A DNA stretch of 64,000 nucleotides from Dactylorhiza incarnata. Taxonomy: Eukaryota > Streptophyta > Magnoliopsida > Asparagales > Orchidaceae. The translations under genes were made by a program, and so were the position numbers. Where the stretch lies: NCBI GenBank assembly GCA_033032865.1, contig JAWHQI010000099.1, positions 7,910,501 through 7,974,500 of the forward strand, read 5' to 3'. The notes beneath the pieces were generated by a model. It searched no databases. It saw only the letters and a list, made by a program, of their open reading frames with translations, and was not told the origin of the DNA. Positions 1-64,000 of this stretch are shown here, in pieces. Within the stretch, counting starts at the first letter, position 1; each line of letters starts with the position of its first letter.

Positions 1-1191
1 TCACGAGGCCTTCGATTATCACGACACCAACGCCCTTGCATTCGTATTGAAGCGGGGAGTTGATTGGGGGTATTTTCGCGGCGATCAGCGCCCTACGGCG
101 AAAACCCTAACGCGGCCTCAACCTACGAAACTTCATTTCGCTCCCATATCGACTCATTTGAGTTCGATATCTCGCCTAGGGGGTCTAAGATACTAGCACC
201 AAGGGAGAGGGGTCGGAAGTCACCTGAATCCGGGCCGACGATCGCGGCAGTCTCCTCGGCGCCATGAACGAACTCGACCTTCTCCAAGCTAGCTCCTCTT
301 CCAATGGTCGCACAAGCTTCTCCACGGGTTTTCTTGGCCAAAACCCTAAGTTAACACCATCAGGTTGGAGGGAAGGAGATGAAGAAAAGAAGAAGAAGAA
401 GAAGAAGAAGCAGAGGACAAAGATGAAGATGCTGATCGGGAGAAAAGCTAAGAATTTATCTTCATCTCGCATTAATGGAATTAATGACAACACCACATTC
501 AAGGCCATACGTTGGAACTCCCAAATTTGGTGTCAGGGTAAGCATTCGGAAATAGCAGAATATTTCGTCGAACGGGAGACAATTCGTCGAACGGATTGTT
601 CGACTTTCGTCGAACGGAGGTTAATTCGTCGATCGCAGCTGGCAAAATCTTCTTCGAGCGCTGCCTAATTCGTCTACCGCCGAACATATGATTCGTCGAA
701 CGCTGTTCGACGATACTTCGTCGAACGCCGTTCGACGATACTTCGTCGAACGCCGTTCGACGATACTTCGTCGAACGCCGTTCGACGATACATCGTCGAA
801 CGCCTTTCGTCGAACACCGTTCGATGAACTTTCGTCGAACACAGAACTTAGTCGAACGTCGTTCGACGAACTTTCGTCGAACGCAGAACCTTCTTCGATC
901 GCGGCAGTAGCTTGTATTTCGTCGAACGAAACTATCCTATACTTCGCCGAACGGCGCAATCCCTTCGACGTTCGTCGAACACTTCCCCTTCGACATTCGT
1001 CGAACGACATCCTCCCTTCGAAGTTCGTCGAACGAAATCTCAGAAAACCTATTATCTTATTATCCCCCATCACCTACAACAATATTGTTATTCCTTTCCC
1101 CCAATAAATCTAAATTTGAGCACGCACTGGAAAGCCCAAATTGGGTAGTCAAAATGTCTCCGATGGGTCTAGTGCGAAATGGGATGTTACA
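1..1191 (-). repeat. TEK1 3' LTR (U3 part; rest outside window)
   Basis: Matches 7388-8509 of the 5' LTR with scattered substitutions and a different number of 25-bp units. It includes an (AAG)n tract near 385-412 and a dense array of TTCGTCGAACG-type motifs at about 565-1035. The U3 end is the TGTTACA at 1185-1191. Confidence 0.9.
692..791. repeat. 25-bp tandem repeat, 4 units, in TEK1 U3
   Basis: Four head-to-tail units, starting at 692, 717, 742 and 767, each built from TTCGTCGAACG and its near-inverse CGTTCGACGA. The other LTR has only two units at 8060-8109, so units were gained or lost since insertion or during reverse transcription. Confidence 0.9.
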
Positions 1192-1211
1192 AATCCAATA
1201 AACGAAGAAAC

Positions 1212-1229
1212 AATTTCGTCCCCGAAATT
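1212..1229 (-). other. Relic of Tekay pol 3' end (N-F-G-D-E-I box) before the 3' LTR
   Basis: On the minus strand AATTTCGGGGACGAAATT lies about 20 bp before the 3' LTR and reads N-F-G-D-E-I. From memory, this sequence commonly sits at the end of Tekay/Del elements. It fixes the lineage and the 3' LTR boundary although pol itself is absent. Confidence 0.6.
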
Positions 1230-1828
1230 TAAGTTGGGCCTATGGGGATCGAAGGTCGACTTACTATATCGTTCTCCCGAGCACACACTAAATCCTACTC
1301 GTCACGGGTGAGGGCCACAACCCATTTTCACTACCTCACCCCAATTTCTCCCCGGTGTGCTCTCGTTATACTCCACGCACTTGGAATCCCCGATTTTCCC
1401 AACCTTAACAAATCAACTTCGTTATACCTTTGTCTAAAATCCGTCAGGGTCAGAGCCTACCATGCACGATGTTATCACTCGTCCTCTCAACCTTAGCCGA
1501 TCAACATTCTTCGCACCTTTGATCTCTAGGTTCAGCGAACCTATTACGCACGAGGCTACCACTCGAGCTCCCGCACCAAATCCAGATTCCTCCTCTCAAG
1601 GAGTCATGTGTTTTATATTGCAAGAGTAAGTTGGTTCTTCCATTCTCAGGCATCGTTATCCAAATAACGTGCAGCACCCTTATCGTCATCACTTAAATGT
1701 AGTCAACAGTTTAGCTTTCAAAGAAATCGGCCTCAAAGTCAGGCGGGTAGTCTACCAGGTAAGGTATGGGGTCACGCACATGCTTGACACAGCCTAGGTG
1801 GCAGCTTCGGGAATGAACACCAAAGAAT

Positions 1829-2386
1829 AGCCCGGATGGCGGCGTTGGGAATTAACACAAACAATAGCCCGGATGGCGGCTTTGGGAATTAACACCAAGG
1901 GCCCGGACCATCCAGTTGAACAAACTACATTAGCCCGGATGGCGGCTTTGGGAATTAACACCAAAGGGCCCGGACCATCCAGTTGAACGAATTACACTAG
2001 CCTGGATGGCGGCATTGGGAATTAACACCAAAGGGCCCGGACCATCCAGTTGAACGAATTAAACTAGCCCGGATGGCGGCTTTGGGAATTAACACCAAAG
2101 GGCCCGGACCATCCAGTTGAACGAATTAAACTAGCCCGGATGGCGTCTTTGGGAATTAACACCAAAGGGCCCGGACCATCCAGTTGAACGAATTAAACTA
2201 GCCCGGATGGCGGCTTTGGGAATTAACACCAAAGGGCCCGGACCATCCAGTTGAACGAATTAAACTAGCCCGGATGGCGGCTTTGGGAATTAACACCAAA
2301 GGGCCCGGACCATCCAGTTGAACGAACTACATTAGCCCGGATGGCGGCTTTGGGAATTAACACCAAAGGGCCCGGACCATCCAGTT
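1829..2386. repeat. 67-bp tandem repeat, about 8 units, in TEK1 interior
   Basis: The motif starting TAGCCCGGATGGCGGC recurs at 1865, 1931, 1998, 2065, 2132, 2199, 2266 and 2333 (period 67, first step 66). A shorter partial copy starts at 1829. One diverged unit also lies inside the 5' LTR at about 6056-6112, so the array arose from sequence shared with the LTR. Confidence 0.92.
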
Positions 2387-3880
2387 GGTCATCGAGCGAT
2401 GCGAGCAGTAATATAACAAAGCTCCCAACATCTTCATTTAACCACCACGTTGCAAAACCTTAGCACTATGAGTGCTACGATTTAAACTAATTATCCTAAA
2501 TATGTCACTTTAAGCACAACTCTTTGATCAACAATCGAATACGACTCCCACTCAACAAATTTCAAGGCGTCCCCCAAAATTTATTGCGCAGTCGTCTGAC
2601 CAACCATTAATCATTGAGAGGCACTACAACACTATCGAGAGAGTTCAAGTTTTCACTTATTAATCCCCATGAGGTTCTAATGATGGAACTCATGCTATGA
2701 GGACCTAAGGACTACCACCGAGTCCTTATGTCATCCAAACGCTTGCCAGGATCCGACTAGTGCATAGCCGCACTCAAGGACTGCCAGTCTCAAGTCCTTA
2801 CCATCACATCAGGATGTATTCATATCTTCCAAAAACATACGTCAAGAGTTCCCAATGTAGTGTTCATGATTTTCAACCATCTCTCACATGTCATCGACAT
2901 TCACTTCTTGTGCTCAATTTACGGCTCACTCTATCACAACGAGGTTCTTATCACATTTGAGAGGTTGTCATCAAACCCCACTCTTTGCTAGATTATCGGA
3001 CGATGTGCGCATTGATATCAATCATGTCGTCCACCGACTTCACCCAAACATGCGTCACCTCGCCTCATTTCAACCTATAGCATTCATCTATGTTCCGCCC
3101 AATTGACACATAAATTCCGGCACTCATTGCACATTTAATTGGAGAAGATTAATTAATCTGTCGCTACCGCCGGCGGTAGCGCTACCGCCGCGTGGTAGCG
3201 CCCCCACCAGAGCGACCTGTGATGTTAGCCGTTTGTCTTAGCGACATCACGAACCACCGAATTTAGAATTCGTGCCGAGTTTCTTTCGGGATCCAGATAG
3301 TTCCATTTAGGGGCCTCTTCTCGTTAACTTAAATCCTTTGAGACATCCAATCACTAAACAACCCTTATCAATCTGCCGAATTTTAAAAGAAAAATGTTAT
3401 CACCTCGTAGGTGTATATCCCTAGGTGTTAGCTTACTGCTCTCCTTGTCACTTATCCACATAGTCTTATAATAGCAGGGAGAGAATTATCATCTTCAAAA
3501 TGCTCTCTTCTGTTAATTACTAATTCGATTTCTATCAACCCAAGCATGGCATTCGGAGCCCATCGTGCTTACGACAAGTTAATTTTTCCCATGATCACAA
3601 ACTCCGAGGTTGAAGTTACAAGGATTTTAAATCGTCTAGAAAATCCCAGACGGTAGGCACTAGCCCAATAAATGAAGAGATAAGCCCCCGTATCTCTTTA
3701 GCTGGGTTTCCTCCACTACCAGATCTAATGCTCTCCCCGAATTATCTACGAACTTTTTCGACACGCACGAATAAGCGGCGCTTGCATTTCAAGAGTATTG
3801 TCGGCCTACCGCAAACAAGCACGATACTTGTAGATTTCAACATTATGCGGGCGCAAGCATATTAGCTAAGGGGAACAAAA
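2387..3880 (-). other. TEK1 interior without recognisable genes
   Basis: No long open frame or pol motif on either strand. Around 2760-2810 the sequence resembles the LTR near 6245-6305 (both contain GCACTCAAGG and GTCCTTACC), so part of this stretch may be LTR-derived. It also holds the palindromes near 3162. Confidence 0.6.
3162..3181. other. Perfect 20-bp palindrome
   Basis: CGCTACCGCCGGCGGTAGCG is fully self-complementary and is followed directly by a second, imperfect copy (CTACCGCC...GGTAGCG) to about 3200. It is a CG-rich inverted repeat like those in the LTRs of this window. Confidence 0.9.
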
Positions 3881-4948
3881 CTAAGATGCATGTGTACCTG
3901 CAATAACCTCCTGCAGATCCCGCTCCCGAGCTAGATCCAAAGCATACACCTGCTGCTGAGCAGGCCTAGGGTTCCTACCCTGCTGTTCCTATTCTCGACC
4001 TTAACCTCTTCCTTGCTGGGCGTCCCTTTGACGCTGCGTACAATAGCGCCGGATGTGGCCCGGCTGATGGCAATAGAAGCAATCGCCCTTGAGCGGCTCC
4101 CTTGGACGCTTCGGTAATGGTCGCGCTTGCTGCTCCACCCTAACGTTCGGGCGATCACGCCCACCATCTCTCCTCTGGTCTCCTCCTGTATCCATAATGT
4201 TCTTCCTCCTCGCGAAGCTGCGTCTTGACTCCATCACACCCCTCTCGGGCCTCTTACTCCTGGCCTGGACTCCCAAGTGGTCTGCCTCCAACTTCTGTGC
4301 CGTCTCTATAATCTGTGCTAGGCTCGAATCGGCGACAAATAGAAGGGCCTGCCTCAAGGAATCTCGCAATCCCTTATAGAACCGCTTTGCGTAACCGCGG
4401 TCGTCCAAATCATAGGAATCCGCGAATCTAGCAAGGTGCTGGAACTCCCGTTGGTACTCCACGACTGTCCTAGATCCCTGCTTCAGCTGCAGAAACCTCT
4501 CTTCAAGTTCATCCCGGGCCGTGGAAGAGACGAAGTGCTCCAGGAACGCGTCTGCAAACTCGTTCCAGCTTATGTCAAGGTAACTATGCCCTTCAAAGGT
4601 GGAGCCCATCAAGGACTTCCACCACCTCTTTGCGTGCAAATCCAAGGCTGAGACTGCCAGTGTGACTGCCATATTTCCCGGGCATCGAATTCCTGCCAGT
4701 AACTCCTGCACTGTGTCTAGCCACTCCTCTATCTGAACTGCGGACTCCGTCCCATGATAGGTGGGAGGGGAAAGAGCACGGAAGATGCTCAACCAATTTG
4801 AGTCTGGGGCCTGCGGCTGCACCGGCATCTGCTGAGACCTGAAGGCATCCAGGATTGCCGTCAAGGTTTGCCCCAGCTCTGATTGTTGAAAAGGGGCAGG
4901 TGCTGGAGGCACTGGGGTGCCAGCCGCTGGCTCCGAACGTGCCGGAAT
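3881..4948 (-). pseudogene. gag: TEK1 Gag polyprotein, decayed
   Basis: The open frame on the minus strand runs from just after a TAG (4951-4949) to a TAA near 4001. The middle (W-L-S-I-F...W-L-D-T-V...W-W-K-S-L) is the Retrotrans_gag capsid core of Ty3-gypsy elements. Near the end is a CX2CX4HX4C zinc knuckle (C-F-Y-C...H-I-R-R-Y-C) for RNA binding. No in-frame ATG precedes the capsid core: the frame opens with GTG, and the start appears lost. After the TAA the same frame continues for about 40 codons (…V-Y-A-L-D-L-A-R-E-R…) with one more stop, TAG. Both fit C-to-T changes of CAA and CAG. It would assemble virus-like particles in the cytoplasm; no pol follows. Confidence 0.8.
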
Positions 4949-5130
4949 CTACACGTAACGTAGATTTTTGGGCTTAGGTTGGCTATTTAAAGGAAAAATA
5001 ACGGACATACTCAATGCGAATCCCCTATGGGCACACCACTGCTTCCGCTCATTCAGTTTGTCCTCAAACTGAAGAGTTGAGTGGGGTGGCACCAAAAGGG
5101 TATGGACTTCTTTATCTCAGGATCGTTGCA

Positions 5131-5140
5131 AGCTGATACC
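5131..5140 (-). other. TEK1 primer-binding site
   Basis: On the minus strand the LTR end TTTACA is followed by AAT and then GGTATCAGCT. This matches the start of the initiator-Met tRNA type of site (TGGTATCAGAGC) used by many plant retrotransposons, with a mismatch after TATCAG. It sets the 5' LTR boundary at 5144. Confidence 0.75.
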
Positions 5141-5843
5141 ATTTGTAAACCCCCCCCTCCCAGAACACAAAACACGGCCGAGGGGAGTTTTATGCCCAGG
5201 ACAGCCGCCTTGCGGAAGCGCCAGCACACGGGCTAGCCACCTCCGCAAGACGCCTATCCTGCCGGCTAAACCAATATCATCAAGCCAACCCATCAATAAT
5301 AAAAAACAAGAAGCCACATATATATAAATATTCGCATAAGTAAAAGTCCATAAATATATAAGGCAGGCAGCTCCACGAGCTCCTGCAAAACTACATCAGA
5401 GTGACAAACTAAAGGATGCCCAAAGGGCTACATTTCATTCTACGCTCACATCTGTCACCAACGGTACTGCGGGTATCACGGTCTCCGGCCCTGTCAACCT
5501 GACCTGGCTATCCGTCTCCCGCGCCGTGCGCTGCTGCTCCAGGGTGCACTCCTAAAAAGGGGTACGTAGCAACCGTTAGTCATAAAGACTAAGTGGCTTC
5601 ACATCCGCTCCCCCGGCGACTCCAAGGCACCGGGCGGTAGAATTGAAAGAAAGCTGCAATATTAGCAATAATATACAAGCAGGTGACAGAAATGGTTGTT
5701 CCTATATGTCGGTTGTATGAGTACCCAAGTACTCGCAATAGTACTATCTAACAGGTTCATAAGTATATCAGCAGCAGTAAGTATATACACGAAAGTATAA
5801 GTAACAACAGACATAAGCAGAGTAATGAAGAGCTGAATTGAAC

Positions 5844-5942
5844 TTAACTTATAAGGATGCCCATACAATCTTATAAGTTAAGGGTCTGCATATAAAGGTA
5901 ACTCATCATATAAAGATGCCCATACAAGTTTATATGATGAGT
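5844..5942 (-). other. Twin hairpins with near-identical loops in TEK1 LTR
   Basis: Hairpin 1: 12-bp perfect arms at 5844-5855 and 5870-5881 (TTAACTTATAAG / CTTATAAGTTAA) around the 14-nt loop GATGCCCATACAAT. Hairpin 2: 14-bp perfect arms at 5901-5914 and 5929-5942 (ACTCATCATATAAA / its complement) around GATGCCCATACAAG. The loops agree at 13 of 14 bases while the stems differ. In element orientation they lie in the 3' third of the LTR, probably transcribed. Confidence 0.88.
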
Positions 5943-6999
5943 ATTCATTGCTGTGCAATGCAATGATTATGATATGAATGCGGTGCAATGAATTGAAGGA
6001 TGAATGCAATGCAATGCAATACGATGATTGTGTATTGAACCCTCTCCCATATCCACAACTATCCGGATGGCGCCTTTGGGAACTGAACACCAAAGGACCC
6101 CGACCATCCACCGACCATCAACATTATGCCACCACGTGTCAAGCATGCGCAACCACAAATTTCCCATGCACAACCGTGCGCTATCGAATACCCAAGGACT
6201 GTCGAACATAGCCTTAATTCATAACTCATACGCCTTTAGCCGACGCCCCGAACTGCACTCAAGGCCCCCAACAACTGAGTCCTTACCGTTTACCATAAGA
6301 TATAACCGAATCTTATAGTCCGCTCCGAATCGCCAGTGCTATTCATACCGAGTTAATTAGCTCGCGTGTCATGGTGTGCGTATAACAATATATTTACTAA
6401 GCCGATCCCGTAGGATTATTCGCGCGATTGATGGCATATAATATTTAGCGATTAGGGAATCCAACCAACATAATGGGAGAAATCCACAAAATGCCGAGAT
6501 TGAAGGTGTTATGACACAGTTTACTAAAATAGGATTTCTAGGTGCTACCGATGTCCAACCGTTATGACCCACCCCAATTTGGAAAGCTAACAACAAGGGC
6601 TACAACATTCGTGTTGAGTCCTAAACCCAGATCCCAGTGGGTCCTACCTAAAATCTGCCCTGAAGTCCACTGCAGAAACCTGGACAGCAAAAACAGCACG
6701 CAGTGGACCCAAACCAGCTTCCTGGTCAGTCCACTCGACTGGACGTTTAGAGAGCTACAGGTCACCACAGAAAACGTGTAACCTATCGCTGGGAAGCTCT
6801 TTCCGAGGCCTACAACTTTTGTGTTAATCCTGAAACCTGAATCCTGCTGTATCATGCCCACAACTGGACTTGAACACAGCTGCGCGCAGAAAACAGATTT
6901 CTGCATCGGTCTGCAGATATAATTTCTGCACGAGTCTTAAGGTAAATCTAACGTCCGCTGTTCATCTTCTTCCCCAACAAGAGCTAAAGGTATACATAT

Positions 7000-7275
7000 G
7001 TATATAAAATTGAAATCCAATTTAACAGGGAAACTTTCTCATTTCTCAAGCAAGCTTATGAACCAATATATATATATATGTATTTATAATTGAGATCCAT
7101 TCAACAGAGGCTTATTTCTCAAGCAGCCAATTAACATATATATATATAAGATTGAAATCCAATTTAACGGGGAACTTTCTCATTTCTCAAGCAAGCTTAT
7201 GAACCAAAATATATATATGTATTTATAATTGAGATCCATTCGACAAGGACTTATTTCTCAAATCCAAATCAGCAG
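7000..7275. repeat. Duplicated AT-rich unit (about 140 bp) in TEK1 LTR
   Basis: A segment beginning near ATTGAAATCCAATTTAAC at about 7007 recurs at about 7148. Both copies share CATTTCTCAAGCAAGCTTAT and a TATATATGTATTTATAATTG block. No coding potential. Confidence 0.8.
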
Positions 7276-8059
7276 CAATACAACCTATATATTTATTTAT
7301 ATATATTATGAAATCCCAATAACAGGGACTGTTCATTTTCATCCTAAATGAAATTTAGGGCAACCACCTTCTCTCCTCCCATGCACCCTCACGAGGCCTT
7401 AGATTATCACGACACCAACGCCCTTGCATTCGTATTGAAGCGGGGAGTTGATTGGGGGTATTTTCGCGGCGATCGGCGCCCTACGGCAAAAACCCTAACG
7501 CGGCCTCAACCTACGGAACTTCATTTCGCTCCCATATTGACTCAATTGAGTTCGATATCTCGCCTAGGGGGTCTAAGATACTAGCACCAAGGGAGAGGGG
7601 TCGGAAGTCACGTGTATCCGGGCCGACGATCGCGGCAGTCTCCTCGGTGCCATGAACGAACTCGACCTTCTCCAAGCTAGCTCCTCTTCCAATGGTCGCA
7701 CAAGCTTCTCCACGGGTTTTCTTGGCCAAAACCCTAAGTTAACACCATCAGGTTGGAGGGAAGGAGATGAAGAAAAGAAGAAGAAGAAGAAGAAGAAGAA
7801 GCAGAGGACAAAGATGAAGATGCTGATCGGGAGAAAAGCTAAGAATTTATCTTCATCTCGCATTAATGGCATTAATGACAACACCACATTCAAGGTCATA
7901 CGTTGGAACTCCCAAATTTGGTGTCAGGGTAAGCATTCGGAAACAACAGAATATTTCGTCGAACGGGAGACAATTCGTCGAACGGAGGTTAATTCGTTGA
8001 TCGCAGCTGGCAAAATCTTCGTTGAGCGCTGCCTAATTCGTCTACCGCCGAACATATGA

Positions 8060-8352
8060 TTCGTCGAACGCCGTTCGACGATACTTCGTCGAACGCCGTT
8101 CTACGATACATCGTCGAACGCCTTTCGTCGAACACCGTTTGACGAACTTTCGTCGAACACAGAACTTAGTCGAACGCCGTTCGACGAACTTTCGTCGAAC
8201 GCAGAACCTTCTTCGATCGCGGCAGCAGCTTATATTTCGTCGAACGAAACTATCCTATACTTCGCCAAACGGCGCAATCCCTTCGACGTTCGTCGAACAC
8301 TTCCCCTTCGACATTCGTCGAACGGCATCCTCCCTTCGACGTTCGTCGAACG
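8060..8352. repeat. TTCGTCGAACG motif array in TEK1 U3
   Basis: More than a dozen copies or near-copies of TTCGTCGAACG and its inverse CGTTCGACGAA, often back to back so that they form short palindromes. The matching array in the other LTR is at about 565-1035. Confidence 0.88.
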
Positions 8353-8509
8353 AAATCTCAGAAAACCTATTATCTTATTACCCCCCATCACCTACAACAA
8401 TATTGTTATTCCTTTCCCCCAATAAATCTAAATTTAAGCATGCACTGGAAAGCCCAAATTGGGTAGTCAAAACGTCTCCGATGGGTCTAGCGCGAAATGG
8501 GATGTTACA

Positions 8510-10253
8510 GTTATGTTCTTAAATAAGTTGTGCTGGGATGACAATAACCCCAGTAGTTATCTTACTTTTCCTGCAATTTTATTTCATCTAGTTTAGTTTA
8601 GTTAATGGTATTTCATTTTGCTTTGTACATTTTCTTTTGTTTTTGCGTAGCTTACCCCTGCAGGTCCTTTTCTGGATGGCGGATGCTGCAGCTTTGTCTT
8701 GGGTTACACGCGTCTTCTGGTATGCCCACTTGCTGAGCATTGGGTACTCTCTTCCCTTAACTTCATTTTGAATTTCATGGTTATAACTTTTGTTGGATTG
8801 TTTAGATTAAGTCTGGGGGAGAGCTGTTGTATTTGTTACCCACTGCATATGCACAGATCATTTGCATACTAGAAGTACATTTTAATTCAGTTTTATAATT
8901 ATTGTTTCATATACACCGCACACCACTACACCCACTTTAGCGCGCACTCGCTTGTTTGTATGATCCTGTATATTCAATTCTTGGTTGTGATGTAAAATTG
9001 TTGTATTAGCCTAAAAATTGCAAGATGGAGTGGCATGTTGACTCTTGTAGTGCTCTAGTTGAGTACTCGTGTCTTGCATAGGGAATTGAGTAGAATTAGT
9101 TTTTATTTATGCTTCTAATTTATAATTAGTAGATTTGCGTAGATTTTAATTTATTTTACTCAAAATGGTGAATGTGGTTGAATCTAGTGGTAGCGTGGTA
9201 TTGTGTGTAGGCGAGCACGAGGTTCGTGTTGCTTGAGTCGGGAGGAAGGATTACCTTTCTCGAGGGCTAAGAACTTGCCCCAAGCGACTCTCGAAGCATG
9301 GGTGCGAACTATTTGCAAGTTGAGCGTGACGTAGGCCATCTTTTTGGCAAGCTTGAGCTTTGTTTTACCTTTCCTATACACTAACCATTGCTAGCCTATT
9401 TTGTGCCTACCCGATCTTTTGGTTCAGCTCCACCATACTTCACCAAGGCCTAAAAGCTAATCCTATTATCGCAACCAAAATTTAGCTAAAAGTATTTATG
9501 AATTGTAATTTTCCAATGCGGTGCGGTGATGCGAAACTTCTGTGTTGATGTGGAAGTTTTAAAAATGTCTATGTGCTGAAAATTGTGCTATTAGATATGG
9601 GGATGAAAAGAAAAGAAAAAGAAAAGCATAGTAAAAAATTAGATTTATATCCCCAGCGTTTTAATTGAAACATCTAAATAGTATTGATTGTTGTAGGCCG
9701 TGTGCACACCCGGTTTCAAAGTCAAGTCTGGGCTTGTGTTACACGTGTATTATTGTGGCAGCTTTGAATTAGCACTGTTGCGAGCTCTCTTGGGTTGCGA
9801 TTAGCCATCATATTTATCTTTGCATTCCAAACCGTAACCTAAGCCTCGTGTACACCTAAAGTCCTATCGATTCGTCTTGTGAGTTCACTAGCGTCGTGGA
9901 GAGAGTGTGACCGGGCGAGCTTATGGTTCTCGACGTTGATGGATTTCAACGGAGATAATTCCGAGTTCCGGTCTTGGGTAACATTCACCTTCGCGACTTG
10001 CTTACTTTCGTACTACGCGTGACCATGAGATTCAACAATATTCCATTTTTGAGTAAAAAAAAATTTCTTTTTATGCATTTACACTTTTATAAATTAGCTA
10101 GCATATGTTGAAACTTCTTCTAATGATCTTCTATGCACACTTGTATGCAACTTCGCATTCTATTCCATGTTTGCAAATTTTTGGCTAGCTATGCTTTTCC
10201 TACTCCGCCGGATTTGTTTGCTCGGGACGCGCAAATAGCTAAGTATGGGGGTG
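8510..10253 (+). other. ATH1 3' untranslated interior
   Basis: No convincing ORF. A purine-rich AAGTCTGGGGGAGAG near 8809-8823 is typical of Athila 3' regions and could be an additional polypurine tract. The true tract, AAGTATGGGGGTG, directly precedes the LTR. The rest is AT-rich, and I see nothing else in it. Confidence 0.6.
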
Positions 10254-11791
10254 TGATGAGTCCCAATTATTTACACATTTTTGGACTCATCTAGGCCGAT
10301 TATCTAGTCTATGCACCACACTTTATACATGTTTTCGTTCATATTTAATAACCGTCTATTATTCCACGCTAAGTGCACTTCTAGGCCCGTTCTTGGTGTA
10401 TTTTCTTGTTTATCTTCTTTACTGTCTTTCATGCTGTGGTTTGTGCCACTTTCAGTGGTTTTGAGTAGTGTTATGCTGGAACAGGGGTCGTGCAGGTGTT
10501 CCCGGTACAAATCTGTACAGGAACACTGCGCACGATCACTGGTTATACCGCGCATGACCACTGATCGTGCGTCGCTGATCGTGCGCATTCATTTGCAGCC
10601 CAAAGTTGCTTTCTGAATTTGGTCGTGCATTGTTACGCACGGTCGTGCGTTCGATCGTGCGCTTTATTATTTTCTGCAGTTTTGTCTTGCAGGTTTTCGG
10701 GCACAGTGCGCACGATCACCAACTTCCAGTGCGCACGACCACTGGTCGTGCGCCACTGATTGTGCGCCCTGTTTCCTATAAATATACAGCCCGTGAAATT
10801 AGGTCGGACGATCATTTCTAGCGCAGTCTCTCCGCCGTTTCTGCCATTTCCGCAGGTTCTCCGCCCCCTTTGGCCTCCTCCATCATCCTCGAGCTCCAAG
10901 GAGAGGGATTTAGCCCTACATCCACCAATATCCAAGGAGAAGGAAGCTAGGTCGTGCGGCCGGATCGTGACACGAAGAAGACGAGCCATTGGAAGGTAGT
11001 GACAACCGTCTCTACCCCGAACGCAGTTGAGGACCGAGCTTGGACGCGGATTGACAACCCAGCGATTCCAACCGTGAATCCCAACGAGCCTTCGGATTGG
11101 GTCGATTCCTTGCTCTCTCTCTCTTTGTATTGGTAGTTGTATAAGCTAGATTTCTCTATACTTTGATGATGTACACTATGAACCATGTTATGTAATGCTT
11201 ATTTCATTTTATTGAAATTATCTTGTTCATATGTGTGTATGAGGTGCGCCCCCATCCATTTTCCATTCCACCGTCATGTTCGTGTGCCGCACTAGCAATT
11301 GCTAGTGGCGTGCTTGTCGATGAGGTGCTTGCGACCCTCACTCCGCATGCCTACTCGCCCATCCGCTTAGTGAAGCGTGGCATAGCGGCCCGTGTAATCC
11401 ATTCGCCTAACGAAGCAGCGCGCTCAAGGCCTGCACAGTTTGATTCCGTTTGCTTACTCGTCCATCCGCCCTTTCGAAGCAGCGCGCTCAAGGCCTGCCT
11501 AGTCTCCATCCCGCCAAGCGAAGCATTGCATAGCGGCATTGCATAGGAGTAGTTTAGTTATTTTCTCTTTATTTCCACCAACCAAAACCCCCGTTTCCGC
11601 AACCCATCCGACATAAAGGACTTCAATCTCAAGTCCCGCCTCAATAGTAAACTCCACCTTACTGTGTTCTTTCGAGATCGATACTTGGGGATTCACTCCC
11701 ACATTTTATATTACTTGAATGATCGGTACACTACCGTTTCGTGTCGCAGTCTTGCTACCGCCTATAGCGGTGTGCTAAGATTTGCGCATCA
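10254..11791 (+). repeat. ATH1 3' LTR (about 1538 bp)
   Basis: Starts TGATGAGTCC after the polypurine tract and ends GCGCATCA. Upstream of the TATA box lie many CGCACGATC / GATCGTGCG motifs (about 10510-10770), including a hairpin with arms GCGCACGACC and GGTCGTGCGC at 10731-10753. The exact 3' end could be 11788 or 11791, because only one LTR is present for comparison. Confidence 0.72.
10777..10784 (+). promoter_or_regulatory. TATA box of ATH1 LTR
   Basis: TATAAATA follows directly after the CG-palindrome region of the U3, the expected place for the LTR promoter. Confidence 0.65.
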
Positions 11792-14113
11792 GACGGCCGG
11801 ACACGAACTCCTCAACTTCATGGATGCGTACTCAGGTTATACCCAAATATGGATGAACCCGGAATACGAGGAGCACACGTCATTCTGAACAGACAAAGGA
11901 GTTTACTACTACAAAGTTATGCCCTTCGGCCTCAAGAACGCCGAAGCAACCTACCAAAGGCTGATGAACAAAGTCTTCAAGAGCCTTATCGGAGAGACGA
12001 TGGAGGTGTACGTGAAAGACATACTAGTGAAGAGCGTCCACCGTCGCAACCACTTGAGAGAATTAGGACAGTGCTTTCAGCTTCTCCGTCGCTTCCAGAT
12101 GTGGCTCAACCCCAGCAAATTCGCATTTGGTGTGACGGCAGGGAAGTTCCTGGGTTTCATGGTAACCCATCGGGGAATTGAGGCCAACCCCGAGAAGATC
12201 AAGGCGTTGGAGGATATGTCGCCACCTCATTCAATCAAGGAAGTACAAAGCCTAAACGGGAGGATCACCACATTATCTCGTTTCCTATCACGATCAAGAG
12301 ACAAGTACCTCCCCTTCTTCAAAATTCTCTGGGGAGCGCGTCACTCCGGATATCAGTGGACGGACGAGTGCCAGTCAACTTTCAACTTTCTCAAACAGTT
12401 CCCGGCCTCACCACCACTCCTATCAAAGCCCATCCCCGGAGAAACTCTGTTCCTGTACATGGCAATCTCGCCTACAACCCTTAGCTCAGTGCTCATGAAA
12501 GATGAAGGTGGGGTACAACGACCGATCTACTACGTTAGCAAAGTCCTCACCGACACCGACCAGATATCCGGCAGCGGAAAAGACGGCTTTGGCTCTTGTA
12601 TTCTCGGCAAGAAAGATTCGGCCCTACTTCCAGGCTCACACTGTAAAGGTGTTAACTCAACTTCCACTATGGACAATCCTTCAGAAACCAGAGGTCTCAG
12701 GGAGACTAGTAAAGTGGGCGGTAGATCTCGGCCAGTTCGACATCCAGTTCTTACCACGACCAGACATCAAGTCGCATGTACTCGCCGACTTTGTTGCAGA
12801 GAACACCATTCCACAAGAAGCACTTCCTGTCAAAGATATCACTACTCCCCATTGGACTCTCTACGTCGACGGCGCATTGGGAGCTAAAGGAGTCAGAGCA
12901 GGATTGCTCCTCATAAGTCCCAATGAGATTACCTTAGATTATGGCCTAAGGTTAAAGTTCCCCGCAACCAACAATATCGTGGAATACGAGGCTCTGATCG
13001 CCGTCCTCCGGCTCACCATCGATTACAAAGCAGAGAACCTGATGATTCACGCATACTTCCAACTCATAGTCTCGCAAGTTGAGGGAGACTACGAGGCCAA
13101 GAATGACCAGATGATGAAATATCTCGCGCTTGCAAGATTACTCCTGTAGAAGATTCCGTCATACCAAATTTTGCACATCCCTCGGGAACAGAACTCCAGA
13201 GCAGATCCTCTCTCTAAGCTCACAACTTCACCCACCAGCTATCAATCCCGAAGATGCCGAGTGGAAGAGATCAAGGTTCCAAGTATTCAAGGGCCATGGG
13301 AAATTGCGACCATCCGCCAAGAGGAGTCATTTTGGATGACCCCCCTGCGAGCCTACCTTGAGCACGGGCACCTCCACGAGGACCGTCTAAAAACGCGGAG
13401 ATTATGAATGCGAGCAGCATCATTCACCATCGTGGACGGAGAGCTCTACAAGCGGGCATTCTCAGTGCCCTATCTAAAGTGTCTACCGGCAAGCGATGCG
13501 GACTACGCCCTAAGAGAAGTGCACGGGGGAATCTGCGGAGAGCACCTAGGCGGGAAAGCTTTGGCCCATAAGATATTGTGCCAAGGTTTTTATTGGCCAA
13601 CAATGGAGAAGGATGTTACCGAGCTAGTCCAAAAGTGCAGGAGCTGTCAGCTACACGCAAACGTACCTCATCAGCCCTCAGTCGCGCTCTCCACACTCCA
13701 AAGTGCGTGGCCATTCGCACAATGGGGAATCGATCTCATCGTCCCCCTACCCCTGGCATCTGGACAGAGGAAGTTCATCATCCTAGCCATCGACTACTTC
13801 ACCAAGTGTGTAGAAGCGGAGCCCCTGGACAAAATCACAGAAGAGAATGCCAAACAATTTGTTTGGAAGAGCATTGTATGTCGCTTCGGTATCTCATCAA
13901 TAATTATTGCCGACAACGACACTCAGTTCACCGGGAAATCCTTCACCAAGATGAGCGAGGATCTGAAAATCAATCTTCATCACACGGACATAGCACATCC
14001 ATAAACCAACGGGCAAGTGGAAGTCACAAACCACACCATCCTCAAAGGGTTGAAGACGCGCTTAGAAGAAGCTGGGGGGCAGTGTGTGGACGCACTCCCA
14101 AGTGTACTATGGG
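11792..14113 (+). pseudogene. pol: TAT1 pol part 1: RT, RNase H, second RNase H, start of integrase
   Basis: The RT frame begins mid-domain (A-G-H-E-L-L-N-F-M-D-A-Y-S-G-Y) and has M-P-F-G-L-K-N-A. The active site reads Y-V-K-D instead of Y-V-D-D, so it is dead. The first RNase H frame shifts near 12558. The second, archaeal-type RNase H (about 12845-13200, H-I-P-R-E-Q-N at its end) appears to have lost the S-D pair before Q-L-I-V-S. Integrase from 13408 shows the H-H-C-C zinc site, W-G-I-D-L, A-D-N-D and G-Q-V-E-V. Premature stops at 11886 (TGA), 13147 (TAG), 13405 (TGA) and 14002 (TAA) all fit single C-to-T changes of CGA, CAG or CAA. The frame breaks at V-L-W, where ATH2 inserted. Confidence 0.88.
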
Positions 14114-14287
14114 TGATGAGTACTTTTTGTACTCATCTTTTAGTATAATTTTAATGTAGTTTTAATGTGAATTTATATAATTTATATGTATTTTCTTATT
14201 TAATATGTTCCCTTTTAATTTTATAAACTAACTTACGTCTTTTCTATGTTTTTCAGGATTTCTGGGCATTTTGAGCAGAATTGTCAA

Positions 14288-14750
14288 GTACACTCCCAAG
14301 GTCACGGGCGTGACCAAGAGCGTGACAACCTAAGATATGTTCCAGACCTGCCGCCGCCACTTCGGGCTTGTTCCGTGAAGAATTCGCCAAGTACACGCCC
14401 CAGGTCACGAGCGTGACCAAGGGCGTGACCCTGGCTGCTGCGTTCGATGAAAATTCAGGAGATCGACGAACAGGCGAGAGTTCGACGAATGTTCAAGTAC
14501 ACGCCCCAGGTCACGGGCGTGAACAAGGGCGTGACATCCAATTCACGGCCGGGACACGCCCTGCGCTCCTTCCCGCCGAAGATTCCCGCCAGAAGCCAGA
14601 TTTTAAGATTACACGCCCCAGGTCATGGGCGTGACCTAGGGCGTGACACGCCTGAAATGCTCGCATTTACTCTAGAAGGCGCCCTCTCCGCTGTTGCTTC
14701 GATCACGCCCCTTACACGCCCTTGGTCACGGGCATGACCAAGGGCGTGTT
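14288..14750. repeat. Five regularly spaced CG-rich palindromes in ATH2 U3
   Basis: A roughly 37-bp near-palindrome with outer arms ACACGCCCTTGGTCACG and CGTGACCAAGGGCGTGT occurs near 14288, 14393, 14495, 14607 and 14711, at 102-112 bp intervals. The 3' LTR has six, from about 53153 to 53720. They end about 20-25 bp before the TATA box. Confidence 0.9.
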
Positions 14751-14766
14751 ACTTCAACTTTTCAGC

Positions 14767-14775
14767 TATATAAAG
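14767..14775 (+). promoter_or_regulatory. TATA box of ATH2 5' LTR
   Basis: TATATAAAG directly downstream of the last palindrome. The 3' LTR has the same box near 53735. Confidence 0.7.
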
Positions 14776-15732
14776 CCAGCTCCATAGGAAGTTTGGAGAC
14801 GAATTTTAGGACTTAGACTCTTCTTTTCATGTTTTATTTTCATGTTTTAGTAGTTCTTTTATGTTCTTTTTCTTATTAGCATTTGTAGTTTTCAATTCAA
14901 AGCTTGTAATTTCTCAATTCCTTAGTTGTAATCTCTTTTGCATTTCAATAAAATAGTTCTCTTTCTCTTTTCCACTCTCTCTTTTATGATGTACTCTTTT
15001 ATTTTCGTTAATTCCTCCATCTCCATGAGTAGCTAAGATTTCTATTAGTACTCGGTCGAGATGATCCAAGGAAAATATAATTCATGATTTAATCTTTAGC
15101 TTCTCTTTCTCTTCTTTAGGTCGCTTAAGATTTATAATTGAATTTTAATTGGTTGAGATTATATTTTCGATATATAATTCTCATTCTTGTTTTCGTAATA
15201 TAATAACCGAGAGGTTTTGAATTCGAATCGATCATTTAAAGGATAAATAGAGTTGAATGCACTCCTCAAGCGAGGATGACATAATTCTCCCAGATTGGAG
15301 TCAAATCCAATAGAGGGGTTCACTACGATAAAGCGAGTTTTAGGGATTTCGATTCTAGAACGAAAGTTCGATTGATCAACCTAAACTCAATTGAGCGTAT
15401 CCTCGAGAGAGGTATGTTCATAAATCGGGAACCTCCACGGTCAAGTAATTTATTAAGAGAATTAGAAGTTGTTCTTATTATGTTTATTTTCCGCGGTGAT
15501 TCAAAGATCGAGTGCTAGCCTTTTTACTCGTTGTTTTAATCTTATTTTGATTTTCCTTTTGCAAAATCACTCCCAAGTTCTATTGGATAAAATAATAGAG
15601 ACTTTCTTGAAGTAAGAGTACTCAACCGCCCCGAGTCTAATACGACTTTGGTTTCTTACAACCTATACTACATTCGATACAGTACACTCGTCGTTATCAT
15701 TTGCGGATATAGTTTTGCTCGCATCAAGTTTT

Positions 15733-15750
15733 TGGCGCCGTTGCCGGGGA
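15733..15750 (+). other. ATH2 primer-binding site (tRNA-Asp type)
   Basis: TGGCGCCGTTGCCGGGGA, the site characteristic of Athila elements, lies 6 nt after the LTR end. ATH3 carries the identical 18-mer. Confidence 0.92.
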
Positions 15751-16053
15751 GTTTGGTTGATATTTCGAAAAAAGAAATATTTATTAAATTTATCGTTCTC
15801 TTTCTTCTCCCCCTTCTCTTTACATTTAAAAAAAAAATTTTAAAAAGCGTAATCTAAATTCTCGGAAAGGACGCTTTGGGCTTGAATTCCCATCATAGCC
15901 TCTAGTACCTTGCAAACCCTTCACCGGGTAGATCTTGGGAAGTCCGGGACTAATTTAATCCGCTTTTTGAAATAAAAAAAAATATATATAATAAAAATAT
16001 TTTTAAAAATTCCATTCATTTAAGTGAAAATTGTTTCATTTTTTATTTTTATT
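15751..16053 (+). other. ATH2 5' leader with a motif repeated in its 3' UTR
   Basis: Untranslated. A segment of about 95 bp (15857-15955; contains GCTTTGGGCTTGAA, CTAGTACCTTGC and GGGAAGTCC) recurs at roughly 80% identity in the 3' UTR at 51870-51966. The rest is AT-rich. Confidence 0.75.
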
Positions 16054-16731
16054 ATGAAAGAATCTGAATTGGCCGTTAAAGTTGTCGAGCTTCAAAACCA
16101 ACTTTATCTCTTACAAGCCGCTCGAATGCGCCAATTTAGTTGTCATTATTGTGGGGCGCCTCATCAAAGTGTGGAATGCTATTTACATTCTTATTATCAA
16201 AATAATTTTTATGAAAATAATTATCTTCAATATAATGCAAATAATTTTGACTATGATTATGATCATAATTTTTCCTCTTTTCATGAAAATAATTCATCTT
16301 TCGATCAAAATTTTTCAAACTTCGATAATAATTATGATCAAAATTCCTCGGCTTTTCATGAAAATAATTTTCCAAACTTTGATGAAAATGCTTTTTCTAA
16401 TGCGAATAATTTTTCGGCGTTTAATAATTGTTCTTCTACCTCCGAATTAGATTATTCTTGGTGGCAAGGTCACCCGGATAGTTTTCGGGGCGATAAAGAT
16501 AAATCTTTAGATCCGAATTTTTGTTCTTCTTCTTTTGCGCCGCAATTGCCTTTCTCTAATTTTGGGGAATCTCCACCGATTCAATTTGATACTTCCCCCC
16601 AAAATTTAGAGGAAAATTTAATATTTTCTAGTGTTTTTTCTCCATCGTTGGATAATTTAGTTATGGAGAAACATGTGGTTTCGCGTAATCCCATAACTTC
16701 TTTTACCAATAAAGAAGAAAATTTATTATAC
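16054..16731 (+). CDS. ATH2 ORF, 5' part (226 codons): Gag-like protein with CCHC knuckle
   Basis: Starts at ATG 16054; an upstream GTG is not a credible plant start. Residues about 11-27 look helical. Next comes C-H-Y-C-G-A-P-H-Q-S-V-E-C, a CX2CX3HX4C knuckle of the kind found in Athila Gag. A long Asn/Phe/Tyr/Asp-rich, low-complexity region follows. The frame is open up to TAC at 16729-16731, where TAT2 inserted, and resumes in phase with CAA at 51092. It has no capsid or enzyme domain that I recognise. It probably binds the element's RNA. Joining both parts gives about 339 codons with no stop, so the ORF was intact when TAT2 arrived. Confidence 0.8.
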
Positions 16732-16879
16732 TGTACAACCCTGTATTCGCCGAGTGGGCCCCCGATGACCAAGATATTTTTAGGCCCAATGTTTCCAAAG
16801 GGCACGACCCCGGGAGGAGTGGCGATGAGCATTGGGAGGGAGTCGAGTCTGAGGGGCGCATCCCAGGACTGTTCCCTTG

Positions 16880-18795
16880 TGGGGGCGAGCTGGGGAGGCC
16901 GGGAGGCCTACGGCTCGCCCAGAGCTTTGCGGGGGCGAGACGGGGAGGTCGGGAGGCCTCCGGCTCGCCCAGAGCTTTGTGGGGGCGAGCCGGGGAGGTC
17001 GGGAGGCCTCCGGCTCGCCCAGAGCCTAGTGGGGGCGAGCCGGGGAGGTCGAGAGGCCTCTGGCTCGCCCTGATCCTAGTGGGGGCGAGCCGGGGAGGCC
17101 GGGAGGCCTCCGGCTCGCCCAGAGCCTAGTGGGGGCGAGCCGGGGAGGCCGGGAGGCCTCCAGCTCGCCCAGAGCCTTGTGGGGGCGAGCCGGGGAGGCC
17201 GGGAGGCCTCCGGCTCGCCCAGAGCCTTGTGGGGGCGAGCTGGGGAGGTCGGGAGGCCTCCGGCTCGCCCAGAGCATAGTAGGGGCGAGTCGGGGAGGTC
17301 GGGGGGCCTCCGGCTCGCCCAGAACCTTGTGGGGGCGAGCCGGGGAGGCCGGGAGGCCTCCGGCTCGCCCAGAGCCTTGTAGGGGCGAGCCGGGGAGGTC
17401 GGGAGGCCTCCGGCTCGCCCAGAGCCTAGTAGGGGCGAGCCGGGGAGGCCGGGGGGCCTCCGGCTCGCCCAGAACCTTGTGGGGGCGAGTCGGGGAGGCC
17501 GGGAGGCCTCCGGCTCGCCCAGAGCTTTGTGGCGGCGAGCCGGGGAGGCCGGGAGGCCTCCGGCTCGCCCAGAGCTTTGTAGGGGCGAGACGGGGAGGCT
17601 GGGAGGCCTTCGGCTCGCCCAGAGCCTTGTGGGGGCGAGCCGGGGAGGTCGGGAGGCCTTCGGCTCGCCCAGAGCCTATTGGGGGTGAGCCGGGGAGGCC
17701 AGGAGGCCTCCGACTAGCCCAGAGCCTTGTGGGGGCGAGCCGGGGAGGCCGGGAGGCCTACGGCTCGCCCAGAGCCTTGTGGGGGAGAGCTGGGGAGGTC
17801 GGGAGGCCTCCGGCTCACCCAGAGCCTAGTGGGGGTGAGCCGGGGAGGCCGGCGAGGCCTCCGGCTCGCCCAGCAGCGGGGGACGAGCTCCACTCGCCCC
17901 TGCTCCCTAGTCCGGCAGCAAGGAGGGGTGTGTAAATGCACCCCAGCGAGACCTCACCAGGAGGGGTGTCTAAATGCACCCCAGCGAGACCTCACCAGGA
18001 GGGGTGTCTAAATGCACCCCAGCGAGACCTCACCAGGAGGGGTGTCTAAATGCACCCCAGCGTGACCTCACCATGAGGGGTGTCTAAATGCACCCCAGCG
18101 AGAACTCACCAGGAGGGGTGTCTAAATGCACCCCAGCGAGACCTCACCAGGAGGGATGTCTAAATGCACCCCAACGTGGGGGCGAGCCGGGGAGGCCGGG
18201 AGGCCTCTGGCTCACCCAAAACCTTGTAGGGGCGATTCGGGGAGGTCGGGAGGCCTTCGGCTCGCCCAGAGCCTAGTAGGGGCGAGCCGGGGAGGCCGGG
18301 AGGCCTCCGGCTAACCCAAAGCCTTGTGGGGAGCGAAACGGGGAGGCCGGGAGGACTCCGGCCCGCCCAGAACCTTGTGGGGGCGAGACGGGGTGGCCGG
18401 GAGGCCTCCGGCTCGCCCAGAGCTTTGTGGGGGTGAGCCGGGGAGGTTGGGAGGCCTCCGGCTCGCCCAGAGCCTAGTGGGGGCGAGCCGGGGGGGTGGG
18501 GGGGGGGGGGGGGGGGGGGCGGAAGGCCTCCGGCTCGCCCAGAGCCTTGTGGGGGCGAGCTGGGGAGGCCGGGAGGCCTCCGGCTCGCTCAGAGCCTAGT
18601 GGGGGCTAGACGGGGCGGCCGGGAGGCCTCTGGCTCGCCCAGAGCCTAGTAGGGGCGAGCCGGGGAGGAAGGAAGGCCTCCGGCTCGCCCAGAGCCTTGT
18701 GGGGGAGAGCCGGGGAGGCCGGGAGGCCTCCGGCTCTCCCTGAGCCTTGTGGGTGCGAGCCGGGGAGGCCGGGAGGCCTCCGGCTCGCCCCGCTC
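16880..18795. repeat. 50-bp GC-rich palindromic tandem array in TAT2 U3
   Basis: About 32 units of 50 bp, each containing CGAGCCGGGGAGG and its near-complement CCTCCGGCTCG around CCGGGAGG. A block of 38-bp units, each with GGGGTGTCTAAATGCACCCC, interrupts it at 17926-18172. The 3' LTR has the same arrangement at 48795-50580 with fewer units. The open frames across it are a by-product of the GC-rich repeat. Confidence 0.93.
18490..18519 (+). other. Poly-G tract in TAT2 5' LTR
   Basis: Six or more G, one T, then about 22 G. Absent from all other repeat units and from the 3' LTR. It could be a real expansion or an assembly or base-calling error. Confidence 0.8.
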
Positions 18796-18978
18796 CAAGC
18801 CGTGTTGGCGGTATGCGTTTAGCGCCCAAGAACAGTGGGATTTGGCTATTCGCAGTCCAGTTTTGGTTATTCGCAGTCCAAGAGCAGCGGGATTTGGCTA
18901 TCTGCAGCCCAGTTCAAGGGTATTTTTGTAATCTGGCAGACCAGTTTTCGGCTATTTGCAGCCCAACTTCAGAAATCC

Positions 18979-18987
18979 TATAAATAG
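18979..18987 (+). promoter_or_regulatory. TATA box of TAT2 5' LTR
   Basis: TATAAATAG after the palindromic array. The same box is at 50758-50766 in the 3' LTR. Confidence 0.75.
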
Positions 18988-19299
18988 GACCAAGGGGGCA
19001 CCATTTGAATGGATCTCATTCTAGTCTATCTCTCTCCCTCCCCAAGTCTCTCTAGGGGGGTGAGGAGAGCCTCTAGTGGTGCCCAAACTTAGTAGTGGCT
19101 TGGGAGGGGAAGTTCCTAGGGAACTTCCGAGTATGTGGCGGGACCTCCCCACTAAGCCCTTGGTCCAGTTCCTAGTTCCAACACCTTCAACCTAGAGCTC
19201 TCCCTTGGGAGGAGTAAGGATTGGTCGCCCCTCGGCTAGCTAAGGGCCCCGAACTCCACAGAGACTAAGTCTTGTTCGCAAGTCTCGGTTTCAACACAT

Positions 19300-19311
19300 G
19301 GTGCGGTGAGC
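19300..19311 (+). other. TAT2 primer-binding site core
   Basis: GGTGCGGTGAGC starts 4 nt after the LTR end. The same 12-mer follows the TAT3 5' LTR at the same place. The tRNA was not identified. Confidence 0.75.
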
Positions 19312-19352
19312 GTGGAGTGTGACCAATTCAAGAAAGCCTCGAGCTGAGCTCC

Positions 19353-19453
19353 ATGGACGGAGGTGGAGGAAGCTCCGACTCGGGTCACTCGCAGCCCCTG
19401 GTGGCTGGGGTGACGTTAGAGATGTTCAAAAACTTCAAGCGAGAGGTCCTGCA
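19353..19453 (+). pseudogene. gag: TAT2 Gag N-terminus (34 residues, before TAT3 insertion)
   Basis: ATG at 19353 in good context (CCATGG). It begins M-D-G-G-G-G-S-S-D-S-G-H-S-Q and ends E-M-F-K-N-F-K-R-E-V-L, closely matching the start of TAT3 Gag (M-T-G-D-G-G-N-G-S-D-S-G-H-S-Q). The frame is cut inside a CAG codon by TAT3 (TSD CTGCA) and resumes at 30684. Confidence 0.85.
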
Positions 19454-20149
19454 TGTTGAAACCGGCAACCGGTCTCCTGAGATAGGACCCACTGGGGGTT
19501 GTAGCCGACGCTTACTTCTCCCTCACTAAACTATCTGACTGGTGGATGAGAAAAATGGAACAGACCCAAGGCTGCAGCGAGGAGGTCCCGCCACACACCC
19601 GGAAGAACTTAGAGAGCTTCCTCTCCCAACCCAAAGCTCAGCCGGGCACCTTGGAGGGCACTAGCAGCCAACCGAGACATGCCTAGAGGAGAGGACTCTC
19701 AAAAAATCCGGCTGTCCTCCAAGGTGCCCTTAAGGGTCTATTTATAGATCTTTCTAGGCTGGTCTGCAAATAACATGAATCCGCCTTTTAATTTTACTAA
19801 CCGCACCCCAAATTGGCCTGCTAATAGCCTAACTCCGCTGTTCTGAAGGGCTATTTGCAGCCCATAAGGGGCATCACGATCATTTCCTCCTAAAGCCCTT
19901 GGGGGCGAGTGGTCCATGAGGGGACCACTCGCCGAACTCTCGCTTGACTGGGCGAATGGACTGGGCGAATGCCCACACTCGGGCGAGTGGTCCGTAAGGG
20001 TGCCACTCGCTGATTTCTCCTTCCAGCCCACGGTTCGCCCCTATTGGCCCGGGGGTCTTACCACTTGTCTCAGTCTGGGCGAATGGTCTGACTGACCTGG
20101 ATCTCGCCGGTGGTCTTGAGGGACCCACTCGGCGAATACGGGTTGTACA
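19454..20149 (-). repeat. TAT3 3' LTR (696 bp)
   Basis: Same length and ends as the 5' LTR. It contains a perfect 12-bp-arm hairpin at 19904-19915 and 19922-19933 (GGCGAGTGGTCC, loop ATGAGG) and the TATA box at 19738-19747 (minus strand). Confidence 0.95.
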
Positions 20150-20263
20150 CAATCCCCGCTCTTTGCAAGCGGCTCCTCCGCTCGGAAAGAACAGTCCAAC
20201 CCAGTATTCGATGAGTGTCTGCTGACCTGGACAGAATCTTCCTGTGGGTCCCATTTCTACCTT

Positions 20264-20273
20264 ATATATATAT
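20264..20273 (+). promoter_or_regulatory. TATA box of antisense gene 1
   Basis: TATATATATA about 95 bp before ATG 20364, just outside the 3' LTR. Confidence 0.45.
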
Positions 20274-20363
20274 CTCGGGCCCGAGTCATTCCTCCAAAAG
20301 CTGGCTCTCCTGCTGCAGTATTTCCTCCAGCGCTCTAACTTTTTGCTATTTCGAAGGGTTCCC

Positions 20364-21269
20364 ATGGATCCATCATTTAAACCGGTCTCGCCGTCAAAGG
20401 TAGACTTGCTTGCGACGGCCCTGGGAAAGGATCCCCCCAAGGCTGCCCGATTCGCTCCCTGGCTCACCTCGAGAAGGGATCCCATCGCTCCTTTTCGCTC
20501 CAGGAGAGCCCTGGCTGTCCGTCGGGGTCGGGAGGAGGGAGGTTCCGCCTCGAAGTCTCCCCATTCGGCCGTCCCCTCTTCCACCGACCTCCGAATGCAG
20601 GTACTTTCATTTCACCTTACCTCTTTGCTATTCCTCGAGATAACATTTCCCGATGGCGTGGGACCATTCGCAGGAGGCGCTGGATACCGAGGAGAGCCGT
20701 GGTGCCGCCCTGCTGAATCCCTCGACGTCTCGTCCCCCTAGGCAACACGAGCCCGTACCAGGTAGGTAGCCTTCTTGGACTTGCCCTGATTTTATCCCCT
20801 ATTTTTGAAGCGAAAGGTCTTCGTTCTCGCAGGTCACCGGAAGGCCTCCCCCATGGGGTTATACGACGGCGGGGAAGGGATGGTCTCGCCACCCCCTTCA
20901 CCCGGAGAGCTTGAGGATTTTCTGGGCGACCCCACCGATGTTCATACCATGAAGGAGCGAATGAAGGAAGTGCTGGGGAAGCTCATCTTCATGCAGCGGG
21001 AATTCGCTGGTCAGCTGGACGGTCAGCAGATGGAGACCGTTTGCGAGCTCAAAGTCCTCCGACGGGATTACGCTCGCCTTCTCGCTGAGGTGGAACGCCT
21101 GGGTGCTGAGGGTGGGGAGCTTTCTCCCAGGAGGCATGCTGCGCGGGCGAGGGACCAGCTGCACCTAGCCAACCAGGAGATTACCGCGATGACCGCGTAC
21201 TACAACCCGAGGGTGCGTCCGGTCGTTGATACTCGAGGTCGGGGTCGGTGGCATTGGCTGGAGAATTAG
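20364..21269 (+). CDS. TAT3 antisense gene 1 (three predicted exons, 253 aa)
   Basis: Exons 20364-20600, 20674-20761 and 20833-21269 join in phase (0, then 1) across introns of 73 and 71 bp with GT...AG ends (CAG|GTACTTTC...TTCGCAG; CAG|GTAGG...CTCGCAG), giving 253 residues without a stop. The start has context CCCATGG and a TATA box lies about 95 bp upstream. Exon 1 is basic and Ser/Pro-rich. Exon 3 is rich in E/R/L/Q and probably coiled coil (M-K-E-R-M-K-E-V-L...L-L-A-E-V-E-R-L). I recognise no domain. Tat elements are known to carry antisense ORFs in this 3' region. Being uninterrupted, unlike the sense genes, it may be under constraint. The splice model is by eye and unconfirmed. Confidence 0.6.
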
Positions 21270-21620
21270 CCCGCCGACCCCCTCCCCTTCCTGCTTTTCC
21301 TCTCAACTCCTTCGGGAAACTCTGCAAGACTTTGGTTCTGTAATAATTTTCTGATTTCTGCGGATGATGGCTTTACTCTTGATCTCGTCTTTTATTTTCT
21401 TATATTTCTTTCATTTCCGCTGTGGGTTAACGCCTTGCCTTGCTTTCTGCCTAACTAAGCTAACTTCCAACCATGCGGTATTCTGAGGAAAGATCATTCG
21501 CCGAATCCTTGAAAACGCTTGGGCGAAAATAGGCCGGCTCGGATTCCGAGGCGTCGGGGTAATGCCGTCACCATCGCCTCACCCTCCGCCCGAGGAAATG
21601 ATTACTTTTTCATGCTTTTC
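21270..21620 (+). other. Spacer between the two TAT3 antisense genes
   Basis: No ORF. Pyrimidine-rich with an AT-rich stretch. It would contain the terminator of gene 1 and the promoter of gene 2. Confidence 0.5.
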
Positions 21621-21629
21621 TATAAATAG
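21621..21629 (+). promoter_or_regulatory. TATA box of antisense gene 2
   Basis: TATAAATAG, 120 bp before ATG 21741, in otherwise non-coding sequence between the two antisense genes. Confidence 0.55.
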
Positions 21630-21740
21630 GCTCTCACCAACTTTATTTATTACACCTTATCCCGCCTCCATCTTCCTCATCCGCCGACTGCTTTCGCACC
21701 TTTTACCTTCGCGCGAGCTCCTCCACTCAACCTTTGTGAA

Positions 21741-23645
21741 ATGGGCGGTGAACCGGATGGAAGGGGCAAATGCGCCAGCGCTTTCGCAGACCATGATTTC
21801 GACTCCTGCGACCTCACCAAGGAGGCTCTCTTGACCACCATCGCGAACTACATCCCGGGGGAATTCACCGCGACCCGTCTGGAACCCGGTGATCGCATCA
21901 ATTCCTGCTCTCCCGGGACCCTTGCCATCCCGCTAGAGCACTTCGAGCTGGGGTTCCGCCTACCTATTTGGCTGGAAGTCCGCCAGACGCTTCGGTACTT
22001 CGGAGTTGTTCCCGCCCAGCTCAACCCGAACTCCATCGCCATGCTGGTGGGGTTCGCTTGCTATCTCCGGGAAGAAGGGATCGAGTTCAGCCTCCCCGTC
22101 TTCCGCAAACTCTTCACCTTCCGCGCGAAGCACGGAACCTCCTTCTTCTCGGGCCAAAATCCTCTGAAGGTGGCTGGTCTCGCCAACAAGAACCATGACT
22201 GGCTTCGCCGGTTCGTGTTCGTTAGCGGGAACTTTGGGAATGTTCTCTACGCGACGGTGCAGGAGGAGGAGTCGACCTTTTGGCCCCCATCACTGAGTGG
22301 TCATGATTCTAAGCTCCACTAGTATATCCTAGAGCAGGGCATGGACGTCATCCACCTCCGGAGGAATGTGGATTCGCTCCCGCCCATTCCGCCGGGCGAA
22401 GGTAGGCTGGTGCAGTCTTCGCACGACTTTACTCTCCCTCCTTCTCGCCTTAATTACCGAGCGCTCTTCTCTGATTACAGGTGTTCGTGACTTCCCGCTG
22501 AACCCTCTGCGCCCTGCCGGAGCGGCTCTGGGGCACTCGCTGTCCTCCGCGCGTGCTGCCGCCGATGCCTGTCGAGAGGACTTGGCTCCTTCCAAGACCA
22601 GTGGCCATAAGCGAAAGTCGGACTCGGCCGCGCTCCCCCCTCCTCGAAGAAGGGGAAGGTCCCCCCATTGTCGAAGGACAAGGCCACCCCGGCCTCAAAA
22701 GGGAAGGAAGCCCCGGGCGAGATTCCGGGGACGAACGTTCCGATGAGGACCTCTGTTCCTCCCGCAGGAACTTCTTCAGGGCCCCTGCCGAGAGATCACC
22801 GTAATTTTTCCAACGGTGAAAAACTCGTGGATCCAGTGGGAGCTCCCCTTGTTAAGTGGGACCGGAACAACAATCGGGTATCCCTCTCGACCCTTCATCC
22901 ATCATGAATCGAGACCGATGTCGCCAGCGGTGAGGCCTTCGCTTTAGCATACGCCCTATACGGCCGTGATGATGCCGAGGTGTTCGACGCCGAGAACACC
23001 CAGGTGCTAGCCCACGAGACAGCACGGGTTCTCCTTCGAGCGCTTGAACTCGCACACATGTCCTCTCATCGGAGCATCAACCTCGCGCGAAGCCTCAACG
23101 AGGTGGACGCGAATCGGGCGAGTGCCTCAGCGGAGGCCCGAGCATTGAGAGAGAAGCTGGATGCCGCCGAGGCCCTACTCGCTAGTCGCCCCATCCGGGA
23201 GGTATGATCTCTCCCTTGGACTTGCTAACCACTGCACTCTCCCACGTTTCTGACTATTCTTCTCTCCGCAGGACACCACCAGTGCCGAGATGTTGCGCGT
23301 TCGAGTGGCAGTTTTGGACGAGGAGAATCGGGGGCTGTAGGAGGACATCTGGCGCCTGCAGGCGGATTCCGCTCAGGCCCTTGGCGAAGGAAGCAAAAGG
23401 CACTCCTACTCAAAATTCGAGTTCGAGGAGCTGATGTAGGAGAGTGCCTAGGCTGCTGCGGAGCATATGCTGCAGGCCCTTCTCGTCGGTGGGTACCTGA
23501 AGGAGGGGCCGAGACGCTGTTGGTGCACCAGGTCGTGCCGGACATTTTCCTCCCAGTACCTTTCCCGGACGGCGAGGACTTTCCCCTGAATGATGAAGTC
23601 ATCTGCCTGGGCTCGGATGAGAGCGGTAGCCCTTCTCGCAAATGA
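21741..23645 (+). pseudogene. TAT3 antisense gene 2: putative gypsy-type transposon domain protein, decayed
   Basis: Starts at ATG 21741 (GAAATGG), 120 bp after TATAAATAG. Residues about 25-190 (L-T-T-I-A-N-Y-I-P...F-E-L-G-F-R-L-P...L-N-P-N-S-I-A-M-L-V-G-F...W-L-R-R-F-V-F-V) resemble the plant family Pfam calls 'putative gypsy type transposon' (PF04195, from memory). A TAG at 22320 interrupts exon 1. Intron 1 is 22402-22480 (79 bp). A frameshift lies in a C run near 22645, within a basic Lys/Pro/Ser linker. A coiled-coil-like region (A-R-A-L-R-E-K-L-D-A-A-E) precedes intron 2 (23202-23271, 70 bp, phase 0). Exon 3 has three TAG codons. Most stops fit CAG to TAG. Function unknown; by position it is the Tat antisense ORF. 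Confidence 0.65.
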
Positions 23646-24513
23646 GGGCGAGAGCTTGTTAAACTTTTTGATGAACAATTATTCTTGTGATAATTTTTTG
23701 CGAGAGCTCTTGTTGGCTCGCCCGGTGGATATATTGGGAGCCTTTTTTTTCCCCATTTTGTCTATGTGATAGTTTTTATTGATCATCCTGCAATCGTTTT
23801 GCTTATGTTTCTCGCTAGGCTCGCTAGGACGGCATAACGTTGAGTAGTCGCATCGGGCACTCGCCGAGTATCGAAGGAAGCATAAACTATCTTGCCCCTG
23901 CCATCCATTCACTTAGATCGGGGGGTTTTTCGTATGAATCAGCACTAGGTGAGGAGACTGGACTTCTCGCTTCGTGTGTTACTTTTTGCTTTTTGTGTTT
24001 CGCGATTCCGGCCTTGGCGCTCTCGCTAAGAGACTTTTTGCGCTCTCGCTAAGAGGCTTAGGTGCTCCCGCTGACTTTCGTTGGGGTCGTTACCGCGCTT
24101 GTGTGTTTGCCAGGTTCGAATGGCCTCCTGCGTCCCCTCGAACGGAAGCGTGTTCGATGCGCAACCGCCGGCCGAATGCTGTCCTTGGTTTGTATCATTC
24201 GCCCTCCCGGGGTTTGACTTTGCCTTACTTCAATTTCTCATTTTTAATTTTAAGCCTTTCCCTTCCTACCTCACCAGCTAGGTGTGAGCCTAGTCTGTGG
24301 TCGGCGGGTCTGCTCGGGGCCAACCTTTGAAGCATGGAAACTGCCACCGAGTGAGCCTTCGGCCCTGCCAGCTAGATGAAAGCCTGGACAGCGGGTCAGC
24401 TCGGGGCCATCTTCTGGAACCTTCGAGGTTTCCCCACAAGCTGTAGCATCATTTTCACACAAACAGGTTAAACAGAATATTCTCATTTCAAAAACATTAG
24501 CATTACATAGCTT
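23646..24513 (-). other. TAT3 3' region between pol stop and antisense gene 2
   Basis: No convincing ORF on either strand. A block beginning GCCTAG/GCCTGG and containing CTCGGGGCCA is roughly duplicated around 24290-24330 and 24380-24420. It would hold the terminators of the sense pol and of the convergent antisense gene. Confidence 0.55.
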
Positions 24514-27500
24514 TTAGGGATAGAAGCGTTTGAGATCATCACCACTCCATGTGTGACTGAGGGGTTGGCCCTCCACATTCTGAAGGCGGTATCCCCCAGA
24601 CTTTAGCGCCTCTTCCACGACATAGGGACCTTCCCAGTTGGGATTAAGCTTTCCCACTACGGCAGACCTTCCAGCCGCGTCGACCTTTTTGAGTACTAGG
24701 TCTCCCTTTTCGAATTGCTTGACCCTGATGTGTTTGTCGAAGTACTTGGCCATCCGCCGCTTGACCTCTTCTTGGCGAATGGCTGCCAGATCCCGGGCTT
24801 CTTCGATGAGGTCGAGGGAGAGCCGCAACTCCTCTTCGTTCCCAGCTCTCCAATCTTCCTCTCCGTTCGTGGCGGCCTTTACCCGTGGCGTCATGACTTC
24901 GAACTCTATGGGGATGACGACCTCGCAGCCGTGTGAGAGCTTGAAAGGGGTCTCTCCCGTTGCGGTGTTGGGGGTAGTCCTTAAAGCCCACAGGACTGAG
25001 GGGAGCTGCTCCACCCAATTGTCCCTAAGATTTTCCACCTTCTTCTTGAGCAAGTTCACGATAATCTTGTTTGCCGTCTCCACCTGCCCGTTGCTCCTGG
25101 GATGGTGGACGGATGCAAACCTGAGGTCTATCCCCAACTGGCCACAGAAACTGATGAACTCCTCGCTGGCAAATTGCGGGCCATTATCTGTGACGATGGC
25201 CTGCGGAAGCCCATGTCGACAGATGATCTCCCCCCATATGAAGTTGCGGACCACCTGGGAGGTGACCTTGGCCAGCGCCTTGACTTCCAACCACTTAGAG
25301 AAGTAGTCGATCATGACCAAGAGGAATCTCCTCTGCCCACTGGCCCGGGGGAAGGGTCCTACCAGATCCATCCCCCATATGGCGAATGGCCAGGGCGCCG
25401 TGATACTCCTTAGCCTCTGAGAAGGCAAGAGCTGAAGCGGGGCGAACATCTGGCACTTATGGCATTTCTTAGCGAAGGCCGTCGCATCTCTACTCAAGGT
25501 CGGCCAAAAGTACCCCTGCCTCATTATCCTTGCCTCCAACATCCTGCTCCCCGAGTGGCTGCCACACTCGCCGGAGTGAACTTCTTCCAAGATCCTCGGG
25601 ACTTCATCTTCTGAGATGCATCGGGCCAGGAGACCCGAGAGAGTCTTCCGATACAAATCCCCCTCATGGAGCACGTAGTAGGCGGACTTGTACCGGAAGC
25701 GCCTTTGGTCCGGAACCTCCTCCGGGAATTTCCCTGTTGCAAGGAAGGTGACGAAGGGATCCTTCCAAGAGGGCCGCTGCTCTATTTCCATGAGTTCCCC
25801 TTCCTCGATCGAAGGACGGAACAGATCTGTCAGGGTTCCTCTGGCTCGGGGACCGGCCTTGGCCAAGCGATCCGCTGGGGTGCTCTCCTCCCGAGGGATG
25901 TGCCTGATGGAGAAAGTCTGGAATGCTCCAATGAGGCTTCTCACTCTGGCTAAGTATCTTATGAGTGTAGGTTCCCTTGCCTCCAACTCTCCCTTGATCT
26001 GAGAGGCTATTACCATCGAGTCGATGAGGACCTCCACGTCATGGACTCCCAGTTCCTAAGCCAGACGCAGGCCGGTGATCACCGCCTCATACTTCGCCTG
26101 GTTGTTGGTGATTGGGAAATGCATTACGAGCGTCTGTTCGATCTTCATCCCGTGGGGGCTCTCCAGCACCACCCCTCCTCCGAGAGAATTTTTGCTCGAG
26201 GCCCCGTCAACTAGCAGCTTCCACGGAACATGACGAGGGGCTTGATCCTCCTCCATCTCGGCCACATAATCTGCCATGAAATCTGCCACTACCTGTGCAT
26301 TCATGGATAGTCGAGGGACGAAGGTGATATTGAACTCACTTAACTCTATTAACCACTTCGCGAGCCTCCCCGAGTGCTCTACTCCTTCGAAGATCTGGCG
26401 AAGGGGGTGATCAGTCACCACTTGGATTGAATGGGCCCGGAAGTATGGCCTGAGCTTTCTTGCCGCGACGACCAGAGCGAAGGCCAGCTTCTCTAAAATT
26501 GGGTACCTGAGTTCCGCATCCCTCAAGACCCTACTTACGTAGTAGATAGGCAGTTGTTTCTTGCCTTCTTCCCGGACTAGGACGGAGCTTACAACCTCAG
26601 TCCCGACTCCGAGGTATAAGGCTAGGTACTCCCCCTCCTTTGGGCCCTGGAGCAACGGAGCCTGGGTGAGCTGCCTCTTCAAGGCCTGGAAGGCCTCCTC
26701 GCATTCCTTTGTCCACTCAAATTTCTGGTTCCCTCGTAACGTTTTGAAGAAGGGGGAGCATTTCTCCCCGGCTCGGGAGAGAAACCTGCTCAACCCCGCG
26801 AGCTTTCTCGTCAAGCGCTGGACCTCCTTGGCATTCCGAGGCGATCCCAACTCCATGATGGCTTTGACCTTGTCCGGGTTAGGTTCTACCCCCGAAGGGG
26901 TGAGAAGGTGTCCCAGGAACTTCCCCTTGCTGGCCCCGAACACACACTTCAGGGGGTTCAGGCGCATCTTGTACTTGCGTAGGGTGGCGAAGGTTTCCTC
27001 GAGGTCTCGGAGATGAATGCTCACGCTCTTGCTCTTCACCATGAGGTCATCTACGTAAACCTCCAAGTTCCTTCCTCTTTGCTCCTTAAAAACCCGGTCC
27101 ATCATTTTCTGGTAGGTTGCTCCTGCATTTTTCAGCCCAAAGGGCATCATCTTATAGCAGTAGCACCCCTCCCGGGTGATGAAAGAGACATCTTTGATAT
27201 CCGGGGGGTGCATCCTGATCTGGTGATAACCTGAAAAAGCATCCAAAAAACTCATCACAGAAAAACCGACGGCTGAGTCAACCAGCGCGTCGATCCGAGG
27301 CAGGGGATAACAATCCTTAGGGCAGGCTTTGTTTAATAAAGAAAAGTCAATACACATACGCCAGCGACCATCGCCCTTTTTTACCATGACGACATTGGAG
27401 ACCCAGCCTGGATACTGGATCTACGATACAAAACCTACTTCAAAGAGCTTGGCCACCTCCTCGCGGATCGGTTCTTCGAGCTTGTCAGCGAAGGCTCTCC

Positions 27501-28581
27501 TTTTCTGTCGGATGGAGCGGGCTCCTGGCTCAAGGTTGAGACGATGGCAAGCCACGTCCGCCTCGATGCCTGGCATGTCTGCCGCGCTCCATGCGAAGAT
27601 GTCCACGTTCTTCTGGATGCACTCCAGCATCCTTACCCTGTCCTCCGGGCTGAGGCCCCCGCTGACACGCACCTTCTCCACCCTTCCTCCCTGGGTGATA
27701 ACCTCCATCTCCACTACTTCCTCTGCCGCCTCAAGCCGAGCCGGATCTTCCCATCTGCCCCTCGCTTCTCGCCCCTCTACCCTGGCCTTCTCCTATGCCG
27801 TACCTTCCTCCTCCATTGGTTCGACCTGCTCCTCCTGAGCTACCTCCATCTCCTTTCCTAGGGCACTGCCCTCTTCCTCTTCTCCCCTCTTCTCCACTCC
27901 TTCTCCTGGCCCCTCCGGCCTTCTCATCTCTTCATCCATCTTCTCAGCCTCCGCCATCCAAGAGATGGTGTTGACGGCAGTCACATAACACTGCCTGGCC
28001 ACCTTTGCATCTCCCCGGATTCGGATCTGGACTCCTCCACTATGGAACTTCAAGCACTGGTGGTATGATGAGGGCACACATCGGAAGGCACTGATGAGGG
28101 GGCGCCAAAATATGGCATTGTAGCTGCTCGGAGCGTCAACGATGACGAACCGGCAGTTCCTTGGGACCCCTCCTAACGTCACCTGGAGGCCGACACCTCC
28201 CTCAACCTCCTTCCTTTCTCCTGAGAAACCAAACAGCGGCCCATCAGAGGCCTGCAGCCTCTTCTTCTCCACCTCCATCGCATCGATAGCCTTCTTGAAG
28301 ATAACATTCACCGAGCTCCCATTGTCCACCAGGATCCGAGAGACCGTGAAGTTTTCTATCGCCGTCTGGATCACCAGGGCGTCGCAGAACGGGTCCTCGT
28401 AATCGGGCATATCTTCCGAGGATAAGGTGAGCTTCTCTGTGGGGGGTGGGGTCTGGGAAGTTGATGCGACGTCTCTCCGGAACATTGCCTGGAAGCTCCT
28501 CTTGAGAGAGGCCTCTATCCCAACCCCACCATGAATCACCCCAATTCCCCCCTGGCTCCTGTATCCGCCCTGTCCTCGCAT
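24514..28581 (-). pseudogene. pol: TAT3 Pol: protease, RT, RNase H, second RNase H, integrase
   Basis: One continuous frame with three TAG codons (27793, 27421, 26056). Protease: L-V-D-N-G-S-S-V-N-V-I-F; the usual I-L-G-R-P reads I-F-W-R-P. RT: W-R-M-C-I-D-F, M-P-F-G-L-K-N-A-G-A-T-Y-Q and an intact Y-V-D-D. RNase H: Y-Y-V-S-R-V-L...V-V-T-D-H-P-L. The second, archaeal-type RNase H (L-V-D-G-A-S-S...I-D-S-M-V-I...H-I-P-R-E-E) is a Tat hallmark. Integrase: H-H-C-C zinc site (C-H-K-C-Q-M), catalytic D, D, E in W-G-M-D-L, V-T-D-N-G-P-Q-F and G-Q-V-E-T, and the C-terminal G-D-L-V-L...W-E-G-P-Y-V-V. It ends R-F-Y-P. If TAG were read through, or restored to CAG, all catalytic residues checked are present. 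Confidence 0.93.
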
Positions 28582-29924
28582 CGGTCCTCTTCCGCCTCCG
28601 AGAGCACTTCCTCGATCCTGGCCTGCTGCCGCCGTGGCTGACCTCTCTCTCTCATCTCCAGGAATTCTGGGTAGGTGGCGGTCGCGTGACCTTCTTCCTA
28701 ATGAAAATCACAGTAGGGCAACGCCACTCTGTCCCCCCTTCCTGCTCTTCCTCTCCCTCCTCTTGCTCCTCTACCTCCTCTTCCTCGGCCTACTGCCATA
28801 GCTTGCTCCCTTGGGGGGTGAGGGGGTCTGGGGCCTTGCCTCCACCCCGGATTCATTCCTCCCGCCTCTCTTCCCTGGTACCCCCCTTCCTGACCTCTCA
28901 CTGGTCCTTCCTGGTGCCTCCAGCCCAACCTGTTGTTGGGCTCTTGATTCCTCTAATTCTGAGGCGGTCTTTCGAACCCCTGACCCCTGGGTTCTTCTCG
29001 CCTTCTTCCTTCTTGCTGCCTCACCTCAGGCTCGCTCATCTTCGCCAACCTTTTGTAGAATTCTGGGTTGGCCGCCTCCCCTTCTATCTCCTCCGCTGCC
29101 CGCTCCATCAACTCCTCAAAGGAGAAAGGAGCCCTTCTCTTCAGGTCCATCTTGAAGAACCCATCTTGCAACCCCACGATGAATGCCATCTTGAGGGCGA
29201 ACCCCGGCACCTCCTGCACGAGGTGTATCTCCTCTTGGAATCTATCCACATAGTGTGCCAGTGATTCCCCCTCCCTTTGCCTGATCTTGAAGAGAGCCTC
29301 CACATCCTTCTTTCTCTTTTTCGGCGTCGAGAAGCGCAGCCGGAAGCTCCGGCGCAGATCGTCGAACGCGTAGATGGAACCTACGGGGAGCTGGTGGAAC
29401 CAGTCCCTAGCTTTCTCCTTCAAAGTGGTCGCGAAGAGTCCGCACTGAAAGGCATCCGTCATGGGCAGAATTGAAACCATGTCCTCAAACCATTGCAGGT
29501 GCACGACTGGGTCATCCTTGCCAGTATAATAGGACATCTCCGGCCCCCGGAACCCCTCTGGCACTGGGGCCGAGAGGATCATCTCGCAAAAAGGGCTTCC
29601 TTCCCCTGCTCGGCGAGTGGTCCTCTCGCGCGGAGCCAGCTCGCAGACCTCAGCACTCACCGGGCTGCTGAATAGCTGCCGCCCGGGGAGATCTCGCGCG
29701 CTTCCTTCCGCTGGCACTTCCTTCCCAGGTCGCTGCCCCAGAGCATTCTCGCCGATCTGCTGGGGCGGAACCATGGGAACTGCCGGCGTCTCGCACTCGC
29801 CTCTTCCTGCGAGAACCGTCTGCAAGACTTCTCGCTTGAACTTCTCAAACATCTCCAACCACTCCCCTGTCGCTGGTGTCTGCGAGTGGCCCGAGTCAGA
29901 ACCATTTCCCCCATCTCCTGTCAT
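28536..29924 (-). pseudogene. gag: TAT3 Gag
   Basis: ATG at 29924, chosen because the protein start then matches TAT2 Gag; the frame upstream offers only a GTG. The capsid core has V-V-H-L-Q-W-F-E-D-M...A-R-D-W-F-H-Q-L-P-V-G-S-I...F-R-L-R-F-S, typical of Tat Gag (Retrotrans_gag). An Arg/Gly-rich tail and the zinc-binding end (Y-C-D-F-H...E-E-G-H-A-T) follow. Two in-frame TAG codons (28953-28955 and 28698-28700) interrupt it; the second stands where TAT2 has Q (CAG). The frame ends at TGA 28536-28538, overlapping the pol frame by about 45 nt. It forms the particle that packages element RNA. Confidence 0.87.
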
Positions 29925-29965
29925 CCAACCTAGCTTGAGATTTTCCTTCACCGGCTACGGTTCAT

Positions 29966-29977
29966 GCTCACCGCACC
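29966..29977 (-). other. TAT3 primer-binding site core
   Basis: On the minus strand GGTGCGGTGAGC lies 5 nt after the LTR end, identical to the TAT2 site. Confidence 0.75.
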
Positions 29978-29982
29978 TAAAA

Positions 29983-30678
29983 TGTTGAAACCGGCAACCG
30001 GTCTCCTGAGATAGGACCCACTGGGGGTTGTAGCCGACGCTTACTTCTCCCTCACTAAACTATCCGACTGGTGGATGAGAAAAATGGAACAGACCCAAGG
30101 CTGCAGCGATGAGGTCCTGCCACACACCCGGAAGATCTTAGAGAGCTTCCCCTCCCAAACCAAAGCTCAGCCGGGCACCTTGGAGGGCACTAACAACCAA
30201 CCGAGACTAGCCTAGAGGAGAGGACTCTCAAAAAATCCGGCTCTCCTCCAAGGTGCCCTTAAGGGTCTATTTATAGATTTTTCTAGGCTGGTCTGCAAAT
30301 AACATGAATCAGCATTTTAATTTTACTAACCGCACCCCAAATTGGCCTGCTAATAGCCTAACTCCGCTGTTCTGAAGGGCTATTTGCAGCCCATAAGGGG
30401 CATCACGGTCATTTCCTCCTAAAGCCCTTGGGGGCGAGTGGTCCATGAGGGGACCACTCGCCGAACTCTTGCTTGACTGGGCAAATGGACTGGGCGAATG
30501 CCCACACTCGGGCGAGTGTTCCGTAAGGGTGCCACTCGCTGATTTCTCCTTCCAGCCCACGGTTCGCCCCTATTGGCCCGGGGGTCTTACCACTTGTCTC
30601 AGTCTGGGCGAATGGTTTGACTGACCTGGATCTCGCCGGTGGTCTTGAGGGACCCACTCGGCGAATATGGGGTGTACA
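29983..30678 (-). repeat. TAT3 5' LTR (696 bp)
   Basis: In element orientation starts TGTACA and ends GGTTTCAACA. Its U3 carries CG-rich inverted motifs (GGCGAGTGGTCC / GGACCACTCGCC) upstream of a TATA box (plus-strand CTATTTATAG, 30267-30276). Confidence 0.95.
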
Positions 30679-30683
30679 CTGCA

Positions 30684-31455
30684 GACCTTTGAGGTTGCCT
30701 TCGCCATGATAGTCGGAGGCAGAAGAGGAGATGGTCCGGAGGTCCCACCTGAGCAGGTGGACGAGGGAACTCTCGGCCAATAGTCCAAGAAGGAAGTACC
30801 GGTGAGGCGGGAGTGGGGGGGGGGGTGCCATACCCCCCACTCGCCCATCCTCAAGGGGGCGAGCTCAGGAGGGGGGCGCCCTCCTAGCTCGCCCCGCCCC
30901 TTCAAGGGGGCGAGCTCAGGAGGGGGGCGCCCTCCCAGCTTGACCCGCCCCTTCAAGGGGGCGAGCTCCGGACGGGGGGTGCCCTCCCAGCTCGCCCCGG
31001 CTCTTCTACCCCAGCCCCAAAGGGGGACGAGCGGGGAGGCATTCGGCCCCCACTCGCCCCACCCCAAAAGGAGTCAAAACGTTGGTGGACGAGGCCACCC
31101 GGGGGTGCGGCTACCCAATAACCCGGCGAGCACAGGGGTTACCATTTCGACTCCGCGAGAGCAAGGAGGGGGAGGATTCAAAAGGAAAAGATCCAACCGC
31201 CCGAGGTGGATGCAGGGGGAGAGGACACCTCCCCAACCGCCCCGGCAGGCTAGGGCGATCGGCCAAGGAAGAAGAAAGAACCGCTCGGGAGGAAGAAGGG
31301 GCATCCGAGCAGAGTTGACTTACTGTGACTTCCATCAGGAGGAGGGTCACGCGACATCCACCTGCCCCGACTTCTTGGAGATGAAGGAGACAAGGGGCCA
31401 GAAGCCGCAGCGTCAACAACCAGAGGAGGTCGAGGAGGACCGTGCCTGGGAGTAG
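30684..31455 (+). pseudogene. gag: TAT2 Gag remainder: capsid lost, in-frame repeats, terminal zinc-binding motif
   Basis: Continues in phase from 19453: T-F-E-V-A-F-A-M-I-V-G... A single TAG (30781-30783, after G-Q) interrupts it, then the frame is open to 31455. The W-rich capsid core present in TAT3 Gag is missing. In its place are three in-frame 51-bp units (about 30855-31005; 17 residues, K-G-A-S-S-G-G-G-R-P-P), whose DNA is a palindrome of the LTR type (GGGGCGAGCT...AGCTCGCCCC). An Arg/Gly-rich stretch and Y-C-D-F-H-Q-E-E-G-H-A-T-S-T-C, the Tat Gag zinc-binding end, follow. Apart from the TAG it could encode a small RNA-binding protein. Confidence 0.8.
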
Positions 31456-31588
31456 AAGCCCGAGTCCAGGTCCCTGTGCTTAGTTTTGTTTCTTTGAGTC
31501 CATGTAGTAGGATGAAGCGTTTCTGTACTTGGTTTTCTTGCATGTAACCAGCTGACTAATGTAATAAAAGTTTTATTTTTCAAGATAT
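31456..31588 (+). other. Spacer between TAT2 Gag stop and tandem array
   Basis: Unique sequence of about 130 bp without coding sense, running into the first 78-bp unit. Confidence 0.7.
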
Positions 31589-34500
31589 TTTTCCCCTCAG
31601 ATGGTTCCGCTAGCCGGGCTCTCACTAGCCGGCAGGGCAGGTTGACCTCCCAGGGAGGGTACATATTTTTCCCCTCGGATGGTTCCGCTAGCCGGGCTCT
31701 CTCTAGCCGGCAGGGCAGGTTGACCTCCCAGGGAGGGTAAATATTTTTCCCCTCGGATGGTTCCGCTTGCCGGGCTCTCACTAGCCGGCAGGGCAGGTTG
31801 ACCTCCCAGGGAGGGTAATTATTTTTCCACTCGGATGGTTCCGCTAGCCGGGCTCTCTCTAGCCGGCAGGGCAGGTTGACCTCCCAGGGAGGGTAAATAT
31901 TTTTCCCCTAGGATGGTTCCGCTAGCCGGGCTCTCACTAGCCGGCAGGGCAGGTTGACCTCCCAGGGAGGGTAAATATTTTTCCCTCGGATGGTTCCGCT
32001 AGCCGGGCTCTCACTAGCCGGCAGGGCAGGTTGACCTCCCAGGGAGGGTAAATATTTTTCCCCTCGGATGGTTCCGCTAGGCGGGCTCTCTCTAGCCGGC
32101 AGGGCAGGTTGACCTCCCAGGGAGGGTAAATATTTTTCCCCTCGGATGGTTCCGCTAGCCAGGCTCTCTCTAGCCGGCAGGGCAGGTTGACCTCCCAGGG
32201 AGGGTAAATATTTTTCCCCTCGGATGGTTCCGCTAGCCGGGCTCTCTCTAGCCGGCAGGGCAGGTTGACCTCCCAGGGAGGTAAATATTTTTCCCCTCGG
32301 ATGGTTCCGCTAGCCGGGCTCTCACTAGTCGGCAGGGCAGGTTGACCTCCCAGGGAGGGTAAATATTTTTCCCCTCGGATGGTTCCGCTAGCCGGGCTCT
32401 CTCTAGCCGGCAGGGCAGGTTGACCTCCCAGGGAGGGTAAAATTTTCCCCCTCGGATGGTTCCGCTAGCCAGCAGGGCAGGTTGACCTCCTAGGGAGGGT
32501 AAATGCTTTTCGCTCGGATGGTTCAACTAGCCGGGCTCTCACTAGCCGGCGGGGCAGGTTGACCTCCCAGGGAGGGTAAATATTTTTCCCCTCGGATGGT
32601 TCCGCTAGCCGGGCTCTCACTAGCCGACAGGGCAGGTTGACCTCCCAGGGAGGGTAAATATTTTTCCCTCGGATGGTTCCGCTAGCCGGGCTCTCACTAG
32701 CCGGCAGGGCAGGTTGACCTCCCAGGGAGGGTAAATATTTTTCCCCTCGGATGGTTCCGCTAGCCGGGTTCTCTCTAGCCGGCAGGGCAGGTTGACCTCC
32801 CAGGGAGGGTAAATATTTTTCCCCTCGGATGGTTCCGCTAGCCGGGCTCTCACTTGCCGGCAGGGCAGGTTGACCTCCCAGGGAGGGTGAATATTTTTTC
32901 CCTCGGATGGTTCCGCTAGCCGGGCTCTCACTAGCCGACAGGGCAGGTTGACCTCCTAGGGAGGGTAAATATTTTTCCCCTCGGATGGTTCTGCTAGCCG
33001 GGCTCTCTCTAGCCGGCAGGGCAGGTTGACCTCCCAGGGAGGGTATATATTTTTCCCTCGGATAGTTCCGCTAGCCTGGCTCTCACTAGCCGGCGGGGCA
33101 GGTTGACCTCCCAGGGAGGGTAAATATTTTTCCCCTCGGATGGTTCCGCAAGCCGGGCTCTCTCTAGCCGGCAGGTCAGGTTGACCTCCCAGGGAGGGTA
33201 AATATTTTTCCCCTCGGATGGTTCCGCTAGGCGGGCTCTCTCTAGCCGGCAGGGCAGGTTGACCTCCCAGGGAGGGTAAATATTTTTCCCCTCGGATGGT
33301 TCCGCTAGCCAGGCTCTCTCTAGCTGGCAGGGCAGGTTGACCTCCCAGGGAGGGTAAATATTTTTCCCCTCGGATGGTTCCGCTAGCCGGGCTCTCTCTA
33401 GCCGGCAGGGCAGGTTGACCTCCCAGGGAGGTAAATATTTTTCCCCTCGGATGGTTCCGCTAGCCGGGCTCTCACTAGTCGGCATGGCAGGTTGACCTCC
33501 CAGGGAGGGTAAATATTTTTCCCCTCGGATGATTCCGCTAGCCGGGCTCTCTCTAGCCGGCAGGGCAGGTTGACCTCCCAGGGAGGGTAAAATTTTCCCC
33601 CTCGGATGGTTCCGCTAGCTAGCAGGGCAGGTTGACCTCCTAGGGAGGGTAAATGCTTTTCCCTCGGATGGTTCCACTAGCCGGGCTCTCACTAGCCGGC
33701 GGGGCAGGTTGACCTCCCAGGGAGGGTAAATATTTTTCCCCTCGGATGGTTCCGCTAGCCGGGCTCTCACTAGCCGACAGGGCAGGTTGACCTCCCAGGG
33801 AGGGTAAATATTTTTCCCTCGGATGGTTCCGCTAGCCGGGCTCTCACTAGCCGGCAGGGCAGGTTGACCTCCCAGGGAGGGTAAATATTTTTCCCCTTGG
33901 ATGGTTCCGCTAGCCGGGTTCTCTCTAGCCGGCAGGGCAGGTTGACCTCCCAGGGAGGGTAAATATTTTTCCACTCGGATTGTTCCGCTAGCCGGGCTCT
34001 CACTTGCCGGCAGGGCAGGTTGACCTCCCAGAGAGGGTGAATATTTTTTCCCTCGGATGGTTCCGCTAGCCGGGCTCTCACTAGCCGACAGGGCAGGTTG
34101 ACCTCCTAGGGAGGGTAAATATTTTTCCCCTCGGATGGTTCTGCTAGCCGGGCTCTCTCTAGCCGGCAGGGCAGGTTGACCTCCCAGGGAGGGTATATAT
34201 TTTTCCCTCGGATAGTTCCGCTAGCCTGGCTCTCACTAGCCGGCGGGGCAGGTTGACCTCCCAGGGAGGGTAAATATTTTTCCCCTCGGATGGTTCCGCT
34301 AGCCGGGCTCTCTCTAGCTGGCAGGGCAGGTTGACCTCCCAGGGAGGGTAAATATTTTTCCCCTCGGATGGTTCCGCTAGCCGGGCTCTCACTAGACGGC
34401 AGGGCAGGTTGACCTCCCAGGGAGGGTAAATGTTTTTCCCTCGGATGGTTCCGCTAGCCGGGCTCTCACTAGCCGGCAGCGCAGGTTGACCTCCCAGGGA

Positions 34501-34718
34501 GGGTAAATATTTTTCCCCTCGGATGGTTCCGCTAGCCGGGCTCTCTCTAGCCGGCAGAGTAGGTTGACCTCCCTGGGAGGGTAAATATTTTTCCCCTCGG
34601 ATGGTTCCACTAGCCGGGCTCTCACTAGCCGGCAGGGCAGGTTGACCTCCCAGGGAGGGTAAATATTTTTCCCTCGGATGGTTCCGCTAGCCGGGCTCTC
34701 ACTAACCGGCAGGGCAGG
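31589..34718. repeat. 78-bp tandem array, about 40 units, TAT2 interior (left part)
   Basis: The unit contains CCCCTCGGATGGTTCCGCTA, two CTAGCCGG boxes and AGGTTGACCTCCCAGGGAGG. It shows a higher-order duplication of about 1150 bp: rare variants at 32056, 32277, 32446 and 33041 recur at 33206, 33427, 33593 and 34191. As 78 = 3 x 26, long spurious frames appear on the minus strand. ATH3 interrupts the array at 34718/34719. Confidence 0.95.
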
Positions 34719-34882
34719 TGATGAATAGTAAATATACGCATTTTTCTATATAATTTTTAGTATAATTTTAATTAGATTTCTAAATAATATATGTAAATTA
34801 ATGAATAAAATGTTTGTTTTTGTTATTTTTGTTTTTAACTTAGTTTTATTTTCATTTTGTAAAGTTTTTGTAATTTTGTTAA

Positions 34883-35340
34883 GTCACGCCCTTGGTCACG
34901 CCCGTGTCTAAGGGCGTGTTCACTAATCCCTAACATTTTCTTCTCTGTTCTTTTTCCACCTCAAACATCAAGTAACGCCCTCGGTCACGCCCGTGACCGA
35001 GGCCGTGTACCATGGTCACGCCCGTGTTGGATATCCATCCCAGATTCCAGCCACTTGAAGCATTTCAACCAAAAAATCAAAGTCACGGCCGTGACATTTC
35101 AGACACGCCCGTGACCCTCAACTCCTTCCAGAAGAACAAAGGACACGCCCCCCATCACGCCCAACAGCCGACAGCACAATGCCGACATCGAACACGCCCG
35201 TGTTCCCTGGAACACGCCCGTGTACTTCCAAGTCGCCGGTCAAGCCTTCCAGATACCTGCCTGGATCCAACTGTTCTGGCTATTCGCACCCCAAGCCATG
35301 TCACGCCCTCAGACACGCCCGTGTCCGAGGGCGTGTAATC
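34883..35340. repeat. CACGCCCGTG-type palindrome array in ATH3 U3
   Basis: About ten copies of CACGCCCGTG, CACGGCCGTG or ACGCCCT...AGGGCGT in both orientations, ending about 14 bp before the TATA box. The motif family is the same as in ATH2. Confidence 0.88.
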
Positions 35341-35353
35341 CAAATTTTTTTTC

Positions 35354-35362
35354 TATAAATAG
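35354..35362 (+). promoter_or_regulatory. TATA box of ATH3 left LTR
   Basis: TATAAATAG just after the palindrome array. The inverted right LTR has its counterpart near 45380 on the minus strand, so two promoters point toward each other. Confidence 0.75.
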
Positions 35363-35977
35363 CCAGATTCAGCTGAGTGCAAGGGTTCAAAATTTTGGGA
35401 ACTTCTCTTAAGGTTTTGTTCCATTTTGCTGATTTTTGGTGTTTTGTAATGTTTGTAATTTTGCACTTTCTCTCTCTAGTTTTGTAACCCCTTTTTTGAT
35501 GGAAATAAATTAAGCTTGTTTTGTAATTATTGTCTCTCTTTGTTTTAGTGTGTGTGTGTGTGTTCTCTTTTTGTTCTTTTTCTTTTTATTTTTAGTTTTA
35601 TGCAATTTTGTAATTTTTGTTAAGTTGTCATTTTAATTTGGGTGTGTGTGTGTATGAGTGTAATTTTCTTGTTTTTAGTTTTGTTGTAATTTTTAGATGA
35701 TTTCATATTAGTGTGTGTGAGTGTAGGAGGTTAATTAGTTTTTTGTTTTGTTTTGTTTTCATTTGTTCTTTTTACTTTCTTTTTGCTTTTTTGTAAGTGT
35801 GTGTGTGTGTATGAGAGTAGATTTTCTTTTCTTTTTAACTTAGTTTCATTATTGTTGTGTGTGTGAGTGTATGAGTTTAGATTTGTTTTATTTTAATTAG
35901 ATTTCATTAACGTAGAGTGGGTGTGTGTATGAGTATAAAGTTTGCGCCTTTTTTGTAATCGAATAGTTTCCATTTCC

Positions 35978-36175
35978 GTCACGCATTTATTTCTCTCCTA
36001 TCCGTTTGGATAGGACTTGCTCACGCATTTATTTCACGCCTATCCGTTTGGGTAGGGCTTGCTCACGCATTTATTTCCCGCCTATCCGTTTGGATAGGAC
36101 TTGCTCACACATTTATTTCCCGCCTATCCGTTTGGATAGGACTTGCTCATGCATTTATTTCCCCTCTACCCATTT
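35978..36175. repeat. 42-bp tandem repeat, about 5 units, in transcribed part of ATH3 LTR
   Basis: Units contain CACGCATTTATTTCCCGCC and the short hairpin CTATCCGTTTGGATAG. They lie downstream of the TATA box, so probably in the RNA leader. The right LTR holds the inverted copy at about 44570-44768. Confidence 0.88.
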
Positions 36176-37111
36176 GGGTAGGGATCGCATTTCTTCAATT
36201 TCTGCAATTTACAGCTTTCATTTTAATCCCGTAGAGTGCGTGAGTTTTCAATTAGTGCGTCTTTTATTTTTTTATATATTTGCTTTTTGCTTAATTCCGC
36301 TACCCGCTCAATCGCTTATTATCGCCGTAGTTATCATTATCGTTTTATAAAACCCTAAAAAATTTTAAGCAAAACTACTTTTTAAATTAACGTTTTCGTT
36401 CTTTTTCTTTTCATCGCTTTTCTTGGTTTTTGCTAAACGCACACCAAGCCCGCGATAGTTATCATTTTCGTCACTAGCTTTTCTATAAAATCATAAAAAT
36501 CAATTTCAAACTCTTTTCGATAAAATAATAGCGCGTTCCTAAGAAGTAGAAATAATCGATACGACCTTGGAAAAATACGACCTTGATATTTCAAAAGAAA
36601 TATCCTATACTACTATCGATAAGGTCCACTTGCCTTTATTGATTTTAGTCCGGATAATTACATAAACCCAAAAGCTTTCTCTCTAAAGCACTTTTTAAAA
36701 CTCTCTTTTAAAAACACTAAAAAATTTGTTGCAACACCTCTTTGGTTGTTGCAACTAGCTCAAGGTAAAAGAAGTTTTAAAACGCTCTTAAAGAATTGTT
36801 GCAACTACTCAAAAAATTGTTGCAACAATATTTTCAAAAAGCTTTCAATTTTAATTTCAACATAAAGCCCTTTTTCAATCTTTTCATTTAGCCTTCAGAG
36901 GACGCGGCCGAGGAGTAATCCTCGATATTTCGAAAGAGAAAGAGTCTGTTACTTCTATCCTTCGATAGGATAACGGGTAATTCCTCAAAGTAGAATTACT
37001 CGCGGGACTCTTCGAAAACGTCCGCCCAAGGTTGAATCGAAAAGAAAGAAAGAGCTTTCTTCTCTTTCTTCTCTCTTTCAAAGAGAGAGAAAAAAATACG
37101 TATCAAGTTTT

Positions 37112-37129
37112 TGGCGCCGTTGCCGGGGA
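37112..37129 (+). other. ATH3 primer-binding site (tRNA-Asp type)
   Basis: TGGCGCCGTTGCCGGGGA, 6 nt after the LTR end, identical to the ATH2 site. Confidence 0.92.
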
Positions 37130-37546
37130 CTTGTGTCGTTATTTTGAAATAGGAAACGCTATTAATTTTTATCTTATATTTCATCTCTTTTTCTATCTAA
37201 AAAACCAAAAACTAAAAAAATATACTATCTAAGTAAAGAAAAATAAAAAAAAAATTATATACATATATTTTTTGATTTTCCTTTTTTACATATATTTACG
37301 AATATAGCTACATATATTTTCATATAAAAGCCCCACAAAAATCAAACCGCAAAAAATATATATTTATATATTTTACTTAAGTAAAGAAAAACCCAAAAAA
37401 ATATATTATTCTCTTTTACTTATTTTCCTTTCTTTTTCATCTTTGTAAAAATATTTCTATAACAAAAACATCAAAAAAAAAAAAATCTATAAAAAGAAAA
37501 ACAAGAAAACTCTTTCTTCCAAAAAAAATTAATTAAAGAATAGTGT
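37130..37546 (+). other. ATH3 leader between primer site and gag-pol
   Basis: Strongly A-rich untranslated sequence with no ORF. Confidence 0.7.
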
Positions 37547-40500
37547 ATGACCCGAGGAGAATCTTCGGATAATCCAATTTTACCTTTTGATCCCGAAATC
37601 GAGCGCACGCTTCTCGAGCGCCGCCGATCTCATAATCAAAATCTACAAATAGCTCCCGAAGAATCCGTCGGCGATATACATATAGGCGTGATGGGCGATC
37701 CTAATCTAAATGCGGCCCCACCGAGGACCATGGCCTATTATGCTAGGCCAAATTTAGAGGATACAGGATCGAGCGTCACCCGCCCCGCGGTAGCTAATAA
37801 TAATTTCGAAATCAAATCCAGTATAATTCAAATGGTACAACAGTCGATTCAGTTCGACGGTTTGCCAGATGAGGACCCAAACCAACACCTTAATAATTTT
37901 TTAGAAATTTGCGACACCTTCAAGATTAATGGCGTCAGCGATGACGCCATTCGCTTGCGCTTATTTCCCTTTTCCCTGCGGACAAAGGCGAAATCGTGGT
38001 TGACTTCTCTTCCGAGAGGGTCCATAACCACGTGGGCCGAATTGACGGAGAATTTTCTAACTAAATATTTTCCTCCGTCAAAAACCGCTAAATTACGCAC
38101 CGATATCGCATCCTTCATTCAATTCGATTCCGAGTCTCTCTACGAGACTTGGGAACATTTTAAAGAATATTTGCGTAGGTGTCCTCATCACGCGCTACCA
38201 ACTTGGCTTCAGGTACAAACGTTCTATAACGGCTTGAATTTCTCAACGAGACAGATGATCGACGCAGCCGCCGGGGGAACGTTAAACAACAAAACCCCGG
38301 AGGCCGCTCAAGCTCTGATCGAAGAAATGGCCATGAACGCGTACCAATGGAATGTGCCAAGGTCGCGTCCTCCTAAACCGGCTGGTATTTTCGAAGTGGA
38401 TGCCACTACTCATTTAGCCTCGCAGGTAGAGCGGCTAAGTAAGCAAGTGGCGGAGATGACTGCTTCCTCCTCCACTCCCGCTTGGGCTAATAATCCTAAT
38501 AATAATAATAATAATAATTTTAATAATCCAAATAATAATAATAATAATTTTAATAATCTTAATAATAATAATCTTAATAATAATATTAATAATAACAATA
38601 ATTTAAGCGAGGAATCGGTGGATTACGTGGGCAATCAAGTGCGGGCGCCCTTCAACCCATATAGTAATAACTATAACCCGGGTTGGAGGAGCCACCCGAA
38701 CTTCTCCTGGAGTAACCCTAATAATGCGCAACGCCCTCCACCTGCGATCCCGCAAGGATTTCCGCGTGGATATCCCCAAGGATTTCAGCAGGGTTTTGCG
38801 CCTCCTCCTCCAAAACCTTCTCCTCTCGAGGAGATTTTTGCAAAATACATGGCTTCCAACGACGCAAATTTCCGGAATATAACCGGATCGCTAAAAAATT
38901 TAGAAATGCAGGTTGGACAGCTTGCAAAAATGGTCTCCGAGCGGCCACTTGGAGCACTACCTGGGAACTCGGAGCAGAACCCGCGTGAAAATGCCCACGC
39001 CATTACCTTACGCAGCGGCAAGGAGGTCGACTCCCCATTGCGGGTTGAGCATCAGGTAACTGTTTCGCCTCCGACCCCTGCACCCTCGTCTTTTATTTTA
39101 TTAGATACGGAAAAATCATTAGCGCCGGGCGTCTCGAGCCCGCAAATTCTGTACCCCGCAAAACTTAATAAAGAGAAGGAGGACGAACATTACAAAAAGT
39201 TTTTACAAATTTTTAAACAAATTCAAATTAACGTCCCCTTCTGCGAGGCACTCTCACAAATGCCGAAATATGCGAAATACCTTAAGGAGCTCCTTTCTAA
39301 TAAAAAGAAGCTCGAGGGTATTTCGCGTGTTTCCTTAAATGCGGAATGCTCGGCGGTCCTACTTAATAAATTGCCGCCAAAACTAAACGACCCGGGAAGG
39401 TTTTCCATCCCGTGCCTATTCGGCAATTTATTAATAAAGTACGCCCTAGCGGACCTGGGAGCGAGCATCAATTTGATGCCCTTCTCCCTCTTTAAAAAAC
39501 TCGATTTGGGAGTTCCCACCCCAACGAAAATGAGCATCCAACTCGCGGATCGCTCGATAAAATATCCTATCGGGGTAGTGGAGGATGTTCTGGTCAAGGT
39601 TGACAAGTTTATCTTTCCTGTAGACTTCGTCATCCTCGACATCGAGGAGGATGCCGAGGTGCCAATTATCCTCGGTCGCCCTTTCCTCGCGACCTCCCGC
39701 GCATTAATTGATGTGAGTAACGGTCGCCTCCTCCTTCGGGTAGGGGACGACGAAGTTACCCTTCTTATTAATCCCTCGATGCGAAATTCTTTATCGAACG
39801 ATGATTCTTGCTTTCACTTAGAATCCGCGTTCGAGGATGAGTGTTCTTCGCTATATGAATTACTTGCTTTAAATTTAGACGAACCGGATTTGGCGGACCT
39901 CGCCCCTTTGGACGAGTTACCGCCAGATTCGCCTTTCGAATCTTTTAATTCTAAAAGTTTAAAAATAACAACTTCTTACGAAGAACCCCCGGTCTTGGAG
40001 CTTAAGCCACTCCCTGACCATTTAAGATACGCTTTTCTTGCCGCGGACTTAAAACTCCCGGTTATTATTTCGTCTTCTTTATCTGATTCGGAAACTTCCG
40101 AATTAGTTAAAGTTTTGTCCACGCATCGCCATGCAATTGCATGGCAGATTTCCGATATTAGGGGGATAAATCCCTCTTTTTGCACGCACAAAATCTTCTT
40201 AGAAGATAATTCCCGCAAAACCATCCAGCCTCAGCGACGATTAAACCCAAATATGCGGGAGGTCGTTAAGGCTGAAGTAATAAAATTAATGGATGCGGGG
40301 ATTATCTACCCTATATCCGACAGCACGTGGGTTAGTCCCATTCATGTCGTGCCTAAAAAGGGCGGTATAACGGTAGTGGCAAATGAACATAACAAATTAA
40401 TTCCAACTCGTACTGTTACGGGTTGGAGGGTGTGCATCGATTACCGAAAATTAAATGATGCCACCCGCAAAGACCACTTTCCGTTACCGTTTATCGATCA

Positions 40501-42907
40501 AATTTTGGAGCGACTATCGGGTCATCCTTATTATTGTTTTCTCGATGGTCTTTCGGGATTTTTACAAATTCCTATCTCCCCCGAAGACCAGGAGAAAACA
40601 ACCTTTACGTGCCCCTTCGGTACCTTCGCGTACCAAAGGATGCCATTCGGCCTCTGCAACACGCCAGCTACATTTCAACGATGTATGATGGCGATCTTTG
40701 GAGAGCTCGTAGAGGATATTATGGATGTCTTTATGGATGACTTCTCGGTTTTTGGAAGCTCCTTCCAAAACTGCCTCCAAAATTTAGATCGAGTCCTCCA
40801 ACGATGCGAAGACACGAACCTGGTTTTAAACTGGGAAAAGTGTAATTTTATGGTTCGAGAAGGCTTAGTTCTCGGGCACAAAATTTCTGAAAGAGGGATG
40901 GAGGTCGACAAGGCCAAGGTCGAAATAATTGAAAAACTCCCCGCGCCCTCAAATATAAAATCAATTCGTAGTTTTCTTGGCCACGCGGGTTTCTATAGGC
41001 GGTTTATTCAAAACTTTTCCAAAATAACAAAACCGCTAACCCACCTCCTGGAGAAGGAATCTCCATTTATTTTTGATAATGCGTGCGTAGAGGCATTCAA
41101 TGCCATAAAAAATAAACTTATCCATTCTCCCATTCTGGTGGCGCCCGATTGGACCCTTCCGTTTGAGATTATGTGCGACGCGAGTGATATAGCGGTAGGG
41201 GCCGTATTAGGCCAACGCGTTAATAAATATTTTCATCCTATCTACTACGCGTCTCGCACGCTCACGGCCGCACAGGCTAATTACACGACAACGGAAAATG
41301 AACTCCTTGCCGTCGTCTTCGCCATAGATAAGTTTAGGCCCTACGTCACGCTTTCAAAAATTAGAGTATTTACCGACCACTCCGCCCTAAAAAATTTATT
41401 AGAAAAAATGGGCGCTAAGCCCCGCCTTCTTCGATGGATCCTCCTATTACAAGAATTTGATTTAGAGATCCGCGATAAGAAGGGGGTCGAAAATTTAGCG
41501 GCCGACCACCTTTCTCGTTTAGAACACCCAATCGCGGAAGCGCTCTTCGAACCGGAAATCGATGATCGATTTCCCGAGGAGCGTCTTTTAGCTTTAAATA
41601 ATTTAAAAACTTCTCCCTCGCCTTGGTTCGCAGACTACGCCAACTATTTAGTTGCGCGGGTGCTCCCGAAAGACTTTTCAAAACAACAAAAGAAGAAATT
41701 CTTTTCTGATTTAAAAAATTACTTTTGGGAGGACCTTTTCTTATTTCGCGTCTGCGCGGACCAAGTCGTGCGGAGATGCGTTTCGAGCGAGGAGGGTGCG
41801 CAAAATTTGCGGCACTGCCACGAAGGGCCGGCCGGGGGGCATTATCAAGCCAACCGGACCGCGCAGAAGGCGCTGGAGGCGGGCTTTTATTGGCCCGCTC
41901 TCTTCAAAGACGCTCACACTTTTGTGAGCGCATGCGATAGCTGTCAACGGTCGGGTAACATCTCTCGTCGCGACGAGATGCCCCAAAAATTTTATTTAGA
42001 ATGCGAGATTTTCGATTTATGGGGCATAGATTTCATAGGCCCCCTACCTCCTTCATATACAAATCGCTACATTTTAGTGGCGGTCGACTACGTATCTCGT
42101 TGGGCGGAAGCACAAGCTCTCCCCACCAACGATGCGAGAGTCGTCGTCAAATTTCTTAAAAAATTATTTTCTCGCTTCGGTACGCCCCGTGCGATAGTTA
42201 GTGATAGGGGTACGCACTTTTGCAATGCCCAGTTTGCAAAAACATTAACCAAATATGGCGTTACGCATAAGCTCGCCACCGCCTATCACCCCCAAACGAG
42301 CGGCCAAGTGGAGGTAGTAAATCGGGAAATCAAACGCATATTAGAAAAAACCATTTCAACTAATAGGAAGGATTGGGCACTTAAATTAGACGACGCGCTG
42401 TGGGCATATCGTACGGCGTACAAGACCGCAATCGGTTGTACGCCTTATCGATTAGTCTACGGCAAGGCGTGCCATTTGCCCGTAGAATTAGAGCACCGCG
42501 CTTTTTGGGCGTTAAAACTCTTAAATCTTGATCATAATTTAACCGCCGATAATCGGAAATTCCAATTAAACAAACTCGATGAATGGCGTGCGAACGCTTA
42601 CGAGAGTAATAAATTTTATAAGGAACGCTCGAAATTTTACCACGACCGGAAAATAAAATATCCAAAATCATTTGCGCCGGGCGTTCTCGTCCTCCTATAT
42701 AACTCACGTCTTCGTCTTTTTCCAGGGAAACTAAAATCCCGTTGGTCCGGCCCCTTTCAAGTGAAAGAGATTTGGCCATACGGGACCGTCCTTATCACCC
42801 ACCCGGAAAAAGGCAACTTAAAAGTTAACGGTCACCGACTAAAACTCTACCACGCGGGGGATCAACTAGGAGGGAAGTTAAATTCCATACCCCTCCCCCA
42901 CCTCTAA
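37547..42907 (+). CDS. gag-pol: ATH3 Gag-Pol polyprotein (1786 aa, uninterrupted)
   Basis: ATG 37547 to stop 42907 without a break. Gag capsid core about residues 94-265 ([12 protein letters not shown]...[13 protein letters not shown]). Residues about 316-354 are mostly Asn, encoded by AAT/AAC repeats, just before E-S-V-D-Y-V-G-N, where related Athila Gags have a CCHC knuckle; none is present. Protease L-A-D-L-G-A-S-I-N about 635. RT W-R-V-C-I-D-Y about 960 with F-M-D-D at 1062. RNase H C-D-A-S-D about 1209. Integrase zinc site about 1422, D, D, E near 1493, 1551 and 1587 ([18 protein letters not shown]). It should yield particle, protease, RT/RNase H and integrase. Intactness and similar LTRs indicate recent insertion. 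No env-like ORF follows. Confidence 0.96.
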
Positions 42908-43631
42908 AAAGATCGTACCCCGCCAACGCGTCAAGCTACGAGACGGTAAACAAAGCGCTCGTGGGAGGCACCCCCATATTTATCCAATTACGCCCCTTTT
43001 TTTATAAAACAAAAAAAAATGATGAAATAAATTTTCATTAAAAAAAAATATAAAAACTTAAACAAAAATAATAATAATAAATAATAATAATAAATAATAA
43101 TAATAAATAAAAAATAAAAAAACAAAATGAAAAAAAAATAATAATAATATTAATAATTATGCATATTTTAAATTATCATTCTTTTTCAAAAAAGAAACAT
43201 AAAACAAAATAAAATAATGCAAAAACTTTAAAACAAAAATCAAAAAGAATTTTGGGAATTTTAAGATAAGACAATAGGAAGTTTCTCAAAGTAGGATTAC
43301 TCGACAGACCCGAGAGGGGATTTTTGTCGATATTTCGAAACGAGAAAACCCCGTTGCTTTTACCTTTTTATTTCTCTTCTTTCTTCCTTGGTTTTTATCT
43401 TAAAGCCTTTTCTTTATTTTACCTTATTTTATCTTTCTTAAAATTTAGATATATTTTAAAACATGCATATTTTAAAATTAAAACCAAAAAAAAAATACAT
43501 ATAATATAAATAATAACATAAAAAGATGATAAAAATTTATTTTTATCATACCAAAAAATATATGTTTTTTTACTTCTTGTATTCGTGTTTTGTACATTTC
43601 GAAATACGTATCAAGTTTTTGGCGAAAAACT
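42908..43631 (+). other. ATH3 tail and palindromic LTR junction
   Basis: Begins with GGGAGGCACCCCC, matching the ATH2 3' UTR, then A-rich (AAT)n sequence. From about 43270 it recalls a diverged U5 and leader (CTCAAAGTAGGATTACTCG; compare CTCAAAGTAGAATTACTCG at 36987). At 43603-43624 a plus-oriented LTR end plus start of primer site (ACGTATCAAGTTTTTGGCG) abuts the inverted copy (AAAAACTTGATACGT), forming a hairpin with loop GGCG. No polypurine tract was found. Confidence 0.75.
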
Positions 43632-46023
43632 TGATACGTATTTTTTTTCTCTCTCTTTGAAAGAGAGAAGAAAGAGAAGAAAGAGAAGAAAGCTCTTTCT
43701 TTCTTTTCGATTCAACCTTGGGCGGACATTTTCGAAGAGTCCCGCGAGTAATTCTACTTTGAGGAATTACCCGTTATCCTATCGAAGGATAGAAGTAACG
43801 AACTCTTTCTCTTTCGAAATATTGAGGATTACTCCTCGGCCGCGTCCTCTGAAGGCTAAATGAAAAGATTGAAAAAGGGCTTTATGTTGAAATTAAAATT
43901 GAAAGCTTTTTGAAAATATTGTTGCAACAATTTTTTAAGTAGTTGCAACAATTCTTTAAGAGCGTTTTAAAACTTCTTTTACCTTGAGCTAGTTGCAACA
44001 ACCAAAGAGGTGTTGCAACAAATTTTTTAGTGTTTTTAAAAGAGAGTTTTAAAAAGTGCTTTAGAGAGAAAGCTTTTGGGTTTATGTAATTATCCGGACT
44101 AAAATCAATAAAGGCAAGTGGACCTTATCGATAGTAGTATAGGATATTTCTTTTGAAATATCAAGGTCGTATTTTTCCAAGGTCGTATCGATTATTTCTA
44201 CTTCTTAGGAACGCGCTATTATTTTATCGAAAAGAGTTTGAAATTGATTTTTATGATTTTATAGAAAAGCTAGTGACGAAAATGATAACTATCGCGGGCT
44301 TGGTGTGCGTTTAGCAAAAACCAAGAAAAGCGATGAAAAGAAAAAGAACGAAAACGTTAATTTAAAAAGTAGTTTTGCTTAGAATTTTTTATGGTTTTAT
44401 AAAACGATAATGATAACTACGGCGATAATAAGCGATTGAGCGGGTAGCGGAATTAAGCAAAAAGCAAATATATAAAAAAATAAAAGACGCACTAATTGAA
44501 AACTCACGCACTCTACGGGATTAAAATGAAAGCTGTAAATTGCAGAAATTGAAGAAATGCGACCCCTACCCAAATGGGTAGAGGGGAAATAAATGCGTGA
44601 GCAAGTCCTATCCAAACGGATAGGCGGGAAATAAATGCGTGAGCAAGTCCTATCCAAACGAATAGGCGGGAAATAAATGCGTGAGCAAGTCCTATCTAAA
44701 CGGATAGGCGGGAAATAAATGCGTGAGCAAGTCCTATCCAAACGGATAGGCGAGAAATAAATGCGTGACGGAAATGGAAACTATTCGATTACAAAAAAGG
44801 CGCAAACTTTATACTCATACACACACCCACTCTACGTTAATGAAATCTAATTAAAATAAAACAAATCTAAACTCATACACTCACACACACAACAATAATG
44901 AAACTAAGTTAAAAAGAAAAGAAAATCTACTCTCATACACACACACACTTACAAAAAAGCAAAAAGAAAGTAAAAAGAACAAATGAAAACAAAACAAAAC
45001 AAAAAACTAATTAACCTCCTACACTCACACACACTAATATGAAATCATCTAAAAATTACAACAAAACTAAAAACAAGAAAATTACACTCATACACACACA
45101 CACCCAAATTAAAATGACAACTTAACAAAAATTACAAAATTACATAAAACTAAAAATAAAAAGAAAAAGAACAAAAAGAGAACACACACACACACTAAAA
45201 CAAAGAGAGACAATAATTACAAAACAAGCTTAATTTATTTCCATCAAAAAAGGGGTTACAAAACTAGAGAGAGAAAGTGCAAAATTACAAACATTACAAA
45301 ACACCAAAAATCAGCAAAATGGAACAAACCTTAAGAGAAGCTCCCAAAATTTTGAACCCTTGCACTCAGCTGAATCTGGCTATTTATAGAAAAAAATTTT
45401 GGATTACACGCCCTCGGACACGGGCGTGTCTGAGGGCGTGACATGGCTTGGGGTGCGAATAGCCAGAACAGCTGGATCCAGGCAGGTATCTGGAAGGCTT
45501 GACCGGCGACTTGGAAGTACACGGGCGTGTTCCAAGGAACACGGGCGTGTTCGATGTCGGCATTGTGCTGTCGGCTGTTGGGCGTGACGGGCGGCGTGTC
45601 CTTTGTTCTTCTGGAAGGAGTTGAGGGTCACGGGCGTGTCTGAAATGTCACGGCCGTGACTTTGATTTTTTGGATGAAATGCTTCAAGTGGCTGGAATCT
45701 GGGATGGATATCCAACACGGGCGTGACCATGGTACACGGCCTCGGTCACGGGCGTGACCGAGGGCGTGACTTGATGTTTGAGGTGGAAAAAGAACAGAGA
45801 AGAAAATGTTAGGGATTAGTGAACACGCCCTTGGACACGGGCGTGACCAAGGGCGTGACTTAACAAAATTACAAAAACTTTACAAAATGAAAATAAAACT
45901 AAGTTAAAAACAAAAATAACAAAAACAAACATTTTATTCATTAATTTACATATATTATTTAGAAATCTAATTAAAATTATACTAAAAATTATATAGAAAA
46001 TTGCGTATATTTACTATTCATCA
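43632..46023 (-). repeat. ATH3 right LTR (2392 bp, inverted)
   Basis: Reverse complement of the left LTR with few differences in the stretches compared. The 42-bp tandem, TG-rich blocks, palindromes and U3 end all appear in inverted order. Ends CTATTCATCA, then TSD GCAGG. Confidence 0.95.
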
Positions 46024-47058
46024 GCAGGTTGACCTCCCAGGGAGGGTAAATATTTTTCCCCTCGGATGGTTCCGCTAGCCGGGCTCTCTCTAGCCGGCAG
46101 GGCAGGTTGACCTCCCAGGGAGGGTAAATATTTTTCCCCTCAAATGGTTCTGCTAGCCGGGCTCTCACTAGCCGGCAGGGCAGGTTAACCTCCCAGAGAG
46201 GGTGAATATTTTTTCCCTCGAATGGTTCCGCTAGCCGGGATCTCACTAGCCGGCACGACAGGTTGACCTCCCAGGGAGGGTAAATATTTTTCCCCTCGGA
46301 TGGTTCCGCTAGCCGGGCTCTCTCTAGCCGGCAGGGCAGGTTGACCTCCCAGGGAGTTTATATATTTTTCCCCTCGGATGGTTCCGCTAGCCGGGCTTTC
46401 ACTAGCCGACAGGGCAGGTTAACCTCCCAGGGAGGGTAAATATTTTCCCCTCGGATGGTTCCGCTAGCCGGGCTCTCACTAGCTGGCAGGGCAGGTTGAC
46501 CTCCCAGGGAGGGTAAATGTTTTCCCTCGGATGGTTCTGCTAGCCGGGCTCTAACTAGCCGGCAGGGCAGGTTGACCTCCCAGGGAGGGTAAATATTTTT
46601 CCCCTCGGATGGTTCCGCTAGCCGGGCTCTCTCTAGCTGGCAGGGCAGGTTGACTACCCAGGGAGGGTAAATATTTTTCCCCTCGGATGGTTCCGCTAGC
46701 CGGGCTCTCACTAGCCGGCAGGGCAGGTTGACCTCCCAGGGAGGGTAAATATTTTTCCCTTGGATGGTTCCGCTAGTCGGGCTCTCACTAGCCGGCAGGG
46801 CAGGTTGACCTCCCAGGGAGGGTAAATATTTTTCCCCTCGGATGGTTCCGCTAGTCTGGCTCTCTCTAGCCGGCAGGGCAGGTTGACCTCCCGGGGAGGG
46901 TAAATATTTTTTCCCTCAGATGGTTCCGCTAGCCGGGCTCTCACTAGCCGGCAGGGCAGGTTGACCTCCCAGGGAGGGTAAATTTTTTTCCCCTCGGATG
47001 GTTTCGCTAGCCGGGCTCTCGCTAGCCGGCAGGACAGGTTGACCTCCTATGGAGGGTA
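46024..47058. repeat. 78-bp tandem array, about 13 units, TAT2 interior (right part)
   Basis: Resumes in the same orientation and mid-unit after ATH3. The TSD copy GCAGG at 46024-46028 joins directly to TTGACCTCCC. Confidence 0.95.
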
Positions 47059-47059
47059 A

Positions 47060-47690
47060 GCGATTAAGGCTCCGAGAAGAGACTGCTGACAAGGCTCCCA
47101 TCTAGCTGGCAGGACAGGAGATTCACTCGGTGAGGCAGGTGATTCATATTGGTTAAGGCCCCGAGCAGAGACCGCTGACCAGGCTCCCATCTAGCTAGCA
47201 GGGCAGGAGATTCACTCGGCGAGGCAGGAGGTTAATATTGGTTAAGGCCCCGAGCAGAGACCGCTGACCAGGCTCCCATCTAGCTGGCAGGACAGGAGAT
47301 TCACTCGGTGAGGCAGGTGATTCATATTGGTTAAGGCCCCGAGCAGAGACCGCTGACCAGGCCCCCATCTAGCTGGCAGGAAAGGAGATTCACTCGGTGA
47401 GGCAGGTGATTCATATTGGTTAAGGCCCCGAGCAGAGACCGCTGACCAGGCTCCCATCTAACTGACAGGACAGGAGATTCACTCGGCGAGGCAGGAGGTT
47501 CATATTGGTTTAGGCCCCGAGCAGAGACCGCTGACCAGGCTCCCATCTAGCTGGCAGGACAGGAGATTCACTCGGCGAGGTAGGAGGTTCATATTGGTTA
47601 AGGCCCCGAGCAGAGACCGCTGACCAGGCTCCCATCTAGCTGGCAGGACAGGAGATTCACTCGGAGAGCAGGAGATTCATGTTGGTTAAG
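47060..47690. repeat. 89-bp tandem array, 7 units, TAT2 interior
   Basis: Units marked by TTAAGGCCCCGAGCAGAGAC begin near 47064, 47153, 47241, 47330, 47419, 47508 and 47597. Each contains CTAGCTGGCAGG, recalling the neighbouring 78-bp unit. Confidence 0.92.
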
Positions 47691-48520
47691 AGTTTTACCG
47701 CCGAGGTGGCTCCGCTAGCAGGGCTCTCGCTAGCCGGCAGGGTAGGAAGGCCTCTCGGGGAGGCTAAGAGTTTTTCCCCTGAGGTGGCTCCGCTAGCCGG
47801 CAGGGTAGGAAGGCCTCTCGGGGAGGCTGAGTTTTTCCCCCGAGGTGGCTCCGCTAGCCGGGCTCTCGCTAGCCGGCAGGGTAGGAAGGCCTCTTGGGGT
47901 GGCTAAGAGTTTTTTCCCCCGAGGTGGCTCCGCTAGCCGGGCTCTCGCTAGCCGGAAGGGTAGGAAGGCCTCTCGGGGAGGTTAAGAGTTTTTCCCCCTA
48001 GGTGGCTCCGCTAGCCGGGCTCTCGCTAGCCGGCAGGGTAGGAAGGCCTCTCGGGAGGTTAATAGTTTTTTCCCCCGAGGTGGCTCCGCTAAACGGGCTC
48101 TCGCTAGCCGGCAGGGGAGGAAGGCCTCTCGGGGAGGCTAAGAGTTTTTCCCCCGAGGTGGCTCCGCTAGCCAGGCTCTCGCTAGCCGGCAGGGTAGGAA
48201 GGCCTTTCGGGGATGTTAAGAGTTTTTTCCCCCGAGGTGGATCCGCTAACCGGTCTCTCGCTAGCCGGCAGGGTAGGAAGGCCTCACGGGGAGGCTAAGA
48301 GTTTTTTCCCCGAGGTGGCTCCGGTAGCCGGGCTCTCGCTAGTCGGCAGGGTAGGAAGGCCTCTCGGGGAGGTTAAGAGTTTTTCTCCCGAGGTGGCTTC
48401 GCTAGCCGGGCTCTCGCTAGCCGGCAGGGTAGGAAGGCCTCTCGGGGAGGTTAAGAGTTTTTCCCCCGAGGTGGCTTCGCTGGCCAGGCTCTCGCTAGCC
48501 GGCAGGGTTGGAGGACCTCT
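47691..48520. repeat. 77-bp tandem array, about 11 units, TAT2 interior
   Basis: Unit contains CCCCCGAGGTGGCTCCGCTA, paired CTAGCCGG boxes and GGAAGGCCTCTCGGGGAGG. It is clearly related to the 78-bp unit, with the same order of blocks but diverged sequence. Confidence 0.92.
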
Positions 48521-48643
48521 CGAGGAGGCGCTGTGTTTTTCCGAGATAGCACCGATAACCGGGTTCCCAGCGACACTCGTCGAATATGCAGGGTTGGACA
48601 TTTCTTTCCGAGCGTGAGCCACGCTCGAAAAGAGCGGGGATTG
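48521..48643 (+). other. TAT2 3' UTR end and polypurine tract
   Basis: Shares the blocks GACACTCGTCGAATA, GGGTTGGAC and TTCTTTCCGAGCG with the TAT3 3' UTR. The tract AAAGAGCGGGGATTG directly before the LTR is identical to that of TAT3. Confidence 0.85.
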
Positions 48644-51086
48644 TGTACAACCCTGTATTCGCCGAGTGGTCCCCTGAGGCCCAAGATATTTTTAGGCCCA
48701 ATGTTTCCAAAGGGCGCGACCCCGGGAGGAGGGGGGATGAGCATTGGGAGGGAGTCGAGTCTGAGGGGTGCATCCCAGGACTGTTCCCTTGTGGGGGCGA
48801 GCCGGGGAGGTCGGGAGGCCTCCGGCTCGCCCAGAGCCTAGTGGGGGCAATCCGGGGAGGCGGGAGGCCTCCGGCTCGCCCAGAGCCTAGTGGGGGCGAG
48901 CCGGGGAGGCCGGGAGGCCTCCGGCTCGCCCAGAGCCTAGTGGGGGCGAGCCGGGGAGGCCGGGAGGCCTCCGGCTCGCCCAGAGCCTTGTGGGGGCAAG
49001 CCGGGGAGGCCGGGAGGCCTCCGGCTTGCCCAGAGCCTTGTGGGGGCGAGCCGGGGAGGTCGGGAGGCCTCCGGCTTGCCCAGAGCCTAGTAGGGGCGAG
49101 CCGGGGAGACCGGGGGGCCTCCAGCTTGCCCAGGACCTTGTGGGGGCGATTCGGGGAGGCCGGGAGGCCTCCGGCTCGCCCAGAGCCTTGTAGGGGCGAG
49201 CCGGGGAGGTCGTGAGGCCTCCGGCTCGCCCAGAGCCTAGTAGGGGCGAGCCAGGGAGGCCGTGGGGCCTCTGGCTTGCCCAGAACCTTGTGTGGGCGAG
49301 CCGGGGAGGCCGGGAGGCCTCCGGCTTGCCCAAAGCTTTGTGGGGGCAAGACGGGGAGGCCGGGAGGCCTTCGGCTCGCCCAGAGCCTTGTGGGGGCGAG
49401 CCGGTGAGGCCGGGAGGCCTTCGGCTCGCCCAGAGCCTTGTAGGGGCGAGTTGGGGAGGTCGGGAGGCCTTCGGCTCGCCCAGAGCCTATTGGGAGCAAG
49501 CCGGGGAGGCCAGGAGGCCTCCGACTCACCCAGAGCTTTGTGGGGGCGAGCCGGGGAGGCTGGGAGGCCTCTGGCTTGCCCAGAGCCTTGTGGGGGCGAG
49601 CCGGGGAAATCTGGAGGCCTCCGGCTTGCCCAGAACCTAGTGGGGGCGAGCCGGGGAGGCTGGGGAGGCCGCCGACTCGCCCAGCAGCTGGGGACGAGCT
49701 CCACTCGCCCCTGCTCCCTAGTCTGACAGCTAGGAGGGGTGTCTAAATGCACCCCAGCGAGACCTCACCAGGAGGGGTGTCTAAATGCTCCCCAGCGAGA
49801 CCTCACCATGAGGGGTGTCTAAATGCACCCCAGCGAGACCTGACCAGGAGGGGTGTCTAAATGCACCCCAGCGAGACCTCACCAGGAGGGATGTCTAAAT
49901 GCACCCCAACGTGGGGGCGAGCCGGGGAGGCCGGGAGGCCTCCGGCTCGCCCAGAACCTTATCGGGGCGAGCCGGGGAGGTCGGGAGGCCTTCGGCTCTC
50001 CCAGAGCCTAGTATGGGCGTGCCGGGGAGGCCGGGAGGCCTCCAGCTCACCCAGAGCCTTGTGGGGGCGAGCCGGGGAGGCCGGGGAGACCGGGGAGACC
50101 GGGAGGCCTCTGGCTCGCCCAGAACCTTGTGGGGGCGAGCCGGGGAGTCCGGGAGGCCTCCGGCTCGCCCAGAGCCTTGTGGGGGAGAGCCGAGGAGGTC
50201 GGGAGGCCTCCGGCTCGCCCAGAGCCTAGTGGGGGCGAGCCGGGGAGGCCGGGAGGCCTCCGGCTCGCCCAGAGCCTAGTAGGGGCAAGCCGGGGGGCTG
50301 GAAGGCCTCCGGCTCACCCAGAGCCTTGTGGGGGCGAGCCGGGGAGGCCGGGAGGCCTCCGGCTTGCCTAAAGCCTAGTGGGGGCGATCCGGGGAGGCCG
50401 GGAGGCCTCCGGCTCGCCCAGAGCCTAGTAGGGGCGAGCCGGGGAGGCCGGAAGGGCTCCGGCTCGCCCAGAGTCTTGTGGTGGCGAGCCGGGGAGGGCG
50501 GGAGGCCTCCGGCTCGCCCAGAGCCTTGTGGGAGCGAGCCGGGGAGGCTGGGAGGCCTCCGGCTCGCCCAGCTCCAAGCCGGGTAAGCGGTCTGCGTTTA
50601 GCGCCCATGAACAGCGGGATTTGGCTATTCGCAGTCCAGTTTTGGTTATTCGCAGTCCAAGAGCAGCGGGATTTGGCTATCTGCAACCCAGTTCAAGGGT
50701 ATTTTGGTAATCTGGCAGACTAGTTTTCGGCTATTTGCAGCCCAACTTCAGAAATCCTATAAATAGGACCAAGGGTGCACCATTTGAATGGATCTCATTC
50801 TAGGCTAGCTCTCTCCCTCTCTCTCTCCCTCCCCAAGTCTCTCTAGGGGGTGAGGAGAGCCTCCAGTGGTGCCCAAGCTTAGTAGTGGCTTGGGAGGGGA
50901 AGTTCCTAGGGAACTTCCGGGTATGTGGCGGGACCTCCCCACTAAGCCCTTGGTCCAGTTCCTAGTTCCAACACCTTCAACCTAGAGCTCTCCCTTGGGA
51001 GGAGTAAGGATTGGTCGCCCCTCGGCTAGCTGAGGGCCCTGAACTCCACAGAGACTAAGTCTTATTCGCAAGTCTCGGTTTCAACA
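48644..51086 (+). repeat. TAT2 3' LTR (2443 bp)
   Basis: Direct repeat of 16732-19296 with fewer 50-bp and 38-bp units. Ends TTTCAACA, followed by TSD TATAC. Confidence 0.94.
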
Positions 51087-51091
51087 TATAC

Positions 51092-51433
51092 CAAGAATTT
51101 CTTAAGGTTATGGGCACCCCGGATGAAGTAGAAGAAGAACAAGTTTCTTCCCCTACTCCACCCGGATTTTATTTTCTTTGTCATGAATATTCGCGAATTT
51201 CTTGTATCAAACCAAAAATTGACGAAAATTTTTTGTCCGAAAATTTTATTCCGCTTGGTAACGCACTAGATTTTTCAAAAGAAAATTTTATTTTGGAAAA
51301 GGAACAACCAGAGCTTAATCTTATATTTTCGCAAGCGCCTCCTCCTTGCGAAATATTATCTGAATCGTTTATTTGTGATTCTTTAAAAGCTAATAATTTA
51401 CTGGTTAAAGATGAGTCGTTGCTACCCCAATGA
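51092..51433 (+). CDS. ATH2 ORF, 3' part (113 codons and stop)
   Basis: Continues in phase after the TSD TATAC: Q-E-F-L-K-V-M-G-T-P-D-E-V... and ends L-L-P-Q with TGA at 51431-51433. It is acidic and hydrophobic in alternation, with no known domain. Its value is mainly structural: phase and TSD together prove that TAT2 is an insertion in this gene. Confidence 0.8.
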   Translation, partial: QEFLKVMGTPDEVEEEQVSSPTPPGFYFLCHEYSRISCIKPKIDENFLSENFIPLGNALDFSKENFILEKEQPELNLIFSQAPPPCEILSESFICDSLKANNLLVKDESLLPQ

Positions 51434-52980
51434 ATTGACGATCCATATGCCGCTCATCTTTATAAATCCAAATCACCTCAGGTATGTATAGGTGATTTGG
51501 ATTTATATATTCAAATTCAAGGACAAGAGGAGAATCACAAGATAAACGGAGGAGTAGCCGGGCAACAGATGACGACATACTCACCTCAGCATGAATTAAG
51601 GGAGTTGCCAGTACATTTTAAATTTATATATCCGTTTAGCTAACACTAACCGTCTAGCTTAAAGACGGGAAAAAGAAAGCGCACTTGGGAGGCCCCCCTT
51701 GTTATCTTTAATTTTATGTTTTTTTTCTTTTAAAAGTTTTTTTTTCAAGTATTCTTTATACTTAGTTTTAAACATTGGGGACAATGTTTAATTTTAAGTA
51801 TGGCTTCGCATTCCTTGTATTTTTATTTGATTAAGAAATTTTTTTTTTAAATTATAAAAATCTAATTTCTTGGAAAGGGCGCTTTGGGCTTAAACTCCCA
51901 TCACAACTCCTAGTACCTTGCGAACCCTTCGCCGGTTAGCCCTCGGGAAGTCCAAGAAATAATATTTATAAAAATAATAAATACGCCTAGCCTTGTTGTT
52001 TTTATTCTTCTAGAAATTTAGTTTGAGGTTTGATTATAAGTATTCTTACATTTTTGATTTAGCTAATATTTTGTTTTATCAGAATTTGTTAAATTTAAAT
52101 TTGAAGTAATTTGGTTTTAAGAAATATTTTATGTTTTTAATTTGATTAGAGAATCTATTTAGCACTACTTCTCCTTTTAATTTTAAATAGCTTCACTTTG
52201 TGGTAAATTGGCTAAACATCTCTTGATTTTTTTTATTATATTCGCTATTAACTTTAAGATCTTAGGAAATTTCATTCCACTAAAAAGTTGCTCTCAAAAT
52301 AGCTTAATTTATAAACTAGAAGTATTTCGTTACCCTTGGTAAACAAATGTATTTTTTCTTTTCCCCTATTGTTAGATCATATGTCATGGGCATAATGAGA
52401 TGTTAGTTCTTTATTCTCTGGTAAACATATGCAACCCCAAAATAAAAATGAAGAGAGAAAAAATGTGTATATGTCGTGGAAATGATAGGATAATAGTCTA
52501 TCATTCTCTGGTATTACATATACTTAAAAAAAGGGGGGGTTGAGAGGATAAAATTCATCACCCCAATCAAAACCCTCTTCATATCCCTTGTCTTCATTTT
52601 GCCATTCCGTTTAAACCCATCCCTAGCCAATTTCATTGTTTCTAGTCCTAACTAAATTATTAAGAGAGCAATATTTTGGTAGGTGTCTTTTCCTTAAGTT
52701 TGTTTTATGTTAGAGAGTTTATAATTTCAATCTATTCTTGTTTGAAAATTTCTATAATTTTGTTTGCTAAATAGTTATCTTGAGAAGTAGTTAGCTAAAG
52801 AAATTTCTCTTTTTAAATTATCAACATAATTTATGACTTAATTCTTGAATTCCTAAAATTTGCTTTTGACTTATTCTTGGTTTAATAAAATTTTAGTCAA
52901 TTAAAAATAATATCGATATATTATAATTCTTTCCTCACTCTTTTGATCTGGAATAGCAAAAGCTCAAGTATGGGGGTGTT
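51434..52980 (+). other. ATH2 3' untranslated region and polypurine tract
   Basis: No ORF. Contains the sequence GGGAGGCCCCCC (compare GGGAGGCACCCCC after ATH3 pol), a perfect 10-bp inverted repeat TTAAACATTG/CAATGTTTAA with loop GGGA at 51768-51791, the second copy of the leader motif (51870-51966), and the polypurine tract TATGGGGGTGTT ending at 52980. AT-rich elsewhere. Confidence 0.8.
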
Positions 52981-54680
52981 TGATGAGTACTTTTTGTACT
53001 CATCTTTTAGTATAATTTTAATGTAGTTTTAATGTGAATTTATTTAATTTATATGTATTTTCTTATTTAAAATGTTCCCTTTTAATTTTATAAACTAACT
53101 TAAGTCTTTTCTGTGTTTTTCAGGATTTCTGGGCATTTTGAGCAGAATTGTCAAGTACATGCCCAAGGTCACGGGCGTGACCAAGGGAGTGACAACCTAA
53201 GATATGTTCCAGACCTGCTGCCGCCACTTCGGGCTCGTTCTGTGAAGAATTCACCAAGTACACGCCCTTGGTCACGGGCGTGACCAAGGGCGTGACCCTG
53301 GCTGCTGCGTTCGACGAAAATTCAGGAGATCGACGAACAGGCGAGAGTTCGATGAATGTTCAAGTACACGCCCCAGGTCATGGGCGTGACCAAGGGCGTG
53401 ACATCCAAGTCCCGGTCGGGACCCCGCCACCAGCGGCCAGCACGCCTGCCACATCATTTAAAGTTACACGCCCGAGGTCACGGGCGTGACCATTTGGCGT
53501 GACATCCAGTCACGGGCGTGACTCGCCCCGCGCTCCTTCCCGCTGAAGATTCCCGCCAGAAGCCAGATTTTAAGATTACACGCCCCAGGTCACGGGCGTG
53601 ACCTAGGGCGTGACACGGCTGAAACGCTCTCATTTACTCTAGAAGGCGCCCTCTCCGCTGCTGCTTCGATCACGCCCCTTACACGCCCTTGGTCACGGGC
53701 GTGACCAAGGGCATGTAACTTCAACTTTTCAGCTATATAAAGCCATCTCCAGAGGAAGTTTGGAGACAAATTTTAGGACTTAGACTCTTCTTTTCATGTT
53801 TTAGTAGTTCTTTTATGTTCTTTTTCTTATTAGCATTTGTAGTTTTCAATTCAAAGCTTGTAATTTCTCAATTCCTTAGTTGTAATCTCTTTTGCATTTC
53901 AATAAAATAGTTCTCTTTCTCTTTTCGACTCTCTCTTTTATGATGTACTCTTTTATTTTCGTTAATTCCTCCATCTCCATGAGTAGCTAAGATTTCTATT
54001 AGTACTCTATCGAGATGATCCAAGAAAAATATAATTCATGATTTAATCTTTAGCTTCTCTTTCTCTTCTTTAGGTCGCTTAAGATTTATCCTTGAATTTT
54101 AATTGGTTGAGATTATATTTTCAATATATAATTCTCATTCTTGTTTTCATAATCTAATAACCGAGAGGTTTTGAATTCAAAACGATCATTTAAGGGATAA
54201 AGAGAGTTGAATGCACTCCTCAAGCGAGGATGACATAATTCTCCCGGATTGGAGTCAAATCCAATAGAGGGGTTCACTACGATAAAACAAGTTTTAGGGA
54301 TTTTGATTCTAGAATGAAAGTTCGATTGATCAACCTAAACTCAGTTGAGCATATCCTCGAGAGAGGTATGTTCATAAATCGGGAACCTCCACGGTCAAGT
54401 AATTTATTAAGAGAATTAGAAGTTGTTCTTATTATGTTTATTTTCCACCGTGATTCAAAGATCGAGTGCTAGACTGTTTACTCGTCGTTTTAATCTTATT
54501 TTTATTTTCCTTTTGCAAAATCACTCCTAAGTTCTATTTGATAAAATAATAGAGACTTTCTTGAAGTAAGAGTACTCAACCACCCCAAGTCTAATACGAC
54601 CTTGGTTTCTTACAACCTATACTACATTCGATACGGTACATTTGCCGTTATCATTTGCGGATATAGTTTTGCTCGCATCA
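52981..54680 (+). repeat. ATH2 3' LTR (1700 bp)
   Basis: Direct repeat of 14114-15726 with one additional palindromic unit. Ends CTCGCATCA, followed by TSD ATTGG and the resumed TAT1 integrase. Confidence 0.95.
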
Positions 54681-54685
54681 ATTGG

Positions 54686-54753
54686 CATACCGCATGACAG
54701 AGAGGACTTCTACAGGAGAGACGCCTTATAACCTATGTTATGGTACTGAAGTT
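54686..54753 (+). pseudogene. pol: TAT1 pol part 2: 68-bp integrase fragment between ATH2 and COP1
   Basis: Reads A-Y-R-M-T-E-R-T-S-T-G-E-T-P-Y-N-L-C-Y-G, the conserved segment after the catalytic glutamate of Ty3-gypsy integrases. It continues the V-L-W at 14112 and proves that ATH2 and COP1 are insertions 68 bp apart in one gene. Confidence 0.9.
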
Positions 54754-56029
54754 TGTTGAAAATGTTGAAGTGGAAGTTGGCGGTCTGGGAGGAGGTCGCG
54801 CGGTCTGGCTAACCGCGCGGTCTTGCGGTCTCCTTCTGCGGTCTAACCTATTCCGTCTAGCCGCAGCTTACTCGGTGTGACCGCCGTTCTCTCAGTCCAA
54901 GGTGCCGTGGTGAGGCCGCGCGGTCTGGGTTGTGTGATCACGTAGCGAGCTCGTTTTCAGGAAGATGAGGCCATGCGGTCTGGTTGTGTGACCGCGTGGC
55001 GGGCTATATTCTAAACTATGCGGGTTAAGCTGTTGACTGCACATGGTTGTTATTCGGGCGGTCTTCCGGTCTGGTGGCTGTCCGGGTTCTTGTTGGTGCC
55101 TGCCGAATAAGGTCTTCTTAGTCGCGCGGTCTCCTCTTTTTGTTCGCATAAGCTGGTCATTGGCGATCTGCTGGTAAATGCGGACACTGGTGTTGGTCGA
55201 TTTGGCGGGTTCTTGCCTTTGTCGACTTGACTGTGTTCGCGGTCTCTGGAGGAGGCCTCGTGTTGCGAACACAGGTGGTGGGCGTCATGACCGGGCGGGT
55301 TGTCATGATTGCGTGACTTCTTGGAGGAGTGGCGATCTACGGTCTGGGTTGAAGTCGGCGAGCTCACAAAGCGCTGAGCGATCTTCTGACCGCGCGGGTT
55401 GACCGGTCTTGGTCGCGCGGTCAGGGAGGTGACTCTATCTCATAGGGTGGTGGCTGGATTAGGTCGCACGCCTATAAATAGGAGTCACTGTAGCAGCAAA
55501 ATCATCGCACCAAGTGTAAGCTGAGCTCGCGCCTATTTCTTGCGGTCTCGTTTTTGGGACCGGTCGGTTTGCTGATTGAACTTTCCTTATGCGGCTTCTG
55601 CAGATTGTGCGGACAGCAGCGGTCACCTCTTCTTCTAAGGTGTTCGGGCGGTCTTGCGGCTTGCAGTGTGGGTTGCTGGAGTTTGGGAGAATCAGTGGAG
55701 TTTGGGAGGTTGCAGAGTTCTCAGTTGGTGTTGTTCAAGTCGCAGGCAGGTTGTTCGGGCGATCTTGTTTTCTAGTCGCGTGAACTCCCTGGTCGTGCGG
55801 TCAGGCAGTCTCGAGTTTCAGACCGCTGGTTATCTTTTCTTCAGCACTGTATTTTCTTCTTGGTTTTGTGTACTGGCGAAATCATGTCTCGTCATGTATA
55901 CCTCGCACTGTAATGAAGAATTCTGCTATTATCAATAAAGATTGTGTTGCTTCATGTGCTTATGTTTGTTGGCTATAGCTTTGAGTTGTACAATTCCTGC
56001 TCACTCCTAGATCTATGGAAAATTTCACA
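54754..56029 (+). repeat. COP1 5' LTR (1276 bp)
   Basis: U3 is dense in GCGGTC, GGTCGCGCGGTCT and ACCGCGCGGTC motifs in both orientations (54780-55440). TATAAATA at 55473-55480. Ends TTTCACA. Confidence 0.95.
55473..55480 (+). promoter_or_regulatory. TATA box of COP1 5' LTR
   Basis: TATAAATA downstream of the GCGGTC array. Conserved in the 3' LTR near 60904. Confidence 0.7.
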
Positions 56030-56045
56030 TGGTATCAGAGCCAGG
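56030..56045 (+). other. COP1 primer-binding site (tRNA-iMet)
   Basis: TGGTATCAGAGCCAGG begins immediately after the LTR, the standard copia site. Confidence 0.95.
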
Positions 56046-56117
56046 TTTGAGTGGATTGAGCAGTGAATAACTTAAAGTTGTCATCGCCTTTGTGAAGAAG
56101 GAACCAGTGGTAGATCC

Positions 56118-59100
56118 ATGGAAGCAAGAGGTTTTGCAATTGAGATGCTTACCTCGACTAACTTCAAGAAGTGGAAGTCGTGTATGCAGAGTTATCTTCT
56201 GGGCGAGGACCTCTGGGAGGTTGTTGGAGGAGATAGTACAAAGGAAGTTGTCCCAGTTGGGGATAATGGTCTTGAGGTGAGGAACTGAAGAAGGATTAAT
56301 GCGAAAGCAGAGTTCACTCTAAAGAGGGCAATATCACCTGACCTATTCGATCACATCTTAAGGTGTGGTTCAGCTGCAGAGATCTGGAGAGCCCTGAACG
56401 GGCTGTTTAACAAGAAGAATGTAGCGAGGCTACAGTTTCTGGAAAATGAGCTGGCTAGGTCGGCTCAGGGTGATCTTTCTATCTCTACGTTCTTCCGGAA
56501 GATGAAGAACCTGTGCGCTGAGATTTCAGAACTGGATCCTGATGAGCCAATTTCTGAGGCGAAGCTGAAGAGGCACATCATCCGTGGCTTGCGGAAGGAG
56601 TATGTAGCCTTTGTGACGTCGGTGCAGGGTTGGGCAAATCAGCCGTCTCTACTGGAGCTGGAGAATCTGCTTGCGCGCAGGAGAGTCTGGCAAGGCAGAT
56701 GGCGGGGGTGTTAGTGTCTGGGGGAGAAGGCGAGGTTCTCTTCACAGGGAAGAAGAAGAAATGGGATAAGAAGAAGAAGACCGCTGGAGGCAATGGGCCT
56801 TCAACTTCTGGACAGCAGGAGAGGGGCTATGCTCCCAAGGCTGAAGGGAAGAAGAAGGGAGAAGGATCCAAGTGCTTCAGGTGTGGGAAGCTTGGTCATA
56901 TAAAGAAGGACTGACGGGTAAATCTTCATCCAGGGCATGCTGCTGCAGGGAAGGAGGATACTGAGGCCAGGTCAAATGATGGAGGATGGGGAGGATCCTT
57001 CTCGGCTTCTGTCGGAGCTGCGGCTCCTATCAACTATCAGGAGGACTGGATCGTGGACTCTGGGTGTGGTCATCACCTCATCGGGGACGAGTCGAAGCTT
57101 TCTTCAGCGCAGCCTTACTCAGGTAATGATGCCATCATAACTGTTGATAATTTTGTGCATACTATCGAGAAGGTGGGGGTTGTTTCCTTGGGCAGTGATA
57201 GAGGGCCACTAACTTTGAAGAGTGTCAATCATGTGCCCAGAATGAGGAAAAAGCTCTTCTACGTGACCAACGCTGTTGACGCTGGGTATCACGTTCTGTT
57301 CGGCCCAACAGAAGTGAGGTTTCTTCGAAATATTGAGGCGGTAAAGGCCGATGTCGTTCATGTTTGGAGAAGGGCAAAAGACTTGTTCGTTTTATCGACA
57401 AGTTCTTATGTCGACAAGATGAGAACAAATGATAGTGCCGTTATATGGCATGAGAGGTTGGGGCATGTAGGGATGGACAAGCTAAAGGCTATGGCGGTAA
57501 AAGGTCTAGTCAAGGGCCTGCCTAGTCTATCTTCCTATGGTGATGGTCATGTTTGCGCGGGATGTCAGTTCGTCAAGTCTCATCGACTGCCGTTTGATAA
57601 GTCACAAACAAGGAGTAGTGTGCCGTTGGAGTGTATCCACGGTGACTTGATGGGATCGACTGCTACCCCAAGCCTCGGAGGCAGCAGGTATATGCTGGTG
57701 TTGATCGACGATCACACCAGATATGTCTGGGTTTATTTTCTGAAGGAGAAGGCAGAGGCGTTTGCCAAGTTTGTGGAGTTCAAAGAGCTAGTGGAGGGTC
57801 GGCTAGGCCTGCGGATTAAGAAGCTGAGAACTAGCAATGGGGGGAGTTCACTGCTGGTGAGTTCTCTAGTTTTTGCAAGAAGCCGGGCATCCGGAGGGAG
57901 CTTACTTGTGCGCATACTCCACAACAAAACAGAGTTGCAAAGCGGAAGATCCGTCATCTGACGGAGACCTGCAAGTGTTGGCTGCATGCCAAGAGTATCC
58001 CAAGGTCCTTCTAGGAAGAGGGAATGTCTTGTGCTGCCTACGTCATCAACAGGATGCCTCTCAGTCCCATCAACATGTTGACCCCACATGAGATGATGTT
58101 CAAGGAAAAGCCAAGCATGATGCACCTTCGGGTGTTTGGTTCCACCTGCTATGTGCACGTTCTAGATACGCTTTGGATGAAGCTAGATGCAAAAGCTAGG
58201 AAGCTAGTCTTCGTGGGATATGATGATCGGAAGAAGGGCTGGAAGTGCATGGACCCGGAGACGCGGAGATTTATTGTGTCTCGCGACATCGTGTTCGACG
58301 AGGTGACGTCGTAATAGGGAAGTTTTGGTGTTGAGTTACCAGAAAGCAGGGTGGAGGAGCCGAAAAGAGCTGTGGAAAATCTTCAAGTGGAGCTGCCCTT
58401 GTCACCTGGTGGTCCATCCATTTCTAGTTCTGTGACGGAGGCTTATGGATCAGGAGGCAGGGGGAGCGATGCTCCTAGTAAGTCTGGAAGGGAAGCTAGA
58501 GAAGAAGCAGGTGAAGGTAATGCGAGTCAGGGGAAGGAGCTGTGGAGATCGAAGCGAACGATCATTGCCCCTGATCGCTATACAGGAGGAAACATGGTGA
58601 GCTTTGTCTCGTGTTTCTTTGCTGGTCCCCTGGATGAGAGGGAACCAGTGAACTTTAAGAAGGCCAAAGGCGTGAAGCAGTGGGATTCATCTATGGAAGA
58701 AGAGATGGCAGCTCTTGAGAAGAATGAGACTTGGTCTCTGGTGCCCAAGCCCAAGGGTATCACCCCTGTGACATGCAAGTGGGTCTATAAGCTCAAGAAG
58801 AAGGCAGACGGCAGTATCGAGCGATACATGGATCGCCTTGTGGATCGTGGATTCTCGAAGCAATACGGTGAAGATTATGAAGAGACATTTAGTCCGGTGG
58901 CGATGATTACTTCAGTTCGGTTCGTTATTGCCTTGGCAGAATTTTGGGGTTGGGAGATTTGGCAACTCGATGTAAAGAATGCCTTCTTGTACGGCGAGAT
59001 TGACAAGGAGATTCATCATGATCCAGCCGCTAGGTTTTGTATCTGAAGATTTTCCTAACTATGTTTGTAAGCTTAAGAAGGCCCTGTATGGGTTGAAGCA

Positions 59101-60190
59101 AGCGCCAAGGGCGTGGTACGGGAAGATTGCAAAATATCTCCTATTCTGTGGATTCGGTGCTTCAGACTCTGACACGAGCTTGTTTGTCAAGAAGAGCGGG
59201 GAGCTTCAAGTCATCGTGCTGCTTTACGTCGACGATATGATCGTGACGGGGAATTCGAAGGAGGAGGTAGCAAAGCTTCAGGCTGAGCTATCTATCAGAT
59301 TTGAGATGAAGGACTTGGGTGAGCTTCACCATTTCCTTGGACTCGAAGTGCAGAGGAAGGAAAGTGGAGTGCTGGTGTCCTAGGCTGGATATGCGGAGCG
59401 AATCGTGGAGCGATTCGGCATGAAGGAAGGGAAGTGCATTTCTACACCTCTGGAGAAGGCCATGAAACTTCAGAAGGATGAGGGGCGGATTCTGGAAGAT
59501 CCAATTGTGTTCCGAGCTCTGGTTGGGAGCTTGATTTATCTGATGATCATTAGGCCAGATATTGCGTATGCAGTTGGCAGGGTGAGTCGTTATATGGCGG
59601 AACCACAGATGCCTCATCTACTAGCGGCCAAGAATATTTTGAAGTATGTCAAGGCGACTTCGGATATGGGTCTCCTTTACAGGAGGGATGCGGGCTTCGA
59701 GGTGCATAGGTACATGGATGCTGATTAGAGGGGAGATTCAGATGATCGGAAGTCGACGTCTGGATTCGTCTTCATGGCGGGCCATACAGCTATATCATGG
59801 TGCAGCAAAAAGCAGGATTCCGTGTCTGTCTCTACCACGGAAGCAGAATACAAGGCTTCGGCCTAGGCAGCTCAAGAAGCCATTTGGCTTAGGAGGTTGG
59901 TGGGAGACGTCCATAAGGAGGTTCGTGGTCCGACTCTGCTCCGCGGCGATAATGAGAGTGCTCTCAAACTGGTTACTAATCCAGTTTTTCACGCGAGGAC
60001 CAAGCATATCGAGATCGAGCATCATTTCATTTGTGAAAAGGTGTTGGAGGGGTCTCTTTCGGTCGAGCATGTTCGGAGTATGGACAACGTTGCTGACATA
60101 TTCACAAAGGCACCGGCGAAGGGGACGTTCACTTGGCTGAGAAGTTTACTTGGGCTGTTTTCAACTTCCCACTTCAAGGGGGAGTGTTGA
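56118..60190 (+). pseudogene. gag-pol: COP1 Gag-Pol, decayed
   Basis: ATG 56118 (M-E-A-R-G-F-A-I-E-M). Gag keeps W-R-A-L-N and the knuckle C-F-R-C-G-K-L-G-H-I-K-K-D, whose last Cys is a TGA. Frameshift near 56680. Protease W-I-V-D-S-G-C. Integrase: zinc site H-E-R-L-G-H...C-A-G-C, first D in H-G-D-L-M-G; the second D position reads R-T-S-N-G-G, then the frame is lost near 57850-58030 and again near 59030. RT keeps L-D-V-K-N-A-F-L, K-A-L-Y-G-L-K-Q-A-P-R-A-W and Y-V-D-D. RNase H has S-T-T-E-A-E-Y and ends with T-K-H-I-E-I-E-H-H-F. Stops include TAG at 59382, 59726 and about 59864. The final TGA overlaps the 3' LTR start, as is common. Not functional. Confidence 0.93.
60171..60184 (+). other. 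COP1 polypurine tract
   Basis: Purine-rich AAGGGGGAG directly before the 3' LTR, the plus-strand primer. Confidence 0.92.
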
Positions 60191-61460
60191 AAATGTTGAA
60201 GTGGAAGTTGACGGTCTGGGAGGAGGTCGCGCGGTCTGACTAACCGTGCGGTCTTGCGGTCTCCTTCTGCGGTCTGACCTATTCCGTCTAGCCGTAACTT
60301 ACGCAGCGTGAACGTTGTTCTCTCTGTCCAAGGTACCGAGGTGAGGCCGCGCGGTCTGGGTTGTGTGATAGCGTGGCGAGCTGGTTTTCAGGATGAAGGG
60401 GCCGCGCGGTCTGGTTGTGTGACCGCGTGACGAGCTATTTTCAGAACTGTGTGGGTTAAGCTGTTGACCGCACATGGTTGTTATTCGGGCGGTCTTCCGG
60501 TCTGGTGGCTGTCCAGGTTCTTGTTGGTGCATGCTGACTAAGGTTTTCTTAGTCGCGCGGTCTCCTCTTTTTGTTCGCATAAGCTGGTCATTGGCAATCT
60601 GCTGGTATATGTGGACACTAGTGTTGGTCGATTTGGCGAGTTCTTGCCTTGGTCGACTTGGCTGTGTTCGCGGTCTCTGGAGGAGGCCTCGTGTTGCGAA
60701 CACAGGTGGTGGGCATCATGACGGGCGGGTTGTAATGATCGGGCGGCTTTTTGGAGGAGTGGCGATCTCCGGTCCGGGTTGAAGTCGGCGAGCTCACAAA
60801 GCGCAGAGCGATCTTCTGACCGCGCGGGTTGACCGGTCTTGGTCATACGGTCAGGGCGGTGACTCTATCTCATAGGGTGGTGACTAGATCAGGCCGCACG
60901 CCTATAAATAGGAGTCACTGTAGCAGCAAAAATCATTGCACCAAGTGTAAGCTGAGCTCGCGCCTATTTCTTGCGGTCTCATTTTTGTGACCGGTCGGTT
61001 TGCTGATTGAACTTTCCTTGTGCAGCTTCTGCGGATTATGCAGACATCAGCGATCACCTCTTCTTCTAAGGTGTTTGGGCGGTCTCGCGGTTTGCTGTGT
61101 GGGTTGCTGGAGTTCGGGAGAATCAGTGGAGTTCGGGAGGTTGCCGAGTTCTCGGTTGGTGTTGTTCAAGTCACAGGAAGGCTGTTCGGGCGGTCTCGTT
61201 TTCTATTCGCGCGAACTCCCAGGTCGTGCGGTCAGGCGGTCTCGAGTTTCAGACCGCTGGTTATCTTTTCTTCAGCACTGTATTTTCTTCTGGGTTTTGT
61301 GTACTGGCGAAATCATGTCTCGTCATGTATACCTCGCACTATAATGAAGAATTATGTTATTATCAATAAAGATTGTGTTGCTTCATGTGCTTCTGTTTGT
61401 TGGCTATAGCTTTGAGTTGTACAATTCCTGCTCACTCCTAGATCTACGGAAAATTTCACA
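60185..61460 (+). repeat. COP1 3' LTR (1276 bp)
   Basis: Same length as the 5' LTR, with scattered substitutions and no large indels. Followed by TSD AAGTT and the resumed TAT1 integrase. Confidence 0.95.
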
Positions 61461-61465
61461 AAGTT

Positions 61466-61852
61466 TTCATCCCCATTGACATCGGCAATCCAAGCACCCG
61501 GGTGCTAACTTTCGATCCCAACAAGAATGACGAGCTGCTTCGGGAAAATCTCAACTTGATCCCCGAAATCTGAGACAACGCTGCCCAGCATGCCGCAACC
61601 TACCAAAGGAGCGTATCCCAGCTCTACGATAGAAGGGTGAATCCCAGACCAATCAATGTAGGGGATCTCGTCCTATGCAACATTGAGGTGGACGGAAAAA
61701 GCCCCCAAGGAAATAAACTCTCACCAACTTGGGATGGTCTGTACGTTGTCACTACGGTCGTAAAACCTGGAACATACAGGCTCAGAACAGCGGAAGGGAA
61801 GAATCTACCATGCACCTGGAACACCCAAAACCTGCGCTGCTTCTATCAGTAA
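61466..61852 (+). pseudogene. pol: TAT1 pol part 3: integrase C-terminus
   Basis: Continues with I-P-I-D-I-G...L-T-F-D and ends R-C-F-Y-Q with TAA at 61850. The part N-V-G-D-L-V-L...L-S-P-T-W-D-G-L-Y-V-V...L-P-C-T-W-N is the usual C-terminal region of Tat integrases (G-D-L-V-L, P-x-W-x-G-P-Y, T-W-N). One premature TGA at 61571-61573 replaces an expected arginine codon (CGA to TGA). Confidence 0.88.
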
Positions 61853-61869
61853 TCTAAGTCTTCTATCAC

Positions 61870-62053
61870 GCAAAAAGCCATGAGCTCAGACTCCTGCAAA
61901 CCTATCTTATATTATGTACAAAGCCGCGAGCTCAGACTCGCTCAAATTTATCTTGTATTACGAACAAAGACGCGAGCTCAGACTCGTGCAAAATTATCTT
62001 ATATTATGCACAAAGTCACGAGATTAGACTCACTCAAATTTATCTTGTAATCC
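61870..62053. repeat. 46-bp tandem repeat, 4 units, TAT1 3' tail
   Basis: Units share CGAGCTCAGACTCG and TTATCTT.TATTA. They lie just after the pol stop codon. Confidence 0.85.
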
Positions 62054-62164
62054 ACACGCAAACTGACTATCTACTATGAAAAATATGGTTTGACACCGAC
62101 ACCTTTGTTCGATTAAGAAAAATCATTATTATCTTCTTCACCATCACAAATGCTTTTCATCATC

Positions 62165-63025
62165 CACTCGGGGCCCAGCCCCGGGGACTTTGCACTGCCT
62201 TTGATTGAAGGTTCGCCCTTCTCCTCTGCAGTCAGGTCCCAACGTCGTAAGGGACTACCCCCTTTATGTTCGTCCACGCCTTGAATACCCCTACTATTCA
62301 CCGGCCACTTCGGGGCGCGGCCCCGGGGATTTTGCACTGCCGTCGATTGAAGGTTCACCCTTCTTCTCCGCAGTTAGGTCCCGACGTCATAAGGGCCTGC
62401 CCCCTTTACGTTCATCCACGGTTTGAATACCCCTACTTTTCACCGGCCATTTTGGGGCCCGACCCCGGGGACTTTGCGCTGCCGTCGATTGAACGTTACC
62501 GAAATCCTCCTCAGTCATGTCCCGACGTCGTAAGGGCCTGCCCCCTTTACGTTTGTCCACAGTTTGAATACCCATGTAATTCACCAACCACTTCGGAGCC
62601 CGGCCTCGGGGACTTTGCGCTGCCGTCGATTGAAGGTTCGCCCTTCTCCTCAGCAGTCAGGTCCCAACATCGTAAGGGCCTACCCCCTTTACATTCGTCC
62701 ATGGTTTGAATACCCCTGCTATTCACCAGCCACTTTGAGGCTCGGCCCCGGGGACTTTGTGCTGCCGTCGATAGAAGGTTCACCCTTCTCCTCCGCAGTC
62801 AGGTCCCGACGTCGTAAGGGCCTGCCCCCTTTACGTTCGTCCACAGTTTGAATACCCCTGCTATTCACCAGCCACTTCCGGGCCCGGCCCCGGGGACTTT
62901 GCACTGTCGTCGATAGAAGGTTCGCCCTTTTCCTCCGCGGTCAGGTCCCGACGTCGCAAGGGCCTGCCCCCTTTGCATTCGTCCACGGTTTGAATACACC
63001 CGTTGTTCACTGGACATTCTGGGGC
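62165..63025. repeat. About 142-bp tandem repeat, 6 units, TAT1 3' tail
   Basis: The block CGTCGTAAGGGCCTGCCCCC recurs near 62238, 62384, 62525, 62665, 62809 and 62951. Each unit also has CGGCCCCGGGGACTTTGC and GCCGTCGATTGAAGGTTCGC. ORFs on both strands here follow the repeat and are not genes. Confidence 0.9.
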
Positions 63026-63216
63026 CTGTCCCCCTAATTATAACTCCAACGATAAGTAAGGAACTAAAGTCGCCAAAGACACCAGGAAACAAAAGCAAAC
63101 AACGCACTTATCCGTCAGCGGCAATTCCTACCCAAGGCGCCACAAAGACGATGATTGAAGCCACATCAGAAGAGTCAAAACCACTGACTCCTCCGTATAA
63201 AAATTCAGACTCTGAA

Positions 63217-64000
63217 GGTTTGGGGGCTTATGATATGCATTCATACATGGGATCTCATCTACATGTCCAAAGTTGGGGAGCGGTTACTCGCAAACTCCAT
63301 CCCACCACTAAGGTTAAGAAGGACGAGTGGGAGAGTAGGCCAAACCCACCAACCGATTGTACAAAGATGCGCGCAGAACATGCCGCAGGGCCGCGTACAA
63401 CCGGACACAACAAGCGCCGCGCAATTCCATGCCATGCGCAACCGCACACGCTACCGCACACGGTAGCACGCACGACGCGCGTGGCACTACTGCGCGCCGC
63501 TACCGCATGGTAGCTCCTAAAGGCCCGTGAGGGGTGCGGCATGGCCGCACCCCCCTTGGGGTGTGGCCAGGTTGCACCCCCCTTTTTAGGGTGCGGCCAT
63601 CCCGCACCCCCCTTCGGGTGCGGCCGAGCCACACCCCCTTGGGGTGCGACCATGACGCCGCACCCTCCCCCTCTTGGGGTGCTGCCGGGCCGCACCCAAT
63701 TTGGGGTGCAGCCATGCCGCCGCACCCTTGGCCGCACCCCACTAGGAGTGCAGCCATGCCACCACAGCCCCCTTGGGGAGTGGCCGAGCCGCACCCCACT
63801 CGGGTCGCGGCCACCGCCCGTGCGGGTGCGACCAGACAACACAACTCTCCTGCAGGGGTCCGGTGGAGCGCCCGGCCGGAACCCCATCCCTTCTTTGGGG
63901 GTGCGGCTCCCCGTTCCCGACCTACTTGTGCGCATAGAATGCTTCCCCATTCGTTGCGCTCTCAGAACACTTCTGAGCGCGCTCAGAGCACTTCCGCATT
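63217..64000 (+). repeat. Probable TAT1 polypurine tract and start of 3' LTR (runs off window)
   Basis: GAAGGTTTGGGGGCTTA (about 63214-63230) resembles a Tat polypurine tract, and the following TGATATGCATTC at 63231 would be the LTR start. No second LTR is available for confirmation. Confidence 0.45.
63500..63840. repeat. Array of GGTGCGGCC / CCGCACCCC inverted motifs
   Basis: About 15 irregular copies of CCGCACCCCCTTGGGGTGCGGCC-type half-sites at 20-30 bp spacing. If the LTR start at 63231 is right, this is a U3 palindrome array like those of the other elements. Confidence 0.75.

Follow-up and report, generated by a model that had tools for sequence, protein, structure and literature searches.

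A retrotransposon bounded by two long terminal repeats (LTRs) in opposite orientation, with a U3 end facing the host at both termini and a tail-to-tail (U5-to-U5) join in its interior, is present in the 64,000-nucleotide stretch of DNA analyzed here (the window; contig C3183, 7910501-7974500), its structure being read from the assembled sequence of a 3.27-Gb genome. We consider it highly probable that this two-U3 composite was formed before integration and, with distinctly less assurance, favor its origin by the joining of two DNA molecules.

Target site and LTRs of the insertion

The left LTR (34719-37105, plus strand, with CTATAAATA at 35353) and the right LTR (43632-46023, minus strand, with CTATAAATA at 45381 on that strand) both have their U3 ends outward, and their alignment in opposite orientation spans 2398 columns, one additional base at either inner end included, and shows 27 substitutions (19 transitions and 8 transversions) and 15 gap positions. 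The outer ends, TGATGAATAG and CTATTCATCA, are both U3 ends, each adjoined by GCAGG in the sequence (34714-34718 on the left and 46024-46028 on the right), and both LTR promoters point inward. In an ordinary insertion, one outer end is U3 and the other U5, both LTRs run in one direction, and a polypurine tract adjoins the U3 of the 3' LTR; these traits are absent here, and both U3 ends adjoin host DNA. The host sequence is a 78-bp tandem array, the left (31585-34718) and right (46024-47059) parts of which are in unchanged phase. Near the insertion its units follow the order A-B-C, from which some array units depart. The original prediction that the LTRs are mutually reverse complementary with U3 at both outer termini, and that GCAGG lies on both sides in a host repeat that continues in register, is thus borne out at the level of individual bases.

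When the flanks are joined without the element, they restore one 78-bp A unit followed by a B unit, as the A-B-C order requires. The simplest reading is a single insertion into an uninterrupted array. A tandem array supplies many copies of one site, and two elements could in principle have inserted in opposite directions at equivalent positions in two repeat units and then been fused by a deletion between them. We regard this as highly improbable: chance would have to supply both an identical base position within the 78-bp unit and a matching A-B-C phase (about 1 in 200 by our estimate), and two extra junctions would be needed, along with a U5 end that integration would trim. Further, the target duplications of two ordinary copies, CGCAC and CCTGC, make no strong site preference visible, and the comparable insertions in contigs C166 and C843 described below are not known to sit in arrays.

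The substitution divergence of the two LTRs is 1.1% (27 of 2383 ungapped columns). When 18 of the substitutions were compared with 37 other copies, 13 were private to the left LTR, 3 were private to the right LTR, and 2 were shared, a weak comparison that takes in only about the first 1.65 kb of the LTR and in which the alignment is shifted in 42-bp repeats; the excess on the left has a P value of 0.02. This pattern would suit LTRs that were nearly identical at the time of insertion.

Several other repeats are found in the window. The array hosting the insertion lies upstream of the gag of an older element of the Ty3 type that carries an RVT_3 domain (24514-29951, minus strand), which we take to be Tat-like. 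Far to either side of that element are two arrays (16875-18790 and 48787-50571) with similar 50-bp and 38-bp tandem repeats. A second copy of the 18-base primer site (at 15733) falls in an 82-bp stretch (15728-15809) with 78% similarity to the 5' internal part of the inverted-LTR element, and this may be read as an older related element.

Interior of the element and its family assignment

The primer binding site, TGGCGCCGTTGCCGGGGA, is read at 37112-37129 (plus strand), separated from the left LTR by AGTTTT (37106-37111); we take it to be complementary to tRNA-Asp, the presumed primer. A primer site of the tRNA-Asp kind is an Athila trait. Downstream is an open gag-pol frame of 1786 amino acids (37547-42907, plus strand), in which a domain search recovered, on the same strand, gag (37958-38239), reverse transcriptase (RT; 40415-40885), RNase H (41147-41458), and the integrase core (rve; 42014-42292), the Ty3 order required of Athila. 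A second RNase H (RVT_3) and a chromodomain are traits that separate Ty3/gypsy lineages; neither is among the seven Pfam families found in gag-pol at an E value of 0.001, and no protease family was recovered from the 1786-codon frame at that threshold. Among the best 120 of 7956 matches to the RT region, five proteins of the orchid Platanthera zijinensis have 80 to 87% identity and the other 115 have at most 76%, which makes an orchid host probable; no protein in this set is named Athila. The element is classified as probably Athila-type Ty3/gypsy.

Comparison with five ordinary copies (in C3006, C2629, C777, C2740, and C632) delimits the 3' internal region that is left over (42908-43604, plus strand). 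Homology to all five ends exactly at 43604, beyond which the ordinary copies continue for 1349 to 1797 bp to the next U3, a stretch missing from the window. The gag-pol had been described as fully intact; its frame is indeed open, but with the 3' internal part beyond 43604 gone, the element is incomplete. In four of the five ordinary copies, a purine-rich tract (AAGTATGAGGGTG or AAGTATGGGGGTG plus about two bases) lies ahead of the U3 that follows the 3' internal part; the exception, C777, has other sequence ahead of its U3. In that copy (C777:3624600-3635100; L018 and L019), ATTGCCGCAC precedes both the left LTR, on the host side, and the right LTR, on the internal side, where it occupies the place in which a polypurine tract would be expected. 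No target duplication was recognized for the C632 pair, and a scripted motif search returned no 3' LTR end for C3006 and C2629. Since its two promoters point inward and a second direct LTR is lacking, the window element would not be expected to replicate by the ordinary route.

The inner junction

The 27 bases ahead of the right LTR belong neither to the internal region nor to the LTR. The first 20 of them (43605-43624; TACGTATCAAGTTTTTGGCG) are the final bases of U5 followed by the initial bases of the primer site, and AAAAACT (43625-43631) is retained on the U5 end of the inverted LTR. Together with adjoining bases, they constitute a 19-bp hairpin (43602-43643), the left arm of which (43602-43620) is the U5 end with the first primer-site bases and the right arm of which (43625-43643) is the inverted U5 end, with GGCG (43621-43624) as the loop; none of 200 shuffles folds equally well. 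The internal region and this stub meet at AAA, which is common to both parents. At the outer ends of the ordinary insertions in C777 and C2740, the bases between the LTR and the primer site are absent. Hence, as these bases vanish in ordinary insertions yet persist here, the inner U5 end of the right LTR is, to judge from its sequence, uncut by integrase, and the inner junction is a tail-to-tail join. The first reading had recognized the two-U3 structure correctly and had missed the 3' deletion and the hairpin stub. The retained bases also rule out a nested insertion, as integration removes them.

Inverted LTRs could likewise result if an element had inserted normally and its right LTR had been inverted afterward. 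Such an inversion would have to break exactly at the target duplication, AAAAACT would then be missing from the inner end, and the missing 3' part and the U5 stub would be left unexplained. These base-level junctions lead us to reject it, in agreement with the original prediction, and we give it practically no chance.

Tail-to-tail joins elsewhere in the genome

The exact, family-specific junction of the window occurs at one locus genome-wide, the window itself. A slightly different junction pattern recovers, in addition, C688 and C2947; the two are mutual copies, in which a piece of U5, but no LTR, is inserted in inverted form at the primer site. At these two places (C688:6024000-6030000, L024; C2947:196000-202000, L025), which are about 98% alike, the U5 end occurs twice between the LTR and the primer site, first inverted and then direct, and the inverted piece starts with the sequence expected of the 3' end of the primer tRNA. 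The general pattern for a U5-U5' join beside the primer site of the window, TCAAGTTTTTN{0,15}AAAAACTTGA, has 65 loci in the genome, with none for the reversed control; these and the other join-pattern counts below are of exact matches. Of the further copies that the original prediction had asked about, there are none with the exact junction, while joins of the same kind are found in related LTR families. Fifty of the 65 loci were listed, 15 were retrieved (C688 among them), and 3 were traced to both outer ends.

Of the 30 arms at the 15 retrieved loci, 25 have a match in another arm that reaches to the U5 end, and arms joined at one locus often differ in LTR type (labeled X and Y in the present analysis). 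Among the 50 listed centers, 28 divide into two primer-site prefixes and 22 do not, as against a random expectation of 8.5 on average and 16 at most (2000 random sets of 50 centers); the most frequent centers are G, C, and GC, and one locus has the full GGCGCC. A polypurine tract lies directly ahead of U3 in 8 of the 30 arms (L064a, L066a, L070b, both arms at C166 [L065], both at C843 [L075], and one at C876 [L076], the other, left, arm of which is truncated). Judged by this tract, these eight arms are evidently 3' LTRs of elements, and ordinary integrated copies of such LTRs would have lost the stub past U5. At L071, a U3-like start is seen with just two bases ahead of it; a U3 start was not seen in the retrieved sequence of the remaining arms. 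The arms of L067 are identical for about 70 bases and unrelated beyond, and this may be a case like the shortened arm of the window. L062 (C22:5074163-5077186) is a 3-kb palindrome around a U5-U5 join with arms 99.7% identical, which is either very young or an assembly artifact.

Searches for paired ends place the window arrangement in context. In a 301-base search, the window pair is, by eye, the sole opposite-strand pair less than 20 kb apart within the 40 of 1542 candidates that were scored. In a set of 100 of the 736 U3 ends, neighbors within 40 kb form 39 pairs on the same strand and a single opposite pair, at a spacing of 31 kb; a second convergent pair at a closer spacing is absent from this set. 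A large inverted arrangement at C33:2718197-2796512 has four U3 ends in the order + + - -, spaced at 23.7, 31.1, and 23.5 kb. At C2607:1080807-1100906 (four ends) and C35:108893-115796 (two ends), same-direction U3 ends of the window LTR family recur every 6.6 kb, as against the usual 10.2 to 11 kb, in what looks like a tandem, internally shortened element.

Two further probable composite insertions

An unprocessed U5-U5' join, two U3 outer ends, and one 5-bp duplication are found together in the window element and at two further loci, C166 and C843; we propose this combination as the mark of a class of tail-to-tail cDNA composites. At C166, CTTCT lies at both outer U3 ends. The left CTTCT is followed by the left partner, which consists of 460 bp of a Y-type LTR, a deletion, the internal end with its polypurine tract, and LTR X; after LTR X, the right partner follows with inverted LTR Y, a polypurine tract, the internal region, a primer site, inverted LTR X, and CTTCT. 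Identity is 95.6% over 1714 bp between LTR X of the left partner and the right partner's 5' LTR, and 94.8% over 462 bp between the left outer LTR and the right partner's LTR Y. Such a swap of LTRs would be expected from two cDNAs made from two genomes in one particle, with intermolecular plus-strand transfer. The target of this insertion is a copia-type gene, the frame of which is open across the joined flanks. At C843, the order is ATTAG, LTR X, primer site, internal region, polypurine tract, and LTR X, joined there to inverted LTR Y and its polypurine tract. The right outer end, predicted beforehand as GGGACTCATCA followed by ATTAG, was found at C843:2226015-2226030 (plus strand); this string has 13 matches in the genome, and the contiguous reading of C843 extends to 2220100. 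As both LTRs of the left partner at C843 are of type X (96.4%), the swap seen at C166 is not general.

Inverted repeats are prone to assembly error, and misassembly or chimeric reads could imitate such structures. We consider this improbable in the window. The window contains no N. The 27 differences between the LTRs indicate that the right one is no fold-back copy of the left, the join is nonhomologous while both outer ends are exact, and the same logic holds at the two unrelated loci.

Joining and reverse transcription as possible sources of the composite

Joins of other ends were also found. A U5-U3 pattern has 65 matches (controls, 2 and 0), 24 of which resemble an unrelated repeat (...AAAA before TGATGAATA) and were excluded from the joins, and a U3-U3 pattern has 15 loci (controls, 1 and 1), these being pattern matches only. 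As U5-U3 joins are indicated and U3-U3 joins possibly so, cDNA joining seems, on these patterns, to extend beyond U5 ends. Three U5-U3 joins occur 1.4 kb apart, about one LTR length, at C2079:245135-247958, a run of tandem head-to-tail LTRs with unprocessed ends.

The original prediction was that integrase had joined an aberrant two-U3 cDNA made by an error of reverse transcription. Its two-U3 part is well supported by the 5-bp duplication, the phase of the array, the unprocessed inner U5 end, and the independent duplications of C166 and C843; reverse transcription error as the sole cause is not established and is one option. On that account, the plus strand folds back or switches template at the primer site and copies the U5 and LTR that it already carries, so that a single cDNA acquires two U3 ends and no second molecule is joined to it. 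The window LTRs are alike, as it would have them, and the join lies inside the primer site, with the stub starting where tRNA-primed synthesis would. It also gains from the GGCGCC palindrome of the primer site, which forms the full center of one locus, and from the inverted U5 pieces inserted at the primer site in L024 and L025. Nevertheless, arms of mixed type, as seen at other loci, are impossible by fold-back of a single strand, the listed centers are most often G, C, or GC, not GGCGCC, and U5-U3 joins also occur. We therefore hold an error of this kind alone to be unlikely, although far from negligible.

Because the arms at other loci are of mixed LTR type and 8 of 30 are visibly 3' LTRs, we instead propose the end-to-end joining of two cDNAs. 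The tRNA primer is removed during cDNA synthesis, and linear cDNAs would retain a few bases past U5. At its unprocessed U5 end, an Athila-type cDNA (LTR-gag-pol-...) would have become linked tail-to-tail with another DNA that carried an LTR, likewise at an unprocessed U5 end. Integrase would then have acted on the U3 ends left at either side, processing and inserting both together and duplicating GCAGG. As one partner is now a bare LTR and the left arm measures just 19 bp, the window calls for a second event. The 3' part of the left partner, along with almost the whole of its second LTR, would have been lost. One possibility is that the minus strand jumped early from U5 to the 3' internal region; another is a deletion, at the AAA microhomology, that removed one arm of an extended LTR=LTR' palindrome. 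The second partner could have been plus-strand strong-stop DNA from the start or could have been reduced later by solo-LTR recombination. From these structures we infer that end joining made the join, and likewise in what order the events took place and by which path the deletion arose.

Implications and comparison with known systems

These insertions provide evidence, at the level of the genome, that in vivo the integrase of a plant retrotransposon is capable of inserting DNA through a pair of U3 ends; the joins are many traces, within one genome, of cDNA joining before integration. Tail-to-tail joins are thereby a concrete and recurring source of inverted LTRs. More tentatively, and with the balance of our judgment against it, we raise the possibility that Athila-type elements regularly make tail-to-tail cDNAs as a minor product, in particles containing two different genomes, and that integrase inserts these by two U3 ends, each being an inverted repeat capable of yielding double-stranded RNA and of silencing its own family. 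If this is true, each such insertion starts as an inverted repeat, and in the window, with promoters directed inward, double-stranded LTR RNA and silencing of the family would be possible.

The window element is like Athila in having gag, RT, RNase H, and integrase in a single frame, long LTRs, and a 5-bp duplication, and differs in its inverted LTRs, two U3 outer ends, and loss of the 3' internal part. Head-to-tail (2-LTR) cDNA joins are known in retroviruses and retrotransposons. As in those joins, the ends of linear cDNAs are linked here with the bases past the LTR retained; in contrast, the window join is U5 to U5 and was integrated, with a target duplication, via two U3 ends. Purified integrases can use two like ends in concerted integration assays; these share with the window the action of integrase on a pair of like ends, but ours is a genomic insertion rather than a test-tube product. 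DIRS-type elements use a tyrosine recombinase and produce no target duplication. Their inverted terminal repeats resemble those of the window, but a DIRS-like element is ruled out by the rve integrase and the GCAGG duplication.

Circular cDNA forms are mentioned for plant LTR elements in a 2025 review (PMC12786077), in the consulted portions of which the words inverted, dimer, and concatemer are absent, and the parts of the open-access literature that we surveyed yielded no description of integrated retroelements with two U3 ends. For silencing of EVD in Arabidopsis, one study (PMC11624286) suggests that LTR hairpins from head-to-head or tail-to-tail insertions might aid its onset. Structures of this type are located here at known places, and that of the window still has an open gag-pol frame. 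Mu killer is a rearranged DNA transposon, an inverted copy of which is able to yield hairpin RNA. The window element shares with it the inverted copy and the potential for hairpin RNA, but differs in being a retroelement that would have been inverted before its insertion.
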